Origin: a virus
DNA: 64,000 nucleotides
Virus record (IMG/VR): IMGVR_UViG_3300037189_023790
Span: 29,665 to 93,664 of that record
Reading direction: 5' to 3' (one strand)
Shown here: piece by piece, positions 1 through 64,000 of the stretch
How the letters are laid out: each line of letters opens with the position of its first letter
Numbering within the stretch: position 1 is the first letter of the stretch
Made by a program: the position numbers and the translations under genes
Notes under the pieces: model-generated
Told to the model about the DNA's origin: nothing
The model's input: only the letters and a program-made list of their open reading frames with translations
The model's database searches: none

Positions 1-3000
1 CTCCTGAAACATCTTTTAACTCTCCTTCATTAGGAAACATTCTTAAATTAGAATCAGAAGAATACGGAACAGCTAAAGGATTTTTTAATCAATGTGAAGA
101 CCAAGCAGAGTATAAACTTTTATCTCAAGCTCATTACAACCTTGCTATCATCTTAGGTACAATCTTAGGAGAAGCTGTAGAGTTTGATGATGGAAGTGGT
201 CAAGCTTCTAATATGGGACAGGGAATAGGTGGTATAGTGGGGGGTGCTATAGGAACTGCTATTGCTCCGGGAATTGGTACATCTATAGGAAGTGGATTAG
301 GAGGAATATTAGGAGGACTTGTTGGAGGAGCTATTTCTAAAAATAACGACTTGGAAGATTTTTGGAGAGCAAATGTAATTCTTTCTCAATGTGAAAAAAT
401 TCTTCAATTATTTACACTTCTCGCTAAAGGGAAGAACTATGCTTGGCAATATCAGGCTGTAGGTAAATACAGTAATTCTAAAGTGGTTCCTAATAACGGA
501 AATAAACAAAGAGAGATTCTTACATCAGGGTATTTAACTCCTTCTAAACAAACTATTTCCTCAACAAATACAACGACATTCTTTAATAATCAAGATAGAG
601 AATCAAGTGTTTATTTAGAATTAAAACAAGATGTTTCTATTACATCTGTTCAGGACACCTCTCGTTTCACTGTAAGAACTTCCTCTAAAGGATGTAGTCT
701 CCAAGCTAATGAAGAAGTAGTTTCTACTGTAAGCTCTTATTATGGAGCTATAAAAAGAAATATTCTAAATCAATATGGTAATGTATTCTCAATTCAATGG
801 TTTCCTACATCTGATGAGATTGCGTCACTAAATAGCAATATCATTACATTTGGAGGAGATACATTTATTGGAAGAATGAGCTTGAAGAGAAAACATTCTT
901 TCTTCTCTCGTACAGCTTTTAAATTAGCTGATGGTACAGAAATATTTTATGAAGATTATCCAAACATAGCACATCCTACATTCTTTTTTAATACAAGATG
1001 GAACGATGATAGTTTGGTAAACTTTACAAATGTTGATGATAATCCATTGATGAAGATGGTGATAAATGCTTTATATACTGGAGAAGTTCCTGATAATATA
1101 ATTAACAATGTTGTAAATGTTCCAAGAGATGAACCCAATCCTTTATTGTTATTAATTCCTGCAATTGGTATTCCTTTATTTACTTATAAAAAATGGTTAC
1201 AACCTAATGTACAATTAGCAGCATACTTAGCAGATATTGGAGGATTCTTTAGGGGTAGCTTACTTTCTCCTTATAATTTTATAAGACCTCCAAGATATTT
1301 ATTAGATTGTTTTGGAGATAGTTTTGGTAATTTACTTCCCGGAAGTAATTCTACATGGTTTAATCTATCCCCTGTAGATGGGAAAATGTATTTATATTCT
1401 TATGGTATTCCTTATTTCTTATGTGAATCTTCTGTTAATTTAGATTTAAGACATCAAGAAGATGATTTACAAAAAGCATTCTATCCTGCTCAATCTAATC
1501 TAAATACATGGTTACAGGAAAAATATGTATCTTCAAAAGAGAATAATTATTATAGTTATAATAGAGATTACTCAAAGCAGAATAAGGAGCAGCTAATTGG
1601 TATTAACGACATTAACTTTTCTCCTTATGAAGATTGTAAAATAGAAAGACCTAACAGAGTTATATTTTCTCAACAAGGAGCAGAAATAGAAGATAATGAT
1701 TTAAAAGATAGTTACTTAAATTTTAAAGCTTTAGATTATTTTGATTTTGGATTAAAAAATGGAAAATTAATTGCAATTAATGCAATTGAAAATGAAAAAA
1801 TACTTGTAAGATTTGAAAATGGCAGTAAATTATTTAGTGCTTATCAAACTATAAATACAGATGTAAACACTATTGCAATATCTAATGGAGATTTATTTAA
1901 ATCAAGACCAATGGATTATGCAATAACAGATTTAGGATATTTGGGAACACAACATGAAGCTTTTGTTTCTACACCATTTGGACATGTTTCAGTAGATGCT
2001 AAAAGAGGACAGGTGTTTCAATTCAATATGAATGGTACATCTCCAAGTGAAATCTCTAATAAAGGAAGGAAAAATTGGTTTAAACAAAATCTACCATTTA
2101 CAATTAGTAAATATATAGAAGGTGTTCCTACAGATAACTCCTATCTAGGAATTGGAATATTATTGCATTACGATAGTAGGTTTAACAGATTGTTTCTTAC
2201 TAAACTAGATTACCAACCTCTAAACTCTTTAATAAGATATTCAAGTGGTAAATTTTATGTAGAAAATGTAGAAGTGTATTTACAAGATAAAGAATATTTC
2301 TGCAATAAATCATGGACTACAAGTTATAATTTCTATACACAAAGTTGGGTAAGTATGCACTCTTTTACACCAAACTTCTATATAGCAAATCAAAACTGGT
2401 GGATGAGTGGATTAAATGGAAATGGAATGGGAGCTTCAAGTGTGTGGACTCACAATCTTACCAACAAATCTTATCAGGTGTATTATGGAAAACTGCATCC
2501 ATTTATTGTAGATGTAAGAGCTTCTCCTTCTATTCAAAATAAAAAGGTAATTGCTGTGGAATATTATCTTGATGTAGTGAGGTTTCATAGAGAGTTTGAT
2601 AAAACTTATGTAAAAGATAAAGGGTTTAATAAAGCTGTAGTAAGTAATCGTTACCAAACTACAGGGTTGTTATTTCTAAAACCCAACGATAAAACTCTAT
2701 TACATCAATTCTTAGAATACCCCAAACCCACTTTAAAAGGAACAGAGATTCTTGTTAATAAATATAAGAATGGTTATCAGTTTAATGATATACTTAATAA
2801 AGCTAAGAATGATGAGAATAATCTACCAATTTGGATTAGTTCCTGTAATAATGTAGAGAAATTCGTAAATTTAGCTGCTGTAAACACATTAGATAATAAA
2901 ATAAGTAACAAATATATTGAAGGACAGGAATTAGAAGTGAGACTTATTAATGATGAAGTTTCAAATAAAAAGATTATATTTAAAGGATTAAAAATAGAAA

Positions 3001-3008
3001 CAACATGA
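1..3008 (+). CDS. Large tail (muzzle/nozzle-like) structural protein, 5' truncated
   Basis: The reading frame is open from base 3, so the gene starts before the window; 1001 residues are visible. The first in-window ATG at 213 is internal, because the codons before it read as normal protein. Near the visible start is a Gly/Ile/Ala-rich stretch (about residues 70-115) that could be membrane-active or a flexible packing segment. The rest is Tyr/Phe/Asn-rich beta-type sequence with blade-like repeats (for example around LGYLGTQHEAFVSTP and YDSRFNRLFLTKLDY), as in beta-propeller tail nozzle proteins such as P22 gp10 or T7 gp12 and the crAss muzzle. Its stop overlaps the next start (ATGA), so it is cotranscribed with the transglycosylase gene. 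That it is a tail protein is fairly likely; its exact position in the tail is inference. Confidence 0.6.
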   Translation, partial: PETSFNSPSLGNILKLESEEYGTAKGFFNQCEDQAEYKLLSQAHYNLAIILGTILGEAVEFDDGSGQASNMGQGIGGIVGGAIGTAIAPGIGTSIGSGLGGILGGLVGGAISKNNDLEDFWRANVILSQCEKILQLFTLLAKGKNYAWQYQAVGKYSNSKVVPNNGNKQREILTSGYLTPSKQTISSTNTTTFFNNQDRESSVYLELKQDVSITSVQDTSRFTVRTSSKGCSLQANEEVVSTVSSYYGAIKRNILNQYGNVFSIQWFPTSDEIASLNSNIITFGGDTFIGRMSLKRKHSFFSRTAFKLADGTEIFYEDYPNIAHPTFFFNTRWNDDSLVNFTNVDDNPLMKMVINALYTGEVPDNIINNVVNVPRDEPNPLLLLIPAIGIPLFTYKKWLQPNVQLAAYLADIGGFFRGSLLSPYNFIRPPRYLLDCFGDSFGNLLPGSNSTWFNLSPVDGKMYLYSYGIPYFLCESSVNLDLRHQEDDLQKAFYPAQSNLNTWLQEKYVSSKENNYYSYNRDYSKQNKEQLIGINDINFSPYEDCKIERPNRVIFSQQGAEIEDNDLKDSYLNFKALDYFDFGLKNGKLIAINAIENEKILVRFENGSKLFSAYQTINTDVNTIAISNGDLFKSRPMDYAITDLGYLGTQHEAFVSTPFGHVSVDAKRGQVFQFNMNGTSPSEISNKGRKNWFKQNLPFTISKYIEGVPTDNSYLGIGILLHYDSRFNRLFLTKLDYQPLNSLIRYSSGKFYVENVEVYLQDKEYFCNKSWTTSYNFYTQSWVSMHSFTPNFYIANQNWWMSGLNGNGMGASSVWTHNLTNKSYQVYYGKLHPFIVDVRASPSIQNKKVIAVEYYLDVVRFHREFDKTYVKDKGFNKAVVSNRYQTTGLLFLKPNDKTLLHQFLEYPKPTLKGTEILVNKYKNGYQFNDILNKAKNDENNLPIWISSCNNVEKFVNLAAVNTLDNKISNKYIEGQELEVRLINDEVSNKKIIFKGLKIETT

Positions 3009-4531
3009 GTTTTTGGGATGAATTAGAAAATGAAGAAGATGCAGATTGGGAGGATGATGGATGGGATGATTCTCTTGATATAGCTATGGAAGAACCAGAG
3101 GAAGATTTTGGTTTTAATTCAGATGAAGAAGAAGAAATAGAAGATTCTTCCTATATTTCTGCACCTACATATCAAGGAGGAAATTCTTTCACAGATGATA
3201 TTGTAAGAAAAGAATCAGGAGGTAATTATAAAGCTACAAATCCTAATTCTTCTGCTGCTGGTAAATATCAATTTCTTTGGGATACTTGGGGAAAAGAAAT
3301 AAAAAATGTTACAGGTGTTTCTTCTAAACAGGAGTTTTTAAACAATCCTCAAGCTCAGGATGCTTTCTATAATGATTATTATGTTCCAAACAAAATGCTT
3401 CCTGCTGTTGATAGAATCAAAAGAAAAACAGGAACAAATATGTCTAATGAACAACTTGCAAAACTTTATCACTTTAGAGGAGAACAAGGAGCGTTAGATT
3501 ATTTATCAGGTAAATTGAAAGATAAACCTGAAGAATATAATTCTAGTATTTCTGATTATATAAAACAATATGGAGGTTCTACTTATGTAAACAAAGAACA
3601 GAAAATACCTTTTATAGAACCTTCTAAAAGTACAACAATCCAAAAGGATTTACTAAAAGCAACTACTCCGGGATGGGAAATTAATAATTTTGAAGATTAT
3701 AAATATCTTACTCCAACACATCAGGAAGAGATTAAAAATAAAATAAGTGCTAAAAATACAATGTATGATTTAGCAGGACATCCTAATATTGGATTTTTAG
3801 GAGAAGAAAGTGAAAGTCTTGTTAGTAAATTAGAAAAACCCTTTATGGGAAAAGGAAGAGCTAATTATGATTTACTTACTAATACTATTAATGTAAAACC
3901 CAATTCAGGATTTTTTCCTGAAATAGCACATACAGTAGATGGAAATGTAAATTATAGTGGAGCAGGAATATTCTCTGATATTATAAGACCTTTTAGTGAT
4001 ATTTATAATGATGGATATAGTTATGAATATGGAACTCACAAAATTGTAGAACCTGAGTTAAGAAAAACTTATAAATGGATTTCTGAAGGAGGAGCTAAAG
4101 CTAATAATGAAGCTTTAAGACCTTATGCAAAAAAACAGTTTGGAGGAGGACAATCATATAATCCTCAATATTATAATGAAAAAGGTGAATTAAAACGAAA
4201 TCAAGGAAGTTTATTAGGAGAGGATTTACAATTTCAAAATTATACGAATTATGAACCCCCTGTTTCTATTCCAAATAATGATGAAAATAATCAACTATAT
4301 GATTTTGGATTTGTAGAAAAAATTCCCGATATTTACAACAATGTTTCCAGTTGGATGAAAAATAAAGGTAGTAGAGTAGCTCAGGGAGTAAGTGGGTTTT
4401 TAGATACTACCAATGATTATCTCTCTGATATTGAAACCACAAAGAAATACAGGAAAATGTCTGAATATATGAATCAAAGCAGATACTTTCCAATTAATCA
4501 AACTGTAAACAACGTTCCAATTTTTACATAA
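3005..4531 (+). CDS. Virion transglycosylase fused to degenerate zincin-like domain
   Basis: This 508-residue protein is modular. Residues 1-50 are extremely acidic (Asp/Glu/Trp). A YQGGNSF segment at 56-62 leads into a lytic-transglycosylase/lysozyme-like fold with catalytic-type Glu70 in RKESGGNY, followed by SSAAGKYQF and a YHFRGEQGALDY helix. Residues about 210-370 resemble a zincin metallopeptidase, but the zinc motif reads PEIAH (305-309) instead of HExxH, so it is probably inactive. KKQFGGG (376-382) marks the next boundary, before a low-complexity C-terminus. The likely role is local peptidoglycan opening during DNA injection, carried in the tail or capsid. The start overlaps the preceding stop as ATGA. 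The enzyme class is well supported; the zincin relationship is inferred from the shared pattern in two other proteins nearby. Confidence 0.75.
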   Translation: MSFWDELENEEDADWEDDGWDDSLDIAMEEPEEDFGFNSDEEEEIEDSSYISAPTYQGGNSFTDDIVRKESGGNYKATNPNSSAAGKYQFLWDTWGKEIKNVTGVSSKQEFLNNPQAQDAFYNDYYVPNKMLPAVDRIKRKTGTNMSNEQLAKLYHFRGEQGALDYLSGKLKDKPEEYNSSISDYIKQYGGSTYVNKEQKIPFIEPSKSTTIQKDLLKATTPGWEINNFEDYKYLTPTHQEEIKNKISAKNTMYDLAGHPNIGFLGEESESLVSKLEKPFMGKGRANYDLLTNTINVKPNSGFFPEIAHTVDGNVNYSGAGIFSDIIRPFSDIYNDGYSYEYGTHKIVEPELRKTYKWISEGGAKANNEALRPYAKKQFGGGQSYNPQYYNEKGELKRNQGSLLGEDLQFQNYTNYEPPVSIPNNDENNQLYDFGFVEKIPDIYNNVSSWMKNKGSRVAQGVSGFLDTTNDYLSDIETTKKYRKMSEYMNQSRYFPINQTVNNVPIFT

Positions 4532-4532
4532 A

Positions 4533-4811
4533 ATGCAAGAAAATATTAATTTAAAAGAACCTACTGCGGAAATAGAATTTGATTTTATTGCTGAAGATTT
4601 GGAATATGATATGTTCACCAAAAAAGAAGAAAAGCTTCTTGCTAAAATGGGAGTGTTAAAAGACCTTCTTGCTGCTGGTGTAGCTATTCCTTTTCAGGAA
4701 GGAATTCAATACAATCCTATTATTGTAGATGATATGTATAGAAATCAACTACAGGATATGTTAATGGCTCTTACAAAAAACTTTTTAGGAAATGCAACTA
4801 AAACCAAGTAA
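4533..4811 (+). CDS. Hypothetical small acidic protein
   Basis: A 92-residue protein that I do not recognise. It begins two bases after the stop of the transglycosylase gene and its end overlaps the Dps-like gene by 20 bases, so translation of all three is probably coupled. The N-terminal half is acidic (Glu/Asp-rich with a FDFIAEDLEYDMF segment). The C-terminal half is predicted helical, with LLAAGVAIPF and a final amphipathic helix. No signal peptide or membrane segment is seen. Its position inside a virion gene block suggests a structural or assembly role, but that is inference only. Confidence 0.7.
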   Translation: MQENINLKEPTAEIEFDFIAEDLEYDMFTKKEEKLLAKMGVLKDLLAAGVAIPFQEGIQYNPIIVDDMYRNQLQDMLMALTKNFLGNATKTK

Positions 4812-5175
4812 ACAGTTGACAAGTGTAGAACTTATTTCTAAACTGTTTCATACAAGAACACAAGTTCATATATTTCATTTACAAACTAATTCTTACGCTG
4901 CTCACAAAGCTTTGGATGAATTCTATAATGGAGTATTAGATTTTGCAGATAGTATAGCAGAAGCTCTGCAAGGAAAAGAAGGAATATTAAAAGGATATAA
5001 ATCTGAACCTTTTATTGAAAATAATACCCCTATTCCTTTTTTGGAAGATTTAAAAAGGGTATTAGAAGCCTATAGAACTTCTCTTCCTACAAATTATGCA
5101 AACATAGATAATGAAGTGCAATCATTAATTACATTAGTAGATACAACAATATACAAACTAAAGTTTCTAAAATGA
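4792..5175 (+). CDS. Dps/ferritin-like protein (DUF5856 type)
   Basis: A 127-residue, all-helical protein. Residues 13-64 carry a ferritin-like pattern: a first helix with His26 and His29 (HIFHLQTNSYAAHKALDEFY), then His38, Asp42, Glu43, and a second helix with Asp50, Asp53 and Glu57 (FADSIAEALQGKEG). This spacing matches the DUF5856 proteins common in crAss-like phages and resembles Dps metal-binding helices. A second pair of helices fills the C-terminal half. A plausible role is binding or protecting packaged or host DNA, or iron handling; direct evidence for function in phages is lacking. The gene overlaps its upstream neighbour by 20 bases and its stop overlaps the endonuclease start (ATGA). 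Confidence 0.75.
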   Translation: MQLKPSKQLTSVELISKLFHTRTQVHIFHLQTNSYAAHKALDEFYNGVLDFADSIAEALQGKEGILKGYKSEPFIENNTPIPFLEDLKRVLEAYRTSLPTNYANIDNEVQSLITLVDTTIYKLKFLK

Positions 5176-6026
5176 TTGATAAGTATAATTATTTAATCAA
5201 TAGTAAAGTTGGAAAATTAACAATACTTTCTTTAGAAAAGAAGGAAAAGAAATCTTATATACATGTTAATTATATTTGTGATTGTGGTAAGGTTGGGTCT
5301 ACAAGAGTTTACAATATATTAAATAAACCTAATATTAGTTGTGGATGTAACATGACACTTTCTAAAATTAAATATGATTATAACGAAAACATTTTTAAAA
5401 CACTAAACACAAAATCAGCATATACTTTAGGTTTACTTTACTCTGATGGGTGTTTGGTTAAAAATAAAAACGAAGTAAAATTAGTATTAGTTAATGATTT
5501 TGAAATACTTGAAAAATTATCTATGTTTATATTAAATGGTATAAAAATAAAAACAAGTTATAATTCTTATAATAATGTAATGTATGATTTTAATTTTTGC
5601 AATAGTACAATATATAAGGATTTGTTAAGTTGGGGGTTGTACCCTGCAAAATCTAAAACATTAAAAATACACCCAGATTTAAAATTCAATTCTCATTTTT
5701 GGAGAGGGGTAATAGATGGAGATGGCAGTATTAATTATAAAGTTGACCCTAAAAATGAAAAATATTCTTATTCTAGTGTAGAAGTCTGTGGTACAATTGA
5801 TGTTTGTCAAAGTTTTAAAGATTTTTGTTCTTCTATAATTAATGTAGAAAACATCAAAATAAATAAATCCAAAAAAATTGAAAATTTTGGAGTTTTTAGA
5901 GTCTGTGGTAAAAGAATTGTACCTATTCTTAATAAAATATATGAAGAACATGAAGAATTTTTTATGACTAGAAAAAGAGAAAAGTTTGATGAATATTTAC
6001 AACATTTAATAAAAAATAAAAAATAA
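5172..6026 (+). CDS. LAGLIDADG homing endonuclease with N-terminal zinc-finger-like domain
   Basis: A 284-residue protein with two LAGLIDADG blocks: YTLGLLYSDGCL (about 84-95, catalytic-type Asp92) and FWRGVIDGDGSI (about 176-187). It is therefore a monomeric two-motif enzyme that would cut a long DNA site. The first 60 residues contain a CxC (36, 38) and CxC (57, 59) cluster within a G-L-T-I-L ... CDCG ... SCGC pattern, typical of the DNA-binding module placed before phage HNH, AP2 and GIY-YIG mobile nucleases. It is more AT-rich (many Lys/Asn/Ile) than the structural genes around it, which suggests a separate origin. The start overlaps the Dps-like stop as ATGA. Neither neighbour looks split, so it appears freestanding rather than intron-borne. 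Confidence 0.9.
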   Translation: MIDKYNYLINSKVGKLTILSLEKKEKKSYIHVNYICDCGKVGSTRVYNILNKPNISCGCNMTLSKIKYDYNENIFKTLNTKSAYTLGLLYSDGCLVKNKNEVKLVLVNDFEILEKLSMFILNGIKIKTSYNSYNNVMYDFNFCNSTIYKDLLSWGLYPAKSKTLKIHPDLKFNSHFWRGVIDGDGSINYKVDPKNEKYSYSSVEVCGTIDVCQSFKDFCSSIINVENIKINKSKKIENFGVFRVCGKRIVPILNKIYEEHEEFFMTRKREKFDEYLQHLIKNKK

Positions 6027-6027
6027 T

Positions 6028-6138
6028 ATGAAAACCCCCACAATAAAAATTCCAGCAAAGTTTGAACCAAAACCTATTCCTACCAAACCAATGAAATATG
6101 GTGGAGCAGGAATGAAAAAATCTAAAGGAAAATGTTAG
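6028..6138 (+). CDS. 36-residue basic peptide ending in an MKYGGAG motif
   Basis: A very short frame starting two bases after the endonuclease stop and overlapping the next start (ATG at 6132). The peptide is Lys/Pro-rich (KIPAKFEPKPIPTKP) and then reads MKYGGAGMKKSKGKC. Its MKYGG resembles the QMGG, QYGG and QFGG motifs found at module boundaries of the large proteins encoded on both sides. The tight spacing and motif support it being translated. It could be a peptide tag, a substrate for a maturation protease, a basic internal capsid peptide, or the remnant C-terminus of a gene displaced by the endonuclease. None of these can be chosen from sequence alone. Confidence 0.55.
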   Translation: MKTPTIKIPAKFEPKPIPTKPMKYGGAGMKKSKGKC

Positions 6139-6416
6139 AAGAATCAGAAGATATAACTATTAATTTTTTCACAAATTATGGATTTTCATATCTATACTTT
6201 GATGAAAAAGATGGAGAGAAGGAATATGTGTTTGAACACCCATCTAAAGAAGATAAGAATTGGCAATATACAGCTACATACTATTGGCCTTCTAATGATT
6301 TAAATATTGTGAAGGAACACAAATACAGTAAAGACCCTGTTTGGTATTCTGTTTATGATGGAAAATTAGATAAAATAGATGATTTAAAACATATTAAAAG
6401 ATTGGTGTTGGTTTAA
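6132..6416 (+). CDS. Hypothetical protein
   Basis: A 94-residue acidic protein rich in Tyr, Trp and Asp (FDEKDGEKEYVFEHP, YTATYYWPSNDL) that I do not recognise. It looks like a small beta-rich fold with no signal peptide or membrane segment. It is the last gene of the first rightward block, overlaps the 36-residue peptide gene by 7 bases, and is followed within 5 bases by a clear terminator hairpin. Confidence 0.7.
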   Translation: MLEESEDITINFFTNYGFSYLYFDEKDGEKEYVFEHPSKEDKNWQYTATYYWPSNDLNIVKEHKYSKDPVWYSVYDGKLDKIDDLKHIKRLVLV

Positions 6417-6420
6417 ATTA

Positions 6421-6450
6421 AAAAGCTCCCTAAATAAGGAGCTTTTCTTT
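6421..6450 (+). terminator. Rho-independent terminator of first rightward block
   Basis: A perfect 9-base stem AAAAGCTCC / GGAGCTTTT (6421-6429 with 6438-6446) with an 8-base loop is followed by a T-rich tail. It sits right after the stop at 6416 and ends rightward transcription of the tail/lysozyme block. Confidence 0.85.
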
Positions 6451-6461
6451 TATAATAAAAA

Positions 6462-6486
6462 CCCTCTTATCCAGAAGATAAGAGGG
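6462..6486 (-). terminator. Terminator of leftward three-gene island
   Basis: A perfect 10-base stem CCCTCTTATC / GATAAGAGGG with a 5-base loop. Read leftward it is followed by TTTTATTATA, so it is oriented to stop transcripts from the genes at 6635-7158. It lies 15 bases beyond the rightward terminator, which makes a back-to-back convergent pair. Confidence 0.75.
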
Positions 6487-6530
6487 AAAAATCAAACACA
6501 AAATATGAATACACTAAATTTTAAAAGGGT

Positions 6531-6581
6531 TCCAGTTTCACTAACATGCTATTGTTTCGACTGGGGATGTAGGAAACTGGA
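6531..6581. other. Long imperfect hairpin in intergenic region
   Basis: Bases 6531-6539 (TCCAGTTTC) pair perfectly with 6573-6581 (GAAACTGGA). Next to them CTAACAT (6541-6547) can pair with ATGTAG (6567-6572) with one bulged A, leaving a loop that contains GTTTCGACTGGGG. The element lies in the 218-base gap between the convergent terminator pair and the leftward island. On the leftward transcript it would be in the 3' untranslated region just before the terminator. A 40-codon rightward frame (6505-6627, three Cys) overlaps it, but I cannot tell whether that is translated. It does not fold as a tRNA. Confidence 0.4.
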
Positions 6582-6634
6582 GATACAAATGTACAATAAA
6601 GAATTAGTAATGTCAAGTTTTTTCTAAATTATTT

Positions 6635-6826
6635 TTACACTTCTAATTCTTGATGAACAAAATCATAAGCTTTCTCTTGTTTCTTTAAATCAGATTTTAG
6701 CTTATTTAAAGCAGTAAAGAATTCTCCAGCAGGAATGTAACTCCCCTGTTTAATATTTCCAAGTACACCTGTATAAGCTACTACAGGAGTAAAACTTTCC
6801 ATTAATTCAATTAGTTTCTTTTCCAT
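6635..6826 (-). CDS. Hypothetical small helical protein
   Basis: A 63-residue protein that I do not recognise. It is helical, with a C-terminal Lys/Glu-rich amphipathic region (FFTALNKLKSDLKKQEKAYDFVHQEL) suited to a coiled coil. It is the last of three overlapping leftward genes: its start lies inside the end of the 56-residue gene upstream (20-base overlap), which supports translational coupling. It is probably an accessory early protein. Confidence 0.7.
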   Translation of the reverse strand: MEKKLIELMESFTPVVAYTGVLGNIKQGSYIPAGEFFTALNKLKSDLKKQEKAYDFVHQELEV

Positions 6827-6977
6827 TTTGTTCTGCTATTTGTAACTGTTTTAATATCCAAATTTCATCTTGCATACATTCAATCTCTATTTGTAATTGT
6901 TTAATCCTATCTGTAATAGATACTGGTTTTTCTTCTTGGAAAAGAATTGTATTATAAACTTTATTTTGAATCGTCAT
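6807..6977 (-). CDS. Hypothetical 56-residue coiled-coil protein
   Basis: A short leftward frame beginning at the ATG at 6977 inside the end of the upstream gene (17-base overlap) and ending inside the start of the downstream gene. From residue 15 it is a continuous heptad-like helix (ITDRIKQLQIEIECMQDEIW, then ILKQLQIAEQ). Overlapping starts on both sides and the absence of any other frame in this gap make it likely to be real. The function is unknown; small coiled-coil phage proteins are often inhibitors or adaptors, but nothing here shows that. Confidence 0.6.
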   Translation of the reverse strand: MTIQNKVYNTILFQEEKPVSITDRIKQLQIEIECMQDEIWILKQLQIAEQNGKETN

Positions 6978-7158
6978 CTTGTATATATTTAATTGTGTAG
7001 TTTACATCTAATAGTTGAAGAGCTTTGTAAAGTCCTCGTAATACATATTTAGCATCATTTCCATTCATATTAAAAATTGTTTCAAAATCATTATCATTTA
7101 AATACTTTACTTTTATTTTCCAATAATAATTAAAATCTTCAGTTACAAATATTTCCAT
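6961..7158 (-). CDS. Hypothetical small protein
   Basis: A 65-residue protein that I do not recognise. It has the look of a small alpha/beta fold: two beta strands (IFVTEDFNYYWKIKVKYL), a helix (DAKYVLRGLYKALQLL), then a final strand. It is the first gene of the leftward island, downstream of a Bacteroidetes-like promoter, and its end overlaps the 56-residue gene. Confidence 0.7.
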   Translation of the reverse strand: MEIFVTEDFNYYWKIKVKYLNDNDFETIFNMNGNDAKYVLRGLYKALQLLDVNYTIKYIQDDDSK

Positions 7159-7217
7159 ATTTACTATTTATTTTAATTAACTATTATTATTTTCTATCTC
7201 TTATTGTTAAATTTAAA

Positions 7218-7249
7218 CAAATTTACAATTTAGTATAATGCAAAACAAA
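7218..7249 (-). promoter_or_regulatory. Bacteroidetes-type promoter for leftward island
   Basis: Read leftward, TTTG (7249-7246) is followed after 20 bases by TAAATTTG (7225-7218), matching the -33 TTTG and -7 TAnnTTTG elements of Bacteroidetes housekeeping promoters. The start of transcription would fall about 50 bases before the ATG at 7158. The -33 element lies inside the first codons of the rightward gene at 7238, so the two transcription units overlap at their 5' ends. Confidence 0.5.
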
Positions 7250-9337
7250 TTTAATTTTCAGGTATTAGCTGAAAAAGGAGAAATCTATAAAACTCCCCAA
7301 GGAAATCTCAAGCAAATTTCTAATAAAGCACCCTCACATGATGATACTATACAAATATTACCTGACGGTAATACAAAGAAAGCTGCTACAGGAGGTGTTG
7401 TTTTAAATGATGCTCATTCTGTTCTATCAGATAGTTACACCCAAGTAATGAATGGGGATAGGAATAACTCTGAAATGGAACAAGCTGTAAGAATTTCTAA
7501 AAAGGAAGGGAATGACCACTTTCAAGATAAAGGGTTTGACCCAACTTTAAAATCCAGTGTTTCTCCATCTAAATTCTTTTTAAAAGCTGAAGAGGAAGTA
7601 AATAAGCAAGCAAAGAAACTTTCTCGTCCTATATTAACAAAAGATAAATTTGCATTTAATTCTAAAAAAGCTAATGAAGCTTTAAAAAATGCTTTACCAA
7701 CTAGTGAAGAATTGTATGAATGGGTATTTCAAATACAAGAAAGTAAGAAACAATATAGTGATGTAGATTTTAATGTAGATGTGGCTCAATTTGGAAGAAG
7801 ACCTATTATAGTAAATAATCCTAAAGACCCTAGATTACAAGGGTATAAGGATAGTTTGTTTATCTATAATCAAGAACAAAAATACAACAATTTGTTAAAG
7901 AAATTGTCTTCTACTTATAATATTTTTGATAGAGGAAAACAAATAGATAAACTTGTAAATAGTAGCGATTTTAAAAAAAACATACAATTACAGGAAAAAC
8001 TTGATTACGAATTACCTAAAGATAATTTCTACATCTTCACAGATAAGGGTAGAGATTTTGCAACAATACCAACAAAGCCTAAACAAGAAATAGTGTATCA
8101 ACCTAAAAAAAGTTATATAAATACTTATGGTTATAAAGAAGAAAAAGAAGGAAGTAACACTAAGTTTTATGATAAACCAGAGTATGAAAAAAAATACCCT
8201 CCTATTTATGTCACAAATCCTAAAGACCCTAGAATAGGTCGTTACACAGAAGAGGGAAATCAAATATTATATAAAACACCTGCTTTTAAAGAAAAAAACA
8301 CATTTAAAAAAGAAAGAACCTCTGCAATAGAGCTAATTAATGAAGAACCAATTCAAAGTGAGCATTCTTTAAGTTTTGAGCAGATTAATTTACCAGAAGA
8401 GCAACCTTTTATTTTTCCTAAGCAAAAACAATATACGTCAGGACAACAATCTTATGAATTAAATGATGATTATTTACAAAGACTTCATCAAGAAAATGTA
8501 AAAGGAATAAAACAAACTCCAAAATTAATAAGAAATCAATTTGGAGGAGAACAAGAAGATATGGGATTGTTATACAATTTAGGACATACTGTACCAGAGG
8601 ACAAAAAACAATTAATAAAAAATAGTACAGAAAATGAATTTGCAAGAAGTTTTGGACAACAATATTTTTCTTTTAAACCTGCTAAAATTAAAAATGAAGA
8701 TTTTTTATACGGATTAAACTACATGTCTAATTTTCCAAACATATTAAAATTAGAAGAAAGCGATTTAAAAAATCAAAACGTAAGAAGAGCCGGGTATCTA
8801 CCTATTGATAATACAATAATTTTGCCAAAAAAAGGACAATTTAAAAATAGTTTTTTACCAGAATTAGCTCATGCTTATCAGTACAACTCTCCAAATCCTA
8901 ATATGTTTGGTAAATGGGACGAAGTACCGTATTCAAGTGCTTCTGAATATGATGCAAGAGAGTACTCAAGAGAGGGTTCGTTAGAAAATCAAGCACATTA
9001 TAAAATAGATAACTATTTTGATGATGTGGTATTTAGTGAAAAAGAAGGATTAGAAAAGTATAAAACTTTACTTAATCATGACAATAATAAAAACAAAATT
9101 TTAAGAGAGCTATATCATCCTTCTCAAACAGTAACAAAAGAAGAAAATGCTCAAATTATGTTAGAAGCAGAAGAAAATTGGAAACCCAATACTCCCTATA
9201 CATATATTAGTAGAGAAAAAAGAAAAGAATATGAATCTGATATTAAAAACAAAAATCAAGAAATATTTTTAAAGGGCAGAAGAAAACAATTTGGAGGAAC
9301 GAGTACAACGAGTAATCCACTATTTAAATATTTATGA
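7238..9337 (+). CDS. Cargo/structural-type protein with degenerate zincin domain
   Basis: A 699-residue protein. The N-terminus (EKGEIYKTPQGNLKQI, then VVLNDAHSVLSDSYTQV) resembles the start of large virion proteins of crAss-like phages. Two short internal repeats of the form PI-V-NPKDPR occur near residues 190 and 327. QFGG (434-437) precedes a zincin-like module whose zinc motif is PELAH (541-545), followed by EYDARE at 570-575, where zincins usually carry the third ligand. The first His is replaced by Pro, so it is probably not an active peptidase. A second QFGG (684-687) stands 12 residues from the C-terminus. It is likely an internal or tail-associated virion protein. It is the first gene after a divergent promoter region, and its stop overlaps the next start (ATGA). 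Confidence 0.6.
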   Translation: MQNKFNFQVLAEKGEIYKTPQGNLKQISNKAPSHDDTIQILPDGNTKKAATGGVVLNDAHSVLSDSYTQVMNGDRNNSEMEQAVRISKKEGNDHFQDKGFDPTLKSSVSPSKFFLKAEEEVNKQAKKLSRPILTKDKFAFNSKKANEALKNALPTSEELYEWVFQIQESKKQYSDVDFNVDVAQFGRRPIIVNNPKDPRLQGYKDSLFIYNQEQKYNNLLKKLSSTYNIFDRGKQIDKLVNSSDFKKNIQLQEKLDYELPKDNFYIFTDKGRDFATIPTKPKQEIVYQPKKSYINTYGYKEEKEGSNTKFYDKPEYEKKYPPIYVTNPKDPRIGRYTEEGNQILYKTPAFKEKNTFKKERTSAIELINEEPIQSEHSLSFEQINLPEEQPFIFPKQKQYTSGQQSYELNDDYLQRLHQENVKGIKQTPKLIRNQFGGEQEDMGLLYNLGHTVPEDKKQLIKNSTENEFARSFGQQYFSFKPAKIKNEDFLYGLNYMSNFPNILKLEESDLKNQNVRRAGYLPIDNTIILPKKGQFKNSFLPELAHAYQYNSPNPNMFGKWDEVPYSSASEYDAREYSREGSLENQAHYKIDNYFDDVVFSEKEGLEKYKTLLNHDNNKNKILRELYHPSQTVTKEENAQIMLEAEENWKPNTPYTYISREKRKEYESDIKNKNQEIFLKGRRKQFGGTSTTSNPLFKYL
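7801..8245 (+). repeat. Two short protein repeats (NPKDPR) inside the 699-residue protein
   Basis: The segments encoded at about 7801-7855 (PIIVNNPKDPRLQGYKDS) and 8199-8245 (PPIYVTNPKDPRIGRY) share the core V-x-NPKDPR followed by Tyr. Similar NDPRL-type motifs recur in other Bacteroidetes phage proteins, so this looks like a repeated linker or binding element. Confidence 0.6.
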
Positions 9338-9588
9338 AATATCTTTTAATTTTTTTACTACTTACAAATTGTGCTAAATCAATTACACAAAAAGAAATAG
9401 AAGAATTAAGAAAAGAAAATAGGAGAATGGCAAGAGAATTTGTAAATATATCCAGAACACATTCAGAGTTTGTTTATAAATATAAAAGAAAACTTGCAGA
9501 AAAAGACACTATTATTTCCTACCTTAAATCAAGAAAAAGAAATGCTAATAGAAGAATACAAATACCTACAGATGATTTCTCCTACTAA
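9334..9588 (+). CDS. Small signal-anchored or lipoprotein-like coiled-coil protein
   Basis: An 84-residue protein with a short hydrophobic N-terminus (KYLLIFLLLTNC) and Cys13, which could be a lipidation site, although Asn before the Cys is unusual. The remainder is a highly charged helix (ITQKEIEELRKENRRMAREF, then YKYKRKLAEKDTIISYLKSR). This architecture fits a membrane-tethered coiled coil, such as a spanin subunit or other envelope protein. The start overlaps the previous stop as ATGA, and the end overlaps the next frame by 47 bases. A spanin role is only a suggestion: no second spanin gene is evident beside it. Confidence 0.6.
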   Translation: MKYLLIFLLLTNCAKSITQKEIEELRKENRRMAREFVNISRTHSEFVYKYKRKLAEKDTIISYLKSRKRNANRRIQIPTDDFSY

Positions 9589-9754
9589 ACTGTTTAAGAA
9601 TAAGAGAGAAGTGACGGAATTCTTACAAATTCCTTCTACAATTCAAGATTTAGAAGCATTTCTAAAACAATGTGAAGAAGAAGAATTGTATGGATATTGT
9701 GCTTTAATAAAAAACAAAATAGATGAAAAAATCAAACAGCAATATGAGATATAA
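9542..9754 (+). CDS. Small UVR-like helical protein
   Basis: About 70 residues if the ATG at 9542 is used (60 from the ATG at 9572). A longer frame back to 9470 is open, but would overlap the upstream gene by 119 bases and is less likely. The C-terminal segment DLEAFLKQCEEEELYGYCALIKNKIDEK has the spacing of the UVR helical hairpin (found in UvrB/UvrC and ribosome-associated regulators), a protein-interaction motif. It overlaps the following large gene by 32 bases. Function in the phage is unknown. Confidence 0.55.
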   Translation: MLIEEYKYLQMISPTKLFKNKREVTEFLQIPSTIQDLEAFLKQCEEEELYGYCALIKNKIDEKIKQQYEI

Positions 9755-12700
9755 AAAGATGCAAATGGGTGGAGAGCAGGAACAAATCTTGCAATTTCTA
9801 CAACAATATGCACAGGAAAAAGGAATTGACCCACAAGCATTAATTGCAGATTTTCAACAAGCTACTCCTGAACAACAACAGGAATTTCTTGCTCAATTAC
9901 AAGAACAGGAAACAGAAATGCAATATGGGGGAGCACATTATAATAAGAATTTAAATTACATTCTTCCTAATTCTATATTAGACAGAAAAAACAAAGATGT
10001 TGAAGAACCTACCTTTAAACTAAAAAGAAAAGAACTCCAAGGAGATAGAAGAAATGGATATGCTGCTTATGAACAAGATGGTGATATTTATATGAATAAT
10101 ATTAATGATGAACCATTAAAGCAACACGAAACTTTTCATTATTTAAGAAGTAAAGGGTATTTTTCTCCAAGAGAACAAGCAATTGAAGATGAATTATTAG
10201 ATGGTTCAATCTACTCTCCATTAGATAAAAATAAACTTAATACTGATGTTTATTCTCCAGAAGAACTTGCTGCTCGTTTTCATTCTATAAGTGGGTATTT
10301 ACCTAATAATTATAAAGAAGAGGATTTTAAAAAACTTTGGGAAACAGGAAAAGATTCACAAATACAAGATTTAAAACAAGTGATACCTTATGATAAAGCT
10401 TTGTATTATATGAACAATTATCATCCTTCTAAAATGCAAATGGGAGGAAATTCTTTTAACGTTAACAACGCAAAATCTTCTGGTAAAAAAGCAGTTTTGA
10501 AACAAGCTAACTGGCTAAATGATTGGTATGGTACAAGAGATATAGTAACAGAACCTATTAAACTTACCTCTGATGTATTTAACTATGAATATTATCCTAA
10601 TCCTGAGACAAGACCTAAAGAAGTAAAAGATACAGTACAAGAATTAGAAGAAACGTGGGGATTTGAACCCGGTGGATATAGTGATAAAAATGTAAGTGTC
10701 TTTTTATCAAATCCTGCTAATACTACAAACCCTATACATGAATTTACACATGCAATTGACAGAAAGCATGGAAATTTTGGAACTAAAACTACTCCCAACA
10801 TATTAAAACGGTTATATGATGAATTATTTGGAAATGATTTAAAAACTGATTATAGAAAACTGAAGATAAAGCCATTAAAAGAACATAAATATTATACAAA
10901 TCCACAAGAGTCTTATGCAAGATTAAATGAACTTAGATATACATCTGGATATGAACCTAATTATAAACCTACTATAGAAAATATTCAAACACTTAGAAAA
11001 AAGAATAAAAGGAATAAATTATTTAAGCATTATGATGATAATTCTATTATGCAAATGTGGAATGGGTTATCTTCTAATGATTTTACATCTCCTACAATAG
11101 ATAATCCTATGTTACAACAAACAGCAAAGTTTGGAATCAAAAACAAAATTCCAAGAAGTGAAAAAGGAATGTATGAATTTCCAAATCAACCTGTGGTAGT
11201 TCCTACAAGAGGTACAGGTAACATCACTATGTCAGGAATTAATTACCCTGTAGAAGCTTATAATGCCAACACAATGGAGTATTTAGATTTAATGCAACCT
11301 AATCAGGAATATCAATTTGATGGTGTAGATGATGTGTTAGAAATTCCACAAGCTAAATTTGGAATTCAGAAAATGCAAGCAGAAGGAAAAGTAAGAATAA
11401 AAAAAACAAGTAATGGTAATTTTATAGGAGATGATGGTTATGAGTATGGATACGATAAAAATAAAAATCAGTTTTATAAAATAAACAAATTTACAGAAGT
11501 TATTGTTCCAAATAATGCTATCGAAGTTGTAGATTTTAACTTAACACAAGAAGAAAAAAATAAATTTTTAAAAAATATTTTACCAGAAGTTCAAATAAAA
11601 GGAAAAAAACCAAAAGCTACTGATTATTTTCAAAAACCTATAACAAAATTTCCAAACAGTTTTAATCTTTCTTATAATGCTGTAGACAGTACATCTAATT
11701 ATTCAGAAAATACTCCTGTAGAAGCTATTGGTAATTCTAATTTAAGAGTAGGAGACAAAGTGGATACTGTTGGAAGAACTCCTGTAAAAAACTTTGAAAC
11801 TGCAAATAAGAATCCTTTAAAAGAAGATTGGGTAAACGAATGGGGTGAGGTTGACTCCTCTTTTAAAGACAAATCTTTTGAACAACAACAGAAGTTTGCA
11901 AAAAACTATATAAAAAGTTATTATCCTGAATATTATAATGGATTAAGTAAAAGTTTTAAAGGATTTAATATTGATAAAATGACATCTGATAAGAAATTTG
12001 GAAATATAACAAATCAATTAAGACCTTCTTTAATTACAGGAAATATTAATAATTTATCTAATCATAAGTTATCTGATTTAAATTTTTTTGAAACAGACCC
12101 CACAAACCCAGAAGACGGAATTGGAATTTTTCCTATTGTAAAATCCTCTTCTCCTTTTCCTGTATTAGAAGATACACCTTATTTACTTGATAGACAAAAA
12201 GAAGATATTCCTTTAGAATTAAAAAATTTAGGTAAACTTGACACAAGAGATTATTCTTCTCAATATCTTTCTAATGCTAAATTAAGAAATAATAGAGTGA
12301 TGGCTCCTTATTTTAGAAGAAGTGATTTAGCTCTTCCAGAATTATATCAGGAAGATGTATCTCCTTATCTTGGAAATATTAATCGTATGGTGAGAGGAGC
12401 AATGCAAAATATAAATTCTAACTCAACTGTAGGACAAGCTGCTTATCAGCAATTAGCAAGTAATGCTGCATTTCAATCTAATGCAGTACAAGGTCAAGTT
12501 GCTAATAGAAATTTAGAGAGAAAGATTACTTGGAATAATACAGTTGCAGGAATTAAATCTCAACAATCACAAATAGATGATGCTAACAGAGCAGGATATA
12601 CAGATGATTGGATGAAAACATTAGCTGCAAAGGATAACGTGGACAATCTTATAGACTTACAAGCTGCTCAATTTAAAATGAATAAGCAAAGAGAGGGAAA

Positions 12701-12860
12701 TCAAAATATGATGAATGCAGCTATAAGTAGTATGATAAATCCTAATTATGATTTGCAGATTGATAATGAAGGAAACATCTTATATGGAATAAAGCAAGGG
12801 CAGAAATTTAAAAATTCCTATGTTAGTAAATTTGGTTTAAAAACAAAAGCTCTCTATTAG
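9723..12860 (+). CDS. Large virion cargo-like protein with two zincin metallopeptidase domains
   Basis: 1045 residues; a start at 9744 (MRYKKMQMGG) is also possible. The modules are separated by a repeated motif: QMGG at 14-17, QYGG at 67-70, QMGG at 239-242, and shorter KFG(I/L) variants later, including near the C-terminus. Domain one has HETFH (135-139) and a probable third ligand in EELAAR (180-185). Domain two has HEFTH (339-343) with Glu396 in QESYARLNELR. Both match intact gluzincin-type zinc sites. Residues 10-60 form a Gln-rich helical segment, and the C-terminal third is Asn/Gln-rich helix typical of injected or structural proteins. It may process virion proteins or act on host envelope or cytoplasmic targets after injection. 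The final codons and the stop lie inside a terminator hairpin. Confidence 0.7.
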   Translation: MKKSNSNMRYKKMQMGGEQEQILQFLQQYAQEKGIDPQALIADFQQATPEQQQEFLAQLQEQETEMQYGGAHYNKNLNYILPNSILDRKNKDVEEPTFKLKRKELQGDRRNGYAAYEQDGDIYMNNINDEPLKQHETFHYLRSKGYFSPREQAIEDELLDGSIYSPLDKNKLNTDVYSPEELAARFHSISGYLPNNYKEEDFKKLWETGKDSQIQDLKQVIPYDKALYYMNNYHPSKMQMGGNSFNVNNAKSSGKKAVLKQANWLNDWYGTRDIVTEPIKLTSDVFNYEYYPNPETRPKEVKDTVQELEETWGFEPGGYSDKNVSVFLSNPANTTNPIHEFTHAIDRKHGNFGTKTTPNILKRLYDELFGNDLKTDYRKLKIKPLKEHKYYTNPQESYARLNELRYTSGYEPNYKPTIENIQTLRKKNKRNKLFKHYDDNSIMQMWNGLSSNDFTSPTIDNPMLQQTAKFGIKNKIPRSEKGMYEFPNQPVVVPTRGTGNITMSGINYPVEAYNANTMEYLDLMQPNQEYQFDGVDDVLEIPQAKFGIQKMQAEGKVRIKKTSNGNFIGDDGYEYGYDKNKNQFYKINKFTEVIVPNNAIEVVDFNLTQEEKNKFLKNILPEVQIKGKKPKATDYFQKPITKFPNSFNLSYNAVDSTSNYSENTPVEAIGNSNLRVGDKVDTVGRTPVKNFETANKNPLKEDWVNEWGEVDSSFKDKSFEQQQKFAKNYIKSYYPEYYNGLSKSFKGFNIDKMTSDKKFGNITNQLRPSLITGNINNLSNHKLSDLNFFETDPTNPEDGIGIFPIVKSSSPFPVLEDTPYLLDRQKEDIPLELKNLGKLDTRDYSSQYLSNAKLRNNRVMAPYFRRSDLALPELYQEDVSPYLGNINRMVRGAMQNINSNSTVGQAAYQQLASNAAFQSNAVQGQVANRNLERKITWNNTVAGIKSQQSQIDDANRAGYTDDWMKTLAAKDNVDNLIDLQAAQFKMNKQREGNQNMMNAAISSMINPNYDLQIDNEGNILYGIKQGQKFKNSYVSKFGLKTKALY

Positions 12861-12869
12861 AGAGCTTTT
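12845..12869. terminator. Bidirectional terminator
   Basis: A perfect 10-base stem AAAAGCTCTC / GAGAGCTTTT with a 5-base loop. The rightward tail is T-rich (TTTATT), and the leftward reading continues TTTTGTTTTT, so it can end both converging operons. The TAG stop of the rightward 1045-residue gene spans the loop and the first base of the 3' arm. Confidence 0.85.
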
Positions 12870-12872
12870 TTA

Positions 12873-13316
12873 TTATTCTTCCTGTAGTTTAATTATTTTA
12901 TTTATCTCTTCATCAAATGTTGCTTCTTCTATAATGAAGTTTTGATATTCTTTACCGCAACAGGATGTATGACAATTACAGTATTGTACATCAGAAGCAC
13001 AACTCATTGATAAAATAGGGTTTATTACTTTAAAAGTTATATTCAATTTATAACCTTTTCTTTCAATATATTTACAAAAGTAATTATCTATAACATTCAT
13101 GAATCCTTTTGATTCCAAGAACTTTCTTGTTTGAATATAACTCTCAGATGAAGCATTATAATTTTTCTTTTGTCTATTAGCAAAATATTGCATTCTTGCT
13201 AATTTACCTTTCATTATATTATAATCTGTATCAAAAAATACTCTGTCTTCCTTATTTCGTTCATATTCCTGAACTAAATTATAAACATTTTTATCAAACC
13301 ATTTTTTAGATTCCAT
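12873..13316 (-). CDS. Hypothetical protein with C-terminal Cys cluster
   Basis: A 147-residue protein that I do not recognise. The N-terminal two thirds are Lys/Tyr-rich helix (YNLVQEYERNKEDRVFF, MQYFANRQKKNYNASS). The last third has six clustered residues, Cys-x5-Cys-x-Cys-His-x2-Cys-Cys (within CASDVQYCNCHTSCCGKE), that could bind a metal. It is the last gene of the second leftward island and ends 4 bases from the bidirectional terminator. Confidence 0.7.
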   Translation of the reverse strand: MESKKWFDKNVYNLVQEYERNKEDRVFFDTDYNIMKGKLARMQYFANRQKKNYNASSESYIQTRKFLESKGFMNVIDNYFCKYIERKGYKLNITFKVINPILSMSCASDVQYCNCHTSCCGKEYQNFIIEEATFDEEINKIIKLQEE

Positions 13317-13317
13317 A

Positions 13318-13734
13318 TTATAAAGATTTTAATCTTTCAAGTACATCTTTTGGTGTATGTCCATCAAATTCAAATAAAGCTTTATCCACTTCACGAATTT
13401 TAAACAGCTCCCAATCTTTAGCTTTATAATGATTGCTAATCAGTCCTGTTGGTAATAGAGCAGAAACTATAAACCATTTCTTTTCTTTTTCAAAACAATA
13501 TTCTCCATCATAATGTTTCCATGATTTATGAACAAAATAATCATATTCATCTACAGCAAGTGTGTTAAACAAAGCAGCATTATACATTTTTCTAAATTCG
13601 TATAATTCTTCAAATGAATGCCATCCATCGCTTATTCCATCTGTAGGAATCTGAAAGAAATTAATTAGCTTATTAATCATTTCAGCATTTAACTCATCAA
13701 TATCAATTTCAATCTTGTTGTTTACTATTTTCAT
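13318..13734 (-). CDS. Hypothetical protein
   Basis: 138 residues from the ATG at 13734 (MKIVNNKIEIDIDEL). A longer open frame to 13803 is less likely, because it would deepen the overlap with the upstream gene from 26 to about 95 bases. The protein is Trp/Tyr/Phe-rich and acidic, with a C-terminal helix ending FDGHTPKDVLERLKSL. I do not recognise a family. It is second to last in the leftward island, one base from the next gene. Confidence 0.65.
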   Translation of the reverse strand: MKIVNNKIEIDIDELNAEMINKLINFFQIPTDGISDGWHSFEELYEFRKMYNAALFNTLAVDEYDYFVHKSWKHYDGEYCFEKEKKWFIVSALLPTGLISNHYKAKDWELFKIREVDKALFEFDGHTPKDVLERLKSL

Positions 13735-14041
13735 TATGATAAGGTTTAAAGTATTGTTCAAATTCTTGAAAAAGTCCTGATGATAGATTTTGAATATGTG
13801 CATAATCCATCCAATAGTATTTTTCTTTATAAAACAACCTTATAATAGGGTAGTAGGTAAAACTAAAATTATCATCAGATAGATTTAATGCAAAACTATT
13901 TAAATAGTTCTCAATAGATTGAGGAAATTCTACAGGAAAAAGTAAAATATTTTTATGTATCACTTCATCTATTTTAATACAATACATAGGATAGGAAATT
14001 GTTTCTCCTTTAATAGTACAATCAATTAGTTCTATTTTCAT
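13709..14041 (-). CDS. Hypothetical protein
   Basis: A 110-residue protein that I do not recognise. It starts with beta strands (KIELIDCTIKGETISYPMYCIKIDE) and continues with aromatic-rich segments (FSFTYYPIIRLFYKEKYYW). It overlaps both its upstream (20 bases) and downstream (26 bases) neighbours, as is usual in this densely packed leftward island. There is no membrane segment or signal peptide. Confidence 0.65.
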   Translation of the reverse strand: MKIELIDCTIKGETISYPMYCIKIDEVIHKNILLFPVEFPQSIENYLNSFALNLSDDNFSFTYYPIIRLFYKEKYYWMDYAHIQNLSSGLFQEFEQYFKPYHNENSKQQD

Positions 14042-14294
14042 TTTTTAAAATTTTAATGATTTCTTCAAATGTTTTATTTTCAAATTTGAGATTCTCTGGA
14101 AGAATATAACCTTTTTTATAATGCTCAGCTACTTCCTGTATTATTTTTTCAAAATCTTTTAATGTACTTTTTACAGGAATTCTTCTTGTATATCCTGTAG
14201 CTCTATCAAGAACAGTAACATCAGATTGATATAGGTGCTCTTGATAAACATCTATACCATTTAATTTATATGTATCAAACATATTATTCTGCAT
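14022..14294 (-). CDS. Hypothetical small protein
   Basis: 90 residues (86 if the second Met is used). It has a strand-rich N-terminus (TYKLNGIDVYQEHLYQSDVTVLD) and a C-terminal helical half rich in Lys/Glu. I do not recognise a family. The start overlaps the end of the 57-residue gene upstream, which indicates coupled translation. Confidence 0.65.
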   Translation of the reverse strand: MQNNMFDTYKLNGIDVYQEHLYQSDVTVLDRATGYTRRIPVKSTLKDFEKIIQEVAEHYKKGYILPENLKFENKTFEEIIKILKNENRTN

Positions 14295-14457
14295 TAGGAT
14301 TTAGTTGAATCCAAGTTCCATCTGAATTTCTTTCAATAGAATTTTCATCAGTTTCTATTATTGGTATATTTGAAATTGCTAAATTAATTGGTTTTGCTAT
14401 CACTTCTAAAACTCTTTCAGAAATAGTAGGAACAGAAATAGATTTTTTACGTGGCAT
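14284..14457 (-). CDS. Hypothetical 57-residue protein
   Basis: A short leftward frame starting at the ATG at 14457 (MPRKKSISVPTISERVLEVI). A basic start is followed by a helix, an Ile/Pro-rich stretch (NLAISNIPIIETDENS) and SDGTWIQLNPNAE. It is supported by the 11-base overlap with the next gene and by a strong Bacteroidetes-like promoter immediately upstream, which makes it the first gene of the operon. It has no recognised family. Confidence 0.6.
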   Translation of the reverse strand: MPRKKSISVPTISERVLEVIAKPINLAISNIPIIETDENSIERNSDGTWIQLNPNAE

Positions 14458-14477
14458 GTTATTTATTGTTTTATGCT

Positions 14478-14508
14478 CAAAATTAATGATTTATATTTAT
14501 AATTCAAA
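14478..14508 (-). promoter_or_regulatory. Bacteroidetes-type promoter for second leftward island
   Basis: Read leftward, TTTG (14508-14505), a 19-base spacer and TAATTTTG (14485-14478) match the Bacteroidetes -33/-7 consensus exactly in both boxes. Transcription would begin about 10-15 bases before the ATG at 14457, giving a short leader. This suggests that host RNA polymerase reads this island, unlike the flanking late genes. Confidence 0.65.
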
Positions 14509-14539
14509 ATAAATCTAGAAATATTTAAGGTAATACAAA

Positions 14540-14613
14540 TTCTAATTAGAACTGTTAAATTACAGATTCTACACCTATTTTTGTTTCTTAATTCTAACAA
14601 TTATACGTTAGAA
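14540..14613. promoter_or_regulatory. TTCTAA/TTAGAA dyads in divergent control region
   Basis: The 184-base gap between the leftward island and the 846-residue virion gene holds a perfect 12-base palindrome TTCTAATTAGAA (14540-14551) and a second dyad TTCTAAC-N8-GTTAGAA (14592-14613). A further single TTAGAA lies just before the start at 14642. The repeated half-site suggests operators for a dimeric regulator, or elements read by the phage polymerase. A TAnnTTTG-like box (TATTTTTG, 14576-14583) lies between them, pointing rightward, without a clear -33 partner. Confidence 0.45.
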
Positions 14614-14641
14614 CATCTAATGAAAAATAATTAGAAATAAA

Positions 14642-17182
14642 ATGGTAAGTAAATATTCAGCAGGAATTCCTATTCTTCAACCCATTTCTACAATGGACAC
14701 CTCTCCTTTATATTCTGCTGTTTCTAAAAAACAGGAACAATATGATAGAGGATTTCTCACTGTACAAAACAACCTTGATAAATTAGCTTCTACAACAGAT
14801 TTGGTAAAGAAAGATGATGTAGAAATGTTTAGTAGAAAAATGCAAGCTAAAGTAGAAGGCTTGAACTCTTTGGGAAATACAGATTTAAGTGATGTGAAAT
14901 TAGCTTCTTCTCTTGCTTCAGATGTTAATTCTATAGCAAATGATAAAGAAGTGAAGGATGCTGTATCTTCTACAGTTCAATATAGAAAATGGATGAAGTC
15001 TTGGGACAATATTCAAAATAACCCTAAGTTTGCTCAATACAATTCTCCTATTAATTATCAATATGATTTAGAGAAGAAAGTGATGCCTTGGTTAAACAAT
15101 CAAACTAAGAATTTTACTGATAGTTCTCCTACATATTTTTTTGACCAGAATGCAGAACTTCTTAAAACCATTAAAGAAATCAAAGGAAGTAGTATTCCCA
15201 CAACAGATGGTAAATATATTGTAAATGGAAAAAGAGTAACACCAGAACAATTACAACAAATTGCTTATGATAAAATCTTAACAGATAATAGATTTCAAAA
15301 GCAGATGGATGTAAATGCTTGGTATGATGTTAAATCTAAAACTCCACAACAAATAACAGAAAGAGCTTTAGCTTTAAAAAACGCAGCTATTGAAAATTAC
15401 AGTGAAAGAATGACTTCCACTGTTAATAAAATGCTGTTAGATAGAGCAGAGAACAAAGATGTTTCTGAATCTGAAATATTTTTACAAAGAGGAGAAGAAG
15501 CCCTCAAACAATTAACAGAAGAAAAAGAAGCATTGTTAACTGGAAAAATTGATATACAACAATTAGCTTTACAAAACCAAAGAGATGGATTATTAGATTT
15601 TGCAGCAAGACAAGCTTGGAGTGACCAAAAACTTACAGCTGACCCTTATGGTGTTCTTAAAAAGAGAGAAGAAAGAACTGATGCAAGATTTCAAGCTACA
15701 ATGGATTATAATGCTCAAAAAGACACTTTAAATTTTCAACTTAAACAAAGAGAATTAGATATTAAAGCACTTAAAGCTACAGGAAAGCTTCCTCAAAACG
15801 GAGTAGGAATGTTAGAAGCTTATGGAGGAACCTACACAGCACCTTCTTCAGGTGTGTTATCAGACCCTGATGCAGACTATATTGATAACTATAATAATGA
15901 GATTGCTTCTAATTTAAAAAGAGGAGATGAACTAATAAAAGACACTGTAGTAAATATTCTTACGACTAATGGGTACTTTAATGCTGCTGCTAAAGTAAAA
16001 ACTTCTACTTCAATAGGAGAAGTTACAGGGGTTATAAATAGAGATACAAAAAAAGATGCAAAAGGAATAGAAATAAGAAGACTCTATAATCAGGTGAGAC
16101 AAAAGTGGATAGATATAAGAGATGGAAAAGATGATGGTGCTTATTTTATAGCTAATCCTGATGTAGCAAAAGCAATGAATCAAGCTCAAAAGGAGTTTGT
16201 AATGGCTGCTGATTTATCAAAGTTGTATAAAGATACAGAAGATGCTATATTAAAAGAAAGAAAAATAAGCAGAGCAGAATTAGAAAAAGCTAAAGTGCAA
16301 GATTTTTCAAGAGAACAATATGAAATAGAAAAAATGCAGTTTGATAAAAACCTAGCTTCAGCAGGAGGAAAAGGTACTCCAAGATTTGCAGAATTTGATG
16401 TGTGGAAAGCTAATAAAAGAAAAGTTGCAATTAATGAAAAAACACCTTTAGCTGAACTAAACAAAAGACTTGCTAAACACGAAACTTCTAAAAAGTTATT
16501 TTATAACATCACTCCTAATAAAGACTTAATGAAAACTGAAAAAGGAGATTATTCTTGGGGAGCGTTAACTAATGGTATTCTTGATACAGCTTTGCAAGAA
16601 GGAGTAAAACTTACAGGAAAAGAAGGAACATTTCCTTTATGGGGACAACAATTAGGAAAACTTGCAGAAAAAAATGCAGATGATTTAAAAGATGTTGAAA
16701 TAGATAATGTACTATCTGTTTCTTCTCAAGGACTTGCTACAGTGAAATTTAAAAAAGGAAGTGGAGATAATGCAGAAACTATTGTTGGTGTTGTACAGCT
16801 TAATCCTGCTCAAACAGCTTTATGGATGGGAAACAAAAACACTGATACAAGATTTTCTGATATGATAAAAAGAAATAAAACATCAGGAGCTTTAAATACA
16901 ACATACAAAGGGATAGTGGTTCCTTACGAAATTGGTTATAATCCCAGTTCAGATAGTTTTCAAGTAATAATTAGAAGAGGAAATAATCCAAGACCCTTAA
17001 AACAAGGTCAAGAGATTTACACATCTAAAAGAGCAGAAGAATTGGAAGTAGCTATAGAAGAACGAATGCAGGAAATTCATCAAATGTTTATTGCTAAAAA
17101 TATTCCTAAAGATAAATGGGTGGATATGGCTGCTGATATTCTTACAAATACAATTAATTCTGACTCTAACGCTTACAAATAA
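14642..17182 (+). CDS. Internal virion (cargo-like) helical protein
   Basis: An 846-residue, mostly helical protein rich in Lys/Glu/Ala/Gln with long coiled-coil stretches (about residues 20-110, 235-390 and 520-600). The N-terminus MVSKYSAGIPILQPI is followed by a QEQYDRGF helix seen in many large phage internal proteins. The C-terminal 250 residues look more globular (TEKGDYSWGALTNG, then IVGVVQLNPAQTALWMG). There is no signal peptide. The position directly before the giant RNA polymerase cassette, with TAATG stop/start overlap to the next gene, fits the cargo proteins packed in crAss-like capsids. No enzymatic motif is seen. Structural role likely; exact identity is inference. Confidence 0.6.
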   Translation: MVSKYSAGIPILQPISTMDTSPLYSAVSKKQEQYDRGFLTVQNNLDKLASTTDLVKKDDVEMFSRKMQAKVEGLNSLGNTDLSDVKLASSLASDVNSIANDKEVKDAVSSTVQYRKWMKSWDNIQNNPKFAQYNSPINYQYDLEKKVMPWLNNQTKNFTDSSPTYFFDQNAELLKTIKEIKGSSIPTTDGKYIVNGKRVTPEQLQQIAYDKILTDNRFQKQMDVNAWYDVKSKTPQQITERALALKNAAIENYSERMTSTVNKMLLDRAENKDVSESEIFLQRGEEALKQLTEEKEALLTGKIDIQQLALQNQRDGLLDFAARQAWSDQKLTADPYGVLKKREERTDARFQATMDYNAQKDTLNFQLKQRELDIKALKATGKLPQNGVGMLEAYGGTYTAPSSGVLSDPDADYIDNYNNEIASNLKRGDELIKDTVVNILTTNGYFNAAAKVKTSTSIGEVTGVINRDTKKDAKGIEIRRLYNQVRQKWIDIRDGKDDGAYFIANPDVAKAMNQAQKEFVMAADLSKLYKDTEDAILKERKISRAELEKAKVQDFSREQYEIEKMQFDKNLASAGGKGTPRFAEFDVWKANKRKVAINEKTPLAELNKRLAKHETSKKLFYNITPNKDLMKTEKGDYSWGALTNGILDTALQEGVKLTGKEGTFPLWGQQLGKLAEKNADDLKDVEIDNVLSVSSQGLATVKFKKGSGDNAETIVGVVQLNPAQTALWMGNKNTDTRFSDMIKRNKTSGALNTTYKGIVVPYEIGYNPSSDSFQVIIRRGNNPRPLKQGQEIYTSKRAEELEVAIEERMQEIHQMFIAKNIPKDKWVDMAADILTNTINSDSNAYK

Positions 17183-20100
17183 TGCCAGAACCTATTATAC
17201 CAAATTTTCCTAACATACCTCTTAGTTTTCCTGCACCACAAGCAGATAAAACAAAACTTATTGTTCCTTCAATAGGAGGAGTGAGAGGAAAAGAAGACCT
17301 ACTTACATCCGCACAAAAATTAGCTAATACTCCTTTTAAAAAGAATAATGAGTTTAACACACCTTATTCAGAAGTGAGTAAGGAAGACCTTGCTCGTTAT
17401 CCTAATGAAACTGTATTTGAGAGTATAAACACCAATCCTTCTTATGAGGATGCGATGAGAAACACTCAATCAGAAACAGAAAGAGCTTGGAACACCACTA
17501 AGGTGTTTGGAGCAAATGCTGCTTCTATGTTTACTACAGGACTTGCTACAATTCCTAATGTTATAGGAAGTGTGATGAACAACACTATAGGAGAAACAGA
17601 GTTTGGTAAAGAGTTTAATTTGGGATATGATAGTGGAGTAAACAAATCTCTATTTGAATGGAGAGATGAGATAGAAGCTCAAAACAGAAATTATAAATCA
17701 GATTGGGCAAATAATCACTGGATACAAAATCTTCTTCCTTTTATTGGAGATGGGGGATTTCAAGAAGCTGTTAAATCAGCAGGGTATGGATTGGGTGTAG
17801 CTGCTGAAATGTATTTAACAGGAGGACTTAGTAAAATATTAGGAGTTGGTACAGCGTTTGCTAAAGTAGCAAATGGTACAGCTAAATTAGGAGGAAAAAT
17901 TGCTTCTTCTATTTATGCCGTTGATAAAATGGAAAATGCTGTAAAAGGAATTGCAGATGCAGCTTCCACTTTTAGCAGAATAAATCCAGCTTTATCTACA
18001 GAAGCTAACATTTTAAGATTTGCAGAAAAGGTTCCTGATGCTTTTAGATTGTATGTAGGTGCTCATGGAGAAGCTTCATTTGAAGCTCTTGAAGGAGAGC
18101 AGAGGATGAAACAAGAGTTGGGAAAATTGTATGAACAAAAGAATGGTAGAAAAGCAGAAGGTGATGATTTAAAACTTATAGAGAAGATTTCTAAAAAAGC
18201 AGGGCAGGATAGATATTTATTAAACCTTGCTGTACTTGCTGTTCCTAATTATTTACAAGTGGGTAAACTAATGGAAACATTTCCATTGGGTAGAACTGCT
18301 AAATCTTTCTGGGATGATGTAAGACCTAACTCTGTAATTTTTGATGAAGCTACAAGGAAATTCGGTGTTAATACAAAAGGATTTGAATTTAAAACATCTT
18401 CTCCATTCTGGGAAAAAGGAGTAGGTAAAGCAGTCAAAAAAGCAACAGAGGGTAGTGTAGGATTTTTAGCAAGATTTCCTAAATCCACTCTATCTATTTC
18501 TGAAGGATTTGAAGAATTAGGACAGCTTTATATTGATGAACTTACTAATAGTACATATAAAACAGCTTTTTTAAATAAGGATAAATCTCCTACATTAACT
18601 AATTGGGAAGCAAATAAAAATGCTTTATCTAAAGTGTTTTCTAAAGAAGGAGCAGAATCTTTTTTAATGGGGATAATTGGAGGGGTTGCTCAACAAGGAG
18701 GTACAAAAATCTTTGAAATGTTGAGAGATGATTTCAAAGGTAATACAAAGGAAGAACTTGCTAAAAATCAAGTGTTAGCTGAACAACTTAATACATTGAT
18801 TAAGGACGATGCCCCTAAAGCTTTTCAAGAATATTTAAACAGTGTTAATGCAAATTCTATTGGTGGAAGTGCTGTTAATAAAATAAAATCAACATTAGCT
18901 ACAGAAAATCTATCCGAAGCTCAAAACATTGCTGCACAAGGAAATGACCAATTTAATTATCAAAATCTTAAACAACAAAATCTATTTGAATTTATTTCTC
19001 CATTTGTTGAAAATGGAAAGATAGATGTTTTAACAAGTTATTTAGAAGATTTAAAAAAATACAAAGAAGAGGATTTAGGAGAATTTTTTGGGAACAACAC
19101 AGAAATTTCAAGCGTATATTCTTTTGTTGATAGTGCTATTTCAAAAGCAAAAGAATTAGATAAAGTGCAAAAAAATATAGCAATTAGATATATTAATCCT
19201 TATAAAATATCTCCTAATAATGAGGAAGAAACTACTAAATATGTTCTTTATGAGAATTTCAAAAAAGAATTAGGACATAAAATATGGAATCTTTCAAGAT
19301 TTAATGAAAGAAAAAATGAAATAGCTTCTGAATTAGGACAATATAAAGATTTCTTTAAACTTGCATCTGAATCTCTTTCTGAGTTTAAAACGCTTATTGA
19401 TAGTAAAATTACAACACTAAAAGGAGAAATTGCTGCTATTAATGCTATTCCTCTTTCAGGAGAAGCTGGAGCTTTTAATAGAAATCTTGAAACTTTGAAA
19501 CTTACACAATTAGAAGCTCTTGAAAATGCTAAAAAGAATTTAGATGTAAAAAATGAGGAAGAATATGTAGATGCTGTGAGAGCTACATTTGAAGCGTTTA
19601 CACAGGAAACTGTTGATGATATTCCTGATAAATTACAAAGAGCATTTGATTTGGGATTGTTAGATAGAAGTATTAAACAAACAGAATTGATTTATAAAGC
19701 TCTTGACAAACAATCAGGGTTTGAAACTTTTATTAAAGATAGAGAGGCATTCTTTAGTGATGTTACAAATAAAAAGGAACTTGAAAAGAAAATAGAAGAA
19801 AATAAAGATGTTATAAAATCCTCTAATTTAGATGATGATATTCTTAATGGAATTGTTGCAGAAAATAATTCTAAAGATATTCCTGAAGCAATTGCTAAAG
19901 AGCAGATAAAGCAGGTAAAAAAAGACCAAGTAGAAGCTGTTAAAGTAAATGAAAAAGCAAATTTTTATGAGTATAGTGGTAAGTTCTGGAAAATTATTCC
20001 TGAAAAAGGAAAAGAATATATACAGGAATTACAAGCTGATGGAAAAGTAAAAAGACCAATTACTAAAATCCTTTATGATAAAACTAAAATAACCCTTCTT

Positions 20101-23100
20101 CCTTCATCAACAAAAATTGTAGAGCCTATAAAAGGAGTGAATGTTTATTTTATTGCAGATGGAAAAGGATATGGTAGAAATACTAATTCTTACGAAAATG
20201 GAGAGTTTACAGATAAGAATTATTATCCATTAAAACCTGATGGAAAAGGATATTTAAGTAAATTACTCTTTTCACCTATAAATATTGTTCCAACACAAAG
20301 CTTTCAAACTCTTGCAGAATTAAATAAAGCATTAGGGGTTTCACCTGTTGAAATCAGTACACAGGATGAATGGGATGTAGAGCTTCCACAAGCAGATAAA
20401 ACAAAACCCGAATTTCAAATACATCCATCTATTTTAAATCTTAGAAAAGAAGGTAGTGAAAGAGGAATTCTTATATATGCAGAAGCAGGTAGTGGTAAAA
20501 GTGATTTTGTCAGTAAGTATAGTCCAAATGTTCCTGTTATTGAAGCAGATGATAGAATTGTAAAATACTTACAGGAGAAATATCCTTTATTATCTTTTAC
20601 TGTTGAAGAAATAGAGAGGAGAAGAAAAAAAGAATTAGAATCTATAAGTGGAATTAAAAGAATAAGTGGAGGTAAAACCTCTTATGCTTGGAGAGCTTCT
20701 GATGGTTCAAATGTTTTTAGTTATGATAATGTTGTTTCTAAAGAAGAAGTTGAAAATAAAATTAATGAAAAATATAACAAACAAATTAATACACTTGAAA
20801 CATCTGGTTATATTGGTGTATTAACAAATGCAGGAATTAATTTTTCAGAAGCAGAAAGTGAAAACGTCAAGAATCTACTTATAGATGTAATTAAAGAAAA
20901 TAAAAACAGTGTAGTGTTGTTTTCAAATCTTAATGTACTTTCTAAATTTACAACAATAGATTTAATTGTAAACAAGAAGAATAAAGCTACATTAGGAAAT
21001 GTTCCTGTATATGAATTAGAGGAAGGGTTTGTAGAAAATTTATTGAGAGATGGAATTACTGTTAATAAAGCTAAATCTTTTACACAATCTAAAATAGTAA
21101 CTGTTTATCATCATACCAAAACACCTATTAAAGATTTTGATTTTAATAATTTTCAAAGAGGAAAAAAACAAATAAGTCAATTTGGAGATGGCTTAAATGT
21201 ATCTTCTAATTCCACCTCTTTTTTAATTAACAGATATGGAAATCCTATAGAGGGGGAAATTGATGAAAAAGATTTTATTGAGATTGATTCAAACAAAACA
21301 GGGAAAGAAATTTCAATATTACTTAAAAAGCAAGGATTTATATTGTCTGAAAATTATGATGATTTTAATGAATCTTTAAATATAAATCCCGGAGATTCAA
21401 TGGTTTTATTTACAGACTTTCAAAAAAATAATAATACAGTTAATGGTGTTAAAATATTGAATCATGTTTTAGGAGAAAATAATGAAAAAATAGCTCCTTT
21501 TTATGTAATTTATAACGCTAAATCTTTTTATGGAAAAGGTTCATTAAATAAAAAAATACAAGAAACACCCAAAGTAGGTAGTGGTGTAGTAGATAACCCT
21601 GCATTAAGTGTAGAGAGTACGGCTAAAGCGTTGGATGAAGTTGTTAATGATAAAAATCTTTCAGACCAACAGAAGTTAATGAAAGGGGCAGAAGTAATTT
21701 CTTCTGTCTTAGAACCTGTTTTAGAGAATATGCCAAATGCAGATAAATTAGCTTTAGCAGAATTAACAGGAGATAAAACAAATGCCATTAAGAAAAATAA
21801 GATAGCGATAGAATATGTAAAAGCGAAAATAAATAATTCAAATCCTGAATTAGTAAAAGCAGTAGAATCCCTACTATTTAAAGAACAATCTACATCTACT
21901 ACTCAATCTGGAATAGAAGCTAAGAAAGCTGATATAGAAAGAAGAAGAGAAGAATTAGGATTACAAAAGGTATTAAATATTTATCCTCCTGACCAATCTA
22001 GTGGTTATAGAATAAAAATAAAGGGAGATAAATATGAAGTTCTTGTTCAATTTACAGGTAAAAAATGGGATATTTTTCCTAAACAAAAAAATGGAAAATT
22101 TCAAGCAACTGACCCTGAAACAGGCAATGCTTTAATAATTAATAAAGAACAAGGTAGAAAATTAGTAGAAAAATATTTACCTAAAAAACTTATTGATTTG
22201 ATAGAACAAGCTGAATCTATTAAAGGGATTGAAAATCAACAAAAATTTGAACAAGGTAAAATTAAAGAGTATGTGGATTTATTTAGAAAAGAATGGTTAC
22301 AAGAAAGAATACCTATAGAAAAAGAATTGCTAGAATTTTATCAATCTGATAAATTTGATAGAGAAAAAGAATCTAAGGAAAGAGTAATAAAAGCACAACA
22401 AGGAGTAATTGCTAAATATAATGTAGAATTAGTAGAGCTATATAGAAAAGAAGAGCAAGCAGAATATGCTGCAATGTCTAATCCAAATGATGAAGCAAAG
22501 AAAAAAGAAATTTATGATAGGTATGATAAGTTAATCACTCCTTTATTAAATAAAATTAAAAAAGATGTAACACCTACACAATCAAATGAAGGAAGTATTC
22601 TTTATTATGGAGGAACTGATGAAAATGGAAAATTTTATGATGACTATAAAAGAAAAGCTGGAGAAGAATTCTATTTTCAAATTGTTCCAAATGCAGATGG
22701 AACAGCTAAATTAATTCCTAATACTTCTTTACAAACTGCAAAAGTAATGTTAGAAAATAGAAATATTTTTGATGCTTCTGTAGTGTTTGATAAGGTAAGT
22801 TATACCCCAACAAAGATGTTTGTGTTGGAAGATGGTATAGTTCAAAAAACAACTGATGGGTGGGAGATAATTAAAAAAGCAGTTGTTACTATAATTGATG
22901 AAAAAACTAATATTGAAAAAGCAATACAAGACGAATTAAATAACTTAATAAATAAGTATTCAATTAAACCTCGTATTAAAGATTATGTTATAAATAAAAA
23001 TACTACAGAAAGAGATTTACAAAGACAATTTCTAATAGGGTATAATATGGCTGTATCTATAAAAAAAGATATTGATTTTATATATTCTAAATATAATAAA

Positions 23101-25263
23101 AACTTAACTCCTTTAGAAAACACTCAAAATTTATTACAATCAAATGAAGAAGAAAAAGGAATTTCTAATGTAACAAATCTCTTATATGAAATAGCTCCTA
23201 TTAAAGCATTTGGTACACAAGACCCTGTAGCTTTAGTAGAAGCTTATATTTCGGCTTTAAAAAGTTGGGAGCTTCCTGAAGTTCCTACATTTGGATTTGA
23301 TAACAGAGAGAATAGAAAAGCAGCAAGAGAATGGTTTTCTACATTATTTAAACAACATCAAATTTCTCTTATTAATAAACTAAAACTTAAATTTCCTAAT
23401 AATTGGAAACAAGTGTTAGCTGAAAATGTAGAGATTATAAGAGAAGATGGAGGAAGTAATGCTTCTTTAGGAAATGGATTACAGCAAAATGGAAATGTAC
23501 AAAGATGGACATTTGTTATTAATAAGCAATTTGTACAGGATACTCTTGGTAGAACATATCCAACAGATTTTCCTTTTGTTTTACATTCTATTAAAGGAGA
23601 AAATGGTGTAACTTATAATGGACAATCTATTATTGATTTACCCTTTGAGAAGATTAAGGATTTAGGAATTAACGGAAGAATTACAGAACAAAAACAATGG
23701 GATGATTTTGTAAAGAAATATAAAGCCACAATAAACTTACTTAATAAAGGTGTTTCATTTTCTCAAGCTTTTGACTTGGAACATGAGGTGTATGGATTTT
23801 TAACTAAAGATTCAGAGTTTAGAAAAACAGATTATCAAAATGTAGGAAAAGAGTATGTTTATAATACTTATGAGATAGATGGAAAGAATTACATTGTGTA
23901 TGTAATTAATCCTACAGATGGATTTTCAGAACAAAGTGTTGTATATTTGTTGGATGAAAACTACAATCCTATAACAGATGTAGAAGCAGAAAATGCTATA
24001 ATAAATGAAATATCAACTAATACAAATGAAGTGATAAACCATCAAGGAAGACAATTAGTTAGTACAAGAATGGATGGAGGTAAAAAACTGTTTACATCTG
24101 TTCCATTAAAACAAAAGGATTTTTCAAATCTCTCTGCTGTTATTGATTTTTTAAAAGCTAATGAAAAAAATCCTAAAGAAGAGATTTCTGTAGATGGAAT
24201 TTACATTTCTATTCAAGATTACAAAGCAGATGGAGGGTTAAGATTTAATGCTCCTAAAAGTTTAAATAAACCACAATATGAATTTTCTATTTCTTTAGTT
24301 CCTATTAATAAACAAGATGATGTTAAAAAAACTATTTATATCAGTATTGATAAAAACACAAAAGATTTTCAAGGAGATTTGTTAAAAAAATTAAAAGACC
24401 AAGCTATTAAACAAAAAGATAAGAAAGACAATTCAGGATTAAAGTATTTTACAAAAGAAACAAAAGTAGAATTATTAGAATCTTTAAAAGATAAAAATAC
24501 AGCAGGAGATGACTTAGCTACACTACCTTATTTAGTTGCTAATACTCTTCCTGTTCAATACAATGTTGATAGATGGGTATTAATTCCTAAAACTAATATT
24601 GTAAAAGCTACACCTACTGTTCAAACTATTCCTGTAGCTCAAGTAGTAGAAGAGATTGAATTTAATGCTGAAAATACAGGAGAAGAAATTCCTTTTGTTC
24701 CTACAATAAATAAATCTACCGAAACAAAAGAAATTAAAAGTGGAGATATATTACAAGTATATTCTGTGGATACTGATAATCCTGTAGCTGAATATATACT
24801 TACTAAAGAGGGTAATCAATATAAGATGGCTGAGTTATCTAATCCTTCAGATACATTACCTTTAAAAGAACAGCTTTTGTTTGATAATTTATCTAAAGAT
24901 GATAATACTATGGGTAAGTGGAGAATAAAAAGAAATAGTTCTAACAAAACAAAAGAGGAAACTATTGAACAAAAAGTATTTAATTTGTTAAAAAATGAAC
25001 AAGGGGTGATTTATATCAATTCTCTTCCTTATTGGGGAATTACAAATTTAAAGGGGTTTTTTATGAACGATAAACTTTTAGATAAAAAGCTTAATGATTT
25101 ATTATTAGGAGATACATCAAAAGGTAAAAAAGCATTAAATAAACTAATAGACACGGGTAACGTGGATGTAAAATATGCTTTTACACAAAGAACACCTACA
25201 ACAAGAATTGAAGATAATAACATAACACAAAGAGTAAATAATATTTTAGCAAGCTGTTTTTAA
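17182..25263 (+). CDS. Giant virion protein of the RNA polymerase cassette, with P-loop and ART-like domains
   Basis: 2693 residues, first of three giant proteins. Residues about 100-170 and 200-330 contain Gly/Ala-rich helices that may interact with membranes, followed by long coiled coils (to about 900). A P-loop AEAGSGKS stands at 1100-1107 in a kinase-like module (followed by VIEADDRIVKYL and a charged helix). It leads directly into VTVYHHTKTPIKDFDF (from about 1307) and FGDGLNVSSNS, a layout resembling ADP-ribosyltransferase folds. The C-terminal third is strand- and helix-mixed and ends RVNNILASCF. It is probably packaged with the polymerase and injected; the P-loop/ART module could modify host proteins. 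TAATG overlap links it to the upstream cargo gene. The ART call rests on weak motif resemblance. Confidence 0.7.
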   Translation: MPEPIIPNFPNIPLSFPAPQADKTKLIVPSIGGVRGKEDLLTSAQKLANTPFKKNNEFNTPYSEVSKEDLARYPNETVFESINTNPSYEDAMRNTQSETERAWNTTKVFGANAASMFTTGLATIPNVIGSVMNNTIGETEFGKEFNLGYDSGVNKSLFEWRDEIEAQNRNYKSDWANNHWIQNLLPFIGDGGFQEAVKSAGYGLGVAAEMYLTGGLSKILGVGTAFAKVANGTAKLGGKIASSIYAVDKMENAVKGIADAASTFSRINPALSTEANILRFAEKVPDAFRLYVGAHGEASFEALEGEQRMKQELGKLYEQKNGRKAEGDDLKLIEKISKKAGQDRYLLNLAVLAVPNYLQVGKLMETFPLGRTAKSFWDDVRPNSVIFDEATRKFGVNTKGFEFKTSSPFWEKGVGKAVKKATEGSVGFLARFPKSTLSISEGFEELGQLYIDELTNSTYKTAFLNKDKSPTLTNWEANKNALSKVFSKEGAESFLMGIIGGVAQQGGTKIFEMLRDDFKGNTKEELAKNQVLAEQLNTLIKDDAPKAFQEYLNSVNANSIGGSAVNKIKSTLATENLSEAQNIAAQGNDQFNYQNLKQQNLFEFISPFVENGKIDVLTSYLEDLKKYKEEDLGEFFGNNTEISSVYSFVDSAISKAKELDKVQKNIAIRYINPYKISPNNEEETTKYVLYENFKKELGHKIWNLSRFNERKNEIASELGQYKDFFKLASESLSEFKTLIDSKITTLKGEIAAINAIPLSGEAGAFNRNLETLKLTQLEALENAKKNLDVKNEEEYVDAVRATFEAFTQETVDDIPDKLQRAFDLGLLDRSIKQTELIYKALDKQSGFETFIKDREAFFSDVTNKKELEKKIEENKDVIKSSNLDDDILNGIVAENNSKDIPEAIAKEQIKQVKKDQVEAVKVNEKANFYEYSGKFWKIIPEKGKEYIQELQADGKVKRPITKILYDKTKITLLPSSTKIVEPIKGVNVYFIADGKGYGRNTNSYENGEFTDKNYYPLKPDGKGYLSKLLFSPINIVPTQSFQTLAELNKALGVSPVEISTQDEWDVELPQADKTKPEFQIHPSILNLRKEGSERGILIYAEAGSGKSDFVSKYSPNVPVIEADDRIVKYLQEKYPLLSFTVEEIERRRKKELESISGIKRISGGKTSYAWRASDGSNVFSYDNVVSKEEVENKINEKYNKQINTLETSGYIGVLTNAGINFSEAESENVKNLLIDVIKENKNSVVLFSNLNVLSKFTTIDLIVNKKNKATLGNVPVYELEEGFVENLLRDGITVNKAKSFTQSKIVTVYHHTKTPIKDFDFNNFQRGKKQISQFGDGLNVSSNSTSFLINRYGNPIEGEIDEKDFIEIDSNKTGKEISILLKKQGFILSENYDDFNESLNINPGDSMVLFTDFQKNNNTVNGVKILNHVLGENNEKIAPFYVIYNAKSFYGKGSLNKKIQETPKVGSGVVDNPALSVESTAKALDEVVNDKNLSDQQKLMKGAEVISSVLEPVLENMPNADKLALAELTGDKTNAIKKNKIAIEYVKAKINNSNPELVKAVESLLFKEQSTSTTQSGIEAKKADIERRREELGLQKVLNIYPPDQSSGYRIKIKGDKYEVLVQFTGKKWDIFPKQKNGKFQATDPETGNALIINKEQGRKLVEKYLPKKLIDLIEQAESIKGIENQQKFEQGKIKEYVDLFRKEWLQERIPIEKELLEFYQSDKFDREKESKERVIKAQQGVIAKYNVELVELYRKEEQAEYAAMSNPNDEAKKKEIYDRYDKLITPLLNKIKKDVTPTQSNEGSILYYGGTDENGKFYDDYKRKAGEEFYFQIVPNADGTAKLIPNTSLQTAKVMLENRNIFDASVVFDKVSYTPTKMFVLEDGIVQKTTDGWEIIKKAVVTIIDEKTNIEKAIQDELNNLINKYSIKPRIKDYVINKNTTERDLQRQFLIGYNMAVSIKKDIDFIYSKYNKNLTPLENTQNLLQSNEEEKGISNVTNLLYEIAPIKAFGTQDPVALVEAYISALKSWELPEVPTFGFDNRENRKAAREWFSTLFKQHQISLINKLKLKFPNNWKQVLAENVEIIREDGGSNASLGNGLQQNGNVQRWTFVINKQFVQDTLGRTYPTDFPFVLHSIKGENGVTYNGQSIIDLPFEKIKDLGINGRITEQKQWDDFVKKYKATINLLNKGVSFSQAFDLEHEVYGFLTKDSEFRKTDYQNVGKEYVYNTYEIDGKNYIVYVINPTDGFSEQSVVYLLDENYNPITDVEAENAIINEISTNTNEVINHQGRQLVSTRMDGGKKLFTSVPLKQKDFSNLSAVIDFLKANEKNPKEEISVDGIYISIQDYKADGGLRFNAPKSLNKPQYEFSISLVPINKQDDVKKTIYISIDKNTKDFQGDLLKKLKDQAIKQKDKKDNSGLKYFTKETKVELLESLKDKNTAGDDLATLPYLVANTLPVQYNVDRWVLIPKTNIVKATPTVQTIPVAQVVEEIEFNAENTGEEIPFVPTINKSTETKEIKSGDILQVYSVDTDNPVAEYILTKEGNQYKMAELSNPSDTLPLKEQLLFDNLSKDDNTMGKWRIKRNSSNKTKEETIEQKVFNLLKNEQGVIYINSLPYWGITNLKGFFMNDKLLDKKLNDLLLGDTSKGKKALNKLIDTGNVDVKYAFTQRTPTTRIEDNNITQRVNNILASCF

Positions 25264-25264
25264 T

Positions 25265-28200
25265 ATGTCATGTATCAGAATTGACCAGAACTTTCTGGAT
25301 TGGAGTAAAAAATATGGAGCAAAGTTCACTGTAGAACAATATGTAAAACATGGAGATGAGCTACCTTCTCTTTCTGCTTTTGAGAATACAGAGTTTTCAG
25401 TATTATCAGATTCTCAACTACACGAGGAAACCTATCGCTTGTTACCTCAAGGTGTATTTGCTATTGATAATATTAATAACATTGTAGCAGAATTACCAAA
25501 AGAAGCTAAAGCAGCTTTTTTTAATAATGTTCTTTATTTTGGTGAAAATTCAACAAAAAAGGAAATAGCTGAAGAAGCTTTCCACGCTATATTTCAAACT
25601 CTAATTACAGGAGATAGAAAGCAGGAATTTTTAAATATAGGAAAGCAAATTCTTATTAGTAAGCTTGGTAATGCGACAGTTAAAGAGTATATACAAGATT
25701 TACGAAGCAAATATCCAACTACTTATTCACAAATGAGTGATAGAGAAGCTATGGATAGAGCTTATGAAGAAACTATTGCTAATAAATTTGTTAATTGGTA
25801 TTCATATAATCCTGTTACATCTTTAGAACAACAAATTGCAGATTTTCCTATTAAAGCTCTTCCAACAAGTGCTAAGAGTTTACTTGTAAGATTCTTTAAT
25901 TGGATACGCTCACTATTCAATAGTTCGCTAAGAAACAGAACTAAACTTGAACTCTTCTTCAAAGATATAAATGATGGAAAGTTTAGAAAATCAAATATTG
26001 TAAATGAGAATACTGATAAGTTTCCCACAACAAGATTGATTGAATTTCGAGATGAAAATGATAATAAAGTGTTATTGTCAGCACAAGAATCACAAGAAAT
26101 TATAAGAAACATTTCTCAAGTATATCTAAAACTAAAAGATAGTGTAGAAGAATCTGAAGATATTTCTATCAAAAAATCTGAAGTGATGGATATTGTGTTA
26201 AAAGGGATTTATGATAGTCTTCCTAATATCGCTTTAGAAAATTGGAAAAAACTTGCTCCTTTATTGAAAAAAGAAACCTATGATGACTATGAAGAAGTGT
26301 ACACCCCAAATCCTTCTTATAATAACTTAAAAGAAGATGTTATAAAATACCTTAATGACCAGTTTAATGAAAACTTAGATGAACAAGATGATGAAGAATC
26401 TCAGATGCAACTCTGGAGTGATGCTACATCAGCTAATGAAAAAAGTATGGAAGATAGTATGAGCAAATGGTTAAAAGCTTATATTGGAACTACAGGAGAT
26501 TTGGTGTATGATGAATTTAATAATCCTGTATTTATCGCTATAGATTTAGGAGGAGTTTCAAAACAAGTTCCTTTAATTCAAGTGGTTGATACAAACAGAG
26601 TGTATTATGGACTTGCAAGAGCACTTTCTAATTCTCAACATGAAGGAGAGAGACTCAAGAGATTAAAAGATTTCTCTAGTATTGAAGGAAATTCTGCATC
26701 TTCATCTTTCTTTAATAAGATAATGGATGATGTATTGGAAAATCCTACAACAGCATCTAAAGAAGCTTTTAAAGCAAGCATAGATGAGATACATCAACAA
26801 ATTAAAGAGAGTGGATATAAAGACATTGGTTTAATTAATAATTTAGAAGGTGTAAGAGAAGATAGAAAATACATTCTTCAAAGTGTTCTTAAAGGATTTG
26901 ATTTTTGGGTAAGGGATAATTGGGTTAATACAATAGACAGTAAAGATGGAAAACTTTTATCTAAAGTGTTTTCAGCTAACAGTAATTCTGTAGTTAATAA
27001 TCAAATTGGACAATTTAAAGATGGACTTTCTACATTTGCTGCTGCAAGAGAAGAGAAAAAAGTTGTAGCTAAAGGAACAGATATTTCTGCATTAAGTAAT
27101 AAAGATTATGCTTCATTATTTAATCAATACAATGCTTTTGAAAGATTGAAGCGTACTTTTAATTTACAAATATCCAATCATACACTAAAATATATTATAG
27201 CTCAAAGACAAGAATCTACAAAATCTAAAACAGATGAAGAGCTAGCGGCTAAAGAAGAAGCAATAAGAAAATTCTTTCCTGAGTATTATACATTTAAAGA
27301 GTATATTGGAGAATATAATATAGACCCTATCATTTCTTTATTTACTAAAACTTTTCCTCAAATAACTGCTGATGAAATTACCAATTGGAATGAAGCAGGA
27401 ACATCTAAAGATTTAGCTGAAATCAATGCTTATTTTGATGAAGCTCTTATAGAATCTTCTTATAAAAACGCAGAAAATAAAAACATCTACACATATCAAT
27501 ATAAAACTCAGCATTTAGCTTATTTAAACTATTTTATGCATAACCAGAAATGGTGGGAAGATAAAGTTGATGGGGTTACACATGAGTATGCAGATGGAAA
27601 ATTTCTTGAATCCAACAAACCATTTTTTACTGAAAATTATTATGTTAAAAAGTTTGCAGATAAAAATTGGAAAAAGTTCCTTACTAAATTAAAACACATT
27701 TCTATTGATGGTATTAATTTCAATGAAGAAGCTAATACATTTGGAGGAATGACAAATAAAGATTTTAATGTTCTTAGATTGAATTTAGCTTTTAGACAAA
27801 CACAAAGAAAAGAAAATGGTATTACAGTAAGACCTTTATTGGTTGGTGTGTTAGAAGCTAAAAGAACAGCAGATTTTGTTGAGATTATAGATGTTAAAAA
27901 TAAAATTACAAAGATTATAGAAGATGAAAACGGAATTCCTGAAGAAGTAATAGAAACACAAGATTTGTTCATAGAAGGAGTAATGACTCCTGCTACAGAA
28001 AATCTTGTTAAAGATGAAATTAAAAAGGAGTATAACAGAATAAAAGAACAAGCTGCTAAAATAGCAGAAGCTATTGTTACATTAGGAGAAAGTATAATTA
28101 AAACAGATGAAAAAACAGGAGAAAAATATATACTAATTACTAATGCACTTATTTCTTCTAATCCAAGTGTAAAACAAAAGTTTGGAGATGTTTTTGAAGG

Positions 28201-31200
28201 ATTTCATACAGGAAGAGTGCTTCCTAAATACAATGGAGAAGGACAATTTATAGGATTTAATGTAACAAAAGGAAGTCCAAAAGCTTTAGAATTTTCTGAT
28301 GCCCTTAAAGGATTTATGGAAAATAAAGAAACTGAAACAATAAGAAAAAGAGCTTTAGAAAACCCTGATTTAACATTTGCTAATTCTACTATTACCACTG
28401 TAGCTTCACAATATGAATTGTTATACCAAGCACATCTTACAGAGTTAAGAAATCAAGGAATACTTGTAGGAGAACTCCTACCATACAATCCTTATGTTAA
28501 ATATGCTGAACTAAAAGAGTACTTTTTATCCAGTATGTTAAACGCTATCTACATCAATCAATTAATACATGGGGATAATGCCCTATTGTATAAGAATGAT
28601 GGAGTAGATATGAATAAAAGATTTGGGGGTAGAAATGCTGCTATTGTATCTATGAAAACAGGATTTACTAATGCTGCACTTGGAGTTAACACTCCTACAG
28701 CAGAAGTGAGAGTTGTGGTAGGAAATGAAATAGTACAATTATCAGGTGTTGATAATGGAAAGATTGATGCTGCTGATGCTCAAACATGGCAATCAGTAGA
28801 TATGAAAAGAAAATTCCTACATTCTCAAAACAAACTTACAAAACCTGTTGCTGATATTCTTACTAAAATTGAATATGGAGTGGAAGTTTCAAATAAAGAG
28901 CAAGCTTATTTAAAGAAAAATAACATCTATTTCAATGTAGATAAACCTGTTGGATTTGATGGATACATCTATATTAAAACAGGTTCGATGATGCTTACTA
29001 AAGATGTTACGTCTATTTTTACAGGTGTTTTAACAGATAGGGAAGGAAATAAAATCTCAAGAAAAGAGCTTCCTGAGAAATTGGAAGATTATACAGCAGA
29101 ACAAATTGCTACATTATTAGATGAAAAGAACTGGAAACCAATCAAAGGAAGTGAATTTTTACATGGTGTAAGAAAAGCAATGTATGAGCATGGATTTGAT
29201 TTGTATGCTCCTAAATCTACTTCTAAAATGCTTACAGCTAACATGTATAATGCTGACTACACCTCATCTAATATTAAAGAAGATGTTAGAAACAGTATTA
29301 TGAAAATAGATGCAGATTTCTATGGATTACAAATGGAAAACCCTGCTGGAAAATTAAGAATATTTGACCCTTCACAAAATCAGGAAATTGTTGTTAATGA
29401 ATTAGGAAAGCTTGTTATTATAAAAGATGGAAAAACTAAAGTAGAAATAGATTTATTACAGGAATACCAAAATCTTCTTTCTCAAAGAGATAGTGCTGCT
29501 TTTTTACAAGCTACTAAGGAGTTATACGACAGTAAGGGGTTTAGATGGAAAAACTTCTTATCTAAAGCACAAGACACTCTTGCTTCTTCTGGAGCGGATG
29601 TTCAAACTCTTACATTCTATACTCCTGATGCAAATGGAAATAAAGTGTACAATCCTAATATGAGTATCACACTTGAAAAATTTGTCAACCTTTTCTTTTC
29701 ACATTTTTCAAAAGGTGTATTACAACAAAAAGTAGCAGGAGATGCATTAGCTCACGTTTCTTCTTTTGGTTTTAAACCTTTAAAAAGAGTTGTTACATAT
29801 AAGTATACAAATAAAGATGGAGAAACAAGAGATGTATATAGTTGGGAAGTAGTTCAAAGAAACACTGAGGATTGGAAACAACAATTAGATGAAGCTTCTA
29901 TATTAGACTTTAGTGATAATGAAAAGAATTTCATCTATGATGAAACAGATGATTTTGAACAAATTAATTTTGCTACAGAAGATACAGCATTAGTGCAGCG
30001 ACTTAAAGCTTTGGGAGAAGGTGCTTATTTTATAGATGATTTAAGACATAACAAACCAAGATGGAATGTAGATGCTAATGGTGTAGTAAATAAAGACAAA
30101 CCTCACTTGGGAACATTTACAGAAGCAATGCTTCCTACATATAATCCAAAGATTAAAATTACAAATGATAGTAGATGGATGCAAGGAGTGAGAATTCCTT
30201 CACAAGATAAACACTCTGCTGTAAATATTGAATGGGTTGATGCACTTCCTGAATATTATGGAAACACTATTATTACAGCTAAAGAAATTGTACAACTTTC
30301 AGGTAGTGACTTTGACATTGATAAATTGTTCTTAAACAAACCTGAGTTAAAAGAAGATGGAACTAAGTATACAGACACTTGGGAAGATTATGTGGAGTTT
30401 CAAACAAGTGAAAACAAAGCTTTAAAAAGAATTGTTAAAGGAAAAAAGAAAGAGGATGTATTTTATAATAACAAAAAAGAACAAATTAGAATTTTACTTT
30501 CTTTAAGAAAACAATATGAATCTGCTTTTAAAGGATACGTAGAAACCTATGCTTCTTTAGATGTTAAAAAACTTGAAGAAGAAAAAGAAATATTAATAAA
30601 TCAAGTAGATGATTTTATTGAAGAAAGAGAAGAACAACCTTCTACTAAAAAAGGTAGTTATACAAAAAAAATTAAAAAACTTCAAACACAAATTGAAGAT
30701 TTAGAATTTACTATTGAAGAAAAAATAGAACAAGATTTAGAATACAATCCTGAAACAGGAAATCTGTTTGCTAAATTAAAAGATAACAGACTTACTACAT
30801 TATTAAGACTACAGGAACTTGATGAAATCGAACAGGATTTAATTGAGCTTTCTTTAAAAGAATTACAACTTCCTTCTACAGAGCAGGAATATAAAGAGAG
30901 TTATACAAAAAATATAGGAGCTATTAATAATGAAATCTTAGAAATTAGACAACTTGCACTTACAAATGATGAAACCCTTAAAGCTAAATATTTTAATACA
31001 GAGGGAGAACAAATAGAAAAATCTGAATATAAAGATGAAGAAGGGTATTATAAAGTGGAGGCTATTTACAAAACTCCTGCAACACAGGACGAATTAAAAG
31101 AAACACTTGCTAATGACCCTGATTTTAAAAATCTTGATATATTTAATAAAAACTTTGTATATTCAATTCACTCTTGGTTAGCTCAATCACTTTCTCATAA

Positions 31201-34200
31201 AAATACTACAACAGGTAAGAAGAATATTGCTGTATCTGTAAACGCTAACCTACTTGCAATTGCACTGAGAAGGATGAACGTTAACTTTTTATATCCTACA
31301 ATTATTAAATACGGAGAAAAAGAAGTTGGAAATTCTTCTGTTAAGGATTATGTATATGGAGGTAAGAGGTTATTTGATATGATAAGTACCCTTATCTCTG
31401 CTGCTACAGATGAAGCTAAAGACCAACAAAATGCCAAATACAATCTTACTATTCCAAGATTAAATATTATGGTTCCTTTATTATTACAGGGACATAGTAT
31501 GAAAGTTGCTATTGCTGTAGTTAATCATCCAAGTTTGAAAGGATATTTTAATATGCTTTCTACTAAAGAGAACAAAGTGCAGAATGAAGCTGAACAAAAA
31601 AGAAGATATGATAAAGATATAGAAATTCTTGAAAAATTACGTAACGTAATCCCAATTTCAAAGAAAGAGTTTACACAAGAAAATATTATTTCTGATTTAA
31701 AAACCAATATATCAGAAGTAGGAAGAGAAGTAGTAGGAGCAGCTATTAATGCTCTTAAAACAATGGAAGAAATAAATCCTATTATGGATTTTATAAAACT
31801 TAAAAGAGGAATTGGTAAATCTACAGATGATTGGGAAAAGCTTCTCGATTCTTATGCTAAACTGTTTCCTGAAGAAATGCCTTCTGAACCTTATACAGAT
31901 GTACATACTAAGATAAAATATTTTGATGGGCAGTTAACTAATTATGCAAACATTTTATTCAACAATCCTGAAACAGCTTTAGAGACAAAGATGCAGGATT
32001 TATTTGTGCATTATAAACCTGAAACTAAAGAGTTTTATCAGGGAGTAAAGAATGAATTAAAAACTTCTAACAGTAGGAGATTTAAAGAGGTGGTAGATAG
32101 TGAGTTAATGTCTTATTTATATTCTAAGTTGTATTACGATTATCTTGAAACTGTTAATCCTGCTAAACTTTCTATTTACAATGAAGTATATGATAATACT
32201 AAAGTCGTAGTTAATAAAATTAGAGCATTACTTCAATATATTGACAAAAACAAAGGTGATGCAAGTGTAGAGGTGTTTGAGAAAAATACATTCTTAAATA
32301 AAATTAAATTTGGAGCTAACTCTGCTGCAAGAGTGTTAGAGATTCCTACATTCAGTAAGATGAGTGGAAAAGACCAAACTTCTTTAATTGATGGATTTGA
32401 AAGCTTATTCAGAAGTACACTTAATTTAAACATTACAGAAACAATTGATAATGTAGAAGTAACAGTAGATGAAAAGCTTGCAGATGAATTGTTTGCTTAT
32501 TTTGTTGTAAAAGATGGATGGTTATTTAGAAAAGGTAGTTTATCTAAAGCTATCTCTCCTTTCTTCTTTAAAGAGCACTCTGCTGCATTAGAGGACTATC
32601 TAAGTCGTAAATTCTTTAATGAGGAGCAGATGAATGCTGCTGTTATTGATGCTACTACAGCTTTTGCTTTAAATAAGAATAATATGAAATATATTCCTCA
32701 AGCAGAAGACAGTATAGTTATAAACTACAAAGGTGATTCTTATAATATAGTGAGTGTTAGGAATGAAGGAATCACTGTAGATTTGGAACAAGCAACAGCA
32801 TTGTTAAAGAAATCAAATGAAAATAAAAAAGAAGAAGATAAAGAAAGTATTTTTGGATTATTTGCTAAAAACTCACTTCTTCCTTACATTAAAGTTGTAG
32901 ATACAAATCAAGTATTTGCTGCACCTTTGTTTTTGGTAAATGATAAAAAGCTTTATAAATTAGATAGTGTAGGAATGTTAGAACAAGGAGTTAATGGATT
33001 ATTTGGATATAACACTTATAGAGATGTGGAAAATATTCACAATTACAGAAAACAAAGTTTAAGAAAAGCTAGTTATGTTCCTGTAAATTTTGTATCTTTA
33101 GGAGAAAGAAAAACTTTAACAACTTCCCCTAAGAAAATGCAACTTTCTATTTTTGAAAAACCCAAAGAAGGGGTTTCTACTTTAAAAGGTATAAATATAT
33201 TTAGTAAATCTTCAGATTGGTTAGGAAAAGCACTTACAAACCCAACTTATTCAAAATATCAGATTCCTGATAGTAAAGGAAATATGTTTGATGTGGAAAG
33301 TATTTATAAAGCTAATCAAAGTTTAAAAACTGCTCCACAACTTGCTGTTGAAGAAGCTTTGAAATATGATATGAATTTAATGGCTAAATTACAAATTCAG
33401 AAATTCTTAAAATATCCAGAACTTATTCAAGAGATAGATAAAAGAGGAGGTATTGAATTTATTGAAAACTCTTCACATATTGTTGGAACAAAAAACTCAA
33501 GATGGGAAGGTAAAGGATTAGAGAGTAATTTTATTAAAGTGTTAGTAGCAGCTTATAAAAAAGCTAAAGAACAGTTATCTTTATATACAACTTCTAAACA
33601 GGAAAATAGTAGTCTAATCTATTCTCAACTTCCTATTAAAACACAATCAGGAAATATTGTTATTAAATCTGTTTATCAAAAAGCAGGTGTAGAATATGCT
33701 AAATCTATTGATGGAGTATTTAGTTTAAGAGTAGATGGAAAAAATAAACATTTTGGAAATCCTTTTAGTAGTGATAAAAAATTAGTGGAAAAAGATGGAT
33801 TAATTAAAACAAATTCTACTAAAGAAAGTGTTGAAAGATATATTGATTGGGTATTAAATTCTCAAGAAGAAAGAGCACAATGGATTAGAGAAGTATTAAA
33901 ATCAGGTGTTTTAAAAAACAAACCAATTGTATATTATAAAGAATTAGGAGAACCTTCTCATGCTAATGCTTTAGATTATTTAATTAATAAATATGAATTT
34001 GAAACAAAAGAAACTATAGCTGTAAAAGAAACCCCACAATTAAATGAAGAAGTGGAAAATGATGTTAACACTTATGTACTAACTGAAGAAGATTTTACAG
34101 GATTTCTTTCTAATGAGGATGTTGAGTATAATCCATTTGATGATGTTGAAGTAAATAATGATGATTTTAATTCTGATAACAGAAATGATTATTTGTTAGA

Positions 34201-34960
34201 CTATCAAACTGGAAAAGATGATACAAGACCTTTAGCTACTGACCCTACATTAAGGGAAAGAATTTTTAAAGGAAAAGATGTTATTACAATTAAAGAAGCT
34301 TTACAAAATATACAACAAGCTAACAATCCATATTTTAGTTTATTATCTAAAGTTTTATTAACAAAACTTCCTAAAAGAAGTGAAGATATTCCTGTAAAAC
34401 TTATTCCTAAAGTTGGTCTTAGTAAGTCCACAGAAAGAGGATATTATTCTACAGGAATTTTAACAGGAACAGCACCTTATATAGAAATTTCAGAAAAAAT
34501 TACTTTTCCAAAAGGTAATGGAGAATCTACAATTTTACATGAGATTGTACATGCTTTAACATTTGACCAAATTAACAGAGTAGAATCTACTATTTCTCAA
34601 GATTTTGTGAAGCTTTATAATTACGTAAATGCTACAATGAAAGAGGACATTTATGGAATTAAAGATGTTTATGAAATGGCTACAGAAGTGTTTACAAATT
34701 CTGATTTTATCAAATATCTAAAACAATATCCTCCTTCTGAAGGAAAAAAATACAAAAATCTATTTGATGAAATTGTAGCTATTATTTCCAGATGGTTTAC
34801 AGGAACTAATTATACATTATATGATGAGGTAGTAGCTGCAACAACACAAGTTATTGAAGAAAACTTTAATTTAAAGATGAAAAAACAAGTACAACCAGAA
34901 ATCACTTGGGAAGATTTTGGAGGAGATGAAAATATAACTAAAGAATGTCTTATAGGATGA
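25265..34960 (+). CDS. crAss-like virion DNA-dependent RNA polymerase, giant single chain
   Basis: 3231 residues. The diagnostic element is DFDID at 1682-1686 within LSGSDFDIDKLFL: the three Asp ligands of the catalytic Mg2+ in the second double-psi beta-barrel of the crAss-like phage RNA polymerase (phi14:2 gp66 family, related to eukaryotic QDE-1 type polymerases). YIKTGSMMLTKDV (Lys1238, Lys1246) may be in the first barrel. Near the N-terminus, EEAFH (103-107) in a zincin-like context is a degenerate HExxH. Near the C-terminus, HEIVH (3092-3096) with EMATE (3137-3141) looks like an intact zincin. A DUF4326-like segment (HFGNPF near 2827, then KESVERYIDWV) lies between them. It starts one base after the upstream stop. 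The polymerase would enter the cell with the DNA and transcribe phage genes. Confidence 0.88.
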   Translation: MSCIRIDQNFLDWSKKYGAKFTVEQYVKHGDELPSLSAFENTEFSVLSDSQLHEETYRLLPQGVFAIDNINNIVAELPKEAKAAFFNNVLYFGENSTKKEIAEEAFHAIFQTLITGDRKQEFLNIGKQILISKLGNATVKEYIQDLRSKYPTTYSQMSDREAMDRAYEETIANKFVNWYSYNPVTSLEQQIADFPIKALPTSAKSLLVRFFNWIRSLFNSSLRNRTKLELFFKDINDGKFRKSNIVNENTDKFPTTRLIEFRDENDNKVLLSAQESQEIIRNISQVYLKLKDSVEESEDISIKKSEVMDIVLKGIYDSLPNIALENWKKLAPLLKKETYDDYEEVYTPNPSYNNLKEDVIKYLNDQFNENLDEQDDEESQMQLWSDATSANEKSMEDSMSKWLKAYIGTTGDLVYDEFNNPVFIAIDLGGVSKQVPLIQVVDTNRVYYGLARALSNSQHEGERLKRLKDFSSIEGNSASSSFFNKIMDDVLENPTTASKEAFKASIDEIHQQIKESGYKDIGLINNLEGVREDRKYILQSVLKGFDFWVRDNWVNTIDSKDGKLLSKVFSANSNSVVNNQIGQFKDGLSTFAAAREEKKVVAKGTDISALSNKDYASLFNQYNAFERLKRTFNLQISNHTLKYIIAQRQESTKSKTDEELAAKEEAIRKFFPEYYTFKEYIGEYNIDPIISLFTKTFPQITADEITNWNEAGTSKDLAEINAYFDEALIESSYKNAENKNIYTYQYKTQHLAYLNYFMHNQKWWEDKVDGVTHEYADGKFLESNKPFFTENYYVKKFADKNWKKFLTKLKHISIDGINFNEEANTFGGMTNKDFNVLRLNLAFRQTQRKENGITVRPLLVGVLEAKRTADFVEIIDVKNKITKIIEDENGIPEEVIETQDLFIEGVMTPATENLVKDEIKKEYNRIKEQAAKIAEAIVTLGESIIKTDEKTGEKYILITNALISSNPSVKQKFGDVFEGFHTGRVLPKYNGEGQFIGFNVTKGSPKALEFSDALKGFMENKETETIRKRALENPDLTFANSTITTVASQYELLYQAHLTELRNQGILVGELLPYNPYVKYAELKEYFLSSMLNAIYINQLIHGDNALLYKNDGVDMNKRFGGRNAAIVSMKTGFTNAALGVNTPTAEVRVVVGNEIVQLSGVDNGKIDAADAQTWQSVDMKRKFLHSQNKLTKPVADILTKIEYGVEVSNKEQAYLKKNNIYFNVDKPVGFDGYIYIKTGSMMLTKDVTSIFTGVLTDREGNKISRKELPEKLEDYTAEQIATLLDEKNWKPIKGSEFLHGVRKAMYEHGFDLYAPKSTSKMLTANMYNADYTSSNIKEDVRNSIMKIDADFYGLQMENPAGKLRIFDPSQNQEIVVNELGKLVIIKDGKTKVEIDLLQEYQNLLSQRDSAAFLQATKELYDSKGFRWKNFLSKAQDTLASSGADVQTLTFYTPDANGNKVYNPNMSITLEKFVNLFFSHFSKGVLQQKVAGDALAHVSSFGFKPLKRVVTYKYTNKDGETRDVYSWEVVQRNTEDWKQQLDEASILDFSDNEKNFIYDETDDFEQINFATEDTALVQRLKALGEGAYFIDDLRHNKPRWNVDANGVVNKDKPHLGTFTEAMLPTYNPKIKITNDSRWMQGVRIPSQDKHSAVNIEWVDALPEYYGNTIITAKEIVQLSGSDFDIDKLFLNKPELKEDGTKYTDTWEDYVEFQTSENKALKRIVKGKKKEDVFYNNKKEQIRILLSLRKQYESAFKGYVETYASLDVKKLEEEKEILINQVDDFIEEREEQPSTKKGSYTKKIKKLQTQIEDLEFTIEEKIEQDLEYNPETGNLFAKLKDNRLTTLLRLQELDEIEQDLIELSLKELQLPSTEQEYKESYTKNIGAINNEILEIRQLALTNDETLKAKYFNTEGEQIEKSEYKDEEGYYKVEAIYKTPATQDELKETLANDPDFKNLDIFNKNFVYSIHSWLAQSLSHKNTTTGKKNIAVSVNANLLAIALRRMNVNFLYPTIIKYGEKEVGNSSVKDYVYGGKRLFDMISTLISAATDEAKDQQNAKYNLTIPRLNIMVPLLLQGHSMKVAIAVVNHPSLKGYFNMLSTKENKVQNEAEQKRRYDKDIEILEKLRNVIPISKKEFTQENIISDLKTNISEVGREVVGAAINALKTMEEINPIMDFIKLKRGIGKSTDDWEKLLDSYAKLFPEEMPSEPYTDVHTKIKYFDGQLTNYANILFNNPETALETKMQDLFVHYKPETKEFYQGVKNELKTSNSRRFKEVVDSELMSYLYSKLYYDYLETVNPAKLSIYNEVYDNTKVVVNKIRALLQYIDKNKGDASVEVFEKNTFLNKIKFGANSAARVLEIPTFSKMSGKDQTSLIDGFESLFRSTLNLNITETIDNVEVTVDEKLADELFAYFVVKDGWLFRKGSLSKAISPFFFKEHSAALEDYLSRKFFNEEQMNAAVIDATTAFALNKNNMKYIPQAEDSIVINYKGDSYNIVSVRNEGITVDLEQATALLKKSNENKKEEDKESIFGLFAKNSLLPYIKVVDTNQVFAAPLFLVNDKKLYKLDSVGMLEQGVNGLFGYNTYRDVENIHNYRKQSLRKASYVPVNFVSLGERKTLTTSPKKMQLSIFEKPKEGVSTLKGINIFSKSSDWLGKALTNPTYSKYQIPDSKGNMFDVESIYKANQSLKTAPQLAVEEALKYDMNLMAKLQIQKFLKYPELIQEIDKRGGIEFIENSSHIVGTKNSRWEGKGLESNFIKVLVAAYKKAKEQLSLYTTSKQENSSLIYSQLPIKTQSGNIVIKSVYQKAGVEYAKSIDGVFSLRVDGKNKHFGNPFSSDKKLVEKDGLIKTNSTKESVERYIDWVLNSQEERAQWIREVLKSGVLKNKPIVYYKELGEPSHANALDYLINKYEFETKETIAVKETPQLNEEVENDVNTYVLTEEDFTGFLSNEDVEYNPFDDVEVNNDDFNSDNRNDYLLDYQTGKDDTRPLATDPTLRERIFKGKDVITIKEALQNIQQANNPYFSLLSKVLLTKLPKRSEDIPVKLIPKVGLSKSTERGYYSTGILTGTAPYIEISEKITFPKGNGESTILHEIVHALTFDQINRVESTISQDFVKLYNYVNATMKEDIYGIKDVYEMATEVFTNSDFIKYLKQYPPSEGKKYKNLFDEIVAIISRWFTGTNYTLYDEVVAATTQVIEENFNLKMKKQVQPEITWEDFGGDENITKECLIG

Positions 34961-37900
34961 AAGATTGTAAATTTGAATACATAGATAAAGCAGCTTTAAA
35001 TCAAGATGAAAAAGCAGCTAAAACAACAAGACATCAAACTCTTGCTAAAGCTTTAATTGATTCCAAAATTTCTTATTGGAATGAAGGAAAACTTATTGTA
35101 TATCCTTCTATGAAAAGAGAAGCAGAGGATTTTATACGCTATTCACTGGATGCATCTAATGAAGCTTTCTTGTACCCTGTTGAAAAAGTAGATAGCAAAG
35201 GAAAAACCAATATTATAGCTTACAGAGTTAGAATAAATGTTCTTAATGATAGTAGTGGTGTAACAGAAGATATGGAGCTTGACAAAGCTTTTTATGAAAA
35301 TATGTTTAACACTAACATTCTACAATCCATTGCAAATGAAATGGAAGATGAAGTGGAGGAGCATGAGGAAGTTTTCACTGGTATTTTTGATAGTATTAAG
35401 CAAAAACTTACTACATATTTAAATGTATTTGAAGACCTTTCAGATGATTATGAAATTGGGGATAGAAAGAGTGATATAAAAAGAATAGTAGGACAATTAT
35501 CTTCTGCTGAATTTTATAAAAAAATGTTAGGATTTTCTTCTTATGTTGTGAGAAGTGTTAATAAAGTTGACCATCTATCTAAAAAATTGATGGGAACTAA
35601 AGATAAGAAATTCTTAGGAGTGAAAGAAAGACTTGCAAATCTCCCAACAAATTCAGAAGATAAAAAAATAGAGTTACGAAGCATTGCTAATTTGTTAGAA
35701 CAAGGAAGAAGTTTTTATCACATGTTTGATGAATTAGAAACAATTAATCAAGAGTTAATAAAGCTTCCTCAATACGCTTCCTTACAACCAAGAGCTCTTG
35801 ATAATTATGATAGAGAAAAGCTCGGAATAAGTTTAGAAGATTTGTTTACTAAATATGCTCTTACAGAAGAACAAAAAGAAGAAATTCTTACTAATCTTGC
35901 TGTTAAAAATGCTAATGGTGTATGGGAAGGATTTTTAGATAGTGATGCTAAATTATATGAAGCAATTAATGAAAGAACAGATTTAGATATTAAAAATCTA
36001 TTTGATGATGTAAGAAACACTCTTTCCAAATCAAAGAAAAAATACCCTCCAATTTTCTCACAATTACAAGAAGCTCTTAAAAAAAGAACAAGTTTACAAT
36101 TAGAATTTAATGAGCTTTTCTTGGATGTAGCTGTTTCTATTTATTATCCTGAATATTTAAAAGGCTTTAAAACTGAAGAGTTCAAATATACAGAAGAGCA
36201 ATTTAGAAATCTGTTACAAAATGCAGACCAAGATAGCAGCTTTTTAGCAGGATGGTTAGGAGCAGCAGTAGATAGCAGTGACCAGTTGTTAGCTTTTACT
36301 ACAGCTTTTTTAAAGAGAAATCTTAATGACCTTTATATGACTAAAACAGAAAATGCTAATAATATGGCAGATGTTTTAGAAGCTACAGGATTTGATAAAA
36401 AATCAAAAGAAGAAGCTCAAGTATCATTTGATAAGATGCAGTATAAAACTAAAACTCTTAAAACAGATAATTTTGATGCTTTACAAATAATAGATGATGT
36501 TACAGAATTAGATTCTTCGACCTACATTACTACAAACTATTTTGGAACTCCTGTACATTTTGCAGCTAATCCTGATGAACTTATTTATTCTGAATATGAT
36601 GAAGCAAGGTATAATGCAGAAAGCAGAACATTCTATCATCTATTAGATAAGCAAGTGCATGATGTAGTGCAAAAATTAAAACTTAGAAATGATGATGGGA
36701 GTGTAATTAGTGTAGAAGATTTTTATGCTGAACTTAAAACATTAGTTCCTAATATTCCTAATTTAGAAAAGATGGTAACAGCATATATCAATAAAGAGAA
36801 AGTGCTTACACCAGAAATATATGATGCAATTGTTAATTTTAACTATTCTGGAATAAGAAACATTGTAAAAGCCATTTATCAAATTGATTTTAATTCTGCA
36901 AGGTGGCAACTCAAATCACAATTAGAAATAGAACAAGAACAAAAATCTCTTGGTTTGTTAAATATAGATTTTTCACAAGAAGGAACAAAACTTACAAATT
37001 TAAGAGAAAGGAAAAATTTTAAGAAAAATGTTAGTTCTAATGAAATTAAATGGTATGGAGAAACTACATCAAGTTTAGGATATACAATTAAAAATAAGTT
37101 TGATAGATTGTTTGGAAAAAATCATAAGTTTTTAATAGAAGGAGATACAACAATTGAATCTAAAGAAATTCTTGTACAAACTACTGATGGAAAATACAAA
37201 TGGATGAAAGTAGAAAAAATTACAAACAGAAATGCTGTAGGTGAAGAATATTCCTATGCTAATTTTCCTGAAGGAGGAACAGAAAATGTAGCCAAATTTC
37301 ATACGTATAAAGGAGTGTTTCAAACATTTACAGATGCTTATAAACTACCTCTTCCTAACTTTACAAAACAGGAGAAACAAATGTTTGATTTTATCAAAAT
37401 AATGGTAAAAGATGCAAGAACTAAATTTGGAAATGCAGCAGCTTTAACACCATATATTACTTATAGAGATGAGCAGAGTTTTTGGAGTAAAGCTGTTAAA
37501 AATCCTAAAGGAACAATAAGAGGGTTTGTAAAGGAAGTCATAGATTTAAAACCTGAGCCTGATAGTTATCCTCTTATGAAAAATGGAATAAACGTAGATT
37601 TTAATGGAAAACCTGTTAAAACTCCTATTTATGTTTCAAGAAAACAATATGACCTTTCTAGTAAAACTATTCACACCATAAAAGCTAATTATAATAATTT
37701 TGTTCCAGTGGAACAAAGAAATAGAAATTTAGCAGAAGTAGCATTATTATATAGTAATGAAGCCACTACATATTCAAAACAAAGAGAAATGCTTCCTCAA
37801 ATTAATCTTCTCAGAACAATTGTAGAAGGAGATGAAAAAGCTAAAATCTCTACAAATGGTGCTGTATTGGGAAGAAAAACCAGAGCTAAGAACAATTTGG

Positions 37901-39525
37901 GTAAAATGCTGTTTGGAAAACAAGGACAACAGGAGGTTGTAAAAGCTGAAAAATTAAACAAACAGCTTAACAATGTTGTCAATCAACTATTTTATATGGA
38001 AGCTGAAGCTGATAAAGTGTGGGATTTAGGTATTACACAAATTTCAGCTAATAAGCTTTCGAGAAAGATTTCAGGATTTCAAAATTTACAGGTGATGTTG
38101 TGGAATGTTTCTACAATGCTTCCTAACTTTTCAATTGCTACAATACAAATGAGAAGTCAAGCTGTAATGGAACTTTATTACACTGTATCAGATTTTAATA
38201 AATCCTTTTTAGATGTGTTCAGAAATCGCATTCCTACATTTTTTTCTGATATAACAAAGCTCAGAAATAAAGATAAATCACTACTTGCTCAAATAGCTAT
38301 TAGATATAATGCTATACAGGGAGAAGTTATGGATGCTCATGGGATTGTTCATAAAGATGATTTAGCTAATAAATTCTTTAGCAACGCAACGTTTTTTAAT
38401 CAAAACACAATAGAATTTTTAAATCAAATCCTCACTATGCAAATGGTGATGAGAGGATTTAAACTTCCCACAGGAGGCTCTTTGTGGGATGCTATTGACC
38501 CTACATGGAAAGCTGGTGAAGAATTCAGATACAGTCCTGCTATTGTAGCTCAAATTTCTAATTTTAAAGAAATAGAATTAGATTTTATGGCTAGATTACA
38601 AAAGATTAATAGAGATTTACATGGAGCTTATGCAAAGGAAGACAAAAATGAATTACAAAGATTGTGGTATGGTAGATTGATGATGATGTATAAAAAATAT
38701 CTCTACCCTTCATATAGAAGTAGATTTACAGAAATGCAACATTCTTTTGAACTTAAAGATGTAGAAGAAGGATACGTAAGAACCTACTTTAAAGAAATCT
38801 TTAAAGAATTCCGTGGGTTAGCTGAACAAAAAACACTTGTAGAGGGATTGGTAGAAAGTGGATGGAAAAAATCTCTTTTAACATTTGGAAAGGGAATGGC
38901 TAAAATAAACTTAGCGGCATTAGATGCTGCTTCTTTTCGATTGCTTTCTAAAAATGTAAAATCTGTAGATGATTATTTATATGGAGAAACATTGGATGAA
39001 AGAAAAAGAAAAGCAATGATGAGAGCTACATGGGAAATGGGAGCTTTAATTCAATGGATGATATTAACATATGTTCTTTCAGCTTTAGCAGATGGTGCAG
39101 ATGATGATAGTGTAGAACAGAAAGTGTTGCAAACATTAGAAATCAATGCTTTTAGAATGCAGAGTGATTTAGGAATGTATCTTCCTTTTGTACTTGCTCC
39201 TCTTGCTCAAGGAAGTTTGCCCGGAGGTTATACAATAGATTCAGCTACAAGGATATATAAAGACCCATTTACCACTGTAAGAATGATTGACCAAACTTCA
39301 GGATTTTTTCATCAATTAATTGGTGTAGATATAACAGAAGATGGATTGGATTTTGCTTTTAACGATGTATATGATAGAGCAGGATATGGATATGAAAAAG
39401 GTGATAGTAAGTTGTTACATAAAGGATATAGAGTGTTTCTTTCTCCCTATTGGCAAATGATTAAAATGATGAGTCCTGAAGAGCAATTGCAATACATGGA
39501 ATTGTTAAATAAAAATTCAAGATAA
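34957..39525 (+). CDS. Third giant virion protein of the RNA polymerase cassette
   Basis: 1522 residues from the ATG at 34957, whose ATGA overlap with the polymerase stop matches the style of neighbouring gene joints; an in-frame ATG at 34945 would add four residues. It is helical and charged in the first 600 residues. The middle includes a conserved-looking structural region (SAVKNPKGTIRGFVKEVIDL), and a hydrophobic helix near the C-terminus (MGALIQWMILTYVLSALADG) is followed by Gly-rich segments. This resembles internal or ejection proteins that help form a DNA channel. No catalytic motif was found. The cassette order and size fit the three-protein transcription module of crAss-like phages. 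It is followed by a terminator. Confidence 0.65.
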   Translation: MKDCKFEYIDKAALNQDEKAAKTTRHQTLAKALIDSKISYWNEGKLIVYPSMKREAEDFIRYSLDASNEAFLYPVEKVDSKGKTNIIAYRVRINVLNDSSGVTEDMELDKAFYENMFNTNILQSIANEMEDEVEEHEEVFTGIFDSIKQKLTTYLNVFEDLSDDYEIGDRKSDIKRIVGQLSSAEFYKKMLGFSSYVVRSVNKVDHLSKKLMGTKDKKFLGVKERLANLPTNSEDKKIELRSIANLLEQGRSFYHMFDELETINQELIKLPQYASLQPRALDNYDREKLGISLEDLFTKYALTEEQKEEILTNLAVKNANGVWEGFLDSDAKLYEAINERTDLDIKNLFDDVRNTLSKSKKKYPPIFSQLQEALKKRTSLQLEFNELFLDVAVSIYYPEYLKGFKTEEFKYTEEQFRNLLQNADQDSSFLAGWLGAAVDSSDQLLAFTTAFLKRNLNDLYMTKTENANNMADVLEATGFDKKSKEEAQVSFDKMQYKTKTLKTDNFDALQIIDDVTELDSSTYITTNYFGTPVHFAANPDELIYSEYDEARYNAESRTFYHLLDKQVHDVVQKLKLRNDDGSVISVEDFYAELKTLVPNIPNLEKMVTAYINKEKVLTPEIYDAIVNFNYSGIRNIVKAIYQIDFNSARWQLKSQLEIEQEQKSLGLLNIDFSQEGTKLTNLRERKNFKKNVSSNEIKWYGETTSSLGYTIKNKFDRLFGKNHKFLIEGDTTIESKEILVQTTDGKYKWMKVEKITNRNAVGEEYSYANFPEGGTENVAKFHTYKGVFQTFTDAYKLPLPNFTKQEKQMFDFIKIMVKDARTKFGNAAALTPYITYRDEQSFWSKAVKNPKGTIRGFVKEVIDLKPEPDSYPLMKNGINVDFNGKPVKTPIYVSRKQYDLSSKTIHTIKANYNNFVPVEQRNRNLAEVALLYSNEATTYSKQREMLPQINLLRTIVEGDEKAKISTNGAVLGRKTRAKNNLGKMLFGKQGQQEVVKAEKLNKQLNNVVNQLFYMEAEADKVWDLGITQISANKLSRKISGFQNLQVMLWNVSTMLPNFSIATIQMRSQAVMELYYTVSDFNKSFLDVFRNRIPTFFSDITKLRNKDKSLLAQIAIRYNAIQGEVMDAHGIVHKDDLANKFFSNATFFNQNTIEFLNQILTMQMVMRGFKLPTGGSLWDAIDPTWKAGEEFRYSPAIVAQISNFKEIELDFMARLQKINRDLHGAYAKEDKNELQRLWYGRLMMMYKKYLYPSYRSRFTEMQHSFELKDVEEGYVRTYFKEIFKEFRGLAEQKTLVEGLVESGWKKSLLTFGKGMAKINLAALDAASFRLLSKNVKSVDDYLYGETLDERKRKAMMRATWEMGALIQWMILTYVLSALADGADDDSVEQKVLQTLEINAFRMQSDLGMYLPFVLAPLAQGSLPGGYTIDSATRIYKDPFTTVRMIDQTSGFFHQLIGVDITEDGLDFAFNDVYDRAGYGYEKGDSKLLHKGYRVFLSPYWQMIKMMSPEEQLQYMELLNKNSR

Positions 39526-39557
39526 GCTATAATTTTTAATTAGATATTATTTATTCT

Positions 39558-39606
39558 AAAATGTTTCCTTACTTTTGATTTTTCAAAACAGGGAACATTT
39601 TTATTC
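39558..39606 (+). terminator. Terminator after the RNA polymerase cassette
   Basis: AAAATGTTTCC (39558-39568) pairs with GGGAACATTTT (39591-39601), one wobble pair, with a 22-base loop that itself can form a small TTTTGA/TCAAAA helix; a T tract follows. It separates the giant-protein operon from the fibre array. The loop contains TACTTTTG (39570-39577), which fits a -7 box, but no -33 partner is present. Confidence 0.65.
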
Positions 39607-39634
39607 TTCAATCCCTTAATAAAACTCTACATAC

Positions 39635-39997
39635 ATGGCTTGGGGTACATCAGGAAGACCTAAAATAGATTTTGGTATAGCAATTCTTGCATTACAAAAT
39701 AAAATTGCAAAAATTATTTCAGGAGATATTCCTATAACAGGAAATTCTTTTGGAGGAGAAACATGGGGCGGAATTACAGGAACTCTTTCAAATCAAACTG
39801 ATTTGCAAACAGCTTTAAATCTTAAAGCTAATACATCTGCTTTAGCAGGATATTTACCAATTACAGGAGGCTCATTAACAGGAGCTTTAAGACTTGATGG
39901 ACAAACAATAACTCCTTCTGTAGCTGTTGTATCAACACATAAAGTAGCAATTAATTTAGGTGGTGTTACTTACTATTTATTAGCTTCTATTATATAA
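39635..39997 (+). CDS. Short fibre/adaptor protein
   Basis: 120 residues. After MAWGTSGRPKIDFGIAILAL it contains repeats typical of trimeric phage fibres: ITGTLSNQTDLQTALNLKAN and YLPITGGSLTGALRLDG. The C-terminus is a compact strand region (KVAINLGGVTYYLLASII). It is the first gene of the fibre array after the terminator and is probably a head- or tail-fibre adaptor. No enzyme motif is present. Confidence 0.7.
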   Translation: MAWGTSGRPKIDFGIAILALQNKIAKIISGDIPITGNSFGGETWGGITGTLSNQTDLQTALNLKANTSALAGYLPITGGSLTGALRLDGQTITPSVAVVSTHKVAINLGGVTYYLLASII

Positions 39998-40009
39998 AAA
40001 TATAAAACA

Positions 40010-40462
40010 ATGGATTCAAGACTTTATAGTGCAGGGTATTTAGCTATACCTTTAAAAGCTAATGAAAACTCAACACTCAATCCACAACCAAATTTTATAG
40101 TAATTGAGAATATATCTGGAAGAACAAAAGCAGAAATTCCTACATTAGGAGATGTTGTTGTTGCTAATTCTCAATATAAACTTGTTTATAGAGAAATTCT
40201 TGAAGCTAGTGAACAATTAGGTAGAGCAGAAACAATGAGAGAAATAATATATGAGAATGAAAATCAATATGTTCCTATAATGATTGTGCCAGCTTTAAGT
40301 GATTATGGATATTTATCTCAAGCATTACCACAAGTAAACGGAATGTTATCTATTTTTCAATTTAGAGGAGTGTTGTCAGGATTTGTATTGGAAATAGATG
40401 AAAATAAAATAGCTGAGATTATTGTTGATATGACACCTGTAATAATTCCTTTAGTAGAATAA
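40010..40462 (+). CDS. Hypothetical protein of the fibre array
   Basis: A 150-residue strand-rich protein (IPLKANENSTLNPQPNFIVIENISG, then GMLSIFQFRGVLSGFVLEID) that I do not recognise. It lies 12 bases after the fibre adaptor gene and overlaps the next start as TAATG. It is likely a small structural or baseplate-type component, by position only. No signal peptide is seen. Confidence 0.65.
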   Translation: MDSRLYSAGYLAIPLKANENSTLNPQPNFIVIENISGRTKAEIPTLGDVVVANSQYKLVYREILEASEQLGRAETMREIIYENENQYVPIMIVPALSDYGYLSQALPQVNGMLSIFQFRGVLSGFVLEIDENKIAEIIVDMTPVIIPLVE

Positions 40463-40923
40463 TGGGAATATTTCTAGCAGTTATAGCATTAATGATTAGT
40501 GTTATTTTGATTCCAATTGGTGTTGTATATGGATTGATTAAAAATTTGCTTGGAATCAATAATAAATCATTAAACATTGCTTTTCTTCTTGATATAGGAG
40601 GAAATGTATTTTGTGCAGAATTGTTTAACGATTTACTTATTAAAACTAATCAGAATTTATTTGGAAGTCCTTATCAAACTATTTCAGAAGTGTTAGGAAT
40701 AAATAATCAACTTTTAAACATGACAAAAACAGGACAAAGATTGGTAAATTTACTTCATTATCTTGACCCTTATCATGTAGAAAAAGCAATAGGAATGAAA
40801 GTTCCTAATATAGTGTTAACAAAAAAACAACTAATAATAAGATTTACAGCGGTTTTGATTGGGTTAATGGGTATTTTAACTTTAATAGCTGCAATAACAA
40901 TAAAAATAATTTCAATATTTTAA
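40462..40923 (+). CDS. Membrane protein with two terminal transmembrane helices
   Basis: 153 residues. Residues 3-27 (IFLAVIALMISVILIPIGVVYGLI) and 126-150 (IIRFTAVLIGLMGILTLIAAITI) are strong membrane helices around a soluble core (FCAELFNDLLIKTNQNLFGSPYQ, then TISEVLGINNQ). Proteins with this layout recur near tail genes in Bacteroidetes phages, without a proven function. The helices would allow a holin-like or superinfection-exclusion role, but the core domain is larger than in most holins. TAATG overlap couples it to the preceding gene. Confidence 0.65.
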   Translation: MGIFLAVIALMISVILIPIGVVYGLIKNLLGINNKSLNIAFLLDIGGNVFCAELFNDLLIKTNQNLFGSPYQTISEVLGINNQLLNMTKTGQRLVNLLHYLDPYHVEKAIGMKVPNIVLTKKQLIIRFTAVLIGLMGILTLIAAITIKIISIF

Positions 40924-40945
40924 GAAAAAATAAAACAAAAATAGT

Positions 40946-41308
40946 ATGAAATATCACATAAGTGTAAATGAAAAAACTCATTTTGAGCAAACAGCAGTAG
41001 AAACAGTAAAATGTGCAGATTTAAGCACTTCTCCAGATTATTTATTGGCAGTAAAAGGTAATTGTTTTGTTAAAGTAGTTCCAAGTGCTGTAGAAACATC
41101 TCCTTCAGGAAGTGCTGTATTAGTAGCAGGAACAAAAGCAGTGGCTTATCCTACATTAACAGCCACAGATAGAGTGTTAGTAGCAGTAACTACTCCTGCA
41201 GGTACGAGAGGTTATTTAAGTGTAACTAAAAATGCAGGAGTGGGTTTTACTATTAATTCTACAAGTAATACAGAAACCTCCACTGTTGATTGGGTAATTA
41301 ATTCTTAA
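40946..41308 (+). CDS. Small virion/fibre-associated protein
   Basis: 120 residues with an immunoglobulin-like or jelly-roll strand pattern: TVKCADLSTSPDYLLAVKGN, VLVAVTTPAGTRGYLSVTKN, then STSNTETSTVDWVINS. The AGVGFTINS...TSTVDWVI ending is common in small phage decoration or fibre-tip proteins. It sits 5 bases before a large fibre gene and may be its partner. The function is inferred from context. Confidence 0.6.
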   Translation: MKYHISVNEKTHFEQTAVETVKCADLSTSPDYLLAVKGNCFVKVVPSAVETSPSGSAVLVAGTKAVAYPTLTATDRVLVAVTTPAGTRGYLSVTKNAGVGFTINSTSNTETSTVDWVINS

Positions 41309-41312
41309 TAAT

Positions 41313-44120
41313 ATGAATGGAATATCTTTAAAAACAAAACTAAACTCAATACTCACCTCTATTATTAATTGTTTACCTGAAGGCTCTGTTACAAAAGTAG
41401 TGGGAGTTAATGGAAATGGTTGTTTAAAAGTAACAGATGTTTCTTCTTTAGGTGGAGGTGGGGTAGGTATTCCTCAAAACCTTTCTATTAGCGGAAATAA
41501 CCTAAGTATTTCTCAAGGAAATACAATATCACTTCCTGTTACAGATTTAGCATATACATCAAATCCTAATACAGGAACAGTTACATCTTCAACAGGTGTG
41601 GATGCAGTAATACCTGCTGCCACTACAAGTATTGCAGGATTACTTACAAGTGCTGATAAAATCAAGTTAAATAGTATTACAGGAATAAACACTGATTTAT
41701 CTATAGGAAATCGTACATCAACTACTTTAGATGTATTTTCAAATACAGGAACAGATGCTACAATTCCTTTTGCAACCACTTCATTAGCAGGTCTTTTTGT
41801 TGCAGCTGATAAAACTAAATTGGATGGAATAGCAACAAGTGCTAATTTGTACATCCACCCCAATCACAGTGGTGATGTTGTTTCTGTTGCAGATGGTTCT
41901 ACTACTATACAATCAAGTGTTGTAACTAACGTAAAGCTTGCTAATATGGGAGCTTCTACAATTAAAGGTGCAATTTCAAGTGGTAGTCCAATTGATTTAA
42001 CTGCTTCTCAAGTTAAATCAATATTAAATTTTACTGCTGCTGATGTATCAAATATTCCTTCTGGAAACATTGCAGCAACAACTGTACAAGCAGCATTAAA
42101 CGAACTTGATGGAGAAAAGCAGACTAATATTCAATTTCAAGAAGAAGGTAGTAATTTAGGTGCATCAGGAAATGTAAATACAATTAATTTTACAGGTGCA
42201 AATGTTACAGCATCAAGAGTTGGGAATGTTGTCACAGTAGATGTAACTGGAGGTAGTGGTGGGGGAGTTACAAATCTTTCTTACAGTAGCGCTTCTTCAA
42301 GTGGAAAAATAAATTCAGATACAGGAGAAGATGCTACGATACCTGCTGCTACAGGAAGTATTGCAGGATTATTAACAGCAAGTGATAAAACAAAACTAGA
42401 TGGTATTGCTACAGGAGCAAATCTTTATATTCATCCTAATCATTCAGGAGATGTTACAAGTGTAGCTGATGGGGCAACAACAATTTCTACAAATGCTGTC
42501 ACATTTGCTAAATTTCAACAAATACCCACTGCTACATTATTAGGTAGAAGTGCTGTAACAACAGGAAATGTAGAAACTATTACATTAGGAACAGGGTTAA
42601 CTCTTTCATCTGGAATATTATCTGCTACAGGAGGCTCAGTAACAAGTGTTGGTATTTCTGGAAGTGATTTTACAATTAGTTCTTCCCCAATTATAACAAG
42701 TGGGACAATTTCTCTTGCGATTGCTAATAACGCTATATCTAATGCTAAACTTGCTCAAGCACCTGCCAATACTATTAAAGGCAATAATACAGGAGTATTG
42801 GCAAATGAAACAGATTTAACAGTAGCACAAGTAAAAACATTACTTTCTTATACTGCATCAGATATAGTAAATGTTTCTGCTGGAAATATTGCGTCTGGTA
42901 ATGTTCAAGGAGCTTTAAATGAATTAGATAATGAAAAACAAGTAAAACTTCAATTTCAAGATGAAGGAGTTAATACAGGAACATTAGGTGGAATTAACAC
43001 TATTAACTTTACAGGAGCTACTGTCACTGCTAATTCTTCAAGTGGTGTATTAACAGTAGATGTAACAGGAGGAGGAGCAAGTGGAAATACTAATCTTAGC
43101 TATGCAGCATCTCCTATTAATGGAATTGTAGCTTCAGATACAGGAGCAGATGCAACACTTTTATTAGCTGATGGAACAAATGCTGGACTTCAATCTCCTG
43201 CACAATTTACAAAACTTGGGTTTATTACAGTTACTTCAGCTACTAATTTAGATACACTTCGTACAGATACAACAACTAATAATGCTAAAGTATCTAATGC
43301 TTCCCATACAGGAGATGCTACAGGAAGTACCATATTAACTCTTGCTACAGTAAATTCTAATGTGGGAACTTTTGGTTCAGCCACGCAAGTAGCTGTACCT
43401 ACAGTGAATGCTAAAGGATTAATCACTGCTGTATCTAATGTAACCATTACACCTGCTGCTTCTTCTATTACAGGAGGGGCTGCTTTAAGTAAAACTGATG
43501 ATACTAATGTTACATTAACTTTGGGAGGAACTCCTACATCTGCTTTATTATCTGCAACTTCTCTTACATTAGGATGGACTGGCGTGTTAGCTGCAACTAG
43601 AGGTGGAACAGGATTAAGTGCTTTAGGTACTTCATTACAACAATTAAGAGTAAATGCAGCAGGTACTGCATTAGAATACTTTACAGCAGCAGGTGGAGGG
43701 ATTACTTCTTTAAATGCTTTAACTACTGCTACACAAACATTCACTAATGATACTAATGTCACTATTGTTAGTGGAGGTTCAGCACATGTTATTACTTGGA
43801 GTGGAACATTAGCAGATACAAGAATAACTTCTGCTGCTAATTGGAATAAAACATATCAACAAAATAAAATAAGAGTGGTTAGTGTTAGCACTACTTTATC
43901 TGCTACTACAGATGGTACTGTAGTATTTGATACAGGAGCTACTACTGCTACATTACCAGTTTCTGTAACAGAAATTAAACTAACTGTTAAAAATGTTAGC
44001 GCAGGAACTATTACTGTATCAGGTCATATTGACGGATTTTCAGGAGCTTCTTATGTATTAGCTGCTAAAGAATCAATGCAATTTCATGGAAACGGAACAA
44101 CTTGGTATTACATAGCTTAA
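41313..44120 (+). CDS. Tail fibre protein with internal repeats
   Basis: A 935-residue Thr/Ser/Gly/Ala-rich fibre. The repeat ADKTKLDGIAT-ANLYIHPNHSGDV occurs twice, and a longer unit (DLTxxQVK ... ALNELDxEKQ ... INFTGA ... VDVTGG) occurs twice. This architecture is typical of trimeric phage fibres, with short shaft units linked by Gly-rich turns. The C-terminal 90 residues (KIRVVSVSTTLSATTDGTVVF, then MQFHGNGTTWYYIA) form a distinct tip-like domain. There are no catalytic motifs. It is likely a long or side fibre used in host recognition. Confidence 0.8.
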   Translation: MNGISLKTKLNSILTSIINCLPEGSVTKVVGVNGNGCLKVTDVSSLGGGGVGIPQNLSISGNNLSISQGNTISLPVTDLAYTSNPNTGTVTSSTGVDAVIPAATTSIAGLLTSADKIKLNSITGINTDLSIGNRTSTTLDVFSNTGTDATIPFATTSLAGLFVAADKTKLDGIATSANLYIHPNHSGDVVSVADGSTTIQSSVVTNVKLANMGASTIKGAISSGSPIDLTASQVKSILNFTAADVSNIPSGNIAATTVQAALNELDGEKQTNIQFQEEGSNLGASGNVNTINFTGANVTASRVGNVVTVDVTGGSGGGVTNLSYSSASSSGKINSDTGEDATIPAATGSIAGLLTASDKTKLDGIATGANLYIHPNHSGDVTSVADGATTISTNAVTFAKFQQIPTATLLGRSAVTTGNVETITLGTGLTLSSGILSATGGSVTSVGISGSDFTISSSPIITSGTISLAIANNAISNAKLAQAPANTIKGNNTGVLANETDLTVAQVKTLLSYTASDIVNVSAGNIASGNVQGALNELDNEKQVKLQFQDEGVNTGTLGGINTINFTGATVTANSSSGVLTVDVTGGGASGNTNLSYAASPINGIVASDTGADATLLLADGTNAGLQSPAQFTKLGFITVTSATNLDTLRTDTTTNNAKVSNASHTGDATGSTILTLATVNSNVGTFGSATQVAVPTVNAKGLITAVSNVTITPAASSITGGAALSKTDDTNVTLTLGGTPTSALLSATSLTLGWTGVLAATRGGTGLSALGTSLQQLRVNAAGTALEYFTAAGGGITSLNALTTATQTFTNDTNVTIVSGGSAHVITWSGTLADTRITSAANWNKTYQQNKIRVVSVSTTLSATTDGTVVFDTGATTATLPVSVTEIKLTVKNVSAGTITVSGHIDGFSGASYVLAAKESMQFHGNGTTWYYIA
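41993..43215 (+). repeat. Diverged tandem repeats inside the fibre gene
   Basis: Two copies of a roughly 135-residue unit lie at about 41993-42411 and 42812-43215. Both begin DLTxxQVKxxLxxTAxDI/V, continue with ALNELDxEKQxxxQFQxEG and xxINTINFTGAxVTA, then VDVTGG, and end in an SDTGxDAT block. The DNA has diverged much more than the protein, so the duplication is old and kept by selection on the protein. Confidence 0.65.
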
Positions 44121-44127
44121 TAAACAA

Positions 44128-45684
44128 ATGAGAATAGATACATCAAATAGAACACTTACACAATTAAGAGCATTTACAACCATAGATGTCTTATACAATC
44201 CTGTTGTTAGGCTTTCTGATAATGGAAAAGAAGGAGCTTTTGAATACGACAATACAGATACTACATCAACAGATAATACAGGGACAGTTATTGTAACTGC
44301 ATCGGGTGCAAGGTATAAAAGAATTGATTTAGAAGATGTACTTTCTTCTTGGTTTGATAATACAAACGCAGGATTTCAAGCATTTATTAATGCCGCAGCA
44401 GGAAAAGTGGGAGTTATTAATAACTCTTTTTCTTTAACTACTACTATTAATATGGAAAGTGGACATTTAATTCAAAGAAAAGGAATTAGTGTAACTACTT
44501 CTGCTGCTGTAGGATTCTTGTGGACAAGAAAGAAAAACTTTATTGGAGATGGGTTAAACTGGACAAGCAGTAATGCTACGTTAGGAAACACTATTGTTAA
44601 AATTGATGGACTTTGGAATGCTTCTTTTAACAGTTGTGTGTTTGATATTTCAGGAAATTCTGCAATAGATATTATCCAATTGCTTCCCGGAAATTCAGGA
44701 GATGTATGGGGTACTTACTTTGTTGTATTCAATAATATGAAAACAGCAGGAGGTAGGTATGTATGCAAAGCTGATGGAATGACTTCAGGAGCTTCTTACA
44801 TCACAAACATCACATTTAATTTCTGTTGGGCAACAGGAGGAGTAAGTTACATTAAAGCGTTTCATGCTGAAGATTTCAATATTCATAGAATTACAGCAGA
44901 TTCAATGTCAGGACACGTTTTTGATTTGGATTATGCTTCAAACTTTGCAATTGAAACAAATGAAGCAACTCCGGGTAGTGGGTTTTATACATTAAATGAA
45001 ACTGCAAACTGTAATAAAAATATATGTATTCTTGCAAAAAGAGTAACAGATTTTACAAGTAATTTAGATACATTAGGATTTATTCCTAATTCTCTCACTC
45101 TTCAGGGAAGTAATCTAAATTCAGATAATTTTAGAGCAAGACTTTCAAGTGTCTTCAGTTATTTAGGAAGTTTATTTTTGCAGGCAAAAGGGGGAACAAA
45201 TACATGGATTGATATTATCAAATGGAGTGAGGCAATTGGTACTATATTTAAAGCAGGATATAACAACTATCTTAAATTTCAAGAGCCAAGAATATCTTTT
45301 GGAGCAACAGACCAAATTAAAAAATTTGTTAAAACTATTACTGCTACAAGTTCTCAAAATCAGGATGTTCTTTTGTTTTCTTTAGGAGGAGCTTCAAATG
45401 CTGTAAGTGCTGATATAAATATTTATTACAGAAGTAATGATAATACTGTTTCTGTAATGCAAAAAATATTTTTTACAGCAACCGTAAGTGCAGGAGGAAC
45501 GGTAAATCAAAATTATGCTGTAGTAGACCAACTAATAACAGGAGCAACAGTGATACCTCTTATAGATAGTTTTTATAGTGGAAGCGGATTTACAGTAGCT
45601 ATAACACATTCTAATGTAGCATTAGCGGCTACAATGGATATTGAAGTTAATTGGTCAGGAACATCATCTATAGCAGTATCATAA
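44128..45684 (+). CDS. Tailspike-like protein, probable beta-helix
   Basis: 518 residues. The start (MRIDTSNRTLTQLRAFTTID, then RLSDNGKEGAFEYD and GARYKRIDLEDVLSSWF) is the head-binding type of segment common in spike proteins that later form a right-handed beta-helix. The middle has regular short strands (FIGDGLNWTSSNATLGNTIV, then SFNSCVFDISGNSAI), and the C-terminal 130 residues form a separate strand domain. No catalytic triad could be pinned down. It is likely a receptor-binding or depolymerase spike. Confidence 0.65.
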   Translation: MRIDTSNRTLTQLRAFTTIDVLYNPVVRLSDNGKEGAFEYDNTDTTSTDNTGTVIVTASGARYKRIDLEDVLSSWFDNTNAGFQAFINAAAGKVGVINNSFSLTTTINMESGHLIQRKGISVTTSAAVGFLWTRKKNFIGDGLNWTSSNATLGNTIVKIDGLWNASFNSCVFDISGNSAIDIIQLLPGNSGDVWGTYFVVFNNMKTAGGRYVCKADGMTSGASYITNITFNFCWATGGVSYIKAFHAEDFNIHRITADSMSGHVFDLDYASNFAIETNEATPGSGFYTLNETANCNKNICILAKRVTDFTSNLDTLGFIPNSLTLQGSNLNSDNFRARLSSVFSYLGSLFLQAKGGTNTWIDIIKWSEAIGTIFKAGYNNYLKFQEPRISFGATDQIKKFVKTITATSSQNQDVLLFSLGGASNAVSADINIYYRSNDNTVSVMQKIFFTATVSAGGTVNQNYAVVDQLITGATVIPLIDSFYSGSGFTVAITHSNVALAATMDIEVNWSGTSSIAVS

Positions 45685-45686
45685 TT

Positions 45687-46235
45687 ATGTATTTTACAAC
45701 AACAATTACAGGGTCTTACAGTGTATTGAATAACATCAAAGTTGTTTTAATAGCAAATGCATCTACAGCTATCACTGTAACTCTTCCTGACCCCGCTAAA
45801 TATAGGAATAGAGAAATTACTTTAACAAGATTTTCTTCTTCCGACACTGCAAATGTAACAGTAAATACAGTGACAGGAAATGTTGAAAATCCTGCTAACA
45901 ATACTCTTGTAACTAGTTTTGCTTTTGGAAATGCTATTAAAAGCTTAACATATATTTCTGACAGTATTGCATGGCATATAATTAGCAGTAATATTACGGC
46001 TTCTACAACTTTATTTAAAGGTACATCAACACAATCTGCCACAGGAACAGCAACAACTTATACGATAGCTCATGGTGTAGGAACAACTCCAACTTTTGCT
46101 ACAGTAACTCCTTTATCTGATGATGCTTCTTTAATTAAGAGTGTTTCTTATGATGGAACAAACATTACCATTAACTACGATGTAGCACCACCATCAGGAA
46201 GCGGTAATTTAATATTCAATTGGTTAGCAATATAA
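45687..46235 (+). CDS. Short fibre protein sharing its N-terminal domain with the next gene
   Basis: 182 residues from the ATG at 45687. A longer frame from a TTG at 45651 overlaps the previous gene and is unlikely, because MYFTTTITGSYSVLNNIKVV lines up with the start of the next gene (MYKQITTSVSYTISQNVKNV). The shared domain (TVTLPDPAKYRNREITLTRF, then YISDSIAWHIIS) spans about 100 residues and is followed by a C-terminal strand module (TYTIAHGVGTTPTFATVTP, then FNWLAI) found at fibre ends. It is likely a short fibre or a decoy/alternative tip for the same docking site. Confidence 0.7.
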   Translation: MYFTTTITGSYSVLNNIKVVLIANASTAITVTLPDPAKYRNREITLTRFSSSDTANVTVNTVTGNVENPANNTLVTSFAFGNAIKSLTYISDSIAWHIISSNITASTTLFKGTSTQSATGTATTYTIAHGVGTTPTFATVTPLSDDASLIKSVSYDGTNITINYDVAPPSGSGNLIFNWLAI

Positions 46236-46238
46236 CAT

Positions 46239-49200
46239 ATGTACAAACAAATAACTACTTCTGTTTCTTACACTATTTCTCAAAATGTGAAGAATGTTTT
46301 GGTGTATAACACTAATACACCAATCACTTTAACACTGCCTGATGCAACAGCATATAAAAATAGAGAAATATCTATTGCAAGATTTTCAAATACAGATTTA
46401 GCTAATATTACACTTGTTTCAGCAGGAGGTAATATTCAAGAACCTTCCACAAATCAGTTACAAACTACTGTTTTACTTACTTCTTTTTATAGATGTGTGG
46501 AGTATATATCTGATGGAATTGATTGGCACACCATTAGTGCAAAAACCATTGATTTTGATATAGATTTTACACTTGCAGGAGGAAAAACATTAACTGTAAA
46601 CAATACACTTACATTACAGGGAACTGATGGAGCAACGCTTACTTTTCAGGGAACTGACACTTATGTAGGTAGAGCAACTACAGATGCACTTACAAACAAA
46701 TCTGTAAATGGTGTTACATTAGTTAGTGGAGGAACTCCTACTTTGTATTTGAGTCAGGATGGAACATATAGAACTCCATCAGGAGGTGGAGGTTCTCCCG
46801 GAGGAAGTACAACACAACTTCAATATAATAACGCAGGAACTTTTGCAGGAATAACAGGAGCAACTACAAATGGAACAGTAGTAACTCTTACCACTCCTAT
46901 ACTTGGAACTCCTACATCTGTAACACTTACAAATGCTACAGGATTACCTATTACTACAGGAGTAAGTGGAATGGGAGCAGGTGTTGCTGCTTTTTTAGCA
47001 ACACCTACGGCTGCAAATCTAATTACTGCTGTTACAGATAAAACAGGAACAGGAAATTTGGTATTTGCTACTTCTCCTACATTAATCACTCCTAATTTAG
47101 GAACCCCAAGTGCAATCGTTTTAACTAATGCTACAGGAATTCCTGCTGCACAATTATCAGGCATTATTCCTACAGGTGTATTAGGTGCTTCAACTTTAAA
47201 CATAGGTACAACATCTATTGCACTAAACAGAGCATCTGCTTCACAAGCATTAACAGGAATTACAAGTATTGATGGGTTTGCTGCTGCTGTAACACTTACT
47301 GCGGATAATACTACTAACGCAACAAACTATCCTTTGTTTGTTAATGCTGCTACAGGTAATCTAAGTCCTCGAACTGACACAGGATTTACATATAATCCAA
47401 GTACGGGAGCATTAACATCTACATCTTTTATAGGAGCTTTGACAGGTAATGCTTCAACTGCAACAAGTGCTGCAACACTAACCACTGCAAGAGCAATTAA
47501 TGGAGTAAATTTTGATGGTAGTAGTGCAATTACAGTAACAGCAGCAGCAGGTACATTAACAGGAGCTACATTAGCAGCAAGTGTTACAACTTCTTCTCTT
47601 ACATCAGTGGGTACAATTACATCAGGTACTTGGAGTGGAAGTTTTGGAGCAGTGTCAGGTGCAAATTTAACAGGATTAACAGCAGGCAATTTAAGCGGAA
47701 CTATTCCAAGTGCTGTATTAGGAAATAGTGCTGTTTTTATTGGTACTACATCAATAGCTTTAAATAGAGCTTCTGCTAATCAAGTATTAACAGGTATTCT
47801 TAGCACTACATTTGCAGGAAGTACTTCTGGTACAACAGTATTGATTCCCACTGCAATTGCAGGAACTACTACAATTACATTACCTGCTGTAACAGGAACA
47901 GTGGTTACAACAGGAGATTCTGCTACAGTAACTAACACAATGTTAGCAGGAAGTATTACTAATGCAAAATTAACTAATAGTACAATATCAGGAATTGCAT
48001 TAGGAGCTAATTTAGCAACTCTCACTATTGGTACAGGATTAACAGGAACTTCTTATAACGGTAGTGGTGCAGTTACAGTGGCTATTAATAGTAGTGTATT
48101 GACAGATGTTTCTACACATACACTTACAAATAAAACATTTGATACAGCAGGGATTGGTAATAGTTTTTCTATTAATGGATTAGCCGTTACAGCAAATACA
48201 GGTACAGGAGCAGTAGTTAGAGCTACTTCTCCTACATTAACAACACCTATTTTAGGTGTAGCATCTGCTACATCAATAAATAAGTTGACAATAACAACTC
48301 CTATTACAGGAAGCACTCTTACTATTGCAGATGGAAAAACATTAACAGCTAGTAACACATTAACTTTTACAGGTACAGATAATAGTTCTATTGCATTTGA
48401 AGCAGGAGGTACTGTATTATATTCAGGAGGAGTTTTAGGGACTCCATCAAGTGTTACATTAACTAATGGCACAGGATTACCCATTAGTACTGGTGTTTCT
48501 GGATTAGGTACAGGTGTTGTAACATTTTTAGCTACACCCTCAAGTGTAAATTTAGCTGCTGCTATCACTGATGAAACTGGAAATGGTGCTTTAGTTTTTG
48601 CTACAAGTCCTACATTAGTAACACCAAATTTAGGAACTCCTTCTACTTTAGTAGGAACTAATATCACTGGTACAGCAGCAGGATTAACAGCAGGAAATGT
48701 CACTACAAATGCTAATCTCACAGGTGAAGTTACATCTATTGGTAATGAAGCTACATTAACAAACTCTGCTGTAATTGGTAAAGTGCTTACAGGATATGTT
48801 TCAGGAGCAGGTACAGTTGCAGCAACAGATACTATTATACAAGCTATACAAAAATTAAATGCTAATGATGCAACTAATGCTAATTTAACAGGAATGGTTA
48901 CAAGTGTTGGCAATGCCACAACAGTAGTAACTAATGCAAACTTAACAGGAGTTATAACATCAGTAGGGAATACAACCTCTCTTGGTAGCTTTACTTCTGC
49001 TCAATTAGCAACGGCTTTAACAGATGAAACTGGTAGTGGGGCAAGTGTATTTGCTACTTCTCCCACACTGGTAACACCTGTGTTGGGGGTAGCTACAGCT
49101 ACAAGTATTAATAAACTTACTATAACAGCACCTACAACAGGAGCAACTCTTACAATTGTAGATGGCGGAAGTTTAATTACAGCAGGAGCATTTTCCACTA

Positions 49201-49613
49201 CATTAACATCAACTGCTACTACAAATGTTACATTACCTACCACAGGAACACTTTCTACATTAGCAGGAACAGAAACTCTTACTAATAAAAGAATTAATCC
49301 AAGAGTACAATCTATAACATCATCTGCTACAGTCACATTAAATGCTGATACAGATGATTTAGTAGTAATTACAGCGCAAGCAGTAGGGCTTACATTAGCT
49401 TCTCCAAGTGGTACACCAGTACAAGGACAAGCGGCAATTTTTAGAATTAAAGATAATGGAACAGCAAGAAGTATTACATTTAATGCTATTTTTAGAACAA
49501 TCGGTGTTACACTTCCAACTACCACTACTTTAGGTAAAATATTATATATTTCAACGATGTATAATTCAATAGATACAAAATGGGATGTTTTAGGTATAGC
49601 ATTAGAAGCGTAA
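46239..49613 (+). CDS. Long tail fibre with ATSPTL-type repeats
   Basis: 1124 residues. A docking-like N-terminal domain of about 100 residues, paralogous to the previous gene, leads to a very long Thr/Ala/Gly-rich shaft. Recurring units include LVFATSPTLxTPxLGTPS, LTNATGxPxxxGVSG and FLATPxxxNLxxAxTDxTG, which are common in tailed-phage fibres. The C-terminal part (SSATVTLNADTDDLVVITAQ, then IFRIKDNGTARSITFNA) is a distinct tip domain that ends WDVLGIALEA. There are no enzyme motifs. It is likely the main long fibre. Confidence 0.8.
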   Translation: MYKQITTSVSYTISQNVKNVLVYNTNTPITLTLPDATAYKNREISIARFSNTDLANITLVSAGGNIQEPSTNQLQTTVLLTSFYRCVEYISDGIDWHTISAKTIDFDIDFTLAGGKTLTVNNTLTLQGTDGATLTFQGTDTYVGRATTDALTNKSVNGVTLVSGGTPTLYLSQDGTYRTPSGGGGSPGGSTTQLQYNNAGTFAGITGATTNGTVVTLTTPILGTPTSVTLTNATGLPITTGVSGMGAGVAAFLATPTAANLITAVTDKTGTGNLVFATSPTLITPNLGTPSAIVLTNATGIPAAQLSGIIPTGVLGASTLNIGTTSIALNRASASQALTGITSIDGFAAAVTLTADNTTNATNYPLFVNAATGNLSPRTDTGFTYNPSTGALTSTSFIGALTGNASTATSAATLTTARAINGVNFDGSSAITVTAAAGTLTGATLAASVTTSSLTSVGTITSGTWSGSFGAVSGANLTGLTAGNLSGTIPSAVLGNSAVFIGTTSIALNRASANQVLTGILSTTFAGSTSGTTVLIPTAIAGTTTITLPAVTGTVVTTGDSATVTNTMLAGSITNAKLTNSTISGIALGANLATLTIGTGLTGTSYNGSGAVTVAINSSVLTDVSTHTLTNKTFDTAGIGNSFSINGLAVTANTGTGAVVRATSPTLTTPILGVASATSINKLTITTPITGSTLTIADGKTLTASNTLTFTGTDNSSIAFEAGGTVLYSGGVLGTPSSVTLTNGTGLPISTGVSGLGTGVVTFLATPSSVNLAAAITDETGNGALVFATSPTLVTPNLGTPSTLVGTNITGTAAGLTAGNVTTNANLTGEVTSIGNEATLTNSAVIGKVLTGYVSGAGTVAATDTIIQAIQKLNANDATNANLTGMVTSVGNATTVVTNANLTGVITSVGNTTSLGSFTSAQLATALTDETGSGASVFATSPTLVTPVLGVATATSINKLTITAPTTGATLTIVDGGSLITAGAFSTTLTSTATTNVTLPTTGTLSTLAGTETLTNKRINPRVQSITSSATVTLNADTDDLVVITAQAVGLTLASPSGTPVQGQAAIFRIKDNGTARSITFNAIFRTIGVTLPTTTTLGKILYISTMYNSIDTKWDVLGIALEA
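46895..48680 (+). repeat. Large repeated shaft units in long fibre gene
   Basis: Two copies of an approximately 80-residue unit lie at about 46895-47155 and 48432-48680: LGTPxSVTLTNxTGLPIxTGVSG, then FLATPxxxNLxxAxTDxTGxGxLVFATSPTL and TPNLGTPS. A partial third copy (TDETGSGASVFATSPTLVTP) lies at about 49018-49080. Such units are prone to recombination and can change fibre length. Confidence 0.65.
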
Positions 49614-49616
49614 AAT

Positions 49617-50504
49617 ATGTATAATAGATTTCCATCTTTACTTATAAAAATAGGAGCATCTACACCTATTCTTCCTTATATATTAGATAATGTTTCTAAT
49701 ACTAATTTAGTAGGTGCGTGGTCAATGAGACAATTAAAAAGCGGAATTACTTACGCAAACAATATTCGTAGAAATAGTGATAATTCTACAGTAGATATTG
49801 GTTTTTCCAGTGGAGATTATAATACAAATGCTTTGAGTTCTCATGTATCAAGTAATAGTGGATTTGTAACAGCTTGGTATGACCAAAGTGGAAATTCAAG
49901 AACTCTATCTCAGGCAACAAATGCAAATCAGCCAAGAATAGTAAATGCAGGAACTAATGATGTTATAAATAGCAAAGTGACAAATTATTATAACGGAACA
50001 AGCAGTAGTTTAGTAACTTCCACACTAATATCAGGACTTGTTAATAACAATAATTTGTCTATATTTTTAGTATATCAAAAGTTTACTTCGGTTTACGCTA
50101 CTATTGTTAATCAAGGAAAAAATGCTGCATATTTTCATTTTGGATTAGCAACTGGTCCTAATCCGAACAATACTTTAAGATGGAGGAATTCAAATGCTGA
50201 CTATGATTACGGAAGTAATACAAATACTTTATCAGATAAACAAGTTATATCTATTATAAATATAGGAGCCTCTTCTGAATGTTTTAGAAATGGAATTAGC
50301 ATAGGAACTACAGCAAATGGGATAATGGCAAATAGTGTTGTAACAGGAAACGAATTGGCGATAGGAAGAAGGGCAGGTGATGCAAGTGAATTCCTCAATG
50401 CTAACCTTTCTGAGATTATAATTTTTACGAGAAATTTATCTACAATAGAAAGACAAACTATTGAAAGAAATATGGGAACTTATTATGGTATTACTGTAGC
50501 CTAA
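49617..50504 (+). CDS. LamG/arabinofuranosidase-B-like adhesin
   Basis: 295 residues. Residues 30-110 (GAWSMRQLKSGITYANNIRR, then IGFSSGDYNTNALSSHV and GFVTAWYDQSGNSRTLSQAT) match the recurring segment of the arabinofuranosidase-B-type concanavalin-like fold used by many Bacteroidetes phage and cell-surface proteins. The C-terminal LSEIIIFTRNLSTIERQTIE is the usual LamG end. This points to glycan binding rather than proven hydrolysis. It is likely a receptor-binding component of the fibre array. Confidence 0.75.
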   Translation: MYNRFPSLLIKIGASTPILPYILDNVSNTNLVGAWSMRQLKSGITYANNIRRNSDNSTVDIGFSSGDYNTNALSSHVSSNSGFVTAWYDQSGNSRTLSQATNANQPRIVNAGTNDVINSKVTNYYNGTSSSLVTSTLISGLVNNNNLSIFLVYQKFTSVYATIVNQGKNAAYFHFGLATGPNPNNTLRWRNSNADYDYGSNTNTLSDKQVISIINIGASSECFRNGISIGTTANGIMANSVVTGNELAIGRRAGDASEFLNANLSEIIIFTRNLSTIERQTIERNMGTYYGITVA

Positions 50505-50514
50505 AAATAAAATA

Positions 50515-52833
50515 ATGATAACTAAAATAACAAACATAGCTCAATTAAGAACAAGAAAAGGAACTACTAATTCTTTAGTAGAAACATTAGGATATTACAC
50601 TGCTTCCGATGGAGGTAATAATACTTATCAATGGAACTCTTCTTCTGTTCTTTCAGATAATGGAGGAACAATCATTGCTGTAACAGGTGTAGCTACAGGA
50701 AGATGGATTTCAACTTCATTAATTGTGAATTTGAAACAATTTGGAGCAAAAGGAGATGGGACAACAAATGACACCACTGCTGTTGCTGCTGCTATTGCTA
50801 CAAATAAAAATGTATTTATTCCTATGGGAACATACATTATCACTTCAAATCTTGTACTTAATTCTAATCAACAGGTTTACGGAGAAGGAGCAGAAAGTGT
50901 GTTAAAAGCAGGGGCAGATGGATTAAGAGATTTTGTAGGAATTAATGGTAAAACCAATGTAACTGTTTCTAATTTCAAAATTGATGGTGGAGGGCAGACA
51001 ACAAATGTTTTTACAGGATACAAATACTGTTTTGGTGTTACTGTATACAATTCTTCTAACATCACTATAGAAAATCTGACCATTGATAAATGTGGTATTG
51101 CAAGAAGTGGAACATCTGCTACAATTATAGATGATAACTTGTGGGGAGGAATGGGGATTATTGTAGGAGCAAGATATGGAGCGGTAAAAAATGTTTTGAT
51201 TAGAAATTGCAGAATTTCTAATATTGCAAGTGGAGGAAACATTGTAGGAGACGGTGTTTACATTGAAGGATTTAATGCTAATCCTTTAATTACTACAGAA
51301 AATATTGTTGTAGAAAATTGTTATGTAGAAAATGTTGGAAGACATTGTTTTACAGCAGCAGGAGAAGGAGGAGCATCTGCATTTAATGTTGTATTCAAAA
51401 ATTGCACAGGAAGAAATTCTGCACTTTCAGGAATAGATTTTGAAGAAGCGGAACATTCTAAATTTATTGATAGCGAGTTTCAAGGGTGCGGAACATACAC
51501 AGCTTATTATGACCCTTCTACAATTCCTTCTTATGGAGCTACTTATAGATTAAGAGCAGCAATTGCTACAGGAAATGAATCTCATAATAATTATTTTAAT
51601 AACATAAGAATTAGAAGTTGTTATTATGGTATAACGTGGGGAGGTGGGGGTTATAACACTTGGTCAAATATTATTGTAACAAACAGTGTTGTTAATGATA
51701 TTTATTTAGGATTGGCAAGATTTGCTGAAAATAATACAATTTCAAATTGTAAGTTTTTAACAACAGGAAAAACAATCAATCCTTTTTTTAACATGATTAT
51801 TGTTTGTAATACATTGGTTGAAGGATGTGTTTTTGCCTCTACCCTTAATATTACAGGACAACAACAAAGCAAATTTGTTGGAAACATATTTCAAAAGAAA
51901 GTGACGATTGGTTTTGATTGTAAAGATATTTTGTTTGAAAACAATATCTTTACAGATACTACAGGGTTGTCTTTTGAAACTATAGGTACACTTGCTGAAG
52001 ATTTTACTGTGAAAAATAATCAATTTGTAGGAGCAGGAGCAAGTTATTTTTTTGGTGTTTATGCAGTATATAATTCCATTATAAGATTGAATATAATTGG
52101 AAACACTTTTAGAAATTATTTAGGAGATGTGTCTACAGATGGATGTGGAGTTTTTCACCTAAATAGTGAATTACAAAATGCTTTTGGAATAATCTCAAAC
52201 AATAATTTTATAAACTCTGATTATGGAATTAAATTGTATCAGGGAGGAAAATATACTATTATCAGCGCAAACAGTTTTTCTAATATTTCTAAGTGGTGTA
52301 TTTATATTCAAAGCATTTCAAGCGCATTAGCGTTAAAAGCAGTTAACTTTACAGAAAATATAGCTGACAACACATGTGTAAATGGACTTTGGATTGAATG
52401 CCCTACAGGAACTTGGGATTATTGTACAATTAGAAATAATAGATTTCAAGATGTAACCACAGTTGATTATCTGTTAAATGCTTTAGATTTTAATACAAAT
52501 GGAATTACAGAAGCTCCTACTCTAATTAGACCTGTAATTACCAAAACAGCAGGATTCACATTAACTAAATTAGATGCAGGAAAAATATTTTACATGAATT
52601 CTTCTTCTGCAATGACTGTTACAATTCCTGCTGATGCCACAGCTAATATTAGAATTGGAACAATGACAACATTTGTTCAAATGGGGGCAGGACAAGTAAC
52701 ATTTACAGCAATAGGAGGAGCAAATGTACACAGCGAAGGTGCAAAATTTAAAACAGCAGCTCAAAGAGCATTGGTAAATTTAACTAAAACTAATTACGAA
52801 GAATCAATTTTAAGCGGAGAAAGAGCAATATAA
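50515..52833 (+). CDS. Pectate-lyase-like tailspike (probable depolymerase)
   Basis: 772 residues. The N-terminus (ITKITNIAQLRTRKGTTNSL, then YYTASDGGNNTYQW) is an attachment-type segment. At about residue 75, NLKQFGAKGDGTTNDTTAV is the classical start of a pectate-lyase superfamily beta-helix, followed by PMGTYIITSNLVLNSNQQVYGEG and many ITIENLTIDKC-type rungs to about residue 660. A C-terminal trimerisation or binding domain closes it (FTLTKLDAGKIFYMN). It likely degrades or binds host capsular polysaccharide. It overlaps the next gene as TAATG. Confidence 0.8.
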   Translation: MITKITNIAQLRTRKGTTNSLVETLGYYTASDGGNNTYQWNSSSVLSDNGGTIIAVTGVATGRWISTSLIVNLKQFGAKGDGTTNDTTAVAAAIATNKNVFIPMGTYIITSNLVLNSNQQVYGEGAESVLKAGADGLRDFVGINGKTNVTVSNFKIDGGGQTTNVFTGYKYCFGVTVYNSSNITIENLTIDKCGIARSGTSATIIDDNLWGGMGIIVGARYGAVKNVLIRNCRISNIASGGNIVGDGVYIEGFNANPLITTENIVVENCYVENVGRHCFTAAGEGGASAFNVVFKNCTGRNSALSGIDFEEAEHSKFIDSEFQGCGTYTAYYDPSTIPSYGATYRLRAAIATGNESHNNYFNNIRIRSCYYGITWGGGGYNTWSNIIVTNSVVNDIYLGLARFAENNTISNCKFLTTGKTINPFFNMIIVCNTLVEGCVFASTLNITGQQQSKFVGNIFQKKVTIGFDCKDILFENNIFTDTTGLSFETIGTLAEDFTVKNNQFVGAGASYFFGVYAVYNSIIRLNIIGNTFRNYLGDVSTDGCGVFHLNSELQNAFGIISNNNFINSDYGIKLYQGGKYTIISANSFSNISKWCIYIQSISSALALKAVNFTENIADNTCVNGLWIECPTGTWDYCTIRNNRFQDVTTVDYLLNALDFNTNGITEAPTLIRPVITKTAGFTLTKLDAGKIFYMNSSSAMTVTIPADATANIRIGTMTTFVQMGAGQVTFTAIGGANVHSEGAKFKTAAQRALVNLTKTNYEESILSGERAI

Positions 52834-55538
52834 TGGCAAATCTAACTTTAAATTTAGGAAGTCCTGTAACAGGAAATTATAGAGTGAGTTTTAGGAATGA
52901 TGAAGGAAATCTCCTTACATCTTCTTATCTCACTCAAAACCAAGTGATAAATCTATTAAACTCTTCAACAGCTACAATTGCTATTGGAAATGGCGTATAC
53001 ACACTTGATAATATTAACATTAGATTAGAAGCAGTTTCTGATACAATGTGTAAGGATGATATTACTACAAATTTAGTAGTGAATTGTCCATCTACAATTT
53101 GTACTGTAGCTATTTCAAATGTTTCAGAATCGTGTGTTTCTAATACAACAAGTATTGTTGTAGCAGTGAATACATCTGGTAGTGGTACATTGGAATATGG
53201 ACTTAGTACAACAATAGGAGTTGCACCTACTTCTTGGCAATCTATTAATCAGTTTAATCAGTTATTAAAAAATAACACTTATTACATATATGTAAGAAAT
53301 ACAGAAAACCCTTCTTTATGTATTACTTTTACTTCTTACACCACAGGAAGCTGTCTTCCTAATTGTGGATGTTCTAATTTAAGCAGTTTTTCTGTAGATA
53401 GTATTACAAAAATAGGCTCCACTACAAGTTATAATATAGCATTTAATGCTTGTTCTTTAACATCAGGTAATTGGAGAGTGAAAAATTCTACGGGAACAAT
53501 TATGACAAGCGGTACAATTATTCCTACAAGTAGTGTTCTTACAATAGATTTTGGAACATTAGCTCCTGCAACTTATACATTTGAATTAGATAGTAATGCG
53601 TGTTTAGGACAAACTGCTAAAACTTTTGTAGTCACTACTCCTGTAACATGTTCTCAATGTTTTGAATTAATTTCAGGAAATTGTGTTCCTATTCTCAATT
53701 GTGGGGGAGGAAGTGGAACTGCTATTGCAATCGAAGATTTTATTGTTGATGCTCCTATAGGAAAAACAATAAGTTTTTCTCTTTCAGGAGGTAATTTGCT
53801 TGATACTGTCACAATTGATTTAAAACAGGGAAGCTCAATTGTAGGAACTCTCACTGCTGCATATTCTTCAACTATGACAGTAACATCTTCTCAATATGGA
53901 TATGTAGATGCATACATAGATGGAAATTTCAAATCTTCCATCTATCTCCCACTAAGACTCACTACAAGTTTTTCTGTAAAGGAATCTAAAGCTGTAAATG
54001 AAAATGATGGATTTATGAAACTTGTGTACACACAACAACCTAACGGTGAGTTTCTTATAACAGATAGTGCTTCACCTTCAGTTTCAAACATCTATTACAA
54101 CGTAAATGGTAAATGGAGAAATAATCTTTCAGGACTAAAACTTGAACCATTAACAAATCACAGTATTACTAAATATGCTTATAATGGAGCATATTGGGGA
54201 GATAATAGTGCTGCACAATCTAAAAAGCAAATTTCATTTAGAATTGTTTCTGCTTCTCCTACTTTAGGTGCAGATACAGATGCTTATGAAAGTATTTGGT
54301 TAGGGGGATTAAATGATATAATAAATGTAGGTACTGTATTAGTAGGTGGAAATAAAAAAACAGCTATAGATAACTGGAGAGCAGATGGCGGTAACATGAT
54401 ACTATTCACTGTAGAATGGGCTGAGTTAGAACAAGTGGAAAATATTTTAGATGTATTAACCCTTAATAAGGTGAAAGCTCTTTTAAATTATATCATTAAT
54501 GTAAAAGGTATGAAAGCTTATTTAAAATTCCAAATGAGTGTTGGAACATTAAATCCTGCTCCTGCTCACACTTATGACCCTGTTAATGATGGAATGAGAA
54601 TGTCTAACGGAGCAATGTATTCAGGAAGTAATACATCTATTCCAATGACATTAAGCAGTGGAAAAATTACCAATATGGATAGATTTTGGAATTTAGTATC
54701 TAATGAGTTCAGTGGGTATGCAAATAATGTTATTGTAGCTGTTACACAAGAAGAAAATCAAGAACTTCAATATCCCATTTCTAGTCCCGGAGGTTTAAAT
54801 TGTGATTATCATCCAACAGAGATAGCTGCTTGGAATACATGGCAAACTTCTGTATATGGTAATGTATTATCAGCACCATTAGATTATAATGGAACAGCAG
54901 GAAAACGTTGGTTGAAATTTAAAGGATACCAACTGAAAAAATTTGCTAAAAGATGGGGAGCTATTTTTAAAGCAAAAGGATTTAATACAGTTTATGATTG
55001 TGGTAGTTTAACAGATTCTATTGGTACAAGAGGTGTATGGGCTGTTCCCACTTCAGATTTAAGACCTGAAATTGATGGATTAAAAGATAATCCTGATTAT
55101 TGGGATACCTATAATATAGAAATGGAAGCAAGTTTGTGTCACACATATAATAACAATTTATCTATATTAGAAGACACATATAACCCTTCTCAAAATGTAT
55201 CTACCAATGTAAACAGAATTTATAACTCTATAAGGAGAGCTAAAACGGGAGGAATTAAAATTTCTAATTTTTCTTTTTTTAGTAATTATCATGATACAGG
55301 AAGTCCTAATTATCAGGTAGCAAGTCAAGTGTTGGCTTTATTAAACGCTAATAATTTTTTACATAAAAGAAGACTCTATCCAACTAATAGTTGTGCAACA
55401 TTAACTTTTGAAGCAGATGTAGCAAGAACAGGTGGAGGATACCAAAGTGCATATAACAACACATATAACAGTGCTTATGCTTCTTGTGGAAGTGGAACAA
55501 ACGGTTATCCAAAAGTAGTAATAATAGATAATTTATAA
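52833..55538 (+). CDS. Multi-domain protein with TIM-barrel glycoside-hydrolase-like domain
   Basis: 901 residues. The first 400 are Ig/fibronectin-like modules with paired Cys (CTVAISNVSESC, NPSLC, CSQCFELISGNC). From about residue 480 a TIM-barrel-like region resembles GH42/beta-galactosidase-type enzymes: IWLGGLNDIINVGTVLVGGN, WRADGGNMILFTVEWAELE, then FSGYANNVIVAVTQEENQEL with acidic residues Glu640 and Glu641 at the usual acid/base position. The C-terminus (FEADVARTGGGYQSAYNNTY) resembles the Ala/Tyr repeats ending many Bacteroidetes surface proteins. It may cleave a host glycan at the cell surface. The hydrolase class is inference; the fold call is moderate. Confidence 0.55.
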   Translation: MANLTLNLGSPVTGNYRVSFRNDEGNLLTSSYLTQNQVINLLNSSTATIAIGNGVYTLDNINIRLEAVSDTMCKDDITTNLVVNCPSTICTVAISNVSESCVSNTTSIVVAVNTSGSGTLEYGLSTTIGVAPTSWQSINQFNQLLKNNTYYIYVRNTENPSLCITFTSYTTGSCLPNCGCSNLSSFSVDSITKIGSTTSYNIAFNACSLTSGNWRVKNSTGTIMTSGTIIPTSSVLTIDFGTLAPATYTFELDSNACLGQTAKTFVVTTPVTCSQCFELISGNCVPILNCGGGSGTAIAIEDFIVDAPIGKTISFSLSGGNLLDTVTIDLKQGSSIVGTLTAAYSSTMTVTSSQYGYVDAYIDGNFKSSIYLPLRLTTSFSVKESKAVNENDGFMKLVYTQQPNGEFLITDSASPSVSNIYYNVNGKWRNNLSGLKLEPLTNHSITKYAYNGAYWGDNSAAQSKKQISFRIVSASPTLGADTDAYESIWLGGLNDIINVGTVLVGGNKKTAIDNWRADGGNMILFTVEWAELEQVENILDVLTLNKVKALLNYIINVKGMKAYLKFQMSVGTLNPAPAHTYDPVNDGMRMSNGAMYSGSNTSIPMTLSSGKITNMDRFWNLVSNEFSGYANNVIVAVTQEENQELQYPISSPGGLNCDYHPTEIAAWNTWQTSVYGNVLSAPLDYNGTAGKRWLKFKGYQLKKFAKRWGAIFKAKGFNTVYDCGSLTDSIGTRGVWAVPTSDLRPEIDGLKDNPDYWDTYNIEMEASLCHTYNNNLSILEDTYNPSQNVSTNVNRIYNSIRRAKTGGIKISNFSFFSNYHDTGSPNYQVASQVLALLNANNFLHKRRLYPTNSCATLTFEADVARTGGGYQSAYNNTYNSAYASCGSGTNGYPKVVIIDNL

Positions 55539-55539
55539 T

Positions 55540-56964
55540 ATGAATATTTCACCTTATATAAGTAACAGTACTCCTGATAATATGGTGGCAGATGTGTTTA
55601 ATTCTGCCCCTACATTTACTCTCACTACAAAAAAATTTGGGTTTGAGGTTCCTTTTTATAGAACAGGATTGGGAATTGTAAATGCAGCAACAAGATATAA
55701 TAAAGGAATTTCTCTTTTAAGTAATACAGATAGTTCTATATATGAAAGAGGATATACAATGTATGACTCTGAAGCTGTAACTAATTTTACATCTAATGCT
55801 TTTGCATTAGCTTATGGAGCATCGACAGCTTCTTCTTTTAAATATATCTTTGGAGATTATGAAGGAGTTTATGGAGATGTAAACAACTCAACTACCAGAG
55901 AGAGAGTAGCTAATTTTGCAAAAGGGGTAAAGGATGCAGGAAGTTATTTTGGTCAATGGGTAGATGCTATGTCTTATTTCACCAGTATTCAAGTGTGGGA
56001 TGCAGGGGCAACTACTTTTTATAATACTCCTATAGTTTCAGGAATAGGTAATCAATCTGTAACTTCTTTAGGAGGCACACTTAATGACCAAATAAATATG
56101 AATATTGTTATTGGTTATGGAGTGGATTTAAGTAGAAATAATGCTGCTTTTGACCCTGAAGTAAATTTGTATAATTATATACACAGATTCAGAGCTATTA
56201 AAAAAATGAAAGAAGCAGGACTTATTTCTCATGTACAAAAACAAATAGGATTTTTAGCAGGATATTGTGATAATTTTGGAGCAAATGTTCCTATATTCAG
56301 ACATCGCGTTTATTTAGATGCTCCTTATACAAATACAAGTTATATTTATCAAGATTATCTTTCTGAAGAATCTCTTGCTACAATGGAATCTTATGCTTTA
56401 TATGGAATGTTAGAAGGAGATGGAATATGGTATTGGAAATCTCCGGGAATTGCAATTAGTGATGCTAAAAATGATAGTGTAGATATTCTATATTCAGGAT
56501 TTGATTTAAATAAAACAGGATTTTCAGGAAGCCCTTCTCCTCCAACTCCTTTTGGTGTAGGTCATGGAAACAGACCCACTCCTAACAGAAGTTATAATTA
56601 TATAGATGGACTTTCTGTAGAAGAAGTGTTTAAATCTGCTCATGTGTTTTCTCAAATAGAAAATATTGTAAGTGGAGGAACTAAAATAGATGCAGACTTT
56701 TCTTATAAAAGAGGAGCAGGAAGTTGGGTGAGTGTTTCCAAACCTTCAAATGGAAGTGGAATTGTTGCAGATTATCAGGGGGGAAGACCTATTGTTACAA
56801 AAATTATAAATGGAAATAACATTTTGTTTATTTGCACAGACCCTAAAGCAGACAACCTATCTACAACAAAAATTAAAGTGAGTCATTCAGGAAATCAATG
56901 GATATTTTCAATGCAGGATAGAAGAACTAAAGTATTTAAAACAGTAATTAATTCAGCAGCATAA
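55540..56964 (+). CDS. TIM-barrel-like surface/enzyme protein
   Basis: A 474-residue protein with no signal peptide. It has alternating strand and helix segments suggestive of a barrel (FKYIFGDYEGVYGDV, then VANFAKGVKDAGSYFGQWVD, YNYIHRFRAIKKMKEAGLI, and YALYGMLEGDGIWYWKSPG). The acidic pairs in GDYEGVYGD and MLEGDGIWYW would suit a glycosidase active site. It starts 2 bases after the GH-like gene, so the two may form one functional pair at the fibre tip. I do not recognise a family with certainty. Confidence 0.5.
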   Translation: MNISPYISNSTPDNMVADVFNSAPTFTLTTKKFGFEVPFYRTGLGIVNAATRYNKGISLLSNTDSSIYERGYTMYDSEAVTNFTSNAFALAYGASTASSFKYIFGDYEGVYGDVNNSTTRERVANFAKGVKDAGSYFGQWVDAMSYFTSIQVWDAGATTFYNTPIVSGIGNQSVTSLGGTLNDQINMNIVIGYGVDLSRNNAAFDPEVNLYNYIHRFRAIKKMKEAGLISHVQKQIGFLAGYCDNFGANVPIFRHRVYLDAPYTNTSYIYQDYLSEESLATMESYALYGMLEGDGIWYWKSPGIAISDAKNDSVDILYSGFDLNKTGFSGSPSPPTPFGVGHGNRPTPNRSYNYIDGLSVEEVFKSAHVFSQIENIVSGGTKIDADFSYKRGAGSWVSVSKPSNGSGIVADYQGGRPIVTKIINGNNILFICTDPKADNLSTTKIKVSHSGNQWIFSMQDRRTKVFKTVINSAA

Positions 56965-56967
56965 CAC

Positions 56968-58221
56968 ATGGCCTTCATATTAAGACAGTTTCAGGAAGGA
57001 GATAAATTCTTTTCTGTTCAAGGAGTAGGGAATACTCCAAATACACATTGTTGGGTAGATAGTAATGGTGTATATAAAGACAAACAACTAATTGTAGTTG
57101 TAAATTCTGCTCAACACCCTATCCCCTCTGAAAATGTAATCAGTTTAGGAAATGGATATTTTTATTTTACACTTCCTTCCAGTGTAGGATATTCAAGCAG
57201 TAAGGATAATACAATCTTGCAAGTGAGGTCTTATTGTAATGCAGATGTTTCAAATTCTAAAACTGCACTACCTGTAGGATTTAATTTAGGACTTCCTTCC
57301 GAAGTTCTTACTTGTAATGAGCAGCTTACTATCCTCCCTACTTTACAGGATAGAATAAGATTGTTCTTTGCTCCTACTTCTCCCGCAAGTGCAAATATAG
57401 TAAAACTTTCTTTAAATGGCAGTTTTTTTAATCGCACCAACGTATTTTTAGAAGAAGGATATACAAATAATGTAAATTCTACAAATGGTGTATGGACTGA
57501 AACTACAGCAGCAGGAAATAGTGTATATTGGAGTAACAACTTGTATTCACCTACTAACACTCTTTTAATAGAACCTTCTACATTAAATTATTTTACTACA
57601 AGACTTGGGTATATTGAACTTGTATTTAATGGTACTAATGTAAGTGTTATTAACTACCTCACTGCTATTTCTACCGTATTAAGTACTTATATTACAAGTG
57701 ATGATTTTATTATTACTTCTACAGTTTCAGGATATACAGTGAGTAAAAACAATGTTACGATATTCCAAGCTAATAAATTCATCACTTACACCACTACAGG
57801 AGGAACTATTATTCCTTCTTCTGGATTGTTAGGAACAAGTGCTGTATGGAATCTTCCTGATGTAGGAGCTACATATAATGTAAGTGTAGAATTTAATGGA
57901 TTATCACTTAATAAATCCGTGGTGGTGAATGATTGTGCTTCTACATCTTATGAAATGGTGCATAAACTCACAGGATTTGATTTTAAGGGATGCTCAGAAG
58001 GTAGTGTGGAATTATATAGAAATTCTATTAGAGTGGCTACAATAGAACTTAATGTGCTTGGAGAGGGAGTTTATCGAACATCTCTTTCTGGATATTACCA
58101 ATTTAAAATAAATTGTAATGGAACATGGAGTGTTTTGTCCTGTTATCAATACTTTTCTTTTAAAGAGCAATGCAAGTGTACATCTAAAACACCAACAGTT
58201 CCAAATTGCAATTGTCATTAG
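56968..58221 (+). CDS. Cys-containing fibre-array protein
   Basis: A 417-residue protein that I do not recognise. It is strand-rich with an early LRQFQEGDKFFSVQGVGNTP segment, a central beta domain (INYLTAISTVLSTYITSDDF), an Ig-like module (FNGLSLNKSVVVNDCAS), and a Cys-rich C-terminus (YFSFKEQCKCTSKTP, then CNCH). It is the last gene of the array and runs to the terminator at 58236. It may be a tip or decoration component. Confidence 0.6.
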   Translation: MAFILRQFQEGDKFFSVQGVGNTPNTHCWVDSNGVYKDKQLIVVVNSAQHPIPSENVISLGNGYFYFTLPSSVGYSSSKDNTILQVRSYCNADVSNSKTALPVGFNLGLPSEVLTCNEQLTILPTLQDRIRLFFAPTSPASANIVKLSLNGSFFNRTNVFLEEGYTNNVNSTNGVWTETTAAGNSVYWSNNLYSPTNTLLIEPSTLNYFTTRLGYIELVFNGTNVSVINYLTAISTVLSTYITSDDFIITSTVSGYTVSKNNVTIFQANKFITYTTTGGTIIPSSGLLGTSAVWNLPDVGATYNVSVEFNGLSLNKSVVVNDCASTSYEMVHKLTGFDFKGCSEGSVELYRNSIRVATIELNVLGEGVYRTSLSGYYQFKINCNGTWSVLSCYQYFSFKEQCKCTSKTPTVPNCNCH

Positions 58222-58235
58222 TAAATTAAAAATGT

Positions 58236-58264
58236 AAGGAGGGAATCAATTTCCCTCCTTTTTT
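58236..58264. terminator. Terminator between fibre array and leftward genes
   Basis: A perfect 10-base stem AAGGAGGGAA / TTCCCTCCTT with a 5-base loop. A rightward T run follows. The leftward reading continues ACATTTTTAA, so it can also act, more weakly, on leftward transcripts that converge here. Confidence 0.85.
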
Positions 58265-58628
58265 ATTTAATCCTTTTTATTAATTCTTGAATAGCTCTTG
58301 GAGAACGTTCTATAAAGTATTTTTTATGAATAGCTCTCCAATTAATTCCTTCTGCTAAACATGACTTTACTAAATCTATCTGCTCTCTTGTATATGAAGA
58401 AGATGATTTCCAAACAGTAGGAGATGTGGAAGTAATAACATACATATTCAAATATTTCACTTCACAATGTACAACAATGTATTCTTTTATATATCTTGGT
58501 AATCCTTCATAAGGAAAATCTGTACTATATAATTTTAATACAGGAGCTTCTGTATATCGAAGCTCCTTACCTTTAATCTCACACCATTGCTGTTTAGTTT
58601 TATCAAACAGTGTTTTGTATCTTGTCAT
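58263..58628 (-). CDS. Hypothetical protein with C-terminal HTH-like region
   Basis: 121 residues. The N-terminal half is Tyr/Lys-rich with strands (KELRYTEAPVLKLYSTDFP). The C-terminal third (YTREQIDLVKSCLAEGINWR, then ERSPRAIQELIKRI) has the spacing of a SANT/Myb- or HTH-like DNA-binding helix set. It overlaps the upstream gene by 4 bases (ATGA) and is the last leftward gene before the terminator. It could be an early regulator; this is inference. Confidence 0.6.
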   Translation of the reverse strand: MTRYKTLFDKTKQQWCEIKGKELRYTEAPVLKLYSTDFPYEGLPRYIKEYIVVHCEVKYLNMYVITSTSPTVWKSSSSYTREQIDLVKSCLAEGINWRAIHKKYFIERSPRAIQELIKRIK

Positions 58629-58993
58629 AGTGCTCTAAATGTTTCAAGAAGCTCTGTAAGTTTTCTTCCTATTGTTTTGATTTCTGTTTTTACTTTATTA
58701 TCCAATCCTGAGTAATTCACTCCCATTCCCATAATATGAATATGATAGAGTTCGTTAATCATAGCTGTTTTATCTATTAATTGAAAGTTAATTAAAGGGT
58801 CTTTAGATTGAATAACTGTCCATTTTTTACTTTCTAAATTATGTTCTGCTTCAGCAAGTACATAATTAGTAGTTTTATTATCATCATAACTAAAGGTGAC
58901 GTATTTATCTTTAATTTTTAAAACAGTGTAAATTGTGTCATCATCCCCATTTCCGGGTTCTCCTGCTATAAATTGTAATCCTACATGTATCAA
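58625..58993 (-). CDS. Hypothetical protein
   Basis: 122 residues. The first 70 look like a small beta-barrel (IHVGLQFIAGEPGNGDDDTI, then YTVLKIKDKYVTFSYDD), and the rest is helical (VKTEIKTIGRKLTELLETF). I do not recognise it. No signal peptide or membrane segment is present. It overlaps the next gene by 4 bases. Confidence 0.65.
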   Translation of the reverse strand: MIHVGLQFIAGEPGNGDDDTIYTVLKIKDKYVTFSYDDNKTTNYVLAEAEHNLESKKWTVIQSKDPLINFQLIDKTAMINELYHIHIMGMGVNYSGLDNKVKTEIKTIGRKLTELLETFRAL

Positions 58994-59025
58994 TGTTTTA
59001 AATATTTAAGTTAAACTTTTATTTT

Positions 59026-59340
59026 TCATAGTTTTTCTACCTTCACTATAAAACATCCACCTTGGGTTTTAGGAAGTGTAAGAATTCCTGTGTTTATTGA
59101 TTTACCTAAAGGTGAATTTGTTGTAAAGAATGCATGAGGAAATAATTCTTTCATTTTATTATTAAGAAGATTCATTTTCATTTTCCATTTTTTAAATTCA
59201 TCTTCTTTACTTTTGTTGGGTTTAAGTTCTTCATGTATTCCAATAATAGTTTTAAGAGGAATGTATTCTTTATTATAATATTCTTGTTCAATCAACTGTT
59301 TGTATTGTATAAATCCATTTGGATAAGTAATTTTATACAT
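59026..59340 (-). CDS. Hypothetical protein
   Basis: 104 residues from the ATG at 59340 (MYKITYPNGF), which overlaps the upstream stop by 8 bases. An in-frame ATG at 59379 would overlap by 47 and is less likely. It is Lys-rich with a central helix (EFKKWKMKMNLLNNKMKELF) and a short C-terminal strand pair (GGCFIVKVEKL). I do not recognise it. Confidence 0.6.
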   Translation of the reverse strand: MYKITYPNGFIQYKQLIEQEYYNKEYIPLKTIIGIHEELKPNKSKEDEFKKWKMKMNLLNNKMKELFPHAFFTTNSPLGKSINTGILTLPKTQGGCFIVKVEKL

Positions 59341-59584
59341 CTTTATAAAATGTTTGAATATTTTGTTGCTCTTTTCCATTCAAATAAAACACAGCTTTTG
59401 TATCTTTTTGAATATATCTGATAGTATATAAATGTTTATAGCTACTATCATCTATATATTCGATTCCTAATTTTTCAAAATATTCTTCTAAATCACGAAG
59501 AGGGTACATTGGTAATACACAATCTATTAAAATTCCATCAATAACTTTTTGTATATTTTCTTTATCTTGTTTAGAAATTTTCAT
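59333..59584 (-). CDS. Hypothetical small protein
   Basis: 83 residues from the ATG at 59584 (MKISKQDKEN), one base after the upstream stop. An in-frame GTG at 59596 is an alternative. It looks like a compact alpha/beta fold (IDGILIDCVLPMYPLRDLEE, then IRYIQKDTKAVFYLNGKEQQ). I do not recognise it. Confidence 0.6.
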   Translation of the reverse strand: MKISKQDKENIQKVIDGILIDCVLPMYPLRDLEEYFEKLGIEYIDDSSYKHLYTIRYIQKDTKAVFYLNGKEQQNIQTFYKDV

Positions 59585-59585
59585 A

Positions 59586-59918
59586 TTAATAATCACAAGC
59601 TTTTACAACGTCTACCAATGAAACTTCTTTTTGTTCAAACGCTTCATCCCAATTTCCTTCTAATTCTTCATAAATTTCTGTAAATATATCGTAATTATAA
59701 TAAGTGGTGATAGCAACAAATTGTCCTATTTCTAAATATTCAATAAAAGGAATTTTCTTAGAATATAATTTTTGTTCTACTGCATTATTTTGATGTTTAA
59801 CAATCATCAACACTTTATCTTCAAACACTTCTATTACTTTACCAATAGATTCTTCTTTTATTTCATATTCTTCTACGTAATCCTCTTCTGTTATTTTTTT
59901 AATTTTCTCAGTTTCCAT
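59586..59918 (-). CDS. Hypothetical acidic protein
   Basis: A 110-residue, strongly acidic protein (Glu/Asp-rich ends). Residues about 25-70 have a small-barrel pattern (IGKVIEVFEDKVLMIVKHQN, then IPFIEYLEIGQFVAITTYYN), as in OB/SH3-type nucleic-acid or protein binders. I do not recognise a specific family. It follows the lysin gene by 12 bases in the same direction. Confidence 0.65.
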   Translation of the reverse strand: METEKIKKITEEDYVEEYEIKEESIGKVIEVFEDKVLMIVKHQNNAVEQKLYSKKIPFIEYLEIGQFVAITTYYNYDIFTEIYEELEGNWDEAFEQKEVSLVDVVKACDY

Positions 59919-59930
59919 TTTATTTTTTAT

Positions 59931-60326
59931 TTAACAACTGTTTTTTAATTGTTTTTGTAATAATTTTTTATAATTAGGATTTTTAGCATATTTCCTACTT
60001 ATTACAGCTATGTATTGCTTTTGTGTAGTGATGTGATATTTACGAATCAATCTCTTCTCATAGGCAGCATAATCAGCTATAGAAAGCATCTTGTTTTTAT
60101 ATTTAGCATAATTACTTGTAGTTTTTCCGTAATGAAACTTTCTACTCCCTACTTTCATTCCAAATAAATTGTTATATTTACGACATAACTTAGACTTGTA
60201 GTTTCCAGTTTCAAGTCTACTTATTGCTCTTCCTACCCTCTCATATTGCAATCCTGAATAGAGATTGTTGTTTCCATAAATGTTAAAAGTTACTAATAAT
60301 AATGTAATTGTTATAAATATTTTCAT
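59931..60326 (-). CDS. Secreted GH73-like peptidoglycan hydrolase (endolysin)
   Basis: 131 residues. Residues 1-18 form a signal peptide (KIFITITLLLVTFNIYG). The mature part has SRLETGNYKSKLCRKYNNLFGMK with the family's catalytic-type Glu39, then KMLSIADYAAYEKRLI and a C-terminal helix with AVISRKYAKNPNYKKLLQK, the usual order of GH73/Flg-type glucosaminidases. The signal peptide means export could be Sec-dependent, so a holin may only be needed for timing. A TAnnTTTG promoter lies 22 bases upstream and two tiny membrane-protein frames lie just before it. Confidence 0.8.
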   Translation of the reverse strand: MKIFITITLLLVTFNIYGNNNLYSGLQYERVGRAISRLETGNYKSKLCRKYNNLFGMKVGSRKFHYGKTTSNYAKYKNKMLSIADYAAYEKRLIRKYHITTQKQYIAVISRKYAKNPNYKKLLQKQLKNSC

Positions 60327-60348
60327 AGTAATTTGATTTAGTGAAATA

Positions 60349-60384
60349 CAAAGTTACTACTCTTTTCTTATTTTTCGATACAAA
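60349..60384 (-). promoter_or_regulatory. Promoter-like element before the lysin gene
   Basis: Read leftward, TAACTTTG (60356-60349) matches the Bacteroidetes -7 box. The nearest TTTG upstream (60384-60381) is 24 bases away, a little longer than usual. The predicted start gives a very short leader to the ATG at 60326. Confidence 0.4.
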
Positions 60385-60446
60385 ATTTCAAAAATCAAAA
60401 GAGTAATAGCTAATAATACAAGTACAATGAGCTTAGTTTCAGTCAT
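60357..60446 (-). CDS. 29-residue single-pass membrane peptide
   Basis: A tiny frame with the ATG at 60446 overlapping the stop of the 51-residue frame upstream (ATGA). Its sequence is a clean membrane helix with a basic end (TKLIVLVLLAITLLIFEILYRKIRKE). It sits directly before the lysin gene. Peptides of this kind can be holins, antiholins or toxin-like membrane proteins. The size is at the limit of what can be called from sequence. Confidence 0.4.
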   Translation of the reverse strand: MTETKLIVLVLLAITLLIFEILYRKIRKE

Positions 60447-60598
60447 TTACATGTAAATAAGTATTTATAATTTCTTTTCTTTGTAATAAAATTAGTGTAA
60501 AAAAGAAACACCTGTTTTTTTTCTACCACTATATGAATATCAAATAAAAATAGGAGCAAAACTGCTCCTATTATAATTAAAATATTAATCCAGTTCAT
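60443..60598 (-). CDS. 51-residue membrane protein, possible lysis protein
   Basis: A frame starting 2 bases after the upstream stop, with one N-terminal membrane helix (WINILIIIGAVLLLFLFDIHIVV) and a basic C-terminal tail (FITKKRNYKYLF). ATGA overlap with the next membrane peptide and the nearby lysin suggest a lysis cluster. Against it, codons 8-18 coincide with a terminator-like hairpin, so part of the hydrophobic stretch might be a by-product of that structure. Confidence 0.35.
   Translation of the reverse strand: MNWINILIIIGAVLLLFLFDIHIVVEKKQVFLFYTNFITKKRNYKYLFTCK
60549..60572 (-). terminator. Terminator-like hairpin of the upstream leftward operon
   Basis: A perfect 10-base stem AATAGGAGCA / TGCTCCTATT with a 4-base loop. 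The leftward reading continues TTTATTTG. It lies 28 bases after the stop of the gene at 60600-60902 and would end most of the early leftward transcript there, leaving the lysin group to its own promoter. Confidence 0.65.
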
Positions 60599-60599
60599 A

Positions 60600-60902
60600 T
60601 CAAATTTCAAAAAGTTCTTCATACTCTGCTTCTACATCTTTTCTAGAAGAAAATTCTATGTAATATGGATTTTTGTTTACAAACTCATAGAGTTGCTCAC
60701 AATTAGTAATAGCATCTAATTCATTTGTAATAATGTTACAAAGGTGATTGTATTGTACATCAGATAATATTTCAAATTCTTTTTTAGAATAAGAATAATG
60801 AAGCTTTACATCAAGAGTACTAGCAGTATCAATAATTTGTTTAGGTGTGTTTGCAATAATAGATATAATAACATCTCCAACAGTAAGTGTGTGCGTGTAC
60901 AT
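60600..60902 (-). CDS. Hypothetical acidic protein
   Basis: A 100-residue protein that I do not recognise. It has a strand-rich start (THTLTVGDVIISIIANTPKQ) and a helical acidic end (VNKNPYYIEFSSRKDVEAEY). It has no membrane helix and sits 2 bases after the membrane protein gene at 60905. It is probably the last gene of the main leftward early operon. Confidence 0.65.
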   Translation of the reverse strand: MYTHTLTVGDVIISIIANTPKQIIDTASTLDVKLHYSYSKKEFEILSDVQYNHLCNIITNELDAITNCEQLYEFVNKNPYYIEFSSRKDVEAEYEELFEI

Positions 60903-60904
60903 GT

Positions 60905-61171
60905 TTATTTTGTTTTTAAGTAATTAATGATAACATCTACTAAATTAAAAGCATATCCAATTATTGTAATAGGAATAGCAACCACTAAAGGAAGAAGAAT
61001 TAAAAAAGCAATTGCATTTGTATCAATATTATACACACTCCATACCCAAACTTTTTTCCATCCTTTTTTCTTATGTTTTTGGTAAGTTTTAATAAGTTCT
61101 GTAGTAGATATTGTTAAATAAAACAATATTGCTAATAATTCAAGAAACACAAAAACTTTAAAATAAAGCAT
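60905..61171 (-). CDS. Two-helix membrane protein
   Basis: 88 residues with membrane helices at about 4-25 (FKVFVFLELLAILFYLTIST) and 53-78 (AIAFLILLPLVVAIPITIIG), joined by a strongly basic linker (KTYQKHKKKGWKKVWVW). This layout is possible for a holin, but the gene is separated from the lysin by a terminator. It may instead be an envelope or exclusion protein. It overlaps the gene upstream by 14 bases. Confidence 0.65.
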   Translation of the reverse strand: MLYFKVFVFLELLAILFYLTISTTELIKTYQKHKKKGWKKVWVWSVYNIDTNAIAFLILLPLVVAIPITIIGYAFNLVDVIINYLKTK

Positions 61172-61388
61172 ATTCGTTATTTGTTTGTTTAACTTTCAAT
61201 CCTTTTGTTTTTATTAAAAAATTGATAATATTCTCAATTTCTTTATATGAATATTTCTTATTTTTTGCAATTCCCCAGAAGAAGAAATATAGCGACTCCA
61301 CCGAAAATTTCCCTACATCCTGCAAAAATTCCTCAGCAGCAAATTTAATCTTTTGAATTCTCTTCTTTTTTTGTTCTTTAGTTAACAT
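61158..61388 (-). CDS. Hypothetical basic protein
   Basis: 76 residues, strongly basic N-terminus (MLTKEQKKKRIQKIKF), then helices (AAEEFLQDVGKFSVESLYFF and YSYKEIENIINFLIKTKGLK). The second half has the look of a winged-helix or HTH-like segment, but I cannot name a family. It overlaps the next gene by 14 bases. Confidence 0.6.
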   Translation of the reverse strand: MLTKEQKKKRIQKIKFAAEEFLQDVGKFSVESLYFFFWGIAKNKKYSYKEIENIINFLIKTKGLKVKQTNNEYALF

Positions 61389-61390
61389 AT

Positions 61391-61870
61391 TTAAAATTCA
61401 TTAGGGTGTTTAAAACTTAGTCCTTTAAGTAACTTCCCACTAACAGCATGTTTAATTACAAAAGGATATTGAGAATTTCCTGTAGATTCATATTTAGCAG
61501 GAATTTCTTGATTGAGCTTTGTGGGGTGTTGTCCTTTAATATAAGCTTCAGCAGATAAAACAGCTTCTTCTTTTGTTTGACAGAATTTAGAATAATTACT
61601 CTGAACAATTTGTTCAAACTTCTTTCCCACATCTTCCATCTTTACTCCATAGAAATACATAGTATTGAGACACACAAAAAAAATATCCCCTAATGAATCG
61701 CAAAGTTCTTCTACATCTTTATTATTCACAGCATCTTTCATTTCCTGCACCTCTTCATCTACTAAAGATAAAGCAAGAGGTAGTTTAGTTTTATCTCCAA
61801 ATTGAAATCCTGCTGTGTGTAACCATAAATACACCGCTTCCACTACATTGTAAATTCCTTGACTATTCAT
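61391..61870 (-). CDS. MazG-like nucleotide pyrophosphohydrolase
   Basis: 159 residues, all-alpha. Metal-binding motifs typical of the MazG/dUTPase-like NTP-PPase fold are visible: LVDEEVQEMKDA (Glu39, Glu40, Glu43) and VEELCDSLGDIFFV (Glu55, Asp58, Asp62). The C-terminal 50 residues (GQHPTKLNQEIPAKYESTGN, then FVIKHAVSGKLLKGLSFKHP) form an extra segment seen in phage versions. It would hydrolyse nucleoside triphosphates, either cleaning the dNTP pool or altering host alarmone signalling. It sits with ThyX in the same leftward set, which fits nucleotide metabolism. It overlaps the next upstream gene by 8 bases. Confidence 0.8.
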   Translation of the reverse strand: MNSQGIYNVVEAVYLWLHTAGFQFGDKTKLPLALSLVDEEVQEMKDAVNNKDVEELCDSLGDIFFVCLNTMYFYGVKMEDVGKKFEQIVQSNYSKFCQTKEEAVLSAEAYIKGQHPTKLNQEIPAKYESTGNSQYPFVIKHAVSGKLLKGLSFKHPNEF

Positions 61871-62150
61871 TAATTAATTTATTTAAATTTGAGGTTTTTA
61901 TATAAATAAGTTTATCAATAATTAAAAATTTAATAAGATTATAAATAAAACTAAGCCACTCTTCTTTGTGTGTATAATAAGGACAAAAATCCATTAACCT
62001 TAAAAGAAGCGTATAATTTTTTTTAATTGTTATTTTATTTAATTCTTTATTTCGTGTTCTACTTGTATAATCACATTGTTTTAATAAAATGATTAGTTCT
62101 TTAAAACTTAACTTAGAAATAATTTTTTTAACTTCTTTGTGATTATCCAT
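61863..62150 (-). CDS. Hypothetical helical protein
   Basis: 95 residues, Lys/Leu/Ile-rich and fully helical (VKKIISKLSFKELIILLKQC, then TIKKNYTLLLRLMDFCPYYT). No membrane segment is certain, although WLSFIYNLIKFLIIDKLIYI is hydrophobic. I do not recognise it. It overlaps both neighbours by 8 bases. Confidence 0.6.
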   Translation of the reverse strand: MDNHKEVKKIISKLSFKELIILLKQCDYTSRTRNKELNKITIKKNYTLLLRLMDFCPYYTHKEEWLSFIYNLIKFLIIDKLIYIKTSNLNKLINE

Positions 62151-62460
62151 TGTTATTTTTGTTAAAATACACTACAACCCTATCTTCATTTGATTCTTCT
62201 TCATCAATATATAATTTTTGATTAAGAGGAATCTCTACATTACTTACAAAACCAAGTTTATGTGTTTCTTTCCAAAGAGGCTGTATAGTTACTATATTAG
62301 TTTTACCTATATAGTTTAAAGATGGTTTTGTAAATCTAATACAATCTTGTGTTACTTTAGTAATAATTTCTTCTCCTATTTTAAAGAACTTGTTTGAAGA
62401 ACATAAATAAAAGAGTCTATTTGTTTTTTCTCTTTTATAGAATTTCACCCAATTACTCAT
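62143..62460 (-). CDS. Hypothetical protein
   Basis: 105 residues with a small beta-barrel-like pattern (SNKFFKIGEEIITKVTQDCI, then IGKTNIVTIQPLWKETHKLG and VSNVEIPLNQKLYIDEE). I do not recognise it. It overlaps the upstream gene as ATGA and the downstream one by 8 bases. Confidence 0.6.
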   Translation of the reverse strand: MSNWVKFYKREKTNRLFYLCSSNKFFKIGEEIITKVTQDCIRFTKPSLNYIGKTNIVTIQPLWKETHKLGFVSNVEIPLNQKLYIDEEESNEDRVVVYFNKNNNG

Positions 62461-62951
62461 ATCATAAAACGTTTATAGGTGTTTACATCATATTTTACAG
62501 CAGGAGTGATGGTCTTGAGAGTTCTATTAACAACATCTTCTACTTCCTGTTCTGTATATACTTTTTGTTTAGCAAGAAGATTTTCTATTATCATATTTAA
62601 CTCATAAATTCCTGTAGTGTTACTATTTAAATATAATGCAATAAAATTTTGAAATAATTCCACTTCGCAATTTAAATCATTTTCTAAATCTTCAGCTTCT
62701 AATTCTGTTCCTAACTCTTGATTAACTAATTCTAATTCTTTTTTAGGAATAAACAGTTTTTTTAACTTTTCAATTTGCCAAATTGTGGGAGCTACAATTT
62801 GTTCCCATTTAAATATCCAATTTCTTACATTGTGTTGATAAAATTTATTTTCTTGTTTTAATACTTTAGCAGCAAGTTGCATTAAAATCACTGAAATTAT
62901 AGAAGCTGTTAAAGCTCTTTCTTCACTAACACTAAATTGTTTTTTATTCAT
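62457..62951 (-). CDS. Hypothetical helical protein
   Basis: 164 residues, helical throughout (SVSEERALTASIISVILMQL, then WKFKWEQIV-type segment and EKLKKLFIPKKELELVNQEL), with an acidic middle (ELEAEDLENDLNCEVELF). One moderately hydrophobic helix near the N-terminus is not long enough to call a membrane anchor. I do not recognise it. Confidence 0.6.
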   Translation of the reverse strand: MNKKQFSVSEERALTASIISVILMQLAAKVLKQENKFYQHNVRNWIFKWEQIVAPTIWQIEKLKKLFIPKKELELVNQELGTELEAEDLENDLNCEVELFQNFIALYLNSNTTGIYELNMIIENLLAKQKVYTEQEVEDVVNRTLKTITPAVKYDVNTYKRFMI

Positions 62952-62967
62952 ATTTTTATTAAATTTT

Positions 62968-63147
62968 CTAATGATTTTCTAATTTATTGTTTTGTTTTAA
63001 TTTTTTATGATGGGTTAATACATATTCTAAACTATAGTTTGTAGAATAAGTTCCTAATGTCAGTATCATAAACAATCCTTCTAAAACATGGATAATTCCT
63101 AAACCAATCATATACTTTTTAGGAAATTTACTTTTTATAATTTTCAT
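62968..63147 (-). CDS. 59-residue membrane protein
   Basis: A short frame whose ATG at 63147 overlaps the stop of the gene upstream (ATGA). One membrane helix (YMIGLGIIHVLEGLFMILTL) is flanked by basic residues (KIIKSKFPKK before, HHKKLKQNNK after). The coupling and membrane pattern make it likely to be real. Function unknown; a small early membrane protein could affect host entry or exclusion. Confidence 0.6.
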   Translation of the reverse strand: MKIIKSKFPKKYMIGLGIIHVLEGLFMILTLGTYSTNYSLEYVLTHHKKLKQNNKLENH

Positions 63148-63368
63148 AAATATTTTCTAATTAATTTAAAAATCTCTCTTGTATCTGTAACTTTCACTCC
63201 TCCTTTTATTTGTAGAAAAAATGCTGTAAACCCATGATTTCCTTGAAACTTTTCTGTCACTCTTTTTCCATTAATTGTATTAATATAAATCCAAGGGTAG
63301 TTTGCAAAAATTTCAACAATAATACCAAGTTTTTTTAATCTATTTATAAATACATCTATTTTGTTCAT
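63144..63368 (-). CDS. Conserved-looking small phage protein
   Basis: 74 residues with a compact alpha/beta pattern: helix (VFINRLKKLGIIVEIFANYP), strand (WIYINTINGKRVTEKFQGNH), then GFTAFFLQIKGG and a final helix (REIFKLIRKYL). The YPWIY...NG-x-V-x-EKF-x3-HGFT pattern recurs in hypothetical proteins of Bacteroidetes phages. The start overlaps the ThyX stop as ATGA. No function can be assigned. Confidence 0.65.
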   Translation of the reverse strand: MNKIDVFINRLKKLGIIVEIFANYPWIYINTINGKRVTEKFQGNHGFTAFFLQIKGGVKVTDTREIFKLIRKYL

Positions 63369-64000
63369 AATCCAAAAGCTTCTAAGGTGTACTGGAAAGG
63401 ATTTCCTTCAATTTCCTTAATACATTGTAACATTTGTTCTGCTATTTCATGGATTTCATCCTGTGCTCCATCATCTGCTCTTAATGTGTAAAAATTATAA
63501 AAACAACTCATATTCATCATTACAGATAATGTTATTTGACTATTCATTGTTTTAAAATATCTAGCAGATTCTTTAGCTCTTTTTCTTCCTAAAATAGGAG
63601 TTAATTCTTCTAAAGATTGGTGGTATAATTTATTACCAAGTTGAGTGTAACCCTCTAATATTTGATACCATGTTTCAAACCCTTGTACAAATTCATTTTC
63701 ATTGTAAAACAAATGATTTAATTTAGCTTCAACCCCTTTCCAATCATCAGGAAGATAAAACTTATCCTCTTTCAATTCTTTATATCTGGCAGATTCTCCA
63801 TTAATGTTAGCTAAACGATGTTTAATTAAGTGAATATGGGAAGCTTGGTCACAAGTAATATTAAACTCAACAATCCCCCTTTCAAAAGGAGTTTTGTGAG
63901 GTTTACCACTTTTATTATTCCATAATTTATTTACTATTAAATCTTCTATTTGTTCTTCTGTTTTATTTTCTATATTTATTTGAGTGGAAGTCCAAGCTGC
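63365..64000 (-). CDS. thyX: FAD-dependent thymidylate synthase ThyX, 5' truncated
   Basis: The frame is open to the window end (211 residues visible); a TTG at 63775 is internal, since clear ThyX sequence precedes it. The signature HRX7S is present as KHRLANINGES, with Lys instead of the usual first Arg, followed by ARYKE. Upstream, HKTPFERGIVEFNITCDQAS is the usual ETPFEH-type strand, and near the C-terminus LRADDGAQDEIHEIAEQM is the conserved helix that contacts FAD/dUMP. The enzyme makes dTMP from dUMP using methylene-folate and FAD, supporting AT-rich phage DNA synthesis. It is upstream of the MazG-like gene in the same leftward unit. Confidence 0.92.
   Translation of the reverse strand, partial: AAWTSTQINIENKTEEQIEDLIVNKLWNNKSGKPHKTPFERGIVEFNITCDQASHIHLIKHRLANINGESARYKELKEDKFYLPDDWKGVEAKLNHLFYNENEFVQGFETWYQILEGYTQLGNKLYHQSLEELTPILGRKRAKESARYFKTMNSQITLSVMMNMSCFYNFYTLRADDGAQDEIHEIAEQMLQCIKEIEGNPFQYTLEAFGL

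Follow-up and report, generated by a model that had tools for sequence, protein, structure and literature searches.

The locus and its motif-bearing genes

The window (the whole stretch of 64,000 nucleotides analysed here) corresponds to positions 29665-93664 of a virus record 93,664 bases long, and the virus is a crass-like phage. All features described below lie on the plus strand, except where noted. The window opens inside a muzzle (tail-tip) gene and includes its 3' part (1-3008; phrog_37948, virion structural protein, 1.1e-104); tblastn relates it to the muzzle genes of Leptolyngbya phage Lbo-JY46 (41% identity), Cellulophaga phage phi4:1 (35%) and the epsilon crass-like phage csAssE-Sib (32%). 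The open reading frame listed at 213-3008 is internal to this longer gene, which starts upstream of the window, near position 27690 of the record, and encodes about 1660 aa. Between the muzzle gene and the giant polymerase-cassette genes, which begin at 17182, sits a block (3005-12860) encoding three mosaic proteins in which a short motif built around two glycines recurs. This interval between muzzle and RNA-polymerase cassette is where the C1 (gp45-type) cargo of crassviruses is expected; in phiCrAss001 the cargo genes gp45 and gp46 occupy the equivalent place.

The first protein (508 aa, 3005-4531) carries a YQGG copy (3170-3181, QGG at residues 57-59), a transglycosylase module, a QYGG copy (residues 188-191, 3566-3577), a zincin-like module, a QFGG copy (residues 378-381, 4136-4147) and a tail; its lysozyme module is 66% identical to that of the related locus L012. 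The second (699 aa, 7238-9337) begins with an 'EGEI..HEGG' module (residues 12-186) and an 'NPKDPR' module (about 182-365), followed by a zincin-like module that is preceded by QFGG at residues 434-437 (8537-8548) and followed by QFGG at 684-687 (9287-9298). In the third (1045 aa, 9723-12860) a QMGG copy (residues 14-17, 9762-9773) precedes a helical segment, QYGG (residues 67-70, 9921-9932) stands before a first zincin, and a further QMGG (residues 239-242, 10437-10448) separates this zincin from a second one. Degenerate copies then open and close a beta module that we call ITM (residues 472-545, 11136-11357), namely AKFGI at residues 468-472 (11124-11138) and again at 544-548 (11352-11366), and after the tail a last degenerate copy, SKFGL, is found near the C-terminus (residues 1035-1039, 12825-12839).

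The zincin fold of these modules is a prediction. Both zincins of the 1045-aa protein have the HExxH of zincin metallopeptidases (HETFH and HEFTH), while the corresponding sites of the 508-aa and 699-aa proteins, PEIAH (residues 305-309) and PELAH (541-545), lack the first histidine, and to judge from these residues the two latter modules may be inactive.

A preliminary description of this DNA had listed QxGG-type copies in these three proteins and in a 36-residue peptide. When the translations were checked, every listed copy was found at its residues, and indeed two of them are followed by an NSF segment (QGGNSF and QMGGNSF). The list was incomplete, having overlooked QYGG 188-191 of the 508-aa protein and the three degenerate copies of the 1045-aa protein. 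The giant polymerase-cassette proteins, in which it had found no QxGG, do contain one QQGG, at residue 504 of the 2693-aa protein.

The lysine-rich 36-aa peptide (6028-6138), with KYGGAG (KYGG at 6094-6105), is of uncertain membership: it has no homologue in the loci examined, is too short for testing, and may be unrelated to the motif proteins. Loose look-alikes, tiny peptides rich in lysine and Gly-Gly, occur in phiCrAss001 (L011 26877-26945, 22 aa, unannotated) and in csAssE-Sib (L008 4720-4842, 40 aa), and it is possible that these two are head micro-proteins.

Several neighbours deserve mention. A LAGLIDADG-type homing endonuclease gene lies within the cargo block (5172-6026; phrog_4645, 2e-30). 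A DUF5856 / phrog_858 protein is encoded at 4792-5175; related sequences occur in L012, L020 and L024, and it weakly matches the 'DpsA' gene product of phiCrAss001. Small open reading frames at 12873-14600, between the 1045-aa gene and the next large gene, are on the minus strand in an otherwise plus-strand block. That next gene encodes an 846-aa protein (14642-17182) in the position of cargo protein 2; it is conserved in 50 relatives, lacks QxGG and has no detectable match to gp46.

Occurrence of the motif in the window and in relatives

As a null model for the window, each protein was shuffled internally 5000 times. The block contains seven Q.GG (0.43 expected), eight [QK][FYM]GG (0.16 expected) and eleven [QK][FYM]G[GILM] (0.56 expected), and not one of the 5000 shuffles reached any of these counts. 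The rest of the window has one, none and none, respectively, where 1.85, 1.0 and 3.2 are expected.

Searches of IMG/VR with the single 508-, 1045- and 931-aa proteins returned a near-identical record only. Relatives were found with a four-way muzzle alignment, which yielded 283 of them, and 79 loci were kept. The non-redundant genes that directly follow the muzzle gene (189 proteins, 140 kaa) contain 199 Q.GG where 62 are expected; in all other genes of the related loci Q.GG is below expectation. The fuller pattern [FYM][QK]xGGx[ILMV] is sharper still, with 130 copies just downstream of the muzzle (2.6 expected) and three elsewhere (1.9 expected) in the 79 loci. The motif is carried by 49 of the 51 genomes with enough downstream sequence. 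At its Q place glutamine is the strongest residue (21-fold), and K, E, R and A follow at 6-8-fold. Hence conservation in relatives, on which the preliminary description had made its proposal depend, is what we find.

It could be argued that this is a chance low-complexity pattern of linkers rich in glutamine and glycine, and the block proteins of relatives are rich in both residues. The counts, set against within-protein shuffles in the window as well as in the relatives, already refute this explanation, and we give it practically no weight. In the relatives the codons at the motif differ little from background usage, which implies that selection acts at the protein level; a signal in the DNA itself, marking the junctions, was considered and is ruled out by the same codon use.

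Other short sequences in this block of the relatives are equally striking. GGW[LIM] is found 67 times against 1 expected and W[LIM][NDSE][KN][YF] 73 times against 1.2, often at the C-terminus (GGWLNKY). The second block protein of the relatives (e.g. L054 15657-18842 and L081 16179-19355) often starts with MKxQILKIAGVKSEKEFYKKFPxEEAFM and ends with RNGSIVKxxKNL, which are conserved terminal tags.

Position of the motif at module borders

In the window and in its relatives the block proteins are put together, mosaic-like, from small modules, and the preliminary description placed most copies at module boundaries. This placement is borne out: for 58% of the Q.GG copies an alignment edge is no more than 3 residues away, the figures for other GGs and for all positions being 34% and 22%. 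Of the motif copies, 22-24% have BLAST HSPs that begin at their aromatic residue or Q, and 20-23% have HSPs that finish at the second G or at +6, versus 2-4% for random positions and other GGs; local alignments tend to snap to conserved residues, so that such a signal is inflated and would in part be seen for any conserved island. Since other GGs have no such edge effect, the signal is specific to the motif.

Twenty-seven aligned N-terminal regions share a common sequence up to ...SPAWGGQFQxGG and continue with differing modules, and in aligned orthologues module swaps fall exactly after QxGG. The ITM module (75 residues, present in 43-53 proteins of relatives, pLDDT about 80-88) is flanked by motif copies on both sides, and the AKFGI that closes it in the window is matched in alignments by LQAGG in Lbo-JY46 and by FQAGG in phi4:1. 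A fold search with this module gave only weak cupin-like matches (E above 0.1), and the viral library returned noise. AF2 models, built from shallow alignments, are poor overall (mean pLDDT 44-51); in that of the 1045-aa protein confidence is high only at about residues 20-66 and 475-545, and it drops at QYGG67 and at both AKFGI copies.

Such exact swaps would also be seen if the motif were a junction by descent only, a tolerated short linker joined by recombination whose role is flexibility alone, and it is true that GG is flexible and that the letters of the motif vary. On the contrary, codon use near background speaks against a conserved DNA junction signal, the aromatic-Q-x-GG-x-hydrophobic pattern is enriched 50-fold, far beyond what a generic glycine linker needs, and other GGs of the same proteins do not mark borders. 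We regard this explanation as unlikely.

Relationship to phiCrAss001 gp45 and other known proteins

A close known counterpart is gp45, cargo protein 1 of phiCrAss001 (Kehishuvirus primarius; PDB 7qog, 7qoi, 7qoj, 7qol, 8ckb). Like the genes of the window block, its gene adjoins the muzzle gene and precedes the RNA-polymerase genes; like their products, gp45 is a mosaic with [QA]xGG where modules meet, and two of its modules are common to relatives of the window. In the half of the phiCrAss001 genome that was scanned, all eight copies of [QA].GG belong to gp45, for which 1.97 are expected; the other proteins have none against an expectation of 4.4. In other respects gp45 differs: it is a single 842-aa protein in which we noticed no lysozyme or zincin module, and its borders are mostly AxGG.

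The first shared module, gp45 residues 228-330, matches the related locus L014 (E 9e-24), and in both proteins motif copies flank it on both sides (AEGGGL/KYGGGL and KAFGGSL/KAQLGGYT). The second, residues 368-424, recurs in L012, L018, L020, L034 and other cargo proteins; it ends with NAFGGWL in phiCrAss001, DDGGWL in cr108_1, GYGGYL in Dulem virus 41 and KQIGGEIEY in L012, the last of which aligns with the AFGGWL at the start of gp45 425-552. The 508-, 699- and 1045-aa proteins have no direct sequence match to gp45, and the link runs via L012 and L014, two loci that have modules in common with gp45 and with the window proteins.

Published cryo-EM resolves two parts of gp45 in the virion: residues 425-552, of which twelve copies interdigitate with the portal wing loops, and residues 214-245 on the tail-barrel wall (PMC10172136). 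When we set these published limits on the sequence, 425-552 opens exactly at A425-FGGWL and halts about 8 residues ahead of the next AYGG, and 214-245 begins a few residues past an AYGG. Thus the virion-bound ordered parts of gp45 lie between motif copies.

The portal-wing-binding domain (425-552) was not detected in the proteins of the window; its profile matches gp45 orthologues only. For this reason we term the window proteins gp45-type and not orthologues of gp45. By eye it was tempting to equate the N-terminal module of the 699-aa protein with the portal-bound domain of gp45, and hhalign gave no significant result; equating the C-terminus of the 1045-aa protein with the gp45 coil was likewise unsupported by hhalign. 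Proteins of this kind very probably reside in the virions of crass-like phages, and the 508-, 699- and 1045-aa proteins are presumed to do so.

Cellulophaga phage phi4:1 provides a second comparison. Its gp040 and gp041 (phrog_36695, phrog_24249) have the same gene position as the window block and are annotated as virion proteins by MS/MS. The former has four QxGG and, as in the window, ITM and EGEI-HEGG modules; the latter has a lysozyme and two zincins with one QAGG between the zincins. Unlike in the window, the lysozyme is of another family (Phage_lysozyme2), and the order of modules differs. A protein of csAssE-Sib (L008 29509-32349) combines an EGEI-HEGG module with a coil at its C-terminus that is of the kind seen in phi4:1 gp040; the epsilon group is reportedly devoid of a gp45 homologue.

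Is the motif a processing site?

The preliminary description offered two functions for the double glycine, a site for a maturation protease or a sorting tag for loading into the capsid. If the first were correct, a phage or host protease would cut after GG and free the modules during assembly or after ejection, in the manner of T4 gp21 or SPN3US gp245 on ejection proteins, or of the GG-specific adenain/Ulp1 proteases. A GG preceded by Q does resemble adenain and SUMO-tail sites, and the motif copies do separate enzymatic modules. Further, ejection proteins of SPN3US are trimmed (PMC7411985), and a processing role on other phage proteins of several domains has been proposed for zincins (PMC5512222).

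Nevertheless, the evidence against cutting seems stronger to us. In the mature phiCrAss001 virion gp45 425-552 is described, in the text of the publication, as one compact continuous domain across AFGG-WL, TQGG-DF and NEGG-SH (PMC10172136), so that these three sites are probably uncut in virions. S78 and ClpP-type prohead proteases are absent from 17 genomes in a search whose controls worked, with the reservation that the window's own genome record may be incomplete. Searches for an S77 prohead protease, and for a C48-type protease (PF02902; adenain/Ulp1, clan CE) in 25 records, gave no match, and in both cases the control was equally silent. As for the zincins themselves, 38 of 49 motif-bearing blocks have no HExxH, and two of the four zincin-like modules of the window lack the first histidine. 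Neither the portal gene nor the putative capsid gene (named by position) carries the motif, beyond one IQGG in the former, and just 11 of 208 copies fall within the first 40 residues, unlike propeptides. We consider a processing site quite unlikely, although cutting may yet take place after ejection or at other copies of the motif.

The capsid targeting sequences of T4 (gp21) and the AXE propeptides of SPN3US (gp245) are, as here, short motifs of ejected head proteins, and they serve loading (PMC7411985). Those motifs are N-terminal and cleaved, whereas the present one recurs within the chain and appears not to be cut, and no protease for it was recognised. Phage polyvalent proteins, too, are injected, large and built of several domains, zincin and lysozyme domains among them, as in the window; in the passages of PMC5512222 consulted no border motif is described for them, and the motif-bearing blocks studied here are mostly free of HExxH.

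A probable border element of cargo proteins

In our opinion the probable explanation is that the 508-, 699- and 1045-aa proteins are cargo of the gp45 (C1) type and that the motif is a module border, a hinge or anchor that most likely stays uncut in the virion. Each of the three proteins would be a chain of small modules that can replace one another (transglycosylase, zincin-like, 'ITM' beta, 'EGEI-HEGG' and others), stored at different places within portal, tail and head and threaded out first, with the DNA following. The element [FYM]-[Q>K,E,R,A]-x-G-G-x-[ILMV] would stand between these modules. Its GG may be flexible enough to act as a hinge, and the aromatic/Gln and hydrophobic residues on its flanks may form a conserved short anchor that is part of the ends of both neighbours. 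A border of this kind would let modules dock separately on portal or tail surfaces, unfold singly and swap between genes.

A hinge, and possibly an anchor, is favoured because the motif is enriched and stands at borders, because an ordered segment of gp45 opens at a copy of it, and because the evidence for cutting is negative. The letters vary between copies (QFGG, AFGG, KFGI), hence a specific binding partner is putative at most. We infer the hinge or anchor function, and equally the docking role, from these observations. Of the two functions first offered, the loading tag thus survives in the form of docking or a hinge, one gp45 copy opening a portal-docked domain, but the protease site is disfavoured. 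The underlying observation stands: the motif is real, non-random, conserved, placed at module borders and confined to the virion-cargo-type block.

A bolder form of the proposal is that [FYM]QxGGx[ILMV] serves the ejection proteins of crassviruses as a general grammar, in which each copy anchors one module to the wall of portal, tail-barrel or muzzle and sets the order of unfolding and exit, so that any module flanked by the motif could be loaded as cargo. This is a tentative speculation, which we ourselves find rather unlikely.

Significance

The motif-bearing proteins as such are not a new kind of protein, being a variant of the known crassvirus cargo. The border grammar appears to be undescribed so far; we found no description of a [FYM]QxGGx[ILMV]-type motif in the open literature (subscription papers were outside the scope of the search). 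Since the border motif is common to phiCrAss001 gp45 and environmental crass-like phages, it may permit cargo to be recognised where gp45 homologues were called missing. It also offers a way to divide cargo proteins into domains for structural work, and a handle for asking by mutation whether loading is directed by short tags. The protein that crassviruses load and eject via a narrow tail amounts to megadaltons, and the border motif bears on how they do so.
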